64,000 bases of DNA from Procambarus clarkii (lineage: Eukaryota; Arthropoda; Malacostraca; Decapoda; Cambaridae). The stretch's first letter is position 1. Every line of letters begins with the position of its first letter. Where the stretch lies: contig NC_091154.1 in the NCBI RefSeq assembly GCF_040958095.1, positions 47,592,307 to 47,656,306 of the forward strand, in the 5' to 3' direction. The notes beneath the pieces were generated by a model, which had not been told where the DNA came from, made no database searches, and saw only the letters and a list, made by a program, of their open reading frames with translations. Made by a program: the position numbers and the translations under genes. Shown in pieces: positions 1 to 64,000 of the stretch.

Positions 1-533
1 CGTTTTATATATGTATAATACACACGAGAGAATGTGCAGTGACTTAATGTCTAACATATTCAGAGATTTGAGTAGGGGTACCGAGTGATGTCTGGGGCCA
101 GAATTGGATATTGTCCTAATAGCAGCTTTGTGTTGAGTAATTAGAGGACGAAAGTGATTTTGGGTAGTAGAACCCCAAGCACAAATACCATAGTTGAAAT
201 ATGGATAGATAAGGGAGTAATAGAGAGTCACCAGGGCAGGGCGTGGTACATAATATCTGATCTTAGAAAGAATGCCCACAGTTTTTGAAACTTTTTTTGA
301 TATGTTTAGAATGTGTCCCTGGGAATTCAGCTTGGGGTCAATGAGAATGCCAAGGAATTTGCCATCTAATTTGTTACAAATTTGGGTATTGTTTATTTTG
401 AGATTTATTTGATTAGAGGATTTATTGCCAAACAGAATATAGAAAGTTTTGTCAATGTTAAGGGTGAGTTTGTTGGCAGTTAGCCACAGATGGACTTTAT
501 TTAGCTCAGTATTTACTGTGGCATTTAGAGCAA
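1..533 (-). mobile_element. LINE A fragment, antisense RT C-terminal part
   Basis: The reverse strand matches the C-terminal half of the LINE A ORF2 seen intact at 54791-57733: the stretch from the region after the FADD box down to the sequence before the 3-prime UTR. It is nearly collinear with 12748-13275. It runs off the left edge of the window. At about 533 it abuts a sense-strand LINE A segment at a short shared triplet, so the two pieces are in opposite orientation. Non-functional fragment. Confidence 0.9.
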
Positions 534-2416
534 TAGGTTCTTCTCTTCCATTATGTCATCCCTTGCAAATGATATTCCATCTTCCAGTACTGATGTTAAG
601 GACTATCTTACAGGTAACTATTCACAATCTCTGTACCTAAAGCCTACTAATTCCACTGACGTTAATGAGAATTCTTTCCCTTAAAACCAAGTCTAGTTCT
701 CTTGAGGAGATACCAACTTTAATCTACAAAAAAGCCTCCAGATCTTTAGCCCCTGCTATTGCATTGCTCTTCAACAAGTCACTTGAACTCCAAACCTTTC
801 CAGATATTCTAAAAAAAAGCGAGAGTGACGCCTGTCCACAAATGTGGTGATCTCACAGATGTTAGCAACTACAGACCTATATCAATCCTGCCTAACTTGT
901 CAAAAATATTTGAAAAACTAATCTACAAGCAGCTTTACTCTTATCTTGCCAAACACGATATACTTAGCTCTTGTCAATATGGCTTCAGACCCAAAAAAAG
1001 CACTAACGATGCACTTATTAGTATGATTAACTTGATTCATGCAGCTCTTGACAAAAATGAGTTCCCTGTTGGGATATTTGTGGACCTGCGTAAGGCTTTT
1101 GACACTGTCAACCACCAAAACCTTCTTCTTAAATTACATCATTATGGAGTCAGAGGACACTCCCTGCAATACCTCAAATCTTACCTTACTGACAGGCTCC
1201 AGTATGTTTCTGTGAATAATTCAATTTCTCCCACCCTACCCATCAACATCGGTGTTCCTCACGGCAGCATACTTGGCCCTCTCCTCTTTCTCATCTACAT
1301 TAATGACCTTCCAAATGCCTCCCAACACCTCAAACCAATTATATTTCCTGACGACACAACCCTTCATTTACTCCAGTCCTGACCCCCTTGCTCTAAATGC
1401 CACAGTAAATACTGAGCTAAATAATATCCATCTCTGGCTAACGGCCAACAAATTCACCCTTAACATTGACAAAACTTTCTATATTTTGTTTGGCAATAAA
1501 TCCTCAAATTAAATAAATCTCAGGATTAACAATACCCAAATTTGTAACAAAGTAGATTGCAAATTCCTTGGTGTTCTCATTGACCGCAAGCTGAATTTCC
1601 AGGGACACATTCTAAATATATCAAAAAAAGTTTCAAAAACTGTTGGCATTCTTTCTAAGATCAGATATTATGTACCTCACCCTGCCCTGGTGACACTGTT
1701 ATTCTCTCAATTATCCTTATCTCAACTATGGTATTTGTGCTTGGGGTTCTACTACCTAAAATCATTTACGTCCTATAATTACTCAACACAAAGCTGCTAT
1801 TAGGACAATATCTCACTCTGGCCCTAGACATCACTCGGTACCCCTACTCAAATCTCTGAATATGTTAGATATTAAGTCCCTGCACATCCTCTCATGTGTA
1901 TTTTATATATATAAAACGCTGAACTGTAATGTCAGTCCTGACCGTAAAAGCTTCCTAGAAGGTTGTAACAGATCCCATGAGCACCACACCAGAAACAAAT
2001 ACCTATTTGATATTCCAAGAGTACGAATTAGTCAAACTAGAAATGCTTTACAAATCAAGGTACCTCGAATGTGGAATGACCTTCCCAATTATGTTAAAGA
2101 CTGTACCTCTCCCAACCAGTTTAAGATAAAAACTAAGTACTACCTAATTAACTCAATGTAACCTATCTCACCCCCAAAATGTCAACCCATGTCTTCTACT
2201 TTAAACAATGCTGTTTTGTTGACCAAATTGTATTTTTATTTTTTCTGCCATGTTCCTCCCCCTCCGCCCTTTTTCCATTCTTTTCTTATTTTTTCTCAAC
2301 ACAATTTATACTTTAATCTCAATTAGTATTAAGTTTTAGTCTTAGTGTTTTTCCTGCCCGAAACGCTTTGCGTAATAGTGGCTTTAGGCATTGTATGTAC
2401 TAGCTCTATCTATAAA
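534..2416 (+). pseudogene. LINE A 5-prime-truncated copy with broken reverse transcriptase
   Basis: Sense LINE A copy starting in the linker before the RT domain (FFSS motif) and running into the 3-prime UTR. RT motifs are readable in pieces: NYRPISILPNLSK, the motif A FVDLRKAFDTVNH, and motif B as GVPHGSILGP (usual Q replaced by H). The catalytic box reads FPDD instead of FADD. Frameshifts occur near 825 and 1375, with further breaks and a stop around 1510 to 1720. The C-terminal tail reading into INSM ends at 2161. The 3-prime UTR has the conserved CCCGAAACGC hairpin at about 2356 but stops short of the usual tail before the next copy begins. Confidence 0.88.
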
Positions 2417-3640
2417 GGGCAGCATACTTGGCCCTCTCCTCTTTCTCATCTACATTAATGACCTTCCAAATGCCTCCCAACACCTCAAACCAATTATATT
2501 TCCTGACGACACAACCTTCATTTACTCCAGTCCTGACCCCCTTGCTCTAAATACCACAGTAAATACTGAGCTTAATAAAGTCCATCTTTGACTAACTGGC
2601 AACAAACTCACCCTTAACATTGACAAAATTTTCTATATTCTGTTTGGCAATAAATCCTCTAATCAAATAAATCTCAGAATAAACAATACCCAAATTTGTA
2701 ACAAAATAGATGGCAAATTCCTTGGCGTTCTCATTGACCACAAGCTGAATTTCCAGGGACACATTCTAAATATATCGAAAAAAGTTTCAAAAACTGTTGG
2801 CATTCTTTCTAACATCAGATATTATGTACCCCGCCCTGCCCTGGTGACACTCTATTACTCCCTCATTTATCCATATCTCAACTATGGTGTTTATGCATGG
2901 GTTCTACTACCCAAAATCATTTACGTCCTCTAATTACTCAACACAAAGCTGCTATTAGGACAATATCCAACTCTGGCCCCAGACATCACTCAGTACCCCT
3001 ACTCAAATCTCTGAATATGTTAGATATTAAGTCACTGCACATTCTCTCATGTGTACTATACATATATAAAACGCTGAACTGTAATGCCAATCCTGACCTC
3101 AAAAGCTTCATTGAAGGTTGTAACAGATCCCATGAGCACCACACCAGAAACAAATACAGTTTTGGTATTCCAAGAGTACGACTTAATCAAACTAGAAATG
3201 CTCTACAAATCAAGGGACCCAGGATGTGGAATGACCTTCCCAAGCATGTTAAAGACTGTACCTCTCTCAACCAGTTTAAGATAAAAACGAAGCAGTACCT
3301 AATAAATTCCCTGTAACCTACCTTATCCCTCTATTGTCAACCCATGTCTGTTTTCTTAAACAACGCTGTTTGTCGACCTATTTGTATTTGTGCTGCTTTT
3401 TCAGCCATGTTTCCCCCATTTTTATTTTTATTTGTTCTCAACACATTTTATTCTTTATCCTCAATTAGTATTAAGTTTTAGTCATTAATGTTTTTCCTGC
3501 CCGAAACGCTTTGTGTAATAGTGGCTTTAGGCATTGTATGTACTAGCTCTATCTATTAATCCAACAATCTTTGTAAAATCTCTTGTATGTATGTACCTTA
3601 CCTAAATAAACATTTATTTATTTATTTATTTATTTATTAT
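2417..3640 (+). pseudogene. LINE A copy in head-to-tail tandem
   Basis: A second sense LINE A segment begins abruptly at motif B (GSILGPLLF) directly after the unfinished 3-prime UTR of the preceding copy. It again has FPDD at the catalytic box and an in-frame stop after the KVHL motif. The C-terminal block 2897-3316 is open. The 3-prime UTR holds the conserved hairpin motif (about 3499, mutated to TTTGTGT) and ends in an (ATTT)n tail at about 3606-3640. Dead copy. Confidence 0.88.
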
Positions 3641-3740
3641 ATTATTTTATAAATCCATCACCTTTTGTATCTTACCTTGTATGTATGTACCTTACCTGAA
3701 TAAAAATTTATTATTATTTATTATTATTAATATCACAAAT
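3641..3740 (+). mobile_element. LINE A 3-prime terminus only
   Basis: About 60 bp matching the last bases of LINE A (ATCCATCACC, then TATGTACCTTACCTGAATAAA) followed by a TTA/TTTA-rich tail. It looks like an extremely 5-prime-truncated insertion or a duplicated terminus placed right after the previous tail. Confidence 0.7.
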
Positions 3741-3744
3741 GCAA

Positions 3745-4535
3745 TTCACAAATTGCATTTGTGAATTGCAATTTCTCAAATATTAACTGGGAATCTGAAT
3801 TCAATAATACACAGGATATAAATTCATTAGCTAACCTCTTCCTTTCCAAAACTCTAAGCCTCTTCAACACTCATTGTCTCCTTCTCACCAAGCAATTAAC
3901 TGGCAAAAGATTAAAAAGTCCCTGGCTCACAAGTGGCATATTCAAAGCAATCAACTAGAAACATGAATATGAAAAAAACTTAGGATTGGCCTAGTTACAA
4001 AGGAAGTAGTTAAGAGGTATTCATCAGTGCTTACCTGTATCAAAAGAAAAACAAAACTTTCCTATTATGAGAGTAGATTCAAAGAAGCAAAAGGCAACAT
4101 GAAAAGCACATGGAGAGCCATCTCTAACATCCTAGGATCTAAACAACATTCACACAAGCTGCAGATAAAACTCTTCAAGCATGGTTATACACCGTCAACT
4201 GATTTAGAAACAGCAAAAAAATTTAATAGCTTCTTTTCATCGGTTGGTACTAACCTTGCCAGAAAAATCCCACAGACTTAGACACATACCACACATCTTT
4301 CAGGCAGCTACCCAAACTCTCTTCTCCTCTCATCAGTCAGCCCGACAGATGTGTCCATCATTCACACACTAAAAACCAAAGCTAGGACCATTAGTGAAAT
4401 ACCATCTGTGGTATTCAAGCCCTTGCGCCCCCATAGCTCTGCTGTTCAACGAACCTCTGGAGTGACATACCTTCTCTGATATCCTTGAAAAAGCAAGAGT
4501 AACGCCAGTTCCTAAAGGAGGCTATCCAGCAGACA
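3745..4535 (+). pseudogene. LINE B-type fragment (endonuclease-RT linker)
   Basis: Codes in pieces (3761-3958, 4027-4281, then scattered) for the linker between endonuclease and RT of a LINE related to family B. Recognisable blocks are NINWESEF, LTGKRLKSPWLTSGIFKAIN, SYYESRFKEAKGNMKSTWRAISNILGS and FNSFFSSVGTNLARKIPQT, then a decayed LKTKARTISEIPS block. An in-frame stop at about 3957 and frameshifts make it non-coding. It starts after a short imperfect palindrome around AATTCACAAATTGC (3741-3772) and is cut at about 4536 by unrelated sequence. Confidence 0.8.
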
Positions 4536-4536
4536 T

Positions 4537-5398
4537 ATGACCTCTGCTTTGCAACAAAGCGGAGATGTTTCTGAAAAGGGGGACAAAGAAACATTTGCGC
4601 AGCGCCTTCCGCGGACTGCGCGGGAAGTTCTGGGAGCTTATAAATTGGGGTGGAACGAGAGGCTCTGCCTCGACCACTTGGTCCGGGAGACATCTCCCGT
4701 CACGCAGGGTGCAGTTGCGCCTCCACAGATCTCCAGTATCATCTTTTGATACTGGTAATGGCTCGAAAGGGCCACCACTTACGGGCTATTCATGCCCGTG
4801 CCACCTCTTGGGTGGCTTAATCTTCATCAATCAATCAATCTTGACCAGATCACCATCTGGTCACCATTTGGTCCGGGAGATATCTCCCGTCACGCAGGGT
4901 GCAGTCGCACCTCCACAGATCTCCAGTATCATCTATTGATACTGGTGATGGCTCAAAAGGGCCACCACTTACGAGCTATTCATGCCTGTGCCACCTTTTG
5001 GGTTGCTTCATCTTCATATTAACACATTCATAAGGGAGACATCTCCCGTCATGCAGGGTGCATTCGCACCTCCACAGATCTCCAGTATCAGCTCTTGATA
5101 CTGGTAATGGCTTAAAAGGGCCACCACTTACGGGCTATTCATGCCCGTGCCACCTTTTGGGTGGCTTAATCTTCATCAATCATCAATCAATCGAGGCTCT
5201 GCCTCACTCTTACCGCCAATGCAGCTGCACTCGAAACTCGCCTCCCGACGTCGGACTACGCACGAGATGGACATCACGCCAGCTACCTCGGTCCCAGACC
5301 TCTCTCTATTGGACGTTATGGGACCCTCGACCTCCCAGACTGATTCGACAGGGGCTTCCTGCCCCACACTTCTAACACCAAGGTAAAAGTGAGGTTTT
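4537..5398 (+). other. Possible coding start of an unclassified large element, split by a SINE-like insertion
   Basis: 4537-4671 plus 5193-5230, once the insertion is removed, match 17565-17735 almost exactly. Both copies start with ATG and read MTSALQQSGDVSEK, a KETFAQ..PRTAREVLGAYKLGWNERLCL block and LTANTAALET. In this copy the frame continues through a DYARDGHH stretch and ends near 5340. A GGTAAAAGTGAG sequence at about 5382 resembles a splice donor. No known domain is recognised. The position just downstream of a terminal-repeat-like segment at the other copy makes a gag-like first ORF possible, but this is inference. Confidence 0.45.
4672..5192 (+). mobile_element. SINE-like hairpin-rich element, tandem trimer, with 13-bp target duplication
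   Basis: Three tandem copies start at about 4680, 4870 and 5030 (spacing 190 and 159 bp). Each unit is a chain of short perfect hairpins: GGGAGA/TCTCCC, CCAGTATCA/TGATACTGG, GGGC/GCCC and GCCACC/GGGTGGC. Units end in a short ATCA/TCAA repeat. The composite is flanked by GAGGCTCTGCCTC at 4659-4671 and 5193-5205. The related sequence at 17690-17700 has this 13-mer once, so it is the empty site. Long target duplication plus short-repeat tail argue for retrotransposition by a LINE. No tRNA-type A/B boxes were found. Confidence 0.75.
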
Positions 5399-5399
5399 C

Positions 5400-5949
5400 T
5401 GTTTAAATTTAGTCAGGACCATCCCCAGTGTTGGCGTGTGCCCAGCGCCATCCCCCAGCGGTCTGTGCGTACCGCCTTAGCTAGTTCCCTTGGCCTCCTG
5501 CTGTCTCCGCTTGGGGAAGCAGAGACGCCCTTTGGGCCCGCGCCGGGCTCCGCCATGCTGTGCTTCCTGGGTTCGCTTTGCCTAGGGCCGGCGCCCTTGG
5601 CAACGACGCCAAGTGGCCAGGCGGTGGCGGCTCTCCGCCCTTGGGCCCACGCCACGTCGGCGTCGACACGTGGCCAGGTTCCGGGCCTGTTCTTGGGGCC
5701 CACGCCCTGGTCGTGATGCCCACGTGGCAAGACGCTCCTTGGAGCGCACGCCCTGGGCCGGGTTAAGCCCTTCCTGTCCGCCTCTGCCACGGGCCGGCGT
5801 GTGCTGGGCCCTGTCCTTAGCGGACTGCACCCGGCGTGGAATGTACATGCGCACGTATGCACGTACGTACTGTACGTGCCCTGGGGCCCCTAGCAGCATC
5901 CCGGGCACGGGTGTCGCCCTGCCTGGGCCCTGTGTGCCGCCCGGCGTCG
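5400..5949. other. GC-rich sequence with degenerate internal repetition
   Basis: GC-rich stretch with an approximately 50-55 bp degenerate repeat marked by GCCCACGCC-like motifs at about 5643, 5697 and 5746 and CACGTGGC. Several overlapping frames are open on both strands, as expected from high GC. No domain is recognised and no frame is favoured. Confidence 0.5.
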
Positions 5950-7405
5950 CCATGCGGCCGGCTGTTGTGGTCCCTGCCGGTGGTCTCGCAGCCGACGGGC
6001 CGGCTGGTGGTGTCCCAGCCGAACATGTCCCCTGGGGGCCAAGCCCTGACTTCGGCTCAGCTGATGTTCTTGACGGTCTGGCGGATGTGTGTCCCGCCGA
6101 TGACCCGTGACCTTATAATTTTGGTTGTTATTTTAATTACTCGTTGTGGCCATTCATCAATTATTCTAACACGCTATTTTAACCAGCTATTTATGGTTAC
6201 TATTTACCCATTATGTTATGATGCCGATGACCCAGCAGCTGATGGCCCAGCTGGTGGTGTCCCAGCCGAGCACGTCCCCTGGGGGCCAAGCCCAGCTACT
6301 GACGTCGGCTCAGCTGATGATCCTGTCGGTCTGGCGGATGTGTCTCCCGTCGATGACCCATGACCTTATAATTATTCATCTATTATATACTTGTTATATT
6401 TAATTATTCGTTTGTGGCTTTTAATTAATTATGCAAACACGCTATTTTAACCAGTTATTTATGGTTAATAATTACCCATTATGTTATGCTGACGATGACC
6501 CAGCAGCTGATGGCCCAGCTGGTGGTGTTCCAGCTGAGTATGTCCCCTGAGGGCCAACCTCGCCCGCTGAAGTTCCGGCTGAAGTGGCCCCAGATGATGA
6601 TCCAGCAGCTGTTGGCCCAGCTGCCGTGGGGCCCGACCCAGCGGCTGATGTCCCGGCTGAGGTGGTCCCAGGCCGTTCGTTCCAGACCTTAAGTCTGGCC
6701 AGTGTTGCCCAGCATCATTTAGTTATTTATGGCTAATAATTACCCATTATGTTATGCTGCCGATGACCCAGGACCTGATGGCATAGCTGGTGGTGTTCCA
6801 GCTGGGTATGTCCCCTGGGGGCCAAACCTGCCCGCTGAAGTCCCGGCTGATGTGGGCCCAGATGATGATCCAGCAGCTGTTGGCCCAGCTGCCGTGGGGC
6901 CCGACCCAGCGGCTGATGTCTTGGCTGATGTGGCCTCAGGCCGTTTGTTCCAGACTTAAGCCTGGCCGGTGTTGCCCGGCATTATTTAGTTATTTATGGC
7001 TAATAATTAACCATTATGTTATGCTGCCGATGTCCCAGCAGCTGCTGGCACAGCTGGTGGTGTTCCAGCTGAGCATGTCCCCTGGGGGCCAACCCCACCC
7101 GCTGATGTTCCGCCCGATGTGGCCCCAGACGACGATCCGGCAGCTGATGGCCCCGCTGCCATGGGATGCGACCCGTGGCAGATTATGAAGTTGCTGAAAT
7201 GGTCCCTGCCGATGGGCCAGCTTGTGGTGTTACAGCTGAGCACGTCCCCTGGGGGCCGAGCCCGGCTGCTGATGTTGTCTCAGCCAATGCTACGGCAGCT
7301 CATGGCCTGTCCCGGATGCTGATGTCCTGGCGGATGTGTTCCCCGCCGATGATCCAGCAGCCGAAGGCTCAGCTGGCGGTGTTCCAGCTGAGCATGCCCT
7401 TATAA
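5950..7405. repeat. 268-bp tandem repeat array, GC-rich and AT-rich halves alternating
   Basis: The marker TTATGTTATG recurs at 6211, 6479, 6747 and 7014 (spacing 268, 268, 267). Each unit joins about 170 bp of GC-rich sequence to about 100 bp of AT-rich sequence (TTATTTATGGTTAATAATTACCC). The GC-rich part can be read as Ala/Pro/Asp-rich peptide (ADDPAADGPAGGVPAEHVPW), with stops in the AT-rich part. About five units are present, the outer ones diverged. Blocks of the same GC-rich sequence recur at 11600-12010 and 15130-15720. No protein family is recognised. Confidence 0.8.
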
Positions 7406-7670
7406 TTATTCATCGCGGGTACGGTAAGTTTCAGCTATTGGTCAGTGCCACAGGTTCAGGATCCATCGTCGACGTCCCTCAAAAATTTATTACCATACTT
7501 TACGCCTGGAATTTGCTGCACATTTATGTTGCTTACTACTGGTTACATTTATGTTGTTTACATTTTCGGGGTAAATGTTTATACATAGGCTAAATGTTTA
7601 CATTTAGCCTACCATAATTTAATCTACATTTGATGTTGTCTACATTTGATGTTGTGATGTTATTTGATGT
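7406..7670. repeat. Satellite S, left piece, interrupted by LINE B
   Basis: Contains the TGCTTACTACTGGTTACATTTATGTTG motif family seen repeatedly at 10611-11570 and 14302-15110, and a short run of TTTGATGTTG repeats at 7628-7670. The downstream part of the array resumes at 10611 after the LINE B insertion. Confidence 0.6.
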
Positions 7671-10610
7671 TGTGTCCATCATACACTCACTAAAAACCAA
7701 AGCTGGGAACATCAGTGAAATACCATCCATTGTATACAAGAGTGCCTCCCACGCCTTTGCGCCACCTATAGCTCTGCTGTTCAGCAAATCCCTTGAGTGT
7801 CATACCTTCCCTGATATCCTTAAAAATGGAAGAGTAACGCCAGTTCATAAAGGAGGTAATCCGGCAGACATAAACAATTATAGACCAATATCAAACCTAC
7901 CCATACTATCAAAAATATTTGAAAAAATTCTACAAACAGCTTTACTCCTACTTTGTAAAATTCGACATTCTTAGCCCCTGTCAGTTTGGCTTCCGCTCCC
8001 AAAAGAGTACCAACGATGCAATTATTAGTCTCCTTGATATAATTTACTCAGCCCTTGACAAAAATGAGTTTCCGATTGGACTCTTCATTGACCTGAGAAA
8101 GGCCTTTGGTACTGTTAATCACAATTACCTCTTACATAAACTCCATCATTGTGGAATCCGAGGCCTTGCCCTGGACTATATCCAATCCTATCTTAGTGAT
8201 AGACACCAATGTGTAGCCATCAATAATATAACCTCTCCCACTCTACCAATAACCGCTGGAATGCCACAGGGCAGCCTTTTGGGACCTCTCCTATTTCTTA
8301 TATACATCAATGAGCTGCGTAATGTCTCTAACATTCTGAAACCTATTCTGTTTGCTGATGATACTATCCTCATCTACTCTAACCCTAACCCACATACACT
8401 AAATAATGTTGTTAAGGGGGCATTAGGTTGGTGTTGGAAAAGTTGTTCAATGTCAACCAATAATATTTGACTAGTTGTATATGAAAAGTGCTGAAATTGT
8501 CCCAAGTTTCAGTACTGCAGCGTAAATAGAAAGGGAGATTTTGTTTTGTTTTTTTTCAACGTTTTTTACACATTTTCAAGTCTACACTTCAGAACACACG
8601 TTTCAGATATAATTATTCTGTGACAATTTTCTGACACATTAGCATATAATAAAGGACCTTGAGATAAAGAATTTTCAAAACATCTTTAGTTTTCCTAATA
8701 CAAATGTTCAAAGTTCCCCCCAAAAATTATGCAAATATGGCATGTTTATTGCTATTATAAAATCAATAAATGAACTTAGAGAAAAATGAAATCTCACTAA
8801 TGTAGAGAGATGCCCTCCACATATACTGTGTAAGTTTGATGTAAATTGAATAAAAAATGAATCAGTTTTGTAAACATTTGTGTCAATTGAAAAAAAAACA
8901 AAAATAATAAAGTCTAAGGTTCTAAAATCTGTGGCTGAGGTTGACATCAACCAATTTTCTCCAAAATTGGCATCCTTACAGATAGGCTTACGTACAATCA
9001 GGTGTGTAAATTTGATGCAAATCGTTAAAAAAAAGTGAAAAAAAAAAAATTTGAAAAAAAAAAATACTTTTTTTTCTCTTAAATTTGTTTTCCAATTAAA
9101 CTAATTATAATATTTGTTTAATATATGCTATTGTGATAGCAAAGAGTCATAGCTATGATTTCAGTTGACACTTTTGATTGATAATCGATTTTGACCATTT
9201 TGGCATAATTTTCACGACTACTTTAATATTTTTTTTCTCCCTTCCTATTTATGCTACGATGCTGAAACTTGGACCAGATGAAACACTTTTCATATAAAAC
9301 TTGTCAAAAAAGTTTGATTGAAATCGAACGAGTTTTCATTTATTGCATTTTTGGAACCTAATGCCCCCTTAATAATGAACTAAAAAAAGTCCACTTATGG
9401 ATGTCAACCAACAAACTAACACTTAACATAGAAAGTGTTAGTTTTGTGAAAGTGTTACATAGAAAGTGTAGTAGGTCATAGATGACCTACTACATCTTAT
9501 TTGGAAGCAAATCTACAAATGCAATTCAGCTTCAGATAGACAATGTAAACATTAGCAATAAAAATGATGGAAAGTTTCTTGGCCTATTCCTAGACAAGAG
9601 ACTCAACTTCAGCACCCACATACAACACATAACTAAGAAAGTTTCTAAAACAGTTGGTAAACTCTCCAAAATCAGATATTATGTACCTAACTCAGCTCTC
9701 ATCTCTCTATATTATGCACTAATCTATCCCTATCTTAATTATGGTATCTGTGCATGGGGTTCAACCACTCCAAACCACCTCAAGTCCATCATCACCCAGC
9801 AAAAATCTGCTATCAGAATAATATCAAATTCTGCCTTCAGACAACACTCAGCCCCCTTGTTTAACTCCCTAAACATGCTGAACATAATCTCACTTCACAA
9901 ATTCTCTTGTGTCAACTACATTTACAAAACCCTGTTCCTAAATGCAAATCCTGCTTTGAAACTCTCCCTGGACAGATGTAATAGGACCCATTATCACAAC
10001 ACCAGAAATAAATATCTCTTTGATATCCCCAGAGTCAAACTTAATCTGTGTAAACACTCTATGCAAATAAAGGGACCCAGTCTATGGAACTCACTCCCTA
10101 TTGAATTGAAAAGCTGTCCAACTTTTGCGTCATTCAAAAACAATACTGAAAAGTACCTAATTTCATCTTCATAGTTTTTTACCTTCTGCTTTAAAATTGC
10201 ACTGTATCTATTGCTACCCAATCTCCAATCTTTATGTACCCAATCTGAACATCTTTATCATTGTGATCATTGCTGTCTTCTTATATGTGCTGTCAATCTG
10301 CTGTATGGTGTCTATTAATCTTGTTTAAATTACCAATCAAGCTGTCAATGTAATCAATCAGAGCTTTAATATACCAATGTGCTTTAATATACTTACTAAT
10401 CTCTCTCATCTCATTTTTTTCTTGCAATGTATTTGTTATCATTTTATTAATTCTGATAGAATTTATCTACTTAAAATTATCTGTTAGATTAAGGACCTGC
10501 CCGAAACGCTGCGCGTACTAGTGGCTTTACAAGAGTGTAATTACTGTACTATGTATCCTCACAAACCCAATGTACCTTCTTGTATATAAATAAATAAATA
10601 AATAAATAAA
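7671..10610 (+). mobile_element. LINE B, 5-prime-truncated, with 6-bp target duplication
   Basis: Sense copy of a LINE with RT motifs NNYRPISNLPILSK, FIDLRKAFGTVNH (catalytic region with D to G at the position after F), GMPQGSLLGPLLFLIYINEL and FADD. It is interrupted by a MITE at 8416-9368. The C-terminal region 9482-10174 is open and ends in YLISSS. The 3-prime UTR carries the conserved CCCGAAACGC hairpin at about 10499 and ends in an (AAAT)n tail. TGATGT occurs at 7665-7670 and 10611-10616, a plausible target duplication, and the interrupted satellite has uninterrupted relatives at about 14691. A small inverted duplication at 9430-9490 and frameshifts (about 7935) inactivate it. Confidence 0.85.
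8416..9368. mobile_element. Non-autonomous TTAA-flanked DNA element (piggyBac-like MITE)
   Basis: 953 bp with perfect 14-bp terminal inverted repeats GGGGGCATTAGGTT and AACCTAATGCCCCC, flanked by TTAA at 8412-8415 and 9369-9372. Imperfect subterminal inverted repeats of about 60 bp lie at 8475-8537 and 9237-9297. The interrupted LINE B sequence occurs uninterrupted in antisense at about 50010-50035 with a single TTAA, which is the empty site. TTAA duplication is the known signature of piggyBac-type transposases. No transposase is encoded and the interior is AT-rich. Confidence 0.88.
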
Positions 10611-12195
10611 TGATGTGCTGCTCATGTTGCATGTTTATGTTATTTTGCTGTGTTTACAGTTTTGTTGTTTAACTTTAGCTTTGCCTTTAAGTTATTAACT
10701 AAGGTCAGCAAGGATGTGCTAGTTGCAGTGTTACGGGCCCTTGCCTCTTGCTCCAGGTTTCCTGACCCTGCATTTTGATTAGTTTCCCCAGAAATTTATA
10801 TCTGTATTCTACGCTTAGCTCTTGATACATATGTATGTTACTTACTACTAGTTACATTTATGTTGTTTAACTCTGCTTGTTGCCTCAAAGCTACTAAGTC
10901 AGGTCAACTAGGATGTGCCAGTTGCTGTGTTACGGGCCTCATGCCCCTTGCATCAAGATTATACAACCTACTGTTTTACTTTACAGATTTTACATTCATG
11001 GTTGTTAGCTTTCGCTTCTCGCCAGTAACTTATTAAGTAAAGTCAGCTGGGATGTGCTAGTTGCAGTATTATGCCCCCCCCCCTGGCCTCTTGCTTAAGA
11101 TTAATCTGGCCCTGCATGGAGGATTAGTTCCCTCAGCATTCTCCGCATTTTACGTTTCGTCTTACTGAATAGTTATTTTACTTATTCCTGGTTTAAATTA
11201 CGTGTGTATAACTTACGCTTCTCCTTGTACGCTACTCAGGAAATCAGCCGGGATGCGCGGTTGTGGTGTCACGGGCCACATGCCTCTTGCTAAGTTTATC
11301 TGGCCTTGTTACGCTTAGTTCCCTCAGTCAAAACACATCAATGAAATCAAAAGCACAACTTTTGCTTCGCCATTAGGTTAATAAGAAAAATCAGCTACAG
11401 CGTGCTAGTTGCAGTGTTACGGGCCTTTGTCTCACGCTTTAAGATTTCTGGCCCTGCATTTACGATTAGTTTCCTGAAATTTATTACTGTATATTATGTT
11501 TAGCCCTTGCTGCTTATGTTATTTACTAGAGGTCCGTTTGTAGCCTACCATTTAGGGCCTAAATGTTTACATGCCGGCCCTAATGTAATGTACGCTGCTA
11601 ACGTCCCAGTTCCATGGTTGATTCCCGGCAGCCGATGTACCGGCCGGTGGCGCTGCTGTTCCAGCCGCTGCTTTCCCAGCTGCTGATGCCACGGGTCATG
11701 AAGCCCAGCTGAAGCATTCCACCTGACGTTGTGCCTATCAATTTATCACTCTTTTCAGCCTTAGTGTAATTTATGGTATTCCCAGCTTCATGACTAGTTC
11801 CCGTTATTCTCTACTGACGGTTATATTCCAGTCTTTAGCCTAAATTGTCTTGCAGCCGGACTTCTACTTACCACCGAAGTCTTCCCTAGTAGCCAGTTGC
11901 CGCTATTTCCTATCTCCATCAGGTGTTGATGACCCAGCTGCTGATGTCCAGCTGCAGGTGTCCCAGCGGCGATGCTCCAGCCGCTGATGTTCCGGGGCAC
12001 GATTTTGCAGTTCAACATTCGGCAACGGTCGTTAAGTTAATCCATTATTTGCCCAATTTTGACTATTGCTGCTTGCGTTATACACGTTAAGTTAATGTGG
12101 GTTTAGGGTTAAGGTACTACCATCGCTGCATGCTTCTTTAACTTATAAAACTCTTGCTCATTGTATTTGAGTTCACTAAGCCAGCTAGGTTGGGC
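10611..12195. repeat. Satellite S array with an embedded GC-rich block
   Basis: Diverged tandem units of roughly 140-200 bp marked by GTGTTACGGGCC-like motifs at about 10729, 10928, 11070, 11258 and 11414, each followed by GCCTCTTGC and CTGGCCCTGCAT. At about 11600-12010 a block resembling the GC-rich half of the 268-bp repeat (CAGCTGCTGATGTCCAGC) is embedded. The array resumes up to 12200, where LINE A is inserted. No coding potential is recognised. Confidence 0.7.
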
Positions 12196-12200
12196 TAGTT

Positions 12201-14301
12201 CAAATCAAAATCAAAATCAAAATGTTTATTTAGGTAAGGTACATACATAAAAGAGATTTTACAAAGAGTGATGGATTTATAGATAGAGCTAGTACATACA
12301 ATGCCTAAAGCCACTATTACGCAAAGCGTTTCGGGCATAAAAACTTAAATGACTAAAGCTTAATACTAATTGAGCATAAAGAGTAAAATGAAACATGGAA
12401 TGAAAACATGGCTGAAAAAGCAGCACAAATACAATTCTGTCGACAAACAGCGCTCTTTAAAAAAAAAACAGACATTGGTTGACAATAGAAGGGTAAGGCC
12501 GGTTACAGGGAATTTATTAGGTAAGCTTCGTTTTTATCTTAAACTGGTTGAGAGAGGTACAGTCTTTAACATGGTTGGGAAGGTCATTCCACAATCTGGG
12601 TCCCTTGATTTGTAGAGCATTTCTAGTTTGATTAAGTCGTACTCTAGGAATATCAAAACTGTATTTATTTCTGGTGTGGTGCTCATGGGTTCTGTTACAA
12701 CTTTCTATGAAGCTTTTGAGGTCAGGATTGGCATTACAGTTTAGCGTTTTATATATGTATAATACACATGAGAGAATGTGCAGTGACTTAATGTCTAACA
12801 TATTCAGAGATTTGAGTAGGGGGTACCGAGTGATGTCTGGGGCCAGAGTTGGATATTGTCCTAATAGCAGCTTTGTGTTGAGTAATTAGAGGACGTAAAT
12901 GATTTTGGGTAGTAGAACCCCAAGCACAAATACCATAGTTGAGGTATGGATAGACGAGGGAGTAATAGAGAGTCACCAGGGCAGGGCGTGGTACATAATA
13001 TCTGATCTTAGAAAGAATGCCAACAATTTTTGAAACTTTTTTTGATATATTTAGAATGTGGCCCTGGAAATTCAGCTTGTGGTCAATGAGAATACCAAGG
13101 AATTTGCCATCTAATTTGTTACAAATTAGGGTATTGTTTATTTTGAGATTTATTTGATTAGAGGATTTATTGCCAAACAGAATATAGAAAGTTTTGTCAA
13201 TGTTAAGGGTGAGTTTGTTGGCAGTTAGCCAAAGATGGACTTTATTTAGCTCAGTATTTACTGTGGCATTTAGAGCAAGGGGGTCAGGACTGGAGTAAAT
13301 GAAGGTTGTGTCGTCAGCAAATAGAATTGGTTTGAGGTGTTGGGAGGCATTTGGAAGGTCATTAATGTAGATGAGAAAGAGGAGAGGGCCAAGTATGCTG
13401 CCCTGAGGAACACCAATGTTGATGGGTAGGGTGGGAGAAATTGAATTATTCACAGAAACATACTGGAGCCTGTCAGTAAGGTAGGATTTGAGGTATTGCA
13501 GGGAGTGTCCTCTGACTCCATAATGATGTAATTTAAGAAGAAGGTTTTGGTGGTTGACAGCGTCAAAAGCTTTACGCAGGTCCACAAATAACCCAACTGG
13601 GAACTCATTTTTATCAAGAGCTGTATGAATCGAGTTAAGCATACTAATAAGTGCATCGTTAGTGCTTTTTTTGGGTCTGAAGCCATATTGGCAAGGGCTA
13701 AGTATATTGAGTTTGGCTAGATCACCAGTCTCCGTGGTGTAGTGGTAAAACACTCGCCTGGCGTTCCGCGAGCGCTATGTCATGGATTCGTATCCTGGCC
13801 GGGGAGGATTTACTGGGCGCAATTCCTTAACTGTAGCCTCTGTTTAACGCAACAGTAAAATGTGTACTTAGATGAAAAAACGATTCTTCGCGGCGGGGGT
13901 CGTATTCCAGGGACCTGCCCGAAACGCTACGCGTACTAGTGGCTGTACAAGAATGTAACAACTCTTGTATATATCTCAAAAAAAAAAAAAAAAGATAAGA
14001 GTAAAGCTGCTTATAGATTAGTTTTTCAAAAAATTTTGACAAGTTTGGGAGGATTGATATAGGTCTGTAGTTGTTAACATCTGTGGGATCACCACATTTG
14101 TGGACAGGCGTCACTCGCTTTTTTTTAGAACATCTGGAAAGGTTTGGAGTTCAAGTGACTTGTTGAAGAGCAATGCAATAGCAGGGGCTAAAGATCTGGA
14201 GGCTTTTTTGTAAATTAAAGTTGGCATCTCCTCAAGGGCACCAGACTTGGTTTTAAGGGAAAGGATTATCTCATTGACGTCAGTGGAATTAATAGGCTTA
14301 A
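12201..14301 (-). mobile_element. LINE A, antisense, 5-prime-truncated, TAGTT target duplication
   Basis: Antisense LINE A truncated near the start of the RT region (sense AAGCCTATTAATTCCACTG). It ends at 12201 with an (ATTTTG)n-type tail and the conserved hairpin at 12310-12337. TAGTT flanks it at 12196-12200 and 14302-14306. The satellite reads straight through once the insert is removed. The RT part 12800-13722 reads as a continuous frame with FVDLRKAFDAVNH, GVPQGSILGP and FADD. A SINE interrupts at 13723-13993 and a frameshift separates the C-terminal block at 12517-12801. Confidence 0.9.
13723..13993 (+). mobile_element. tRNA-derived SINE with LINE-type 3-prime end
   Basis: About 271 bp. 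The 5-prime part is tRNA-like: acceptor-stem-like CTCCG against CGGGGAG, an A-box-like TGGTGTAGTGG at 13735-13745 and a B-box-like GGATTCGTATCC at 13784-13795, the internal pol III promoter elements of tRNA genes. The 3-prime part carries CCTGCCCGAAACGC, GCGTACTAGTGGC and TCTTGTATATAT, shared with the LINE B 3-prime end, then poly(A). It sits in antisense LINE A. The target duplication is short (GAT or AGAT) and blurred by the poly(A). The tRNA of origin was not assigned. Confidence 0.85.
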
Positions 14302-15120
14302 TAGTTGCTGTGTTACAGGCCTCATGCCTCTTGCTTCAGGTTCCCTGGGTTAACATTTACCACTAGCCTGCAACAATTTATTTCTACATTGGTTACTTGT
14401 CATGTTGCATGTTTATTTTACTTTTGCTGTGTTTACAGTGCGTTTGTTTAACTTTTGCTCTGACATTAAGTCATTAAGTAGAGTCAGCTGGGATGTTCTA
14501 GTTGCAGTGTTGCGGGCCCCTGTCTCCTGCTTTAAAATTTCCTGGCACTGCATTTATGCTTAGTTTCCTCTGAAATTTATTACTGTATATTACGTTTAGC
14601 TCTTGCATGATTATGTTAATTACTACTGGTTATGTTATGTCGTTTATCATTTATGGCCTAAATGTTTACATTTAGCCTACCACAATTTAATTCTACAATT
14701 GATGCATTGCTCATGTTGCATATCGTTTTATTTTGCGGTGGTTACAGTTGTCGTTTCACTTGCTTGCCATTTAAGTTATTAAGTAAGTCAGCGAGGAGGC
14801 GCTAGTTGCGGTGTTACGGCCCTTGCCTCTTGCATTAAGATTTTCTGGCATTGCAATTATGTTCGTTTCCCCAGGAATTTATTACCGTGTTTTACGCTTA
14901 GCTCTTGCTGCATAATTATGTTACTCACCGCTGGTTACATTTACGTTGTTTACTCTGCTAATTGCCTCTATACTACTAAGTACAGTCAGCTAGGATCGCG
15001 GAGTACCGGTTGCGGAGTACGGGCCTCATGCTTCTTGCTTTAAGTTCATTCACGTACTGTTCAATTTACTTTCTGGTTTCACATTTATGGTTGTTTAACT
15101 TTTGCTTATTGCTACATGCG
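14302..15120. repeat. Satellite S array, right part
   Basis: Continuation of the array interrupted at 12200. GTGTTACGGGCC-like motifs lie at about 14310, 14505, 14805 and 15015, with the associated GCCTCTTGC, CTGGCACTGC and TTTAGCTCTTGC blocks. No ORF of note. Confidence 0.7.
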
Positions 15121-15129
15121 GGCCTAGTT

Positions 15130-15720
15130 TACTCAGCAGTTCATCCCGTCAGTGTGGTCGGCGGGCAGGTGGGGGCCAATCATCCTAAGACCCAGCTGCT
15201 GATGCTCAGGCTGGTGTAGTCCCTGCTGATGACCCTGCAGCTGATGGACCGTCGAATATGGTTCCCGCCGACGATCTAGCAGCCGAGGGCTCAGCTGTCG
15301 GTGTTCCAGCTGAGCATGCCCCAGTCGCCCTCCTTATTTTATATATGAATTCTTTTTTCTTTTACATTTTGTCGTTCTTTGTATTCCTTTCTAATTTATG
15401 TATTATATATTGTTTTGTGTTGTTTCTCGGGGCCAGACCCAGCTGCTGATGTGCCGGCTGGCGTGGTCCACGCCGATGATCCAGCAGCTGATGGCCCAAC
15501 TGGTAATGTTACGGCCGGTGATCGAGGCTCCAACTGCTGATGTTCCGGCTGACGAGATTCCAGCCGATGATCCAGCAGCTGAGGCTCCAGAAGGTAGTAC
15601 CCACCCGAGGATGTCCCAGCTGCTGAAGCTGATACCTGCGGTGTCCAACCAACGATGCTGCAGCTGAAATGGTCCAGCTGCCGAGCCTGCAGATGGCGTG
15701 TCCCAGCGGAGGATTTTCAC
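15130..15720. repeat. GC-rich degenerate repeat block related to the 268-bp array
   Basis: Repeats of CCAGCTGCTGATG and GATGATCCAGCAGCTGA, as at 5950-7405, split by an AT-rich stretch at about 15330-15430. The potential peptide is again rich in Ala, Pro and Asp (PADDPAAEAPEG). No frame stays open across the block. Confidence 0.6.
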
Positions 15721-17100
15721 GGGGAAGAAGGGAAGATCACATTTCCTCTCCATTCTTAATATTAATTTCTTTACAGTTCTGATTTGTCTTATTTGTGCAT
15801 AACTGGTTTAGCAGTTCCACGCCCCCTTACCATCCTCTTACATTGGCCTGTTGGCGTTATTTAGTATTTACCCGCTGCATAGCGATATGAGCATCGTCGT
15901 ACTTTATTGCAGTCATTTGGGGCCACCTCCAGTCCACTGTCAGCTCTGTGTTTATTATTGACTTATGATTGGTCTTATTATTAGTAGTTGCTGTGCTGGA
16001 GCTTACTAACTACTGAACGCCGTCTTTCACTTTTTCTCTTAGTTCCTGCTGAGGAGGCGTCCGATTATTCCAGGAGTTAGGACTTATTGTATCTGGCAGT
16101 ACCATTGCTAGGTTTCTAAGTTACTCCCCACTCAGTTATGCTTGGGACTTTATTCAAGTCTACCATACCTGCCTTTCGCAACAGGTGCCGCATCCAGTTA
16201 ACCCCACTCTTGCAGCCTAAGCTGCCACCAGTACGCGGATGGTGTGGGTACTCCACAACGGTGCCTTTGCCTTACATGTTACCACTGCATGCCAGCTTCT
16301 GCCCACCCTTACTGCCTTAATACTTCCAGATCCACGATAGAACGCGTACGAGGAAAACCATGAATGATCGAGGACCACGTGGTGGGGCCCAAGAGACGGA
16401 CCACGGAACTCATGCCACTGTGAGAGGTATCCTGGGAGACGACCTACATGCTTCTAAGCTGCCTTCCCCCCCCCCCCACATCCGTGGGGCTCGCCACAGC
16501 GACAACGACCGACACGGGGTCGACCCTGGGAAGTCGGCCTCTGTGTGGACAGCGTTCACTTTCCCACACCCGCCCTGGGGCCAGCCTTCCAGGACTGGTC
16601 TCTGTGAGGGCGGGCTCCAGCGACGATGATATACACGGTATCGACCAGTCATTTGCCATGGTGGAAAGCGCTCCCTACATGGGGTACAAACCCTGCAGTA
16701 TGTACTTCTCCCAGGGTCACTGACGGTGGGCTATCCCGCCTCTCTACGCCCCATGGCTTGTCAAGATGGCGCTCCATCGGCCCACCAAGGAAGCTGTCGC
16801 AGTTAGCAGCAACTGCCTGTAGACCCGGAATGGTATCTTTTTCAGTCAGGGGCACCTGACTGTTTTTTAACGGCCTCTCCGGGCATACGGGCACGGTTAC
16901 GGCCACGGTAGCGAGCTGGCATGGTCCTACTTATAGCAGCCAGCTCCCGCTCTGCCACCTCCCCTCCACATCCGTGGGGCTCGCCGCAGCGACAACGACC
17001 GACACGGGGTCGACCTTGTACATCCTACGTCAGGCGGGATGGTGTTGCTCTTCCACTTTGAGGCCGCCTCGCGGCCAGCGGGCCTCGCCCTTCAGGGGAG
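15721..17100. other. Unassigned sequence with an internal direct repeat
   Basis: No protein family is recognised. A segment with CACATCCGTGGGGCTCGCC and GACAACGACCGACACGGGG occurs at about 16475-16530 and again at 16965-17015. GC-rich overlapping short frames occur at 16360-16906 on both strands. A pyrimidine tract ending CTCTTAG at about 16041 resembles a splice acceptor, but no exon could be supported. Confidence 0.4.
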
Positions 17101-17117
17101 GGGGGGAGGGGATGAAC

Positions 17118-17337
17118 CGGCCAGATGGCCTGCGGTGGGGTGCAGCGCCGGTCCCCAAGTGTCCCGCTATCCGCAGCTAATACTTTGCCCAGTCTAGGTG
17201 CTAGTAAGCCCTACCTTTAGTCAGGAAACCCTTCTACTTATTCCTGGTCAGCCTCCGTTAAGTGTTATGTGGCCTATTCACTTGGTTGAACATTTGTGTT
17301 TTGACTGTTATAACTAGTTTTATATAATTACATTACA
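17118..17337 (+). repeat. Terminal-repeat-like direct repeat, copy 1
   Basis: About 215 bp from GGTGCAGCGCCGGTCCCC to ACATTAGG, nearly identical to 17834-18047. This copy continues with TTTCTGCAGAACGTGTTTACC and about 220 bp more before the ATG at 17565. A direct repeat followed by an ORF start resembles an LTR-type layout, but no TG..CA ends, primer binding site or pol domain could be supported. Confidence 0.5.
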
Positions 17338-17564
17338 ATGACATTAGGTTTCTGCAGAACGTGTTTACCATGTCACTAGGCTAAGCTTACTCACTTAATA
17401 CGGGTGTACATTTTAAGTTAAATATTAGTACTCAGTAGACATGGATATGTTACATTTGTTCCTACTTATATACATTTACATGTTCTGCAGAATTTAATTT
17501 ACCATCTCCAATTTGTAATGAATAAGCCCCAAACTGTTGACGTCTTTTTTCCCCTGACCAAAAA

Positions 17565-17815
17565 ATGACCTCTGCTTTGCAACAAAGCGGAGATGTTTCT
17601 GAAAAGGAGGACAAAGAAACATTTGCGCAGCTCCTTCCGCGGACTGCGCGGGAAGTTCTGGGAGCTTATAAATTGGGGTGGAACGAGAGGCTCTGCCTCA
17701 CTCTTACCGCCAATACAGCTGCACTCGAAACTCCCACCAGCCTTCCCTTCATGCGTGGCAGTTCCCTGTCATGTTTGTGCCAGTATCCCTCCAGTCTTTC
17801 CCTCAGCAAGCGCGG
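17565..17815 (+). pseudogene. Possible first ORF of the terminal-repeat element, truncated
   Basis: ATG at 17565 opens a frame reading MTSALQQSGDVSEK, KETFAQLLPRTAREVLGAYK and LGWNERLCLTLTANTAALET. It is conserved with 4537 onward, which supports real coding history. After about 17735 it diverges into a serine- and cysteine-rich stretch and a G-rich tract (about 17814-17838), then joins the second terminal repeat. The element therefore seems internally deleted. No domain is recognised. Confidence 0.4.
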
Positions 17816-17833
17816 AGGGGGGGGGGGGGGGAG

Positions 17834-18047
17834 GGGGGGTGCAGCGCCGGTCCCCAAGTGTCCCGCTGTCCGCAGCTAATACTTTGCCCAGTCTAGGTGC
17901 TAGTAAGCCCTACCTTTAGTCAGGAAACCCTTCTACTTATCCCTGGTCGGTCTCCGTTAAGTGTTATGTGGCCTATTCACTTGATTGAACATTTGTGTCC
18001 TGACTGTTATAACTAGTTTTATATAATTACATTACATTGACATTAGG
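17834..18047 (+). repeat. Terminal-repeat-like direct repeat, copy 2
   Basis: Second copy of the 17118-17337 segment. It is interrupted after ACATTAGG by an antisense LINE A. The continuation TTTCTGCAGAACG to CTCACTTAA resumes at about 19010-19060, on the far side of the LINE. Confidence 0.55.
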
Positions 18048-19009
18048 TAATAAATAAATGTTTATTTAGGTAAGGTACATACATACAAGAGATTTTACAA
18101 AGTTTGTAGGATTAATAGATAGAGCTAGTACATACAATGCCTAAAGACACTATTACGCAAAGCGTTTCGGACAGGAAAAACATTAATGACTAAAGCTTAA
18201 TACTAATGGGTATAAAGAATAAAATGTGTTGAGAACAAATAAAAATAAAGGTAAAAGAGGGGGGAACATGGCTGAAAAAGCAGCACAAATACAAATTATT
18301 ACAGACAGTTACAGTCAAACAGCGTTGTTTTTAAAAAAACAGACATGGGTTGACAACAGAGGGGTAAGGTAGGTTACAGGGAATTTATTAGGTACTGCTT
18401 CGTTTTTATCTTAAACTGGTTGAGAGAGGTACAGTCTTAAACATGGTTGGGAAGGTCACTCCACATTCTGGGTCCCTTGATTTGTAGAGCATTTCTAGTT
18501 TGATTAAGTCGCACTCTTGGAATATCAAAACTGTATTTATTTCTGGTGTGGTGCTCATGGGTTCTGTTACAACCTTCAATGAAGCTTTTGAGGTCAGGAT
18601 TGGCATTACAGTTCAGCGTTTTATATATGTATAATACACATGACAGAATGTGCAGTGACTTAATATCTAACATATTCAGAGATTTGAGTAGGGGTACCGA
18701 GTGATGTCTAGGGCTAGAGTTGTATATTGTCCTAATAGCAGCTTTGTGCTGAGTAATTAGAGGACGTAAATGATTTTGGATAGTAGAACCCCAAGCACAA
18801 ATACCATAGTTGAGATATGGATAGATGAGGGAGTAATAGAGAGTCACCAGGGCAGGGCGGGGTACATAATATCTGATCTTAGAAAGAATGCCAACAGTTT
18901 TTGAAACTTTTTTGATATATTTAGAATGTGTCCCTGGAAATTCAGCTTGCGGTCAATGAGAACGCCAAGGAACTTGCCATCTAATTTGTTACATATTACA
19001 AAGGTTACA
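18048..19009 (-). mobile_element. LINE A fragment, antisense, inside the terminal repeat
   Basis: Begins with an (AAAT)n-type tail and the 3-prime hairpin motif at about 18131-18160. It covers the C-terminal RT block (18437-18847 reads WGSTIQNHLRPLITQHK and the EHHTRNKYSFDIPRVR motif) and stops at about 18990 in the DGKFLG region, followed by a short unmatched stretch TATTACAAAGGTTACAAACG. 5-prime-truncated and non-functional. No clear target duplication. Confidence 0.85.
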
Positions 19010-19590
19010 AACGTTTCTGCAGAACGTGTTTACCATGTCACTAGTCTAAGCTTACTCACTTAAGACCGTAAATATACGACGGGCTTGGCTAACGGGTTCC
19101 GCAACCGCGCCGTAAATAGCCGAATTAATATCTAACATATTCAGAGATTTGAGTAGGGGTACCGAGTGATGTCTAGGGCTAGAGTTGTATATTGTCCTAA
19201 TAGCAGCTTTGTGCTGAGTAATTAGAGGACGTAAATGATTTTGGATAGTAGAACCCCAAGCACAAATACCATAGTTGAGATATGGATAGATGAGGGAGTA
19301 ATAGAGAGTCACCAGGGCAGGGCGGGGTACATAATATCTGATCTTAGAAAGAATGCCAACAGTTTTTGAAACTTTTTTGATATATTTAGAATGTGTCCCT
19401 GGAAATTCAGCTTGCGGTCAATGAGAACGCCAAGGAACTTGCCATCTAATTTGTTACATATTACAAAGGTTACAAACGTTTCTGCAGAACGTGTTTACCA
19501 TGTCACTAGTCTAAGCTTACTCACTTAAGACCGTAAATATACGACGGGCTTGGCTAACGGGTTCCGCAACCGCGCCGTAAATAGCCGGCC
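18661..19590. repeat. 465-bp tandem duplication
   Basis: The segment from TAATATCTAACATATTC at 18661 recurs at 19126. Spacing is 465 bp at every landmark checked (for example GAGTCACCAG at 18841 and 19306). It spans LINE A sequence, the terminal-repeat remnant and about 60 bp of flank (ACGGGCTTGGCTAACGGG), so it arose after those insertions. The two copies look identical by eye. Confidence 0.9.
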
Positions 19591-20003
19591 GATCTAAAAA
19601 AAACATATAAAATCAAATTCTTATTCGATCGATTTGGGGTTAGTATGAAAATGTTTGCCATTAAATTTCCGTTTTCTCTAATAGGCACCTGGCCTATTTG
19701 AGAAAACGGCATTGTATTGTAACTTAGAGGAGAGACTATTGAGTTGTTGACACAACGAGGGTAATCGCCCACTTCACACACTCTTGGTGTGGGCCGCGAT
19801 CATGATTCTACATTTATATGCATATGTCTGTTTAGGGAATGTTATTGCGAGGTCAGTGATATAAAATATAACGCTGTAGGACTAATGTGGAGCTGACAAC
19901 AAACAAAAGAGTATGAACATTTTGTTGCTGTTTGGGCGTCACGGCGAGTGATCTACGTTTTATTTATTTCGTGGTGGGATAGATAATGCTTTGGTGACAT
20001 GAG
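19591..20003. other. Unassigned sequence
   Basis: No repeat family, ORF or RNA gene recognised. Contains an inverted pair around CCGTTTTCTC and GAGAAAACGG at about 19671-19706. Confidence 0.4.
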
Positions 20004-20039
20004 AGAAGTGGCTGAGAAGTGCGTTCTGGCTACTAGGTA

Positions 20040-20094
<55 letters not shown>
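20004..20094. repeat. MITE terminal fragment and (AT)n tract
   Basis: 20004-20039 matches one end of the foldback MITE described at 20095-20483 (GCGTTCTGGCTACTAGGTAC). 20042-20094 is an (AT)n microsatellite. Confidence 0.8.
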
Positions 20095-20097
<3 letters not shown>

Positions 20098-20480
20098 GTA
20101 CCTAGTAGCCGGAACTCACTTCTCAGCCTACTATGCAAGGCCAAATTTGCCTAGTAAGCCAAGTTTTCATGAATTAATTGTTTTTCGACTACCTAACCTA
20201 CCTAACCTAACCTAACCTAACTTTTTCGGCTACCTAACCAAACCTAACCTATAAAGATAGGTTAGGGTAGGTTAGGTAGGGTTGGTTAGGTTCGGTCATA
20301 TATCTACGTTAATTTTAACTCCAATAAAAAAAAATTGACCTCATACATAATGAAATGGGTAGCTTTATCATTTCATAAGAAAAAAATTAGAAAAAATATA
20401 TTAATTCAGGAAAACTTGGCTTATTAGGCAAATCGGGCCTTGAATAGTAGGCCAAAAAGTGAGTTCTGGCTACTAGGTAC

Positions 20481-20483
<3 letters not shown>
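20095..20483. mobile_element. Foldback MITE, copy 1, in a TA tract
   Basis: 389 bp bounded by GTCGTACCTAGTAGCC and GGCTACTAGGTACGAC. Terminal inverted repeats are about 70 bp, including GCCTACTATGCAAGGCC and ATTTGCCTA. The centre holds CCTAA repeats facing TTAGG repeats (about 20200-20300). Flanked by (AT)n on both sides, so the target is TA-rich. No ORF. Three further copies lie in this window (20526, 27810, 47261). Confidence 0.85.
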
Positions 20484-20521
<38 letters not shown>

Positions 20522-20525
20522 ATAT
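20484..20525. repeat. (AT)n tract between MITE copies
   Basis: Alternating AT with a few interruptions (AAACATATG) directly joining the ends of two MITEs. Confidence 0.9.
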
Positions 20526-20923
20526 GTCGTACCTAGTAGCCAGAACGCATTTTTTGGCCAACTATGCAAGGCCCGATTTGCCTAATAGTCTGAGTGATTT
20601 TCTTTATTTTCAATAAATTGTTTCGAATTAGTTTATTTGAATTATTATTCTTATATTATATTAGGAACATAAGTTATTGACTTATTTGTGTTAGTTTAGG
20701 TTAGGTTAGGTTAGGTAAGGCTGGTTAAGTTCGGTCATATATCTATATTAGTTTTAACTCAAATTTCAACGAATTAATTTATATATATTGAAATGGTCAG
20801 ATTTATCATTTCATAAGAAAAAAAAATTAGAAAAAATATATAAATGCTGGAAAACTTTGCTTATTAGGCAAATCGGGCCTTGCATAGTAGGCTGAGTATG
20901 ACGTTCTGGCTACTAAGTACAAC
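20526..20923. mobile_element. Foldback MITE, copy 2
   Basis: Same termini as copy 1 (GTCGTACCTAGTAGCC and GGCTACTAAGTACAAC). The left interior is diverged (20585-20690) and only the TTAGG-oriented half of the telomere-like centre is clear (about 20697-20725). Flanked by TA-rich sequence. Confidence 0.8.
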
Positions 20924-20980
20924 ACACATATATATATATATACATATATATATTAGTATATTTTGGTAGCAGTCTTTCCT

Positions 20981-22690
20981 GTAGACATATATTATTAAAT
21001 ATGACCGAAAAAGTAAGATTAATAATTCTAACACGAATTTTCTCAATCTTTCGTACATTACGCTTCACTGTTGGAGGTAAATCAAAAATCACTTCTCCAA
21101 AATTCATTTTTATTTCTAGTCTGACGCGACACGGGCGCGTTTCGTAAAACTTATTACATTTTCAAAGACTTCACAAATACACAACTGATTAGAACTTACG
21201 TATCTCTGCTATTATATCTACATTTGAGTGAGGTGGGAGGGATGATGTGGCATATAGTGATGTGGCATTAACACAAGACAGAACATGAGGGGATATTAAT
21301 AGGGTATTAAAAGTATCAACACAAGACAGAACAGAAACAATGGGTATTGAATAGAAGTGTTTGTAGAAAGCCTATTGGTCCATATTTCTTGATGCTTCTA
21401 TATTGGAGCGGAGTCTTGAGGTGGGTAGAATATAGTTGTGCAATAATTGGCTGTTGATTGCTGGTGTTGACTTCTTGATGTGTAGTGCCTCGCAAACGTC
21501 AAGCCGCCTGCTATCGCTGTATCTATCGATGATTTCTGTGTTGTTTACTAGGATTTCTCTGGCGATGGTTTGGTTATGGGAAGAGATTATATGTTCCTTA
21601 ATGGAGCCCTGTTGCTTATGCATCGTTAAACGCCTAGAAAGAGATGTTGTTGTCTTGCCTATATACTGGGTTTTTTGGAGCTTACAGTCCCCAAGTGGGC
21701 ATTTGAAGGCATAGACGACGTTAGTCTCTTTTAAAGCGTTCTGTTTTGTGTCTGGAGAGTTTCTCATGAGTAGGCTGGCCGTTTTTCTGGTTTTATAGTA
21801 AATCGTCAGTTGTATCCTCTGATTTTTGTCTGTAGGGATAACGTTTCTATTAACAATATCTTTCAGGACCCTTTCCTCCGTTTTATGAGCTGTGGAAAAG
21901 AAGTTCCTGTAAAATAGTCTAATAGGGGGTATAGGTGTTGTGTTAGTTGTCTCTTCAGAGGTTGCATGGCTTTTCACTTTCCTTCTTATGATGCCTTCGA
22001 TGAAACCATTGGAGAAGCCGTTATTGACTAGAACCTGCCTTACCCTACAGAGTTCTTCGTCGACTTGCTTCCATTCTGAGCTGTGGCTGAGAGCACGGTC
22101 GACGTATGCGTTAACAACACTCCTCTTGTACCTGTCAGGGCAGTCGCTGTTGGCATTTAGGCACATTCCTATGTTTGTTTCCTTAGTGTAGACTGCAGTG
22201 TGGAAACCTCCGCCCTTTTCCATGACTGTTACATCTAGAAAAGGTAGCTTCCCATCCTTTTCCGTCTCGTAAGTGAAACGCAGCACGGAACTCTGCTCAA
22301 ATGCCTCCTTCAGCTCCTGCAGATGTCTGACATCAGGTACCTGTGTAAAAATGTCGTCAACATACCTGCAGTATATGGCCGGTTTCAAGTTCATGTCGAC
22401 TAAGACTTTTTGCTCGATGGTACCCATGTAGAAGTTTGCAAACAGGACACCTAGGGGAGAACCCATGGCGACCCCATCTACTTGCTTATACAAGTGCCCA
22501 TCCGGGCTCAAGAAGGGTGCCTCTTTAGTACAAGCTTGGAGTAGTTTCCTCAGAATACTTTCTGGCATGTCAAGAGGAGTACAGGCTGGATCACGATACA
22601 CTCTGTCGGCTATCATTCCGATTGTCTCGTCCACAGGTACGTTGGTAAACAGCGATTCTACGTCCAACGAGGCTCTTATCCCTGTGGCCC
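20981..22690 (-). mobile_element. Penelope-like element, left arm of inverted repeat
   Basis: Antisense 3-prime part of a Penelope-like element. Coding 21372-22690 reads from the RT core (LDVESLFTNVPVDETIG), through VDGVAMGSPLGVLFANFYMG and YCRYVDDIFT, to the GIY-YIG endonuclease (VVYAFKCPLGDC, then QYIGKTTTSLSRRL). GIY-YIG plus this RT is diagnostic of endonuclease-bearing Penelope-like elements. The RT N-terminus is absent. A longer frame continuing to 22913 is a chimera across the inversion. Its 3-prime end borders TA-rich DNA. Arm length equals 22994-24703 exactly. Confidence 0.92.
21118..21170 (-). ncRNA. Hammerhead-ribozyme-like motif in Penelope 3-prime flank (left arm)
   Basis: On the minus strand: stem I AGTCT/AGACT, core TTGAAAA, stem II GTAA/TTAC, GAAA, stem III CGCG/CGCG, then UC at the expected cleavage position. 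It is the mirror of 24514-24566, with the same two core deviations (C3 to U, G8 to A). Fold assigned by eye. Confidence 0.5.
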
Positions 22691-22705
22691 AGGGATAAGA
22701 GCCAG
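22691..22705. other. Templated filler at the Penelope inversion junction
   Basis: Between the antisense arm (ending CTGTGGCCC at 22690) and the sense copy (GGACTACAGCCGAATT onward) lies AGGGATAAGAGCCAG. Its first 13 bases are the reverse complement of GGCTCTTATCCCT at 22671-22683. This is the footprint of a polymerase copying back a few bases before switching template. Confidence 0.75.
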
Positions 22706-24901
<2,196 letters not shown>

Positions 24902-24934
24902 ATATCACGAAAATAAACACGTGATTAAGAATGT

Positions 24935-25089
24935 GACAATGTCAGACCACGAAGGAAAAATGAAACAGGAAATTTCCTTAAGTACTTTCGTATATTAAAT
25001 ACATCTTCACCTTCTGAAGATATATTTAATATACGAAAGTACTTAAGGAAATTTCCTGTTTCATTTTTCCTTCGTGGTCTGACATTGTC
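24935..25089. repeat. 75-bp-arm inverted repeat with 5-bp spacer
   Basis: Left arm 24935-25009 (GACAATGTCAGACCACG onward) and right arm 25015-25089 (ending CGTGGTCTGACATTGTC) are reverse complements apart from about one mismatch. TA tracts flank it (one directly, one within about 35 bp). Lies between two Penelope copies. Origin not recognised. Confidence 0.9.
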
Positions 25090-25106
25090 ATATATATATA
25101 TATATA

Positions 25107-27342
25107 TATTATTAAATATGACCGAAAAAGTAAGATTAATAATTCTAACACGAATTTTCTCGATCTTTCGTACATTTCTTTTCGCTGTTGGTGGTAATTC
25201 AAAAATCAATTCTACAAAATTCATTTTTATTTGTAGTCTGACGCGACACTTGAGCGCGTTTCGTAAAACTTATTACATTTTCAAAGGCTTTAGTTTACAC
25301 ACACACACACAACTTTAACTGAATAGAGCTTAAACATCTTTCGAGTTTTTATACCTACATTTATGTGAAGTGACATGTTACAATAGTTTTGGATGAGGTG
25401 AAAATAAACTTTTAACACAAGACAGAACACGAAACAATGAAATACAAACAGGTATTAAAGGTAGGTGACTGCAGAAGGCCTATTTTTATTGGCCCATATT
25501 TCTTGATGCTTCTATATTGGAGCGGAGTCTTGAAGTGGGTAGAATATAGTTGTGCATTAATTGGCTATTGATTGCTGGTGTTGACTTCTTGATGTGTAGT
25601 GCCTCGCAGACGTCGAGCCGCCTGCTATCGCTGTATCTATCGATGATTTCTGTGTTGTTTACTAGGATTTCTCTGGCGATGGTTTGGTTATAGGAAGAGA
25701 TTATGTGTTCATTAATGGAGCCCTGTTGCTTATGCATCGTTAAACGCCTAGAAAGAGATGTTGTTGTCTTGCCTATATACTGGTTTTTTTGGAGCTTACA
25801 GTCCCCAAGAGGGCATTTGAAGGCATAGACGACGTTGGTCTCTTTTAAAGCGTTCTGCTTTGTGTCTGGAGAGTTTCTTATGAGTAGGCTGGCCGTTTTT
25901 CTGGTTTTATAGTAAATCGTCAGTTGTATCCTGTGATTTTTGTCTGTAGGGATAACGTTTCTATTAACAATATCTTTCAGGACCCTTTCCTCCGTTTTAT
26001 GAGCTGTGGAAAAGAAGTTCCTGTAAAATAGTCTAATAGGGGGTATAGGTGTTGTGTTAGTTGTCTCTTCAGAGGTTGCATGGCGTTTCACTTTCCTTCT
26101 TATGATGTCTTCGACGAAACCATTGGAGAAGCCGTTGTTGACTAGGACCTGCCTTACCCGACAGAGTTCTTCGTCGACTTGCTTCCATTCTGAGTTGTGG
26201 CTGAGAGCACGGTCGACATATGCGTTAACAACACTCCTCTTGTACCTGTCTGGGCAGTCGCTGTTGGCATTTAGGCACAATCCTATGTTCGTTTCCTTAG
26301 TGTAGACTGCAGTGTGGAAACCTCCGCTCTTTTCCATGACTGTTACATCCAGAAAGGGCAGCTTCCCATCCTTTTCCATCTCGTAAGTGAAACGCAGCAC
26401 GGAACTCTGCTCAAACGCCTCCTTCAGCTCCTGCAGATGTCTGACATCAGGTACCTGTGTAAAAATGTCGTCAACATACCTGCAGTATATGGCCGGTTTC
26501 AAGTTCATGTCGACTAAGACTTTTTGCTCGATGGTACCCATGTAGAAGTTTGCAAACAGGACACCTAGGGGAGAACCCATGGCGACCCCATCTACTTGCT
26601 TATACATGTGCCCATCCGGGCTCAAGAAGGGTGCCTCTTTAGTACAAGCTTGGAGTAGTTTCCTTAGAATATTTTCTGGTATGTCAAGAGGAGTACAGGC
26701 TGGATCACGATACACTCTGTCGGCTATCATCCCGATTGTCTCGTCCACAGGTACGTTGGTGAACAGTGATTCTACGTCCAACGAGGCTCTTATCCCTGTG
26801 GCCCGTGTGCCCCGCAGTAAGTCAACAAATTCCTTTCGGGACTTCAGGCTGAAGGCGCAAGGGACATAAGGAGTCAGCAGGCCGTTGAGTCGTTTCGCCA
26901 GTCTGTACGTGGTTGTGGGTATCTGGCTAATGATTGGTCGAAGTGGGTTTCCAGGCTTGTGTGTCTTGACATTTCCATACGCATATCCAGGTTTATATTC
27001 CCCAATAATCTTTGGCAGGTGGAGTCCGGATTTCTTGGCGTTCACAGTTTCGATCAGTTTGTTGACCTTTGCTTTTAATTCGGCTGTAGTGTCCTTCGTT
27101 ACCCTTTGGAATTTAGTTTGGTCAGAGAGTATGAGGTTCATTTTCGCCAGATATTCGTCTTTTTTAAGAATGACATATATTGGCGACTTGTCGCCTCTCC
27201 TGACAACTATCTCCTTGTTCTCACGAAGGCTTTTAGCTGCCGCTTTGAGCTCGGGGGACAGTATGGTGCTTCTATAACTGCCTCGATTCTTTCCTCCTTC
27301 CGCAATAAGTTCTGCTTGTAAGGTATCTTTGGTAGTGACCTT
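25107..27342 (-). mobile_element. Penelope-like element, longest copy
   Basis: Antisense copy; open frame from 27375 down to the stop at 25486 (about 629 codons). Order of parts: N-terminal basic region with KGDKSPIYVILKKDEYLAK-like block (residues about 55-80), RT with GYAYGNVKTHKPGNPLRPI (about 130), LDVESLFTNVPVDE (about 195), VAMGSPLG (about 265) and YVDDIF (Asp pair at 302-303), then a C-terminal GIY-YIG endonuclease (QYIGKT, Tyr 533). The first codon of the frame is TTG inside an inverted junction; the first internal ATG is at 27141. The true N-terminus is therefore lost and the copy is probably incomplete. The RT and endonuclease look uninterrupted. Confidence 0.92.
25235..25289 (-). 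ncRNA. Hammerhead-ribozyme-like motif in Penelope 3-prime flank (third copy)
   Basis: Same layout as 24514-24566 on the minus strand. Stem III loop is 9 nt instead of 7, with both CGCG sides kept. Stem I has one mismatch (AGCCT against AGACT). The same C3-to-U and G8-to-A core changes are present. Confidence 0.45.
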
Positions 27343-27401
27343 CTTTTGTGTCTCGAGGTCGAAGGTCACTACCAAAGATACCTTATAAGCAGAACTTATT
27401 G
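27303..27401. repeat. Inverted repeat at the 5-prime end of the Penelope copy
   Basis: 27303-27342 and 27361-27401 are about 40-bp reverse complements (TTTGGTAGTGACCTTC against GAAGGTCACTACCAAA) around a spacer of about 18 bp. The element thus folds back on itself at its truncated 5-prime end. Confidence 0.85.
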
Positions 27402-27530
27402 CAAAAAGTTTTTTTGCTCCAGATGTTCGACTAGCTTTATTTGCACATTCTTTTTCATCATTTGGGATTTAATAATCGAAGTGTTAATAATAAGACACCT
27501 GGTGTTGCTCTTCTTTAGCTATTTCTTGCT

Positions 27531-27714
27531 CTGGTGAGGCACCATTTAGATTATGCAGTTCCGATTTGGTCGCCGTACTACAGAATGGATATAAATTCAC
27601 TAGAACGTCTCCAACTTAGAATGACAAAGTTAATCCCCCAAATTAGAAACCTATTATATTAAGAAAGCTTGACAAGGAGTAAATTACATTTGCTGGAAAG
27701 GCGAAGAGTTTTTA
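27531..27714 (+). pseudogene. Fragment of another non-LTR retrotransposon RT C-terminus
   Basis: Reads DYAVPIWSPYYRMDINSLER, then LQLRMTKLIPQIRNLLY, a stop, and [13 protein letters not shown]. This is the region after the RT catalytic domain found in many LINE ORF2 proteins, of a type different from LINE A or B here. Truncated and with a stop. 27402-27530 upstream is unassigned. Confidence 0.65.
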
Positions 27715-27715
27715 C

Positions 27716-27809
<94 letters not shown>
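27716..27809. repeat. (AT)n tract left of MITE copy 3
   Basis: Alternating AT of about 90 bp, ending at the MITE terminus. Confidence 0.95.
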
Positions 27810-27812
<3 letters not shown>

Positions 27813-28177
27813 ATACCTAGTAGCCAGAACTCACTTCTCAGCCTACTATGCAAGGCCCGATTTGCCTAATAAGCCATGTTTTCCTGAATTAATATATTTT
27901 CTCTAATTTTTTTCTTATGAAATGATAAAGCAACTCATTTCATTATGTATGAGGTCAATTTTTTTTAATTGGAGATAAAATTAAAGTAGATATATGACTG
28001 AACCTAACCAACCCTACCTTACCTAACCTAACCTATCTTTATAGGTTAGGTTAAGTTAGGTAGCCAAAAAAAGTTAGGTTAGGTAGACGAAAATACATTA
28101 ATTCATGAAAACTTGGCTTATTAGGCAAATCGGGCCTTGCATAGTAGGCTGAGAAGTGAGTTCTGGCTACTAGGTAC

Positions 28178-28180
<3 letters not shown>
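27810..28180. mobile_element. Foldback MITE, copy 3
   Basis: 371 bp from GTCATACCTAGTAGCC to GGCTACTAGGTACGAC, with long terminal inverted repeats. The central CCTAACCTAACCTA faces TTAGGTTAAGTTAGG (about 28010-28085). Bounded on both sides by (AT)n. Confidence 0.85.

Positions 28181-28259
<79 letters not shown>
28181..28259. repeat. (AT)n tract right of MITE copy 3
   Basis: About 79 bp of alternating AT. 28260-28690 after it is AT-rich with TGTTTACAGGTATA-type short repeats and no recognised gene. Confidence 0.95.
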
Positions 28260-28261
<2 letters not shown>

Positions 28262-28699
28262 AGTAAAATTATAATATATAAGAGAAATAAGAGTAAAATT
28301 GATAAAAAGTGTTTAACAGGTACTTTACAGCTTTACTTTACAAGTACAGATAATTTTAAGTAGGATAATTACAGTAAAATTGTCAAAAAATGTTTACAGG
28401 TATATAGTGTTTACTGGTGTATATAATGTATATATATACATGTTTACAGGCTATAGTGTTGGAGAGCATGTCCCAGTTCTTGTTCACATTGTTAACAATT
28501 GGAATGTTCACTATTGGAGGATTCATTACCTGCAGCCAATTGCCATAGATATCGATAATCCCATCCTAATTCTGGCAATTACAATGTCACTCTGTCTAGT
28601 TGATGTTTTATGCTGTCCGTACATATAATTCTCGGTTCTAAACATGTCATAGCTCTTTATACTCGTGCTTTCTGGCCTTTGTGTGTCAGTGACTGGTCT

Positions 28700-29330
28700 T
28701 CTGTCTTCCCTAATTTCCTAAGATATTGCGGCTTTAACAGTAAAGATTGGAGAGCGCATATCTAACTCAATTTCTGGCTTATCACATGCAGTTTTAGCTG
28801 CCTTGTCTGTGTCGTCATGCTGGACAACATCTATATGAGATGATATCCATAAAAATGAGACTCTGAAACTCTTGCTCTTTGCATTAATAATGGTGTTTAT
28901 AATGGATGCTACAACATTCCTAGTGCCTATTTTGCATGTTGTGTTTTTAAGGGCCTGAAGAGCTGACTTTGAATCACATAAAAATAATCCTCCACTGTTC
29001 TTCAGTGCGTTAGTGGCCAGTTGTAGTGCAGCTAATTCTCATGTGTGGAGCTCAGCCAGTTATTGAGCCTCACACTTGTGGTCTGTGTGCATATGTTGTC
29101 TTTGTATATTGTACAGGCTGCTGCAGTGCGACCTGTTGACATTAACAGACCCATCAGTGCAAGCATAGTGCTCATGAGGCCGTAATTTACTATAAAGGAA
29201 TCAATGGTTTCAAGTGTTCTTACTTTTAGGAGTGCTGGGTTTTCCTTGCTCTTTTTGCTGATGGGCGTGTATGACACTTGTATTTCAGGGTACAGATATA
29301 ATGGTATACATTGGCTAGTACGTTGCATAC
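28700..29330 (-). pseudogene. Decayed RNase H domain of a LINE
   Basis: Reverse strand reads in shifting frames YACTDGSVN (first catalytic Asp), GRTAAACTIYKDN, TSVRLNNWLSSTHEN, LQLATNALKNSGG, LFLCDSKSALQAL (catalytic Asp) and WISSHIDVVQHDDTDKAAK (the SH..D.A closing motif). This order is the RNase H domain of I-clade-type LINEs. A frameshift after TDGSVN and stops around 29040 show decay. LINE A and B here lack RNase H, so this is a third lineage. Confidence 0.75.
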
Positions 29331-29434
29331 AGTAGGAATATTTAGTTTAATGAGATTGGTGTTACGACCCTGGCTCCATGATTGACACTCTGTAGGAGCC
29401 AGGATGCTCATATCTATAATATAATAAAACATAG

Positions 29435-29905
29435 TGAACATCAACCTAGCAGTGCAAACATTTCTTCAGAAAACTCTAAGCCTCTATAACACCCACTGTC
29501 CAATGCTAATGAAACAAGCCACAACTAAAAGGTTAAACAATCCTTGGCTTAATTAAATCTATTAATACAAAACATGACCATGAGAAGAAGTATAGGTTAG
29601 GAGTCATCCTCCAAAGAAGTTTCAAGGCGGTACTCTTCAATGCTGTCTAAAATAATGAGGAGAACCAAAACAAAATACTATGAAAATAAATTTGACCATA
29701 TTAAGGGCAGCATTAAGAAAACATGAGAGCACTGTTTCCCACATATTAGGATCATAAATGATTTTTAATAAGAAACCAATACTCCTATCCAATGACGATG
29801 GTGTGCTTCCAGCCTCTGACACTGCTATTAAAGTCAATAGTTTCTTCTCTTCCATTGTTACATCAGCAATAAAAATGATGGAAAGTTCCTTGGCCTATAC
29901 TTAAA
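29435..29905 (+). pseudogene. Mosaic LINE fragment (A/B-like linker plus short RT piece)
   Basis: 29440-29865 matches the endonuclease-RT linker of LINE A (LAVQTFLQKTLSLYNTHCPM-like, ATTKRLNNPWL, a stop, then KYYENKFDHIKGSIKKT-like and the FFSSI motif) with stops and indels. At 29866 it jumps to SNKNDGKFLGL of LINE B. Non-functional. Confidence 0.75.
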
Positions 29906-29940
29906 CATAATACGCTTAACATGTTTATGGATTTAAACAT

Positions 29941-29959
29941 GGGGGGGGGGGGGGGGGGG
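29941..29959 (+). repeat. Poly(G) homopolymer, 19 bases
   Basis: Nineteen consecutive G at the junction between a sense LINE piece and an antisense LINE B piece. Confidence 0.9.
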
Positions 29960-30431
29960 ATGAGTGTTGTCTGAAAACAGAGTTTGATATTCTGATAGCA
30001 GTTTTTTTCTGGATGATGATGGGCTTGAGGTAGTTAGCAGTGGTTGAACCCCATGCACAGATATCATATGTAAGATAGGGATAGATTAGCGCACAGTATA
30101 GTGAGAGGAGAGCAGAGTTTGGAACGAAATATCTGATTTTAAAAAGTATACCAACCGTTGTACAGACTTTCTTGGTTATGTGTTGTATGTGAGGGCTGAA
30201 GTTGAGTCTCTTGTCTAAGCATAGACCAAGGAACTTTCCATCATTTTCATTGCTGATGTTAACATTGTCTATCTAAAGCTGAATTGCATTTGTTGATTTG
30301 CTTACAAATAAGGTGTAGTAGGTCATTCCTATGTTTAGTGTGAGTTTTGTTGGTTTTTAATTTTCTTTGAATCTACTATCATAATAGGAAAGTTTCGCTC
30401 TTCATATTATACTGGTAAGCACTGATAAGAA
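29960..30431 (-). pseudogene. LINE B fragment, antisense
   Basis: Reverse strand covers the LINE B post-catalytic RT region (ISVHGVQPLLTTSSPSSS-type block and the KNDGKFLGL motif). At about 30350 it jumps to the upstream SYYESRFKE linker, so several hundred bp are deleted. It ends at the edge of the minisatellite flank. 30432-30593 is unassigned flank. Confidence 0.75.
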
Positions 30432-31468
30432 CATGTTTGAGAAAAATTACTTGTGTGCACAAGCAAGTCTGTATTATTGCGTGCGTGTGCGTGTGCAAAC
30501 CTCCAGGTACTTATTGATTTTGTGTGGGTGGCGCGGCCGACACTGCCAGCTGCTGCACACTACGATAATCTTCACACACGCCCGTTCATGCATGGTGCCC
30601 CCTTCCTTGCCCCCCTTCAGGCATGTTGTCGCTCCTGCCCCCTTCAGGCATGTTGTCGCTCCTGCCCCCTTCAGGCATGTTGTCGCCCCTGCCCCCTTCA
30701 GGCATGTTGTCGCTCCTGCCCCCTTCAGGCATGTTGTCGCCACTGCCCCCTTCAGGCATGTTGTCGCTCCTGCCCCCTTCAGGCATGTTGTCGCCCCTGC
30801 CACCTTCAAGCATGTTGTCGCTCCTACCCCCTTCAGGCATGTTGTCGCTCCTGCCCCCTTCAGGCATGTTGTCGCCACTGCCCCCTTCAGGCATGTTGTC
30901 GCTCCTGCCCCCTTCAGGCATGTTGTCGCCACTGCCCCCTTCAGGCATGTTGTCGCTCCTGCCCCCTTCAGGCATGTTGTCGCCCCTGCCACCTTCAAGC
31001 ATGTTGTCGCTCCTGCCCCCTTCAGGCATGTTGTCGCCCCTGCCACCTTCAAGCATGTTGTCGCTCCTGCCCCCTTCAGGCATGTTGTCGCCCCTGCCAC
31101 CTTCAAGCATGTTGTCGCTCCTGCCCCCTTCAGGCATGTTGTCGCCCCTGCCACCTTCAAGCATGTTGTCGCTCCTGCCCCCTTCAGGCATGTTGTCGCC
31201 CCTGCCACCTTCAAGCATGTTGTCGCTCCTGCCCCCTTCAGGCATGTTGTCGCCCCTGCCACCTTCAACCATGTTGTCGCTCCTGCCCCCTTCAGGCATG
31301 TTGTCGCCACTGCCCCCTTCAAGCATGTTGTCGCTCCTGCCCCCTTCCGGCATGTTGTCGCCACTGCCCCCTTCAGGCATGTTGTCGCTCCTGCCCCCTT
31401 CAGGCATGTTGTCGCCACTGCCCCCTTCAGGCATGTTGTCGCTCCTGCCCCCTTCAGGCATGTTGTCG

Positions 31469-31990
31469 CCCCTGCCCCATTCAGGCATGTTGTCGCTCCT
31501 GCACCCTTCAGGCATGTTGTCGCCCCTGCCCTCTTCAGGCATGTTGTTGCCCCTGCCCCCTTCAAGCATGTTGTCGCTCCTGCCCCCATCAGGCATGTTG
31601 TCGCTCCTGCCCCCTTCAGGCATGTTGTCGCCCCTGCCCCATTCAGGCATGTTGTCGCTCCTGCACCCTTCAGGCATGTTGTCGCCCCTGCCCCCTTCAG
31701 GCATGTTATCGCCCCTGCCCCCTTCAAGCATGTTGTCGCTCCTGCACCCTTCAAGCATGTTGTCGCTCCTGCCCCCTTCAGGCATGTTGTCGCTCCTGCC
31801 CCCTTCAGGCATGTTGTCGCCCCTGCCCCATTCAGGCATGTTGTCGCTCCTGCACCCTTCAGGCATGTTGTCGCCCCTGCCCCCTTCAGGCATGTTGTCA
31901 CCCCTGCCCCCTTCAAGCATGTTGTCGCTCCTGCACCCTTCAAGCATGTTGTCGCTCCTGCCCCCTTCAGGCATGTTGTTTCCTCTGCCC
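31469..31990. repeat. Higher-order repeats of 162 and 189 bp inside the 27-bp array
   Basis: The variant series beginning CCCCTGCCCCATTC recurs at 31469, 31631 and 31820, that is 6 and 7 units of 27 bp apart, with the same order of variants (CACCCTTC, then CAAGCATG pairs). This shows expansion of multi-unit blocks. Confidence 0.85.
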
Positions 31991-32879
31991 CCTCAAGCAT
32001 GTTGTCGCTCCTGCCCCCTTCAGGCATGTTGTTTCCCCTGCCCCCTTCAGGCATGTTGTCGCTCCTGCCACCTTCAAGCATGTTGTCGCCACTGCCCCCT
32101 TCAGGCATGTTGTCGCCATTGCCCCCTTCAAGCATGTTGTCGCTCCTGCCCCCTTCAAGCATGTTGTCGCCCCTGCCCCCTTCAAGCATGTTGTCGCTCC
32201 TGCCCTCTTCAGGCATGTTGTCGCCCCTGCCCCCTTCAAGCATGTTGTCGCTCCTGCCCCCTTCAGGCATGTTGTCGCCCCTGCCCCCTTCAGGCATGTT
32301 GTCGCTCCTGCTCCCTTCAGGCATGGTGTCGCCCCTGCCCCCTTCAGGCATGTTGTCGCCCCGGCCCCCTTCAGGCATGTTGTCGCCCCTGCCCACTTCA
32401 GGCATGTTGTCGCCCCGGCCCCCTTCAGGCACGTTGTCGCCCCGGCCCCCTTCAGGCATGTTGTCGCAAATGCCCCCTTCAGGCATGTTGTTGCCTCTGC
32501 CCCCTTCAGGCATGTTGTCTCCCCTGCCCCCTTCAGGCATGTTGTCGCAACTGCCCACTTCAGGCATGTTGTCGTCCCAGCCCCCTTCAGGCATGTTGTT
32601 GCCCCTGCCCACTTCAGACATGTTGGTGCCTCTGCACCCTTCAGGCATGTTGTCGAGCATGTCCTCTCCAGGCATGTTGTCGCCTCTGCCCTCTTCAGGC
32701 ATGTTGTCTCCCCTGCCCCCTTCAGGCATGTTGTCGCCCCTGCCCCCTTTACGCATGTTGTCGCTCCTGCCCTCTTCAGGCATGTTGTTGCGCCTGCCTT
32801 CTTCAGGCATGTTGTCGCCCCTGCCCTCTTCAGGCATGTTGTCGCCTCTGCCCCCTTCAAGCATGTTGTCGTCCCAGCC

Positions 32880-33420
32880 GCCTTCAGGCATGTTGTCGCT
32901 CCTGCCCCCTTCAGGCATGTTGTCGCTCCTGCCCCCTTTTGGCATGTTGTCGCTCCTGGCCCCTTCAGGCATGTTGTCGCTCCTGCCCCCTTTAGGCATG
33001 TTGTCGCCCCTGCCTCCTTCAGGCATGTTGTCGCCCCTGCCCTCTTCAAGCATGTTGTCGACCCTGCCCTTCTTGAAGCATGTTGTCGCCCCTGCCCCCA
33101 TCAAGCATGTTGTCGCCCCTGCCCCCATCAAGCATGTTGTGGCACCTGCCCCCTTCAGGCATGTTGTCGCTCCTGCCCCCTTTTGGCATGTTGTCGCTCC
33201 TGGCCCCTTCAGGCATGTTGTCGCTCCTGCCCCCTTTAGGCATGTTGTCGCCCCTGCCTCCTTCAGGCATGTTGTCGCCCCTGCCCTCTTCAAGCATGTT
33301 GTCGACCCTGCCCTTCTTGAAGCATGTTGTCGCCCCTGCCCCCATCAAGCATGTTGTCGCCCCTGCCCCCATCAAGCATGTTGTGGCACCTGCCCCCTTC
33401 AAGCATGTTGTAACCCCTGC
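32880..33420. repeat. 244-bp segmental duplication inside the 27-bp array
   Basis: The run from CCCTTTTGGCATG through CCCTTCTTGAAGCATG to TTGTGGCACC occurs from about 32937 and again from 33181. Spacing is 244 = 9 x 27 + 1, the extra base coming from the CTTCTTGAAGC variant unit, so each copy shifts the reading phase by one. Confidence 0.85.
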
Positions 33421-36400
33421 CCCCTTAAAGCACGTTGTCGTTCCTGCCCCTTTAGGCATGTTGTCGCCCCTGCCCCCTTCATACATGTTGTCGACCATGC
33501 CCCCTTCAAGCATGCTGTCGCCCCTGCCCCCATCAAGCATGTTATGGCCCCTGCCCCCATCAAGCATGTTGTCGCTTCTGCCCCCATCAAGCATGTTGAA
33601 GCTCTTGCCCCTTTCAGGCATGTTGTCGCTCCTGCCCCCTTCAAGCATGTTGCCGTCCCTGCCCCCTTCAGGCAAGTTGTCGCCCCTGCCCCCATCAAGC
33701 ATGTTGTCGCCACTGCCCCCATCAAGCATGTTGTCGCCCCTGCCCCCTTCAGGCATGTTGTTGCTCCTGCCCCCTTCAGGCATGTTGTCGCCCCTGCCCC
33801 CATTAAGCATGTTGTGGCCCCTGCCCCCTTCAGGCATGTTGTCGCCCCTGCCCCTATCAAGTATGTTGTGGCCCCTGCCCCCTTCAGGCATGTTGAAGCT
33901 CCTGCCCCGTTCAGGCATGTTGAAGCTCCTGCCCCCTTCAAGCATGTTGTCGCCCCTGCCCCCTTCAAGCATGTTGTCGCCCTTGCCCCCTTCAGGCATG
34001 TTGAAGCTCCTGCCCCCTTCAGGCATGTTGAAGCTCCTGCCACCTTCAAGCATGTTGTCGCCCCTGCCCCCTTCAGGCATGTTGTCGCCCTAGCCCCCTT
34101 CAGGCATGTTGTCGCCCTTGCCCTCTTCAGGCATGTTGTTACCCCTGCCCTCTTCAGGTATGTTGTCGCCCCTGCCCCCTTTAGGCATGTTGTCGCCCCT
34201 GCCCTCTTCAGGGATGTTGTCGCTCCTGCTCTCTTCAGACATGTTGTCGCCCGTGCCCACTTCAGGCATTTTGTCGCCCCTGCCCACTTCAGGCATGTTG
34301 TCGCCCGTGCCCACTTCAGGCATGTTGTCGCCCCTGCCCTCTTCAAGCATGTTGTCGCTCCTGCCCTCTTCAGACATGTAGTCGCCCGTGCCCACTTCAG
34401 GCATATTGTCGCCTGTGCCCACTTCACGCATGTTGTCGCCCCTGCCCCCTTCAGGCATGTTGTCGACCCTGCCCTCTTCAGGCATGTTGCGGCCCCTGCC
34501 CTCTTCAGGCATGTTGTCGCCTCTGCCCTCTTCAGGCATGTTGTCGCTCCTGCCTTGTTCAGGCATGTTGTTGCGCCTGCCCTCTTCAGGCATGTTGTCG
34601 CCTCTGCCCCCTTCAGGCATGTTGTCACTCCTGCCCTCTTCAGGCATGTTGTCGGTCTTGCTCTCTTCAGGCATGATGTCACTCCTGCCCCCTTCAGGCA
34701 TGTTGCCGCTCCTGCCCCCTTCAGGCATGTTGTCGCCCCTGCCCCCTTCAGGCATGTTGTCGCCCCTGCCCCCTTCATGCATGTTGTCGCTATTGCCCCC
34801 TTAAGGCATGTTGTCGCCCCTGCCACCTTCAAGCATGTTGCCGCCCCTGCCCCCTTCAGGCATGTTGTCGCCCCTGCCCACTTCAGGCATGTTTTCGCCA
34901 CTGCCCCCTTAATGCATGTTGTCGCCCCTGCCCCTTCAGGCATGTTGTCGCCCCTGCCCCCTTCAAGCATGTTGTCGACCCTGCCCCCTTCAAGCATGTT
35001 GTCGACCCTGCCCCCATCAAGCATGTTGTTGCCCCTGCCCCCATCAAGCATGTTGTGGCACCTGCCCCCTTCAAGCATGTTGTGGCCCTTGCCCCCTTCA
35101 AGCACGTTGTCGTTCCTGCCCCTTCAGGCATGTTGTCGCCCCTGCAACCTTCAAACATGTTGTCGACCCTGCCCCCTTCAAGCATGCTGTCCTCCCTGCC
35201 CCCATCAAGCATGTTGTGGCCCCTGCCCCCTTCAAGCACGTTGTCGTTCCTGCCCCTTCAGGCATGTTGTCGCCCCTGCCCCCTTCAAAAATGTTGTCGC
35301 CCCTGCCCCCTTCAGGCATGTTGTTGCCCCTGCCCCTATCAAGCATGTTGTCGCCCCTGCCCCCATCAAGCATGTTGAAGCTCCTGCCCTCTTCAGGCAA
35401 GATGTCACCCCTGCCCCCATCACGCATGTTGTCGCCCCTGCCCCCTTCAAGCATGTCGTCGCTACTGCCCTCTTCAGGCATGATGTTGCCCCTGCCCTCT
35501 TCAGGCATGTTGTCGCCACTGCCCGATTCAGGCATGTTTTCGCTCCTGCCATCTTCAGGGATGTTGTCGCTCCTGCTCTCTTCAGGCATGTTGTCGCTTC
35601 TGCTCTCTTCAGGCATGTTGTCGCCCCTGCCTCCTTCAGGCATGTTGTCGTCCCAGCCCCCTTCAGGCATGTTTGTCGCCCCTGCCCTCTTCAGGCATGT
35701 TGATGCTCCTGCTCTCTTCAAGCATGTTGTCGCTCCTGCTCTCTTCATGCATGTTGTCGCCCCTGCCCTTTTCAGGCATGTTGTCGCCCCTGCCCACTTC
35801 AGGCATGCTGTCGCCCCTGCCCACTTCAGGCATGTTGTCGCCCGTGCCCACTTAAGGCATGTTGTCGCCCCTGCCCTCTTCAGGCATGCTGTCGCCCGTG
35901 CCCACTTCTGGAATGTTGTCGCCCCTGCCCTCTTCAGGCATGTTGTCGACCCTGCCCTCTTCAGGCATGTTGTCGTTCCTGCCCCCTTCAGGATGTTGTC
36001 GCTCTTGCCCCCTTCAAGCAAGTTGTCGCCCCGGCCCCCTTCAAGCATGTTGTGGACCATAACCCCTTCAAGCATGTTGTCGCCTTTGCCCCCATCAAGC
36101 ATGTCGAAGCTCCTGCCTCCTTCAGGCATGTTGTCGCCCCTGCTCGCTTCAGGCATGTTGTCGTTCCTGCCCCCTTAAGGCATGTTGTCGCCACTGCCCC
36201 CTTAAGGCATGTTGTCGCCCCTGCCCCCTTCAGGCATGTTGTCGACCCTGCCCTCTTCAGGCATGTTGTCGCCACTGCCCCCTTCAGGCATGTTGTCGCC
36301 CCTGCCCTCTTCAGGCATATTGTCGCTCCTGCGCTCTTCAGGCAAGTTGTCGCCCCTGCCCCTTCAGGCATGTTGCCGCCCCTGCCGTCTTCAGGAATGT

Positions 36401-39400
36401 TGTCGCTCCTGCTCTCTTCAGGCATGTGTTCGCTCCTGCCCTCTTCAGGCATGTTGTCGCTCCTGCTCTCTTCAGGCATGTTGTCGCCCCTGCCCCCTGC
36501 AGGCATGTTGTCGTCCCAGCCCCCTTCAGGCATGTTGTCGCTCCTGCCCTCTTCAGACATGTTGTCGTCCCTGCCCCCTTCAGGCATGTTGTCGTCCCAG
36601 CCCCAATTCAGGCATGTTGTCGCCCCTGCGCTCTTCAGGCATGTTGTCGTCCCAGCCCCCTTCAGGCATGTTGTCGCCCCTGCTCTCTTCAGGCATGTTG
36701 TCGTCCCTGCCCCCTTAAGGCATGTTGTCGTCCCAGCTCCCTTCAGGCATGTTGTCGCTCCTGCTCTCTTCAGGCATGTTGTCGCTCCTGCCCCTTTCAG
36801 GCATGTTGTCGCCCCTGCTCTCTTCAGGCATGTTGTCGTCCCAGCCCCCTTCAGGCATGTTGTCGCTCCTGCCCTCTTCAGACATGTTGTCGTCCCTGCC
36901 CCCTTCAGGCATGTTGTCGTCCCAGCCCCCTTCAGGCATGTTGTCGTCCCAGTCCCTTTCAGGCATGTTGTCGTCCCAGCCCCCTTCAGGCATGTTGTCG
37001 TCCCAGCCCCCTTCAGGCATGTTGTCGCTCCTGCTCTCTTCAGGCATGTTGTCGCTCCTGCCCCCTTCAGGCATGTTGTCGCCCCTGCTCTCTTCAGACA
37101 TGTTGTCGTCCCTGCCCACTTCAGGCATGTTGTCGTCCCTGCCCCCTTCAGTCATGTTGTCGTCCCAGCCCCCTTCAGGCATGTTGTCGTCCCAGACCCC
37201 CTTCAGGCATGTTGTCGCTCCTGCCCTCTTCAGACATGTGTTCATCCCTGCCCCCTTCAGGCATGTTGTCGTCCCAGCCCCCTTCAGGCATGTTGTCGTC
37301 CCAGCCCCCTTCAGGCATGTTGTCGTCCCAGCCCCCTTCAGGCATGTTGTCGCTCCTGCTCTCTTCAGGCATGTTGTCGCTCCTGCTCTCTTCAGGCATG
37401 TTGTCGCTCCTGCTCTCTTCAGGCATGTTGTCGCTCCTGCTCTCTTCAGGCATGTTGTCGCTCCTGCTCTCTTCAGGCATGTTGTCGCTCCTGCTCTCTT
37501 CAAGCATGTTGTCGTCCCAGCCCCCTTCAGGAATGTTGTCGCTCCTGCCCTCTTCAGACATGTTGTCGTCCCAGCCCCCTTCAGGCATGTTGTCGTCCCA
37601 GCCCCCTTCAGGCATGTTGTCGCCACTGCTCTCTTCAGGCATGTTGTCGCCCCTGCGCTCTTCAGGCATGTTGTCACCCGTGCCCACTTCAGGCATGTTG
37701 TCGCCTGTACCCACTTTAGGCATGTTGTCGCCCCTGACCCCTTCAGGCATGTTGTCGGCCCTGCCCTCTTCAGGCATGTTGTCGTTCCTGCCCCTTTCAG
37801 GCATGTAGTCGCTCCGGCCCCCTTCAGGCATGTTGTCGCTCCTGCCCCCTTCAGGCATGTTGTCGCTCCTGCCCCCTTCAGGCATGTTGTCGCTTCTGCC
37901 TCCTTCAGGTATGTTGTCGCCCCTGCCCCCTTCAAGCATGTTGTCGTCCCAGCCCCCTTCAACCATGTTGTCGCTCCTGCCCCCTTCAGGCATGTTGTCG
38001 TTCCTGCCCCCTTCAGGCATGTTGTCGCTCCTGCCCCCTTAAGGCATGTTGTCGACCTTGCCCCTTCAGGCATATTGTCGTTCCTGCCCCCTTCAGTCAT
38101 GTGGTCAACCTGCCCTCTTTAGGCATGTTGTCGCTCTTGCGCTCTTCACGCACGTTGTCGCCCGCGCCTACTTCAGGAATGTTGTCGCTCCTGCCCCCTT
38201 CAGGACATGTTGTCGCCCCTGCCCTCTTCAGGCATGTTGTCTCCACTGCTCTCTTCAGGCATGTTGTCGCTCCTGCTCTATTCAGGCATGTTGTCGCCCC
38301 TGTCCCCTTTCAGGCAAGTTGTCGTCCCAGCCCCCTTCAGGCATGTTGTCGCCCCTGCCCTCTTCAGGCATGTTGTCGCTCCTGCTCTCTTCAGGCATGT
38401 TGTCGCCCGTGCCCCCTTCAGGCATGTTGTCGCCCGTGGCCACTTCAGGCATGTTGTCGCCCCTGCCCACTTCAGGCATGTTGTCGTCTCAGCCCCCTTC
38501 AAGCATGCTGTCGCCCCTGCTCTCTTCAGGCATGTAGTCGCTCCTGCCCTCTTCAGGCATGTTGTCGCTCCTGCGCTCTTCAGGCATGTTGTCGCCCGTG
38601 CCCACTTCAGGCATGTTGTCGACCCTGCCCCCTTCAAGCATGCTGTCGCCCCTGCCCCCATCAAGCATGTTGTCGCCCCTGCCCCCATCAAGCATGTTGT
38701 GGCCCCTGCCCTCATCAAGCATGTTGTGGCCCCTGCCGCTTTCATGCATGTTGTCGTTCCTGCCCCGTTTAGGCATGTTGTCGCCCCTGCCCCCTCCAGG
38801 CATGTTGTTGCTCCTGCCCCCTTCAGGCATGTTGTCGCCCCTGCCCCCTTCAGGCATGTTGTCGCTCCTGCCCCCTTCAGGTATGTTGTTGCTCCTGCCC
38901 CCTTCAGGCATGTTGTAGCCCCTGCCCCCTCCAGGCATGTTGTCGCTCCTGCCCCCTTCAGGTATATTGTTGCTCCTGCCCCCTTCAGGCATGTTGTCGC
39001 CCCTGCCCCCTTCAGGCATGTTGTCGCTCCTGCCCCTTTCAGGTATGTTGTTGCTCCTGCCCACTTCAGGCATGTTGTCGCCCGTGCCCACTTAAGGCAT
39101 GTTGTCGCCCCTGCCCCCTTCAGGCAAGTTGTCGCCCCTGCCCCCTTCAATCATGTTGTCGACCCTGCCCCCTTCAAGCATGCTGTCGCCCCTGCCCCCA
39201 TCAAGCATGTTGTCGCCCCTGCCCCCATCAAGCATGTTGTGGCCCCTGCCATCATCAAGCATGTTGTGGCCCTTGCCCCTTTCATGCAAGTTGTCGTTCC
39301 TGCCCCCTTTAGGCATGTTGTCGCCTTTGCCCCCTCCAGGCATGTTGTCGCTCCTGCCCCCTTCAGGTATGTTGTTGCTCCTGCCCCTTCAGGCATGTTG

Positions 39401-42072
39401 TCGCCCCTGCCTCCTTCTGGCATGTTGTCGCTCCTGCCCCCTTCAGGTATGTTGTTGCTCCTGCCCCCTTCAGGCATGTTGTCGCCCCTGCCCCCTTCAG
39501 GCATGTTGTCGCCCCTACCCCCTTCAGGCATGTTGTCGCTCCTGCCCCCTTCAGGTATGTTGTTGCTCCTGCCCCCTTCAGGCATGTTGTCGCTCCTGCC
39601 CCCTTCAGGTATGTTGTTGCTCCTGCCTCCTTCAGGCATGTTGTCGCTTCTGCCTCCTTCAGGCATGTTGTCGCTCCGGCTAGCTGCCCCCTTCATGCAT
39701 GTTGTCGTCTCAGCCCCCTTCAGGCATGTTGTCGCTCCTGCCCCCTTCAGGCATGTTGTCGCTCCTGCCCCCTTAAGGCATGTGTTCGCCCCTGCCACCT
39801 TCAGGCATATTGTCGCACCTGCCCTCTTCAAGCATGTTGTCGTCCCAGCCCCCTTCAGGCATGTTGTCGCTCCTGCTCCCTTCAGGCATGTTGTCGCTCC
39901 TGTCCCCTTAAGATATGTGTTCGCCCCTGCCACCTTCAGGCATATTGTCGCCCCTGCCCTCTTCAAGCATGTTGTCGTCCCAGCCCCCTTCAGACATGTT
40001 GTCGCTCCTGGCCCCTTCAGGCATGTTGTCGCCACTGCCCCCTTGAAGCATGGTGTCGACCCTGCCTCCTGCAAGCATGTTGTCGCCCCTGCCACCTTCA
40101 AGCATGTTGTCGCCCCTGCCCCCTTCAGGCATGTTGTCGCCCTTGCCCCCTTCAGGCATGATGTCGCTCCTGCCCTCTTCAGGCATGTTGTTGCCCTTGC
40201 CCCCTTCAAGCATGTTGTCGTCCCAGCCGCCTTCAGGCATGTTGTCGCTCCTGTCCTCTTCAGGCATGTTGTTGTCCCTGCCCCCTTCAAGCATGTTGTC
40301 GTCCCAGCCGCCTTCAGGCATGTTGTCGCTCCAGCCCCCTTCAGGCATGTTGTCGCTCCTGCCCCCTTTTGGCATGTGGTCCCCCCTGCCACCTTCAAGC
40401 ATGTTGTCGACCCTGCCCCCTTCAGGCATATTGTCGCCCCTGCCCTCTTCAAGCATCTTGTCGTCCCAGCCCCCTTCAGACATGTTGTCGCTCCTGGCCC
40501 CTTCAGGCATGTTGTCGCTACTGCCCCCTTAAGGCATGTTTTCGCTACTGCCCCCTTTAGGCAAGTTGTCGCCCCTGCCCCCTTCAAGCATGCCGTCGCC
40601 CCTGCCCCCTTCAAGCATGTTGTCGCTCCTGCCCCCTTCAAGCATGTTGTCGTCCCAGCCGCCTTCAGGCATGTTGTCGCTCCTGCCCCCTTCAGGCTTG
40701 TTGTCGCTCCTGCCCCCTTTTGGCATGTTGTCGCTCCTGGCCCCTTCAGGCATGTTGTCGCTACTGCCCCCTTAAGGCATGTTGTCGCCCCTGCCACCTT
40801 TAGGCAAGTTATCGCCCCTGCCCCCTTCAGGCATGTTGCCATCCCAGCCCACTTCAGACATGTTGTCGCTCCTGGCCCCTTCAGGCATGTTGTCGCTACT
40901 GCCCCCTTAAGGCATGTTGTCGCTACTGCCCCCTTCAGGCATGTGGTCGCCCCTGCCACCTTTAGGCAAGTTGTCGCCCCTGCCCCCTTCAAGCATGTCG
41001 TCGCCCCTGCCCCCTTCAAGCATGTTGTCGTCCCTGCCACCTTCAAGCATGTTGTCGTCCCTGCCCCTTTCAGGCATGTTGTCGCTCCTGCTCTCTTCAG
41101 GCATGTTGTCGCTCCGGCTCTCTTCAGGCATGTAGTCGCCCCTGTCCCCTTCAGGCATGTTGTCATCCCAGCCCCCTTCAGGCATGTTGTCGCCCCTGCC
41201 CACTTCAGTCATGTTATCGACCCTGCCCTCTTCAGGCATGTTGTCGCTCCTACTCTCTTCAGGCATGTTGTCGCTTTTGCTCTCTTCAGGCATGTTGTCG
41301 CCTCTGCCCTTTTCAGGCATGTTGTCATCCCAGCCCCCTTCAGGCATGTTGTCGCCGATGCCCTCTTCAGGCATGTTGTCGCTCCTGCCCTCTTCAGGCA
41401 TGTAGTCGCTCCTGCCCCTCTTCAGGCATGTTGTCGCTCCTGCGCTCTTCAGGCATGTTGTCGTCCCTGCCCCCTTCAGGCATGTAGTCGCTCCTGCCCC
41501 TCTTCAGGCATGTTGTCGCTCCTGCCCTCTTCAGGCATGTTGTCGCTCCTTCCCACTTCAGGCATGTTGTCGCTCCTGCTCTCTTCAGGCATGTTGTCGC
41601 TTTTGCTCTCTTCAGGCATGTGGTCGCCTCTGCCCTTTTCAGTCATGTTGTCGTCCCAGCCACCTTCAGGCATGTTGTCGCCCCTGCCCCCTTCAGGGAT
41701 GTTGTCGACCCTGCCCTCTTCAGGCATGTTGTCGCTCCTGCCCCCTTCAGGCATGTAGTCGCTCCTGCCCTCTTCAGGCATGTTGTCGCTCCTGCCCTCT
41801 TCAGTCATGTTGTCACTCCTGCCCCCTTGAAGCATGTTGAAGCTCCTGCCCCCTTCAGGCATGTTGTCGCTCCTGCCCCCTTCAGGCATGTTGTCGCCCC
41901 TGCCCAATTCAGGCATGTTGTCGCTTCTGCCTCCTTCAGGCATGTTGTCGCTCCGGCTAGCTGCCCCCTTCAAGCATGTTGTCGTCCCAGCCCCCTTCAG
42001 GCATGTTGTCGTCCCAGCCCTCTTCTGGCATGTTGTCGCTCCTGCCCGCTTCAGGCATGTTGTCGCCCTGCA

Positions 42073-42603
42073 ACCCGTTTCCACACAAGACAGCACATAT
42101 ATGACTTAATGCTTAAAGTCAATATGTTGAATGTGATTTAATACATATGTGATATATTCCCAGTTACCTTTTTTACCAAGGCCCAAACTCTTTCTCACGT
42201 ACCAATTTACGTCTCACAGTACCCGTCCATCAACGTAGATAGCAGAATAGTCGTGATTGGTTCAATTATAATGAAAATTGTAGTTTTCAGGTCCCACATG
42301 GGTTGTGAAATTTACCTACTATTGTCCATGCTCTTAGAATATTACAGATCAGCTATATTCTATTGAAGGCTCGTAGTTTTGTTGTGAGAAATATTAGTTG
42401 TTCTTAGTAAATTATAATAAGCACTATAAATTATTACATAGAATAACAGTGCTTCACCAATCAATATTTTATACCATAGTTTGTGCTTTAAAAATCTTTA
42501 AAGGATGTTTTGTAGGAATGCTAACAGAAAACGATGTTACGTTGGAATGTTTATGGGGTAAACTACTGCAATTAGCATGGTATGGTGTCTACCAAATACC
42601 AAA
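42073..42603. other. Unique spacer between the two minisatellites
   Basis: AT-rich, no ORF with recognisable content, no repeat family identified. It separates the 27-bp and the 29/30-bp arrays. Confidence 0.5.
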
Positions 42604-45600
42604 TATTGGATGCGTATAGGGTCCAATACCACCTGTTAGGTGGGTAAGGGGTCCAATACCACCCGCAGGATGGGTATAGGGGTCACATCCACCCACAGGA
42701 TGGATATGGGGATCACTTCCACCCACAGGAAGGGTATGGGGTCCAATACCATCCACTGGATGTGTATGGCGTCCACTACCACCCACAGGATGGGTATGGG
42801 GCTCCAACCACCCACAGAATAAGTATGGGGTCCAATAACACCCACTGGATGTGTATGGCGTCCATTGCCGCCCACAGGATGAGTATAGGGTCCAGTATAG
42901 CCAACAGGATTAGTTTATAGGGTCCACTGCCGCCCACAGGGTCGGTAGGGGGTCCAATACCGCCCACAGGGTTGGTAGGGGGGTCCAATACCGCCCACAG
43001 GGTCGGTATGGGGTCCACTGCCACCCACATGGTCGGTATTGGGTCCACTGCCACCCACAGGGTCGGTATGGGGTCCACTGCCACCCACATGGTCGGTATG
43101 GGGTCCACTACCGCCCACAGGGTCGGTAGGGGTCCACTGCCGCCCACAGGGTCGGTAGGGGGTCCACTGCCGCCCACAGGGTCGGTAGGGGGTCCACTGC
43201 CGCCCACAGGGTCGGTAGGGATCCACTACCGCCCACAGGGTCGGTAGGGCGTCTACTACCTCCCACAGGGTCGGTAGGGATCCACTACCGCCCACAGGGT
43301 CGGTAGGGGTCCACTACCGCCCACAGGGTCGGTAGGGATCCACTGCCGCCCACAGGGTCGGTAGGGGGTCCACTGCCGCCCACAGGGTCGGTAGGGATCC
43401 ACTACCGCCCACAGGGTCGGTAGGGGTCCACTGCCGCCCACAGGGTGTGTAGGGGGTCAACTGCCGCCCACAGGGTCGGTAGGGATCCACTACCGCCCAC
43501 AGGGTCGGTAGGGGGTCCACTGCCGCCCACAGGGTCGGTAGGGGGTCCACTGCTGCCCACAGGGTCGGTAGGGATCCACTGCCGCCCACAGGGTCGGTTG
43601 GGGTCCACTACCGCCCACAGGGTTGGTAGGGGGTCCACTGCCGCCCACAGGGTCGGTAGGGGGTCCACTACCGCCCACAGGGTGGGTAGGGGTCCACTGC
43701 CGCCCACAGGGTCGGTAGGGGGTCCACTACCGCCCACAGGGTTGGTAGGGGGTCCACTGCCGCCCACAGGGTCGGTAGGGGTCCACTACCGCCCACAGGG
43801 TCGGTAGGGGTCCACTGCCGCCCACAGGGTCGGTAGGGGGTCCACTACCGCCCACAGGGTCGGTAGGGGTCCCGTACTGCCGCCCACAGGGTCGGTAGGG
43901 GGTCAACTGCCGCCCACAGGGTCGGTAGGGATCCACTGCCGCCCACAGGGTCGGTAGGGACCCACTACCGCCCACAGGGTTGGTAGGGGGTCAACTGCCG
44001 CCCACAGGGTCGGTAGGGATCCACTACCGCCCACAGGGTTGGTAGGGGGTCAACTGCCGCCCACAGGGTCGGTAGGGATCCACTACCGCGCACAGGGTCG
44101 GTAGGGGTCCACTGCCGCCCAAAGGGTCGGTAGGGGGTCCACTGCCGCCCACAGGGTCGGTAGGGAGCCACTACCGCCCACAGGGTTGGTAGGGGGTCAA
44201 CTGCCGCCCACAGGGTCGGTAGGGGTCCACTACCGCCCACAGGGTCGGTAGGGGGTCAACTGCCGCCCACAGGGATGGTAGGGGGTCAACTGCCGCCCAC
44301 AGGGTCGGTAGGGCGTCCACTACCTCCCACAGGGTCGGTAGGGATCCACTACCGCCCACAGGGTCGGTAGGGGGTCCACTACCGCCCACAGGGTCGGTAG
44401 GGGGTCCACTACCGCCCACAGGGTCGGCAGGGGGTCCACTACCGCCCACAGGGTCGGTAGGGGGTCCACTACCGCCCACAGGGTCGGTAGGGGGTCCACT
44501 ACCGCCCACAGGGTCGGTAGGGATCCACTACCGCCCACAGGGTCGGTAGGGATCCACTACCGCCCACAGGGTCGGCAGGGTGTCCACTACCGCCCACAGG
44601 GTCGGTAGGGGGTCCACTACCGCCCACAGAGTCGGTAGGGGGTCCACTACCGCCCACAGGGTCGGTAGGGAGTCCACTGCCGCCCACAGGGTCGGTAGGG
44701 GGTCCACTGCCGCCCACAGGGTCGGTAGGTGGTCCACTGCCGCCCACAGGGTCGGTAGGGATCCACTACCGCCCACAGGGTCGGTAGGGATCCACTACCG
44801 CCCACAGGGTCGGCAGGGTGTCCACTACCGCCCACAGGGTCGGTAGGGGGTCCACTACCGCCCACAGGGTCAGTAGGGGGTCCACTACCGCCCACAGGGT
44901 TGGTAGGGGGCCAACTGCCGCCCACAGGGTCGGTAGGGGTCCACTACCGCCCACAGGGTCGGTAGGGGGTCAACTGCCGCCCACAGGGTTGGTAGGGGGT
45001 CAACTGCCGCCCACAGGGTCGGTAGGGCGTCCACTACCTCCCACAGGGTCGGTAGGGATCCACTACCGCCCACAGGGTCGGTAGGGGGTCCACTACCGCC
45101 CACAGGGTCGTTAGGGGGTCCACTACCGCCCACAGTGTCGGCAGGGGGTCCACTGCCGCCCACAGGGTCGGCAGGGGGTCCACTACCGCCCACAGGGTCG
45201 GTAGGGGGTCCACTACCGCCCACAGGGTCGGTAGGGGGTCCACTACCGCCCACAGGGTCGGTAGGGATCCACTACCGCCCACAGGGTCGGTAGGGATCCA
45301 CTACCGCCCACAGGGTCGGCAGGGTGTCCACTACCACCCACAGGGTCGGTAGGGGGTCCACTACCGCCCACAGAGTCGGTAGGGGGTCCACTACCGCCCA
45401 CAGGGTCGGTAGGGGGTCCACTGCCGCCCACAGGGTCGGTAGGGGGTCCACTGCCGCCCACAGGGTCGGCAGGGGGTCCACTACCGCCCACAGGGTCGGT
45501 AGGGGGTCCACTACCGCCCACAGGGTCGGTAGGGGGTCCACTACCGCCCACAGGGTCGGTAAGGGGTTCACTGCCACGCACAGGGTCGGTAGGGGGTCCA

Positions 45601-47130
45601 CTGCCGCCCACAGGGTCGGTAGGGATCCACTACCGCCCACAGGGTCGGTAGGGATCCACTACCGCCCACAGGGTCGGTAGGGGGTCCACTACCGCCCACA
45701 GGGTCGGTAGGGGGTCCACTACCGCCCACAGGGTCGGTAGGGGGTCCACTGCCGCCCACAGGGTCGGTAGGGGGTCCACTGCCGCCCACAGGGTCGGTAG
45801 GTGGTCCACTGCCGCCCACAGGGTCGGTAGGGATCCACTACCGCCCACAGGGTCGGTAGGGATCCACTACCGCCCACAGGGTCGGCAGGGTGTCCACTAC
45901 CGCCCACAGGGTCGGTAGGGGGTCCACTACCGCCCACAGGGTCAGTAGGGGGTCCACTACCGCCCACAGGGTTGGTAGGGGGCCAACTGCCGCCCACAGG
46001 GTCGGTAGGGGTCCACTACCGCCCACAGGGTCGGTAGGGGGTCAACTGCCGCCCACAGGGTTGGTAGGGGGTCAACTGCCGCCCACAGTTTCGGTAGGGC
46101 GTCCACTACCTCCCACAGGGTCGGTAGGGATCCACTACCGCCCACAGGGTCGGTAGGGGGTCCACTACCGCCCACAGGGTCGTTAGGGGGTCCACTACCG
46201 CCCACAGGGTCGGCAGGGGGTCCACTGCCGCCCACAGGGTCGGCAGGGGGTCCACTACCGCCCACAGGGTCGGTAGGGGGTCCACTACCGCCCACAGGGT
46301 CGGTAGGGGGTCCACTACCGCCCACAGGGTCGGTAGGGATCCACTACCGCCCACAGGGTCGGTAGGGATCCACTACCGCCCACAGGGTCGGCAGGGTGTC
46401 CATTACCACCCACAGGGTCGGTAGGGGGTCCACTACCGCCCACAGAGTCGGTAGGGGGTCCACTACCGCCCACAGGGTCGGTAGGGGGTCCACTGCCGCC
46501 CACAGGGTCGGTAGGGGGTCCACTGCCGCCCACAGGGTCGGCAGGGGGTCCACTACCGCCCACAGGGTCGGTAGGGGGTCCACTACCGCCCACAGGGTCG
46601 GTAGGGGGTCCACTACCGCCCACAGGGTCGGTAGGGGGTTCACTGCCGCGCACAGGGTCGGTAGGGGGTCCACTGCCGCCCACAGGGTCGGTAGGGATCC
46701 ACTACCGCCCACAGGGTCGGTAGGGATCCACTACCGCCCACAGGGTCGGTAGGGGGTCCACTACCGCCCACAGGGTCGGTAGGGGGTCCACTACCGCCCA
46801 CAGGGTCGGTAGGGGGTCCACTACCGCCCACAGGGTCGGCAGGGTGTCCACTACCGCCCACAGGGTCGGTAGGGATCCACTACCGCCCACAGGGTCGGTA
46901 GGAGTCCACTACCGCCCACAGGGTCGGTAGGGATCCACTACCGCCCACAGGGTCGGTAGGGGGTCCACTACTGCCCACAGGGTCGGTAGGGGGTCCACTG
47001 CCGCCCACAGGGTCGCTATGAAGTCAACTACCGCCCATAGTGTTTGTATAGTGTCCACTACCGCTCATAGTGTTATTATGGGGTCCACTACCCCTCATAG
47101 TGTCGGTATGGGGGTCCATTACTACCCACA
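42604..47130. repeat. 29/30-bp-period minisatellite, about 4.5 kb
   Basis: About 155 units built on CCGCCCACAGGGTCGGTAGG followed by GGGTCCACTA or GATCCACTA, giving 30- and 29-bp forms. Mixed lengths keep breaking frames, so open frames stay near 60-125 codons (GGSGPPTDPV, LPTLWAVVDP). Units at both edges (42604-42960 and 47020-47130) are the most diverged and the centre is homogeneous, as expected for satellites maintained by unequal exchange. Non-coding. Confidence 0.95.
44650..46793. repeat. 1,072-bp higher-order repeat, two copies
   Basis: Variant patterns at 44650-45721 recur at 45722-46793 with a constant offset of 1,072 bp (for example a GCAGGGTGTCC unit at 44813 and 45885, a CGTTAGG unit at about 45109 and 46181, a CGCACAGGG unit at 45576 and 46648). 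Only scattered substitutions distinguish them. Confidence 0.9.
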
Positions 47131-47260
47131 GGGTGTGTCTGGGGTCTATTTTTTTCTGTATAGCAGAGGTGGCAATACTGCTTTTCCAATCTCAATTGTT
47201 GTTCAATGTAAAATATTTGTTGCTCGACTTCCAACAATTTATATATATATATATATATAT

Positions 47261-47794
<534 letters not shown>

Positions 47795-47971
47795 CACCTC
47801 TGGCTGGAAGAAGGGGGACCCATAGCCTCGGAGGAAACCACACATAACGCATTGGAGGGAATGTAGGTCCGCTCCAATACAGTTTCTGTGTGCTTTTCTC
47901 CTACCACCCCCTTCCCTTTTTTTTTTCCTTTATTGTGTATTTAAAGGTTACAAAACATACAAGACAAATGC

Positions 47972-48599
47972 CTAAAGGTTATGGATCTCTTGAAGCTCCT
48001 CTGCTTCTGGACAGGAACCGAGGACGCAGCAAGCATTTCCCCTCTGGATCGCCACACTGAGACGCTGTATCAAAAAACTGGAAGCCCTTGGGTCTCTGGT
48101 GACGTCAATGAGCTTGGAACCCAATTCCTTGAGAAATCCCAAGGCACTCTTGCCCCATGAGCCATGCGTCTCAGACGCTATGGGAACAAAGAGGTATTGA
48201 CCTTCCAGTCGCCTGTACTTGAGTGATTTTGCTGTTTCCCTGTGGTTGGCCGCCCCACCTGCTTGATCAGCTCCGAAGTGTACGTAGGTGTCAGCCAGGG
48301 TGGATACACATGTGTAGTCCCACACCAACTGTCTACCCTCCTTCCATGAGTATATGGTGATGCCATCAGGGCGAAGTGCGGGGAAATCCGGGTTTTGGAC
48401 ACCTAGGATGCGAGGTTCTCTCTCTGCTGGGCACCCAGCTGAGACGAGGCTTCTCTTGATGATGTCATTGACCTCGCTGTGTCTTGCATGCCAGCCCTTT
48501 GTGCTTCCGCAATGCAACCCATGCAGTCCGTATTGGTCTGCTTCCACCCTGTTGCAAATACACTTGTATTCAGTGTGAATTGGGGCACCAAGGCGGAGG

Positions 48600-48602
<3 letters not shown>
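47972..48602 (-). pseudogene. C-terminal restriction-like endonuclease domain, retroelement fragment
   Basis: Frame from the (AT)n edge (about 48602) to the stop at 47972, about 210 codons. It reads MALRLGAPIHTEYKCIC, then GLHGLHC (zinc-binding Cys/His set), ARHSEVNDIIKRSL, FPALRPDGITIY, RQLVWDYTC and an ETAKSLKYRRLEGQ helix. RPD followed by a WD strand fits a PD-(D/E)XK-type nuclease, as at the C-terminus of some retroelement proteins. The RT part is missing, cut off by the microsatellite. Domain assignment is by motif order only. 47792-47971 looks like its 3-prime UTR, ending in pyrimidine-rich sequence. Confidence 0.55.

Positions 48603-48691
<89 letters not shown>
48603..48691. repeat. 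(AT)n tract
   Basis: About 89 bp of alternating AT truncating the nuclease ORF on its 5-prime side. Confidence 0.96.
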
Positions 48692-48694
<3 letters not shown>

Positions 48695-48695
48695 T

Positions 48696-48737
48696 AAAGG
48701 CACTATACTATATATATATATATAGTATAGTGCCTTT
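48696..48737. repeat. Perfect 42-bp palindrome
   Basis: AAAGGCACTATACTA, a TA core, then TAGTATAGTGCCTTT. The arms are fully complementary. No element was identified. 48738-48827 is unassigned. Confidence 0.9.
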
Positions 48738-48827
48738 GCAATAATGTACCAATGTGTGTGTATATTCATAACCCATTTTAAATTTTTGAAAAATATATAA
48801 CTTCATAGTGAATGCAACTCAATGTAT

Positions 48828-48829
48828 AT

Positions 48830-48860
<31 letters not shown>

Positions 48861-50075
48861 TATACAAGAAGGCACATTGGGTTAGAGAGAATACATAGCA
48901 TAGTATTTGCAATCTTGTAAAGCCACTAGTACGCGCAGGGTTTTGGGCAGGTAGTTAATCAAACAGATAATTTTAAGTACGTAAATTCTAGCAGAATTAA
49001 TATAATTATAACAGATACATTGCAAGAAAAAAAATTAGATGAGAGAGAGAATAGTAGGTATATTAAAGCTCATTAGTTTATTAAAGCTCTGGTTGATTAC
49101 ATTGACAACTTGATTGGTAATTTAAACAAGATTAACAGACACCGTACAGCTGATTGATAGCACATATAAGAAGACAGCAATGATCACGATGGTAAAGATG
49201 TTCGGATTGGGTACATAAAGATAGGGAGATTGGGTAGCGATAAATACAGTGCAATTTTAAAGCAACAAGGTAAAAAAACTATGCAGATGAGATTAGGTAC
49301 TTTTTAGTTTTGTTTTTGAATGTCGCAATATTGGACAGCTTTTCAATTCATTAGGGAGTGAGTTCCATAGACTGGGTCCCTGTACTTGCATAGAGTGTTT
49401 ACACAGATTATGTTTGACTCTGGGGATATTTATTTCTGGTGTGGTGATAATGGGTCCTATTACATCTGTCCAGGGAAAGTTTCAGAGCAGGATTTGCGTT
49501 TAAGAACAGGGTTTTGTAAATGTAGTTGACACAAGAAAGTTTGTGGAGTGATATTATGTTTACATTGTTAAGGGAGTTAAACAAGGGGCTGAGTGTTGTC
49601 TGAAAGCAGAATTTGTTATTATTCTGATAGCAGATTTTTGCTCGATGATGATGGACTTGAGGTGGTTTGCAGTGGTTGAACCCCATGCACAGATACCATA
49701 ATTAAGATAGGGATAGATTAGTGCACAATATGTAGAGATGAGAGCAGAGTTAGGTACATAATATCTGATTTTGGAGAGTATCCCAACTGTTTTAGAGACT
49801 TTCTTAGTAATGTGTTGTATGTGGGTGCTGAAGTTGAGTCTCTTGTCTAGGAATAGGACAAGAAACTTTCCATCATTTTTATTGCTAATGTTTACATTAT
49901 CTATCTGAAGCTGAATTGCATTTGTAGATTTGCTTCCAAATAAGATGTAGTAGGTCTTTTCTATGTTAAGTGTTAGTTTATTGGTTAACATCCATAAGTG
50001 GACTTTTTTTTAGTTCATTATTAACAACATCATTTAGTGTATGTGGGTTGGGGTTAGAGTAGATGAGGGTAGTGT
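48828..50075 (-). mobile_element. LINE B, antisense, 5-prime-truncated
   Basis: Starts with a (TTTA)n tail (48828-48862), then a mutated 3-prime hairpin motif (about 48918-48946) and the C-terminal RT region. 49560-49991 is open and reads NKLTLNIEKTYYILFGSKST and the NDGKFLVLFLDKRLNF block. Frameshifts at about 49440 and 49560. It includes, at 50021-50024, the single TTAA that is the empty site for the MITE at 8416. Confidence 0.87.
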
Positions 50076-50361
50076 TGTTCCGAACCATAATGGAAACTGG
50101 CCCAACTATGGGATGGGTTAACCCAAGTATCGCGTTTCCAAAAGGGTCGCCCATGTTGGAAAAGACGAACGCCGAAAGAATATTGTTGAAAACACCTTGA
50201 TGACTTATTAAACCAAAATTATTTATTAGTCAGCAGAAAGACAAAAACGCGATCTATATGTAAAACTTCTACCAGACAAATATTTTAAGTAAAACTGATG
50301 ATATTTGTAGTTTTATTAAAGGGGCAGTTTTCATCGCTCGTCGAGCTCGAAAACCGCAGCA
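50076..50361. other. Unassigned sequence
   Basis: No ORF or repeat family recognised between two LINE B 3-prime ends. Confidence 0.4.
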
Positions 50362-50362
50362 T

Positions 50363-50405
<43 letters not shown>

Positions 50406-50503
50406 TGCATTTACAAGAACATACATTGGGAATGTGAGGATACATAATATGGCAATTACAGTCTTGTATAGCCACTAGTACGCGAAGTGTTTCGGGCAGG
50501 AAA
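50362..50503 (-). mobile_element. LINE B 3-prime end only
   Basis: (TTTA)n tract of about 45 bp, then antisense GTATATAC-free terminal sequence with CCACTAGTACGCG and GTGTTTCGGGCAGG, the LINE B/SINE-type 3-prime motif. About 140 bp in all: a very short truncated copy or the tail of a SINE. Confidence 0.7.
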
Positions 50504-51080
50504 TTTCAGAACCATGCCTATTTCACGCAGATTCCTTAATAAACGTAAGTGTTTTATATGTCACAAGATAGATATAATTATAAGCTTCATTCTAAATACC
50601 TTACCATGGGCATATTTAGATTTAAAGCAAAGATACGTGTACTTTTATAATAGCCGAGCTCCGACCCCGGACAGATTGATCGACCGAGCAACTCTCTCAG
50701 AACAATGTTTATTTCAGGTGAATTCGTTAATAAACATATATGTTTTATATGTCTCAAGAAAGGCAGACATATAAGCTTCACTTTAAACACTTTACCATAG
50801 ACATATTTAAAGTTTAATGAAGATACATGTATTTTAAAAATTACGGAGCTCCCACCCCGTACAGACTGAACGACAGAGCAACTCTCTCTCAGATCAATGT
50901 TTATTTCACGTAAATTCGTTAATAAACACAAATGTTTTATATGTCTTAAGCAAGATAGAAATAAGAGCTTCATTTTCAATACATTACAATTGACATATTT
51001 ATAGCTCAAGTGAAGATACATATGTTTTTATAGTAGCGCTCAGTAGCTTGTCGGGCATGGAGTGCAGACGCCTACGCACT
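50504..51080. repeat. About 190-bp AT-rich satellite, three units
   Basis: Three diverged tandem units start at about 50510, 50700 and 50893. Each holds a TTTATTTCA..AATTCGTTAATAAAC block, TGTTTTATATGTC, AAGCTTCA, ACATATTTA and AAGATACATGT, and the first two close with GAGCAACTCTCTC. Weaker relatives follow at 51090-51210 and lie at 61880-62170. No coding potential. Confidence 0.8.
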
Positions 51081-51210
51081 TGCCGATATATTGTATAATT
51101 AACAAAGATACGCTAATAAAGCCTGAAATCTTATATGCCTCCTGAAAGACCGAGATATGAACATTATTATGATTGCACCAAATAAAATATATCATGTTCG
51201 AGAACAAAGA

Positions 51211-51860
51211 TATATCAATTTTAAATTAAGTTTCGACTCTTGCTCGGGCGAGAGAGATGGGGCGACTCTCGCCCCATCTATTGGAGATTCTGTCCACTAA
51301 AGACCCAAAGCTACTCAAACCCTCCTAGCATTATTTAAGTAATGAAGTAATATGGTATATTTACTCACTATAATGTGGGTGCTGAATGCATAACATGAGA
51401 AAACATATATTTACTCCAAACTAATATAATTTCATTATGAAATAAGTAGCATCAAAGGAAGTCGACGGTCCAAGCGTCAATGTTGTGGAGCGACTTATGC
51501 AAGATATATCGTTGTTTGGAAAGTGTTTGTTGGCATATCCAGTTGTCGCACTTCTCTGCACAAATTATCACAAATAACATAACTAGCCAGAAAACATTTA
51601 ACATTTATTAAAAATATATGTTTGGAAGTTAAATCGACTTCATAGGACAATAGTTTTGTTATATATACTCGTTATTCGTTGACATGCGTTCGCTACTTAA
51701 ACTACCATGTACTGTACTTATGTAAAATCTCCCATGTCTCTTCGCTCATCTCACCGAACCCGGCCTACAGGCTCTGTGATATATTGTTAAATTAATTGAG
51801 ATTCACAAATAAAACTTATAATTGTATATGTTATCAAAAAGGCAGAGCTTAGTTTAGTTC
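51211..51860. other. Unassigned AT-rich sequence
   Basis: Contains CTCGCCCCATCT and GAGATGGGGCGAG facing each other at about 51253-51280. No gene or known repeat recognised. Confidence 0.4.
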
Positions 51861-51862
51861 AT

Positions 51863-51975
51863 TTATTATGCGCCCCATACCCATCCTATGAGCGATAGTG
51901 GAGTGTTACAGAGGCACATAATGGGCTCAGGGACTGAGCCAGGGACATGGGCTCAGGGACAATTCATATAGCCAA
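51863..51975. repeat. Dispersed repeat, copy 1
   Basis: TTATTATGCGCCCCATACCC, then GTTACAGAGGCACAT and GGGCTCAGGGACTGAGCC, similar to 62480-62590. The GGGCTCAGGGAC motif is locally duplicated (51928, 51950). Family not recognised. Confidence 0.6.
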
Positions 51976-52288
51976 GCAAGTTATAATCTTGATAAGGTAT
52001 CAAGAACGAACGTCACGTCAACAACACCTGTCGGCCCTGCCCTTCCTCCTCTTTTATCAGCTGATCCTTGAGCTCTCGGCTACCAACAAATGATGTAGCA
52101 TCACCCGAAGGCAGCTAAGTACACAGTGACCTAAATGTGATTGAAAAAACCAACAAGACCAACCCGTAATTCTCTCATTTCGACCTCACTAGTGTTGCTC
52201 CCTGGAGCTAAGAAGCTGTACCCGACGTTCACTGCTGCCTATCAACGAGTCTTCCCTATTTGTTCCTGCCTACATTTATCCTGCTATC
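51976..52288 (+). promoter_or_regulatory. Probable 5-prime leader of the LINE A element
   Basis: Pyrimidine-rich sequence without open frame leading into the ORF1 ATG at 52289. Its left limit and any internal promoter motif could not be fixed, because no second full-length copy exists in the window. Confidence 0.35.
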
Positions 52289-53342
52289 ATGCAAAGTAAG
52301 ACCGTTAAGACCCTTAAGAAAGATAGCACACCTAACAAGAATAACCCTACTAGCCAGGCTAACAACATGATTAGTTCAGCTATCTCCCCCTCGGTGGCCG
52401 CCGTGGGGGGTACCGACTCTCCCCCCGTCAACAATAACAAACAATCTCAGCTGGGCGCAGCGCCGTCTCCGACACGGGCCATGCAACAATTAGGTAGCCA
52501 TATGGACCAACTTAAACGAGCTGCTGCCCTTTGTTCTGACTTCAAGCGCTTTGCTGATAACCCATGGCTCAAGTTATTAACTCAAGTACATGAAGATCAA
52601 ATGACAGTAATCAAAGAGCAGTCGGCCTTAATAATGAACCTGCAAGGCTCATTATTATCTTTGCAGAATGAAGTTGTAGACTTACACAAGAACAATCAAG
52701 ATCTAGCTACCAAAGTCGTCAACCTCGAACAAGAATTAAGCATTCTCAAGAACACAGTTACAAACTTTAATCCAGATGCAACCACTAAAAAACAGGAAGA
52801 AATATTGCAACAGTTTGAGAACCGTCTGAACAACCTACAACAACAACACACTGTTACCCAAGACGAGACAGACCAACATAAACTACTTGAGTCTGTAATT
52901 ATCTCTTCAAGTGATTTTCCCCAAGAAACTGATGGTGAAGACTGTGCTGCCATCGTGATCAAAGTATTGCAGGATAAGTTAAGTTATTCGATCCAAAAAA
53001 ATGACATCAAAGCAGCTTATAGAGTGGGTACCAAATCATCTGGTACTAATAATAGGCGAATTCGATTAAAATTAGATAGCTGCTCCCGCAAGACTGATCT
53101 TATCTCATCTGCAGTTGCTAGTAAATCCACTGTTTATGTGAATGAATGTCTGACCAGGTGCAGGCAAAATCTCTTTTTTTAAACTGCGTGGCTTCTGCAA
53201 AAATTCCCCTACAATTAAACACTGTTTTGTGCGAGATGGTAAAATTATAGCTAGGAGGACTGACACTGGAAAAACCTATTCAATAACCACAGGAGCTCAC
53301 CTTTATTCTTTCCTCAGTGACTGTGGGATATCTGCTGTATAG
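52289..53342 (+). pseudogene. LINE A ORF1 (coiled coil plus RRM-like core), one frameshift
   Basis: ATG at 52289. Residues about 1-60 are rich in Ser, Asn, Pro and Lys. About 105-200 form a long coiled coil (LNLQGSLLSLQNEVVDL and following heptads). From about 205 comes a core with LLESVIISSSDFP, DGEDCAAIVIKVLQDKL and AAYRVG, resembling the RRM-like fold of L1-type ORF1 RNA-binding proteins. At 53174-53180 a run of seven T creates a stop after residue 297. With six T the frame continues through KLRGFCKNSPTIKHCFVRDG, TGKTYSITT and a stop at 53340-53342. Such proteins bind the LINE RNA. Confidence 0.82.
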
Positions 53343-53640
53343 CCTGAATTCAAATTATAATCTCATTTAACTACCTTTGTGTACTCGAGCTTGCCTTTCC
53401 CTTCAAAAGGTTTTAACTTTAGTTAAAAAAAAAAAAAAGAAAGAATAATATTGTCATCTTTATTATTGTCTTTTTTTCTTTTTACTCCCATGTTCCATGG
53501 TACACTGGCTTTGCCTGTGTCCTCTAGTATTAACTTCATTATCTAGTGTCCTGAGTGTATCTCTATTTAAACTACCTCAGTTTGTTTTAGTGTAACTTTA
53601 GTATTCAACTATAGTGTACTTATAATAGTAGGATGAACAA
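53343..53640. other. Spacer between the two ORF1-type segments
   Basis: Contains a poly(A)-like run (53424-53439) and pyrimidine-rich sequence; no coding content. The A-run could be the end of an older insertion. Confidence 0.45.
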
Positions 53641-54141
53641 GACCAGCAAAAGCTGCTAGACTCTGTTATAGTGTCGTCCCAAGATATACCTGTGGAACAT
53701 GATGGTGAAAACTGTGTCGAAATAGCTCTGCATCTCTTAAAAGACAAATTGCAGCTCATTCTAAACAAATCTGACGTTATTGCTGCCTACAGAGTAGGCA
53801 AAAAGAATCCATCAAGTCAAAACCAACGGAAAATTCGCCTGAAGCTGTCTTCCCAGTTCACGAAATCCAATCTAGTCCGGACAGCTGTAGCCCAGCGGAA
53901 GGGATTATACATCAACGAGTGCTTGACTAGGAACAGACAGCAACTCCTCTACCGCCTGCGTCAAATCCGTCAACAAAACCCAGATGCGATTCATCAGTGC
54001 TTCGTTAGAGATGGACTGATAAAGGTGAGAAAAACCGCAGAGGGCAAAATGTTCACAATTACTAAAGAAGAGAACCTCAACGCTTTCCTCTCCCAATGTG
54101 GTCTGTCTCAGCTCATTATCACTCCCAGTGAATTAACTTAA
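53641..54141 (+). CDS. Second ORF1-type segment, N-terminally truncated
   Basis: Open frame from about 53635 without an ATG at its 5-prime end (GTG at 53671). It reads QQKLLDSVIVSSQDIP, DGENCVEIALHLLKDKL, VIAAYRVGKK, KIRLKLSSQF, LYINECLTRNRQQLLYRLRQ, IHQCFVRDGLIKVRKT and a stop at 54139-54141. It is about 50-60 percent similar by eye to the end of the preceding ORF1 and keeps the full C-terminal part. The coiled coil and N-terminus are missing. Either the remains of a related LINE into which another inserted, or a duplicated ORF1 domain. Confidence 0.65.
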   Translation, partial: DQQKLLDSVIVSSQDIPVEHDGENCVEIALHLLKDKLQLILNKSDVIAAYRVGKKNPSSQNQRKIRLKLSSQFTKSNLVRTAVAQRKGLYINECLTRNRQQLLYRLRQIRQQNPDAIHQCFVRDGLIKVRKTAEGKMFTITKEENLNAFLSQCGLSQLIITPSELT

Positions 54142-54790
54142 TTAACCCCCAGTCAACTAGTGGGGCTAGGTTTCCTAAGTCTCATTGTTTCATTTTCTGA
54201 CTTAATTTTTAACTTACTCTTAACTAGTCATTTACTGAAATTATTTAATTGAGTGCATAAATAGTTCTTCAGGTCTTATTAATTATACAGTCATAACTGA
54301 ACTATTTATAGTTAATAATCATTAGCTTAAATTTGCCTATGCTTATTATTCAACTTTTCTTTGATTCCATTTATTACCTAGGTTGCCTAGCCTCGCCATG
54401 CTCCCTTACTCCATTGTACCCCTGGCTTTGCCTGCATCTCAAATTGCAAATTGTTACTTACAGTGTACCTGAAAGTACTTGTAAGCAATCTACCTCATTT
54501 TTCATTTTTGCTCAATTTGTTTTTGTATTGCTTAGTCTTGTTTATATTTTTGTTTTGTATTTCTATATCTTGTGTTTTGTATAGTCCATGTTTATATGTT
54601 TTTTCGTTAATCTCATTTATTACCTAGGTTGCCTAGCCTAGCCATACTCCCTTACTCCATTGTACCCCTGTAAGCCCCTTTTGAGTTTGCTTTGTTCTGT
54701 ATTGTGTACATCTTTTTCCCTATTTTATAGCTTATTTCTACCTTGTTATTTGCCTTTCTTCCCTTGTTTTTCCTGCAATCAGTTTTTTTT
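54142..54790 (+). other. ORF1-ORF2 spacer with direct repeat
   Basis: Pyrimidine-rich, non-coding. A segment of about 55 bp containing TTATTACCTAGGTTGCCTAG and CTCCCTTACTCCATTGTACC occurs at 54368-54423 and again at 54614-54669. Confidence 0.6.
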
Positions 54791-57733
54791 ATGCAGACAA
54801 GTATAGACCCTGAACTTAACCTCTTATCCACTATCTATGACAATTATCACTTTAATGATCTAAATTGCAGATATTTTGCAGCACATGACGTAAACAATGT
54901 ATTAACTCATAATCACAATATCTCTGTAATCAATTTGAACGTTAGATCCCTAGGTAAACACTTCGATGATGTTAGTGCCTTGATTGAAGCTATTGACAAC
55001 AAATTCTCTTTTATTATACTTACTGAAACATGGTTGAAAGAGGATACTACTCAGCTCTTTAACATGCCTAACTACTCAGCAATTCACAACTGTCGTCAAC
55101 TTCAGAGAGGTGGTGGCACTGCTCTTTACTACCACCAAGAACTAACATGCTTAAAAGAAATTAGAACCAGAGACTGCTATGGGGAGTATATCTTCGCCAG
55201 CTTCAGAGTCAAGGGTGCCGAGTCTGTCCTGACTGTGGGTGCAGTTTATAGAATTCCTAACACTGATGTGTCCGAATTCAACTCAAACCTTAGAAATCTA
55301 ATACTTGATAACAGACTGAACAAAAACGATCTAATTATCGCAGGGGACTTTAATATTGACCTCTGCGAGCCTGAACACCCCACTGCTGTTAGCTTCCTCA
55401 ACTGTATGAATTCCTGCTTCCTCATACCCTTAATCACTAGACCTACTAGAATCACTGATAGCACTGCCACGACGCTCGATCACATCTGGACAAACATAAC
55501 CTCTCCGCTTACTTCAGGTATAATCACCGATAGCACTACAGATCATTACCCCACATTTCTCTTAGCTAACATTAGCAAACCACCTCTTGAGTCAAGAGTG
55601 ATACGTTTTAGACTACACAATGAAACTGCTATAGACAATTTTATAACTGCTGCTGATAATGTCAACTGGGAGTCCGAGTTAGGTAACATAGTGGACATCG
55701 ACCTAGCAGTGCAATCTTTTCTTCAAAAAACTCTTAGCCTTTATAATACCCACTGTCCTAAGCTTACAAAACAAGTCACAACCAAAAGGCTTAACAATCC
55801 CTGGCTTACAAAGGGAATACTTAAATCTATTAATAAAAAACATGACCTTGAGAAGAAGTACAGGTTAGGAATTGTCTCCAAAGAATTCTCAAAGAATTAC
55901 TCATTATTGCTGTCTAAGATAATTAGACGAGCCAAAACTAAATACTACGAAGATAAATTTACCCAAATAAAGAGCAACATTAAACAAACTTGGAGAACAA
56001 TTTCTCAAATATTGGGATCAAAGAAGTCTTTAAATAACAAACCGACTCTCCTGTCTAATAACGATGGTCAGCTTTCAGCCTCTGATTCTGCTATTGAGTT
56101 CAATAGGTTCTTCTCTTCCATTGGTTCATCCCTTGCAAATGATATTCCATCTTCCAGTACAGACATTAATGACTATCTTTCAGGTAACTATCCACAGTCT
56201 CTGTACCTAAAGCCTATTAATTCCACTGACATCAATGAGATAATCCTTGCCCTTAAAACCAAGTCTGGTGCCCTTGAGGAGATACCAACTTTAATTTACA
56301 AAAAAGCCTCCAGATCTTTAGCCCCTGCTATTGCTTTGCTCTTCAACAAGTCACTTGAACTCCAAACCTTCCCAGATATTCAAAAAAAAGCGAGAGTAAC
56401 GCCTGTCCACAAATGTGGTAATCTCACAGATGTTAACAACTACAGACCTATATCTATCCTGCCAAACTTGTCAAAAAATTTTGAAAAACTAATCTATAAG
56501 CAGCTTTACTCATATCTAGCCAAACTCAATATACTTAGCCCTTGCCAATATGGCTTCAGACCCAAAAAAAGCACTAACGATGCACTTATTAGTATGCTTA
56601 ACTCGATTCATACAGCTCTTGATAAAAATGAGTTCCCTGTTGGGTTATTTGTGGACCTGCGTAAAGCTTTTGACACTGTCAACCACCAAAACCTTCTTCT
56701 TAAATTACATCATTATGGAGTCAGAGGACACTCCCTACAATACCTCAAATCCTACCTTACTGACAGGCTCCAATATGTTTCTGTGAATAATACAATTTCT
56801 CCCACCCTACCCATCAACATTGGTGATCCCCAGGGCAGCATACTTGGCCCTCTCCTCTTTCTCATCTACATTAATGACCTTCCAAATGCCTCCCAACACC
56901 TCAAACCAATTCTATTTGCTGACGACACAACCTTCATTTACTCCAGTCCTGATCCCCTTGCTCTAAATGCCACAGTAAATACTGAGCTAAATAAAGTCCA
57001 TCTGTGGTTAACTGCCAACAAACTCACCCTTAACATTGACAAAACCTTCTATATTCTGTTTGGCAATAAATCCTCTAATCAAATAAATCTCAAAATAAAC
57101 AATACCCAAATTTGTAACAAATTAGATGGCAAATTCCTTGGCATTCTCATTGACCACAAGCTTAATTTCCAGGGACACATTCGAAACATATCAAAAAAAG
57201 TTTCAAAAACTGTGGGCATTCTTTCTAAGATCAGATATTATGTACCACGCCCTGCCCTGGTGACTCTCTATTACTCCCTTATCTATCCATACCTCAACTA
57301 TGGTATTTGTGCTTGGGGCTCTACTACCCAAAATCACTTACGTCCTCTAATTACTCAACACAAAGCTGCTATTAGGACAATATCCAATTCTGGCCCCAGA
57401 CATCACTCGGTACCCCTACTTAAATCTCTGAATATGTTAGACATTAAGTCACTGCACATTCTCTCATGTGTATTATACATATATAAAACGCTAAACTATA
57501 ATGCCAATCCTGATCTCAAAAGCTTCATAGAAGGTTGTATCAGAACCCATGAGCATCACACCAGAAATAAATACAGTTTTGATATTCCTAGAGTACGACT
57601 TAATAAAACTAGAAATGCTCTACAAATCAAGGGGCCCAGAATGTGGAATGACCTTCCCAACCATGTTAAAGACTGTACCTCTCTCAACCAGTTTAAGTTA
57701 AAAGCGAAGCTATACCTAATAAATTCCCTGTAA
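54791..57733 (+). CDS. LINE A ORF2: AP endonuclease and reverse transcriptase
   Basis: 980 codons without interruption. The ATG at 54791 is chosen because the second copy (58286) starts at the same MQTSIDPELNLL and upstream sequence is not conserved. Residues about 1-255 form an APE-type endonuclease: LNVRSL, TETWL (Glu 79), AGDFNIDL (Asp 186, Asn 188), TTLDHIW and TDHYP (Asp 251, His 252). Then a linker, and the RT at about 480-780: NYRPISILPNLSK, FVDLRKAFD (Asp 622), GDPQGSILGP and FADD (Asp 711, 712). No RNase H. The protein nicks target DNA and reverse transcribes its RNA on site. Motif B has Asp 679 in place of the usual Val. Clade: Jockey/CR1-type by RT motifs; not resolved further. Confidence 0.93.
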   Translation: MQTSIDPELNLLSTIYDNYHFNDLNCRYFAAHDVNNVLTHNHNISVINLNVRSLGKHFDDVSALIEAIDNKFSFIILTETWLKEDTTQLFNMPNYSAIHNCRQLQRGGGTALYYHQELTCLKEIRTRDCYGEYIFASFRVKGAESVLTVGAVYRIPNTDVSEFNSNLRNLILDNRLNKNDLIIAGDFNIDLCEPEHPTAVSFLNCMNSCFLIPLITRPTRITDSTATTLDHIWTNITSPLTSGIITDSTTDHYPTFLLANISKPPLESRVIRFRLHNETAIDNFITAADNVNWESELGNIVDIDLAVQSFLQKTLSLYNTHCPKLTKQVTTKRLNNPWLTKGILKSINKKHDLEKKYRLGIVSKEFSKNYSLLLSKIIRRAKTKYYEDKFTQIKSNIKQTWRTISQILGSKKSLNNKPTLLSNNDGQLSASDSAIEFNRFFSSIGSSLANDIPSSSTDINDYLSGNYPQSLYLKPINSTDINEIILALKTKSGALEEIPTLIYKKASRSLAPAIALLFNKSLELQTFPDIQKKARVTPVHKCGNLTDVNNYRPISILPNLSKNFEKLIYKQLYSYLAKLNILSPCQYGFRPKKSTNDALISMLNSIHTALDKNEFPVGLFVDLRKAFDTVNHQNLLLKLHHYGVRGHSLQYLKSYLTDRLQYVSVNNTISPTLPINIGDPQGSILGPLLFLIYINDLPNASQHLKPILFADDTTFIYSSPDPLALNATVNTELNKVHLWLTANKLTLNIDKTFYILFGNKSSNQINLKINNTQICNKLDGKFLGILIDHKLNFQGHIRNISKKVSKTVGILSKIRYYVPRPALVTLYYSLIYPYLNYGICAWGSTTQNHLRPLITQHKAAIRTISNSGPRHHSVPLLKSLNMLDIKSLHILSCVLYIYKTLNYNANPDLKSFIEGCIRTHEHHTRNKYSFDIPRVRLNKTRNALQIKGPRMWNDLPNHVKDCTSLNQFKLKAKLYLINSL

Positions 57734-58035
57734 CCTACCTTACCCTTCTATTGTCAACCAATGTCTGTTTTTTCTTTAAAGAGCGCTGTTTGTCGACATA
57801 ATTGTATTTGTGCTGCTTTTTCATCTATGTTTTCATTTCTTGTTTTCATTCTACTCATTATGCTCAATTAGTATTAAGCTTGTCATTTAAGTTTATCATG
57901 CCCGAAACGCTTTGCGTAATAGTGGCTTTAGGCATTGTATGTACTAGCTCTACCTATAAGTTAAACAATCCTTGTAAATATTTATTGCATGTATGTACCT
58001 TACCTAAATAAAATTGTATTGTATTGTATTGTAGT
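57734..58035 (+). mobile_element. LINE A 3-prime UTR and tail
   Basis: Contains the conserved CCCGAAACGCTTTGCGTAAT hairpin at about 57899, the ATTGTATGTACTAGCTCTA block, TATGTACCTTACCTAAATAA and a (TTGTA)n tail (58014-58035). Other LINE A copies carry TTTA- or ATTTTG-type tails instead. Confidence 0.88.
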
Positions 58036-58147
58036 ATAGTAAGCAAGCTTTTCATCTTATAGATTTCAAAATTGTGTTTTTTACTTTTTTGGTCATCTAT
58101 TGTTATTAATTATTCTAGTTAATTTTTTACATTCCTAGTTCCCATTA

Positions 58148-58182
<35 letters not shown>

Positions 58183-58285
58183 ACCATTAAGTTTATTTTA
58201 CTTTAGAATTTTTAATCTACTTTTTTCTTTGTTTTCTATTTTGTAATTTGCCATTCTTGCCTTGTTTTCCTGCAAACAGCCTTTT
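58036..58285. other. Junction between tandem LINE A copies
   Basis: Pyrimidine-rich, including 31 consecutive T near 58150-58180. Similarity to the ORF1-ORF2 spacer of the first copy becomes visible at about 58220. The exact start of the second copy was not determined. Confidence 0.5.
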
Positions 58286-61230
58286 ATGCAGACAAGTATA
58301 GACCCAGAACTAAACCTCTTATCCACTATCTATGATAATCATCACTTCAATGATCAAAATTGCAGATATTTTACAGCACATGATGTAAACAATGTATTAA
58401 CAGATAATCACAATATCTCTTTAATCAACTTGAATGTTAGATCCCTAGGTAAACACTTCGATGATGTTAGTGCCTTGATTGAAACTATTGACAACAAATT
58501 CTCTTTTATTATACTTACTGAAACATGGTTGAAAGAGGATACTACTCAACTCTTTAACATGCCTAACTACTCGGCAATTCACAACTGTCGTCAAATGCAG
58601 AGAGGTGGTGGTACTGCTCTTTACTACCACCAAGAACTAACATGCTTAAAAATAATTAGAACTAGAGACTGCTGTGGGGAGTATATCTTCGCCAGTTTCA
58701 GAGTCAAGGGTGCCGAGTCTGTCCTGTCTGTGGGTGCAGTCTATAGAATTCCTAACACTGATGTGTCTGAATTCAACTCAAACCTTAGAAATCTAATACT
58801 AGATAACAGATTGAACAAAAACCATCTAATTATCGCAGGGGACTTTAATATTGACCTCTGCGAGCCTGAACACCCTACTGCTGTTAGCTTCCTCAACTGT
58901 ATGAATTCCTGCTTCCTCATACCCTTAATCACTAGACCTACTAGAATCACTGATAGTACTGCTACTACTCTAGATCACATCTGGACCAACATAACCTCTC
59001 CGCTTACTTCAGGTATAATCACCGATAGCACTACAGACCATTACCCCACATTTCTCTTAACTAACATTAGCAAACCACCTCTAGAGACAAGGGAGTTAAG
59101 CTTTAGGCTGCACAATGAAACTGCTATAAACAATTTTATAACTGCTGCTGATAATGTCAACTGGGAGTCCGAGTTAGGTAACATAGGGGACATCAACCTA
59201 GCAGTGCAATCTTTTCTTCAAACAACTCTTTGCCTTTATAACACCCACAGTCCTATGCTTACAAAACAAGTCACAAGCAAAAGACTTAACAATCCTTGGC
59301 TTACAAAGGGAATACTTAAATCCATTAACAAAAAACACGACCTTGAGAAGAAGTATAGGCTAGGAACAGTCTCCAAAGAATTCTCAAAGAATTACTCGTT
59401 ATTGCTATCTAAAATAATTAGACGAGCCAAAACTAAATACTATGAAGATAAATTTACCCAAATAAAGAGCAACATTAAAAAAACTTGGAGCACAATTTCA
59501 CAAATATTGGGATCAAAGAAGATTTTAAATAACAAACCAACACTCCTTTCCAATAACGCTGGTCAGCTTTCAGCCTCTGATTCTGCTATTGAGTTCAATA
59601 GGTTCTTCTCTTCCATTGGGTCATCCCTTGCAAATGATATTCCATCTTCCTGTACTGATGTTAAGGACTATCTTACAGGTAACTATCCACAGTCTCTGTA
59701 CCTAAAGCCTACTAGTTCCACTGATGTCAATGAAATAATCCTTTCCCTTAAAACCAAGTCTAGTGCCTTCGAGGAGATACCAACTTTAATTTACAAAAAA
59801 GCCTCCAGATCTCTAGCCCCTGCTGCTATTGCATTGCTCTTCAACAAGTCACTTGAACTCCAAACCTTTCCTGACATTCTAAAAAAGGCAAGAGTAACCC
59901 CTGTCCACAAATGTGGTGATCTCACAGATGTTAACAACTACAGACCTATATCAATCCTGCCTAACTTGTCAAAAATATTCGAAAAACTAATCTACAAGCA
60001 GCTTTACTCTTTTCTAGCCAAACACAATATACTTAGCTCTTGTCAATATGGCTTCAGACCCAAAAAAAAACACTAACGATGCACTTATTAGTATGATTAA
60101 CTTAATTCACGCAGCTCTTGATAAAAAGGAGTTTCCTGTTGGGTTATTTGTGGACCTGCGTAAGGCTTTTGACACTGTCAACCATCAAAACCTTCTTCTT
60201 AAATTACATCATTATGGAGTCAGAGGACACTCCCTGCAATACCTCAAATCATATCTTACTGACAGGCTCCAGTATGTTTCTGTGAATAATACAATTTCTC
60301 CCACCCTACCCATCAACATTGGTGTTCCTCAGGGCAGCATACTTGGCCCTCTCCTCTTTCTCATCTACATTAATGACCTTCCAAATGCCTCCCAACACCT
60401 CAAACCAATTCTATTTGCTGACGACACAACCTTCATTTACTCCAGTCCTGACCCCCTTGCTCTAAATGCCACAGTAAATACTGAGCTAGAGAAAGTCCAT
60501 CTTTGGCTAACCGCCAACAAACTCACCCTTAACATTAACAAAACGTTTTATATTCTGTTTGGCAATAAATCCTCTAATCAGATAAATCTCAAAATAAACA
60601 ATACCCAAATTTGTAACAAATTAGATGGCAAATTCCTTGGCGTTCTCATCGACCACAAGCTGAATTTCCAGGGTCACATTGTAAATATATCAAAAAAAGT
60701 TTCAAAAACTGTTGGCATTCTTTCTAAGATCAGATATTATGTACCCCGCCCTGCCCTGGTTACTCTCTATTACTCCCTCATCTATCCATACCTCAACTAT
60801 GGTATTTGTGCTTGGGGTTCTACTACCCAAAATCATTTACGTCCTCTTATTACCCAACACAAAGCTGCTATTAGGACAATCTCCAACTCTGGCCCCAGAC
60901 ATCACTTGGTACCCTTACTCAAATCTCTGAATATGTTAGATATTAAGTCACTGCACATTCTCTCTTGTGTATTATACATATATATAACGCTGAACTGTAA
61001 TGCCAATCCTGACCTCAAAAGCTTCATTGAAGGTTGTAACAGAACCCATGAGCACCACACCAGAAATAAATACAGTTTTGATATTCCTAGAGTACGACTT
61101 AATCAAACTAGAAATGCTCTACAAATCAAGGGACCCAGAATGTGGAATGACCTTCCCAACCATGTTAAAGACTACCTCTCTCAACCAGTTTAAGATAAAA
61201 ACTAAACACTACCTAATAAATTCCCTGTAA
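58286..61230 (+). pseudogene. LINE A ORF2, second copy, two frameshifts
   Basis: Closely related to 54791-57733. The APE domain is intact (TETWL, AGDFNIDL, TDHYP), and the RT keeps FVDLRKAFD, GVPQGSILGP with the normal Val, and FADD. An extra A and a G-to-A change at about 60060-60069 (run of nine A in place of seven) shift the frame at FRPKK. A 2-bp loss at about 61172 shifts the last about 20 codons. Otherwise readable, so inactivation looks recent. Same orientation as the first copy; no ORF1 precedes it, so it is 5-prime-truncated. Confidence 0.92.
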
Positions 61231-61568
61231 CCTGCCTCACTCCTCTATTGTCAACCCATGTCTGTAATTTTTTTTTTGTTTAATCAACACTGTCAACCTA
61301 TTGTATTTGTGCTGCTTTTTCAGTCATGTTCCCCCCTTTTTTTTATCTTTATTTGTATTTGTTCTCAACACTTTTTATTCTTTATGCTCAATTAGTATTA
61401 AGTTCTAGATATTAATGTTTTTCTTGCCCGAAACGCATTGCGTAATAGTGGCTTTAGGCATTGTGTGTACTAGCTCTATCTATATATCAATCCATTAATG
61501 TAACATCACTTGTATGTATGAATATGTACCTTACCTGAATAAACATATTTATTTATTATTTATTTAAG
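61231..61568 (+). mobile_element. LINE A second-copy 3-prime UTR and tail
   Basis: Conserved hairpin motif at about 61427 (CCCGAAACGCATTGCGTAAT), the TATGTACCTTACC block and a TTTA-type tail ending at about 61566. Confidence 0.87.
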
Positions 61569-62479
61569 GTAGTTACAAAAGTCAATGCAAATTGTCACAT
61601 CAACAATGGGCTCGAGACCGACCACAAGTACAGTTTATAATTTAAGCAACTGACATATATGGAGGGCTAGTGTCACAATTGATATGTTTATCCTACACAT
61701 AACCCCCTCTCCCCCATCCAATGGGCAGCGGTGGATAGGTTACAATCAAGTCGTTTTGTGTTTTATTCAGAGATTAGATGTTATTGGGTGAGGAAAGATA
61801 TTCATATTTTAAAGAAGGCTTCTTGGCTGATGCTCTCCATTGATGGAAAATATACAACCTTTTGAAAATCAATGTTAGTTTGATCTAGATATAGTAATTA
61901 ACGAAAGTATTTATGTCATCAGAAAGGTAGAAATATAGGCTACATTTAAAATCCTTTGTCATAAATATAACTGAAGTGAAAACGAAGATATATGCGTTTT
62001 GATAGTTACTTGATGGCTAGCTCTGAGAGTGTGAAGCCCTGCACACCAGCCAATAATTTGTATAATTAGTTTCCATATATTTTAATTAATCTTAAAAATC
62101 TATATGTCCGAAGAAAGGAAGATGTAGCCGTTAATGTGACAACATTTAAAAATATATATCTCTTAAGTTAAATAAATAATACCAACTTATCGCCGGTGTC
62201 CGGACACATGAAAACTACCTAGGTATCAGTATCCAGCCAGGCGGGGATCACAGGCTGCACAATACTGATAAATTATGTAATGCACTACTTGTGTAGTGTA
62301 GAGAGGAAGTACACTACTTGTGTAGTGTAGAGAAGTAGAGAGAGGAACCCTAACCCGTGTTACAATCGATCTCGAACCCATTTATGATGTGACGACTTAT
62401 AGTGAATTTTGTAACTCGCTCATCAAGATTGTAACTTGCTTAGCTAAATGAATTGTGGGGTTCGGTCCATTTATTTTCT
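61569..62479. other. Degenerate repeat-derived sequence
   Basis: No gene. 61569-61760 has GTGTCACAATTGATATG and CATCCAATGGGCAGCGG, faintly similar in style to the dispersed repeat at 62480. 61880-62170 resembles the about 190-bp satellite of 50504-51080 (ATGTCATCAGAAAGGTAGAAA, AACGAAGATATATG). 62281-62340 holds two copies, about 30 bp apart, of CACTACTTGTGTAGTGTAGAG, each with an ACTAC/GTAGT hairpin. Confidence 0.5.
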
Positions 62480-62590
62480 TTCTTTATTATGCACCCCATA
62501 ATACCCATCCCGTGGGCGGTGGTGTAAAGGGTTACAGAGGCACATGGTTCAGGAACTGAACCCTCTAGTTCGTTTAGCTAAGCAAATAAC
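62480..62590. repeat. Dispersed repeat, copy 2
   Basis: TTATTATGCACCCCATAATA, then GTGGGCGGTGGTG, GTTACAGAGGCACAT and AGGAACTGAACC, matching 51863-51975. Family not recognised. Confidence 0.6.
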
Positions 62591-62807
62591 AATCTTTTGA
62601 CGCAAGTTACAAAATTATTAATGTACACATACTTATGCATACATGTACATATACATACGTATATATACACATACATATTTAATCACCTACACAAATACAC
62701 ACATCAGTAATCTTTGTGTCACAAGTGATCAGCATGAGGCTCACAACAGTCACTATACAAGGCACTTTACATTTATGAGGAGTCGCACAGTTACAAGTCT
62801 TGCTCCA

Positions 62808-62925
62808 CACCCACCCAACTGGGCGGCAGTTTTACAGTCATGTGCTGCATACTTACCCAACTGGGCGGCAGCTTTACAGTCATGTGCTCCACACCCACCC
62901 AACTGCCCAGCAAACATTTTCATGT
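62808..62925. repeat. 42-bp tandem repeat, nearly three units
   Basis: CCCAACTGGGCGGCAG at 62814 and 62856, and CCCAACTGCCCAGCA at 62898. The unit also holds TTTACAGTCATGTGCT. CCCAACTGGG is itself near-palindromic. Confidence 0.85.
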
Positions 62926-63600
62926 TTTTAAAACATCCTAAAAACGACATTTCATTGTTTTCAGCACGTTTATAATTACGTTTAGAAAAGGTTTTTTGAG
63001 AACTTTTATATACAACCTTAGAACGTAAATAATTAACATTTCTAAAAACTTTTTTATGATCTTTTAATTACCTACATTAAAACGTTTAGGGTAAATTAGG
63101 GTATAATAATTTTGTAATTCATATCTGAAATAGAAAGGGAGAGAAAGAAAGAAGACATATCTGAGATAGAAATGGACATCCTATATATGTATGTGTAAAT
63201 TACAAATAAATAGGGTACAAAAAGAGAATTAAAATATTATATTTATTTAATTAAGAATGAGTAATACAACAAAATATATGTAATGGCTCGAAATATATAG
63301 ACTATATCTATAACAGAATATAAAAGTAAAAATTTAAAAATCTATAAAAATCTATATATGCAATATGTGAACACAATAGATTTTGTGATCAAGCAGCCTG
63401 TGATTCATGTCATGCTGAGATCAGTCTGACGTTACAAGCAGTTATTGTTACTTAAAACTAAAACAAGTAAAATTTTCCGAGTATACATATAACACTATAG
63501 TTTTTCTATGACTAATAATAAAAATCTATTAATCAAAAGTTTAGGACTAATTAACTAAAAATAAAAATCTACAAGTGAATGTAAACAGTCAAGTATAATA
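62926..63600. other. Unassigned AT-rich sequence
   Basis: No ORF, RNA gene or repeat family recognised. Confidence 0.4.
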
Positions 63601-64000
63601 TTCATGTAGAAAGAGAAAGAAAAAGAGAGAGAGAAGGAAAGAAAGAGAAAGAAAGAAAGGGAGAAAGAGAGAGAGAAAGAAAAGAAAAAAGTCATGTATA
63701 ATATTCATATTAGCACCATGCAATATAACTTAGATTAAGTAAAAATCTCAGACATTTTTAAATCAAATGAAATATGAGAGCCAGAGAGAGAGAGCGTGAG
63801 CCAGAGCCAGAGAGAGAGAGAGTCAGAGCCAGAGAGAGAGAGAGAGAGAGAGCCAGAGCCAGAGAGAGAGAGAGAGCCAGAGAGAAAGAGAGAGCCAGAG
63901 AGAAAGAGAGAGCCAGAGAGAGAGAGAGAGAGCCAGAGCCAGAGAGAGAGAGAGCCAGAGCCAGAGAGAGAGAGCGTGAGCCAGAGCCAGAGAGAGAGTG
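63601..64000 (+). repeat. GA-rich tract and GAGCCA-containing simple repeat
   Basis: Purine-rich GAAA/GAGA at 63610-63690, then (GA)n interspersed with GAGCCA from 63777 to the window edge. It continues beyond the window. Confidence 0.92.

What the first reader, a model, noticed from the sequence alone, without database searches (positions are those of the whole stretch)
21118..25289. Hammerhead-ribozyme-like fold conserved after three Penelope-like ORFs
Seen: the same ordered elements (AGTCT, TTGAAAA, GTAA..TTAC, GAAA, CGCG..CGCG, UC, AGACT) at 24514-24566 (+), 21118-21170 (-) and 25235-25289 (-). In the third copy the stem III loop changes length from 7 to 9 nt while both stem sides are kept, as expected for a structured RNA. 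Known: hammerhead motifs have been reported in Penelope-like elements. Odd: all copies have U at core position 3 and A at position 8, a change that keeps potential pairing but removes the usual G8 general acid. This is either a dead ancestor that was copied or a divergent hammerhead. The first two copies are near-identical, so there are effectively two independent observations.
Basis: partly seen in the sequence, partly recalled or inferred. Interest (0 to 1): 0.72.

Follow-up and report, generated by a model that had tools for sequence, protein, structure and literature searches.

The report
Hammerhead-like leader of Penelope retrotransposon copies
Three copies of one kind of jumping gene carry, just before its likely protein start, a short RNA that resembles a known self-cutting ribozyme; such ribozymes are already known at this spot in this kind of jumping gene, its odd core pair is a known natural variant, and whether it still cuts is untested.

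Summary
The motif is present at all three places. Copies 1 and 2 are one observation: an inverted duplicate, identical over 392 nt. Copy 3 was misread: its stem I arm is AGCCT, leaving a C·A mismatch. The ORFs are Penelope-like (reverse transcriptase supported, GIY-YIG weak). The motif ends 10 nt before an ATG whose frame stays open to the element's end; the tails end about 121-128 nt into it. This fits the published Anolis Penelope, with a hammerhead at the pLTR-ORF junction and reverse transcription starting 111-118 nt inside the ORF. So a hammerhead is expected here. U3/A8 is not new: U3-A8 covariation is reported in natural hammerheads, covarying pairs are active in vitro, and the proposed general acid is the 2'-OH of residue 8, not its base. 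Against an active ribozyme: no Rfam hammerhead hit, one extra U in the core, a more stable competing fold (far more in copy 3), no compensatory change, divergence not significantly below the ORF's synonymous divergence. The whole genome could not be searched (tool unreachable, 11 tries). Verdict: ordinary Penelope hammerhead-like motif, perhaps weak or decaying.

The parts
24514..24566 (+). Hammerhead-like motif, copy 1: stem I 24514-24518/24562-24566, core UUGAAAA 24519-24525 (U3, A8), extra U 24526, stem II 24527-24530/24537-24540, G12-A13-A14 24541-24543, stem III 24544-24548/24556-24560, C17 24561; predicted cut after 24561
   Evidence: numbering assigned by me from the published consensus core
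21118..21170 (-). Copy 2, identical to copy 1 (inverted duplicate)
25235..25289 (-). Copy 3: stem I arm AGCCT (C·A mismatch), stem III loop 9 nt; core identical
24577..24704 (+). Tail of copy 1: likely start of the Penelope reading frame ([39 protein letters not shown]), running into the AT microsatellite; copies 1 and 2 match each other up to 24704 (frame offset 128)
25104..25224 (-). Tail of copy 3 ([39 protein letters not shown]); after 8 differing codons among the first 21 it is identical to copy 1 up to frame offset 121, then AT repeats
22699..24312 (+). Penelope-like ORF, 5' truncated, upstream of copy 1 (RVT_1 28.2 bits, just under cut-off 29.6)
21372..22690 (-). Penelope-like ORF remnant upstream of copy 2, 5' truncated at the inverted junction (one search lists the open frame as 21372-22928, which runs on into the other copy); not scanned against Pfam
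25486..27468 (-). Penelope-like ORF upstream of copy 3: RVT_1 29.7 bits (cut-off 29.6), GIY-YIG 19.2 bits (cut-off 22.6); about the first 55 codons lie in or before a 42-nt inverted repeat
24313..24513 (+). pLTR segment between ORF stop and motif; only 62% identical to its counterpart in copy 3 (aligned columns)

Best explanation
The motif is the type I hammerhead-like element of a Penelope-like retrotransposon family, lying in the pseudo-LTR immediately before the likely start of its ORF. It appears after the ORFs because, as reported for the Anolis element, reverse transcription of tandem Penelope RNA starts inside the next unit's ORF, so each inserted copy ends with pLTR + hammerhead + the first 120 or so nt of the ORF ('tail'). 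Inferred function: cleavage (in cis, as a dimer, or helped by protein) of read-through Penelope RNA after C17, 15 nt before the ATG, making a unit 5' end. The core carries the known U3-A8 alternative to C3-G8 plus one extra U before stem II. Copies 1 and 2 could be weakly active; copy 3, with a broken stem I pair and a much more stable competing fold, is probably inactive. Shown: sequence anatomy, position, tail ends, close relation of the copies. Inferred: that ATG 24577 is the ORF start, the fold in vivo, cleavage, role.
For: Reverse transcriptase domain in the two ORFs scanned and a weak GIY-YIG match at the C terminus of one. ATG 24577 opens a frame directly after the motif, shared by both independent copies. 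Tails end near frame offset 128 (copies 1/2) and 121 (copy 3) in AT repeats, against RT start sites at 111-118 nt and AT-rich targets in PAc (PMC11167929). PAc has its hammerhead at the pLTR-ORF junction; reviews state that Penelope elements carry minimal type I hammerheads in their pLTRs. 10 of the 12 specified core positions counted here (3, 4, 5, 6, 8, 9, 12, 13, 14, 15.1, 16.1, 17) agree, and the two that differ are a known covarying pair. Shuffle controls.
Against: No Rfam match at gathering scores in the window, and no hammerhead family up to E 10 in 4.6 kb holding all copies or in 101 nt around copy 1. The lowest-energy fold is a different hairpin in all 4 stretches folded (two per independent copy), and none is markedly more stable than its shuffles (z -0.53 to -1.18). 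Hammerhead fold -9.6 vs -11.1 kcal/mol in copy 1 (pair probabilities 0.33-0.46); in copy 3 -7.6 with the C·A pair counted, -4.1 with it open, vs -12.1 (probabilities at most 0.016). No compensatory change; one stem change is disruptive. 3 of 64 substitutions is compatible with the synonymous divergence (P 0.24 at rate 0.08). Extra U in the core. A stem III of 5 pairs is unlike most Penelope motifs, said to lack helix III. GIY-YIG is under its cut-off. With looser stems, chance hits occur in 9 of 60 shuffled windows.
Confidence: 0.8

Rival explanations
1. A sub-case of the same origin rather than a separate one (so the odds overlap with the best explanation): the motif descends from a Penelope hammerhead but is dead in this whole family. 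U3/A8, the extra U and the competing hairpin came with loss of self-cleavage, and the segment now serves only as 5' leader or is neutral.
For: No Rfam hammerhead hit; competing fold preferred; stem I broken in copy 3; divergence compatible with synonymous sites; in PAc, hammerhead mutants still insert in vitro.
Against: U3-A8 is a pairing, known natural variant; all three stems are intact in copies 1 and 2; PAc's hammerhead shows no cleavage without protein, so weak folding alone is not proof of death.
Confidence: 0.45
2. A chance resemblance in an A/T-rich leader: the conserved piece is really the competing hairpin AGUUU.ACG..ACGC / GUGU..CGU.AGACU, for example a binding site for the Penelope protein.
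For: This hairpin is the lowest-energy fold in both independent copies, and copy 3 keeps all of it while losing a hammerhead pair; relaxed descriptor hits occur in 9 of 60 shuffled windows (4/4/4 stems).
Against: The position is that of known Penelope hammerheads; the hairpin is not markedly more stable than shuffles expect (z -0.53 to -1.18); a core match of 10 of 12 with a covarying remainder is not explained.
Confidence: 0.12
3. A hammerhead of a non-autonomous retrozyme inserted into the elements.
For: Retrozymes with type I hammerheads are reported in many animals, crustaceans included (PMC7229834 passages).
Against: No tandem array other than the AT microsatellite around the motif at score 300 or more; the motif is joined to the same reading frame in both independent copies.
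Confidence: 0.02

Closest known systems
Hammerhead motif of the Anolis Poseidon/Penelope element PAc (PMC11167929; text parts 1 and 2 of 4 and passages seen)
   Same: Penelope-like element; hammerhead at the pLTR-ORF junction; insertions end shortly inside the ORF (RT starts at 111-118 nt there, tails end at about 121-128 nt here); AT-rich targets
   Different: PAc keeps C3 and G8, its ORF starts at stem II and its cut site is 26 bp inside the ORF; here U3-A8, the AUG at stem II is followed at once by UAA, and the cut site would lie 15 nt before the next ATG
Minimal type I hammerheads of Penelope-like elements (Cervera and de la Pena 2014; Lunse et al. 2017; both not held, known here only through citations and reviews PMC6155905 and PMC7761336, passages)
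   Same: Type I layout, in pLTRs, short open stem I
   Different: Usually described as lacking helix III; here stem III has 5 pairs with a 7-9 nt loop
Natural U3-A8 hammerhead core variants (PMC3088659; passages and section 8 seen)
   Same: Same covarying pair at positions 3 and 8
   Different: Genomic context and stems not compared here; the text I saw does not name those examples

Membership tests
Penelope-like element | Reverse transcriptase domain | tested here: met
   RVT_1 29.7 bits, cut-off 29.6, in the 25486-27468 ORF; 28.2 in the 22699-24312 ORF, just under. Pfam's RVT_1 does not itself tell Penelope from other reverse transcriptases
Penelope-like element | C-terminal GIY-YIG endonuclease | tested here: inconclusive
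   PF01541 E 0.0015, 19.2 bits, cut-off 22.6, in the copy 3 ORF
Penelope-like element | pLTR flanks and a tail ending inside the ORF start | tested here: inconclusive
   Downstream segment and tails ending at frame offset 128 and 121; no copy here has an upstream pLTR, all being 5' truncated, so the repeat and the ORF start are inferred
Hammerhead ribozyme | Core C3 U4 G5 A6 N G8 A9 / G12 A13 A14 / A15.1-U16.1 / H17, with positions 3 and 8 pairing | tested here: inconclusive
   10 of 12 positions match; 3 and 8 are U and A, a known natural covariant; one extra U between A9 and stem II
Hammerhead ribozyme | Three stems around the core | tested here: inconclusive
   5/4/5 pairs in copies 1 and 2; copy 3 has a C·A mismatch in stem I
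Hammerhead ribozyme | Compensatory changes in the stems (supporting, not defining) | tested here: not met
   None between the two independent copies; only 3 substitutions in 64 nt, so little power
Hammerhead ribozyme | Score against Rfam hammerhead models (supporting, not defining) | tested here: not met
   No hammerhead family up to E 10 nor at gathering scores; no positive control with a Penelope hammerhead was run
Hammerhead ribozyme | Self-cleavage after H17 | not testable with these tools
   Needs bench work

The most novel reading that the evidence does not exclude
A Penelope family that has fixed a U3-A8 hammerhead core with an extra base before stem II and a stable stem III, still working (alone, as a dimer or with its protein), with the whole ribozyme moved into the leader ahead of a re-set start codon.
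Probability: 0.25. Interest if true: 0.4.

Novelty: new member of a known kind. Interest (0 to 1): 0.2.

Why it matters
Hammerheads are reported as a standing part of Penelope elements, yet their role there is described as unknown. A family with a variant core, if active, would help separate what the ribozyme must keep from what it can lose, and the tails here fit the internal reverse-transcription start seen in vitro for the Anolis element. As it stands the finding is one more instance, not a surprise.

Tried and rejected
Relatives: exact motif patterns in genome contigs and viral contigs, 0 matches; the Penelope protein in both, 0 confirmed relatives (6 stretches in viral contigs and 16 in genome contigs matched a pattern and were not confirmed by tblastn); a tail pattern in viral contigs, 0; the ORF DNA against plasmids by megablast, no match. 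These collections hold prokaryotes, viruses and plasmids, so this says little about animals. No covariance model was built: only two distinct, very close sequences are at hand.

Considered and rejected: a shifted core reading (U·G as first stem II pair), because it loses G12 and A15.1-U16.1 (by eye); a coding explanation of the motif itself, because the 2-nt indel in loop III shifts the frame between copies and the frame upstream of the ATG holds stops in both; conservation of the motif as proof of function, because its divergence is not significantly below the synonymous level. The contrast with the upstream pLTR (66 substitutions in 172 aligned columns against 3 in 64, Fisher P 4e-8) shows only that the upstream pLTR is a different or much older module, and that part of the alignment is itself poor. 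Literature: hammerhead ribozyme with C3U or G8A gave 1 unrelated paper; hammerhead + U3-A8 and hammerhead + Penelope + crayfish gave 0; Penelope, hammerhead ribozyme, decapod, any two showed 10 of 49, none on a decapod Penelope hammerhead by title and abstract start. Not held: Cervera and de la Pena 2014, Lunse et al. 2017, Przybilski and Hammann 2007 (recalled to test all Watson-Crick pairs at 3-8).

Full report
What is there. The window holds three copies of a Penelope-like element close together: 20.98-22.69 kb (-), 22.70-24.70 kb (+) and 25.10-27.47 kb (-). The first two are an inverted duplicate, 99.6% identical over 1711 nt, joined 5' end to 5' end near 22.69 kb. The third is related: over 537 aligned codons the ORFs of copies 1 and 3 differ at 54 of 1611 nt, dS 0.086, dN/dS 0.23, so the lineage was coding under selection. 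Of the two ORFs scanned, the copy 3 ORF reaches the RVT_1 cut-off (29.7 bits, cut-off 29.6) and the copy 1 ORF falls just under it (28.2). GIY-YIG is matched weakly and below its cut-off. All copies are 5' truncated; a search with the pLTR and tail of copy 1 finds no further pLTR in the window beyond these three, so no upstream pLTR is seen.

The motif. Copies 1 and 2 read AGUCU-UUGAAAA-U-GUAA(UAAGUU)UUAC-GAA-ACGCG(CCCGUGU)CGCGU-C-AGACU. Copy 3 differs by AGCCU in stem I and by a 9-nt stem III loop.

Is it chance? A strict descriptor fitted to the motif: 0 hits in 300 shuffles. A descriptor allowing for choices I could have made: mean 0.033 hits per shuffled window (2 of 60 with a hit) with 5/4/5 stems, 0.18 (9 of 60) with 4/4/4. 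So the motif alone would be moderate evidence. By my arithmetic from the first figure, a zone of 300 nt on one strand would hold such a hit roughly once in 10,000; this ignores that the stem lengths were chosen after seeing the motif. Position is the stronger argument.

Position. The motif ends at 24566 and an ATG follows at 24577. Its frame stays open into the microsatellite and is shared by copy 3, with 4 synonymous and 4 replacement codon changes among the first 40 codons. Copies 1 and 2 match each other up to frame offset 128, and copy 3 matches copy 1 up to offset 121 before running into AT repeats. In the Anolis element PAc, the hammerhead sits at the pLTR-ORF junction, AT-rich DNA is cut, and reverse transcription starts 111-118 bp inside the ORF, which explains the genomic tails (PMC11167929). 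The agreement is close, not exact. It explains why the motif lies 'after' the ORFs: it is the leader of the next unit, caught in the tail. That this ATG is the true ORF start is inferred, because no full copy is in the window.

The core oddity. A review gives the 2'-OH of G8 as the likely acid and G12 as base (PMC6155905, passages); the start of the abstract of PMC11300833, seen in a listing, says that a pseudoknot-containing hammerhead is more sensitive to loss of the G8 2'-OH than to loss of magnesium. PMC3088659 section 8 states that C3 and G8 covary to U3 and A8 in several natural hammerheads and that covarying pairs were already shown active in vitro. In PAc the swapped C3G/G8C pair partly restores cleavage. 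So the change is compatible with a hammerhead and is not new. An extra base between A9 and stem II is not covered in the passages I saw; that section reports low activity for an insertion after A6 and suggests that an insertion in the GAAA part may be tolerated.

Evidence against an active ribozyme. Rfam finds no hammerhead at gathering scores or up to E 10. The lowest-energy fold is another hairpin in all 4 stretches folded, and no stretch is markedly more stable than its shuffles (z -0.53 to -1.18). The hammerhead fold is 1.5 kcal/mol worse in copy 1 (pair probabilities 0.33-0.46). In copy 3 it is 4.5 worse even when the C·A pair is scored as paired and 8.0 worse when it is open (probabilities at most 0.016). 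Such programs do not score the core's tertiary pairs, so copy 1 stays open; copy 3 is probably dead. There is no compensatory change, and 3 substitutions in 64 nt are not significantly fewer than synonymous divergence predicts (P 0.24 at rate 0.08, 0.11 at 0.10). The sharp drop to 62% identity upstream of the motif points to a different or older pLTR module and cannot be used as proof of constraint.

Known or new. Reviews state that Penelope elements in general carry minimal type I hammerheads in their pLTRs, role unknown, and that such elements coexist with retrozymes in the animals analysed. This is therefore a new instance of a known kind. Differences worth a line: U3-A8 core, a 5-pair stem III with self-complementary CGCG arms where most Penelope motifs are said to lack helix III, and a start codon that lies after the ribozyme rather than at stem II as in PAc (an AUG does stand at stem II here but is followed at once by UAA). 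Membership in the hammerhead class stays unproven; that this is the homologue of the Penelope hammerhead rests on position and core.

Limits. The decisive test, many genomic copies, could not be run: the genome search was unreachable in all 11 tries, and the other collections gave no relatives. The source organism was not established.

Noticed in passing
20980-22690 (-) and 22994-24704 (+): Near-identical 5'-to-5' inverted duplicate of a 5'-truncated Penelope copy, 99.6% over 1711 nt, junction near 22694.
   Followed up: partly
27302-27402: 42-nt inverted repeat (98%) with 17 nt between at the 5' end of the third Penelope copy; the N-terminal part of that ORF reads through it.
   Followed up: partly
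24525-24533: In the motif an AUG stands at the start of stem II (where the Anolis ORF begins) but is followed at once by UAA UAA; perhaps a relic of an older start codon.
   Followed up: no
24930-25090: Near-perfect foldback (by eye) between two Penelope copies; gives a sub-gathering microRNA match in Rfam (mir-1277 43.8 bits, gathering 81), probably only because it is a long hairpin.
   Followed up: no
30611-42068: 27-nt minisatellite, about 424 copies, open in many frames on both strands (ORFs up to 1771 codons), probably not a gene.
   Followed up: no
42639-47134: 30-nt satellite, about 151 copies, also reported with a 238-nt period.
   Followed up: no
20000-20960 and 27800-28200: Several dispersed repeats with ends like GTTCTGGCTACTAGGTACGACATAT and CAAGGCCCGATTTGCCTAAT around AT microsatellites, in both orientations (seen by eye).
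   Followed up: no
54731-57733 and 58247-61193: Non-LTR retrotransposon ORF of 1000 codons with endonuclease and reverse transcriptase domains, followed by a similar copy split over two overlapping frames (by eye; not scanned).
   Followed up: no
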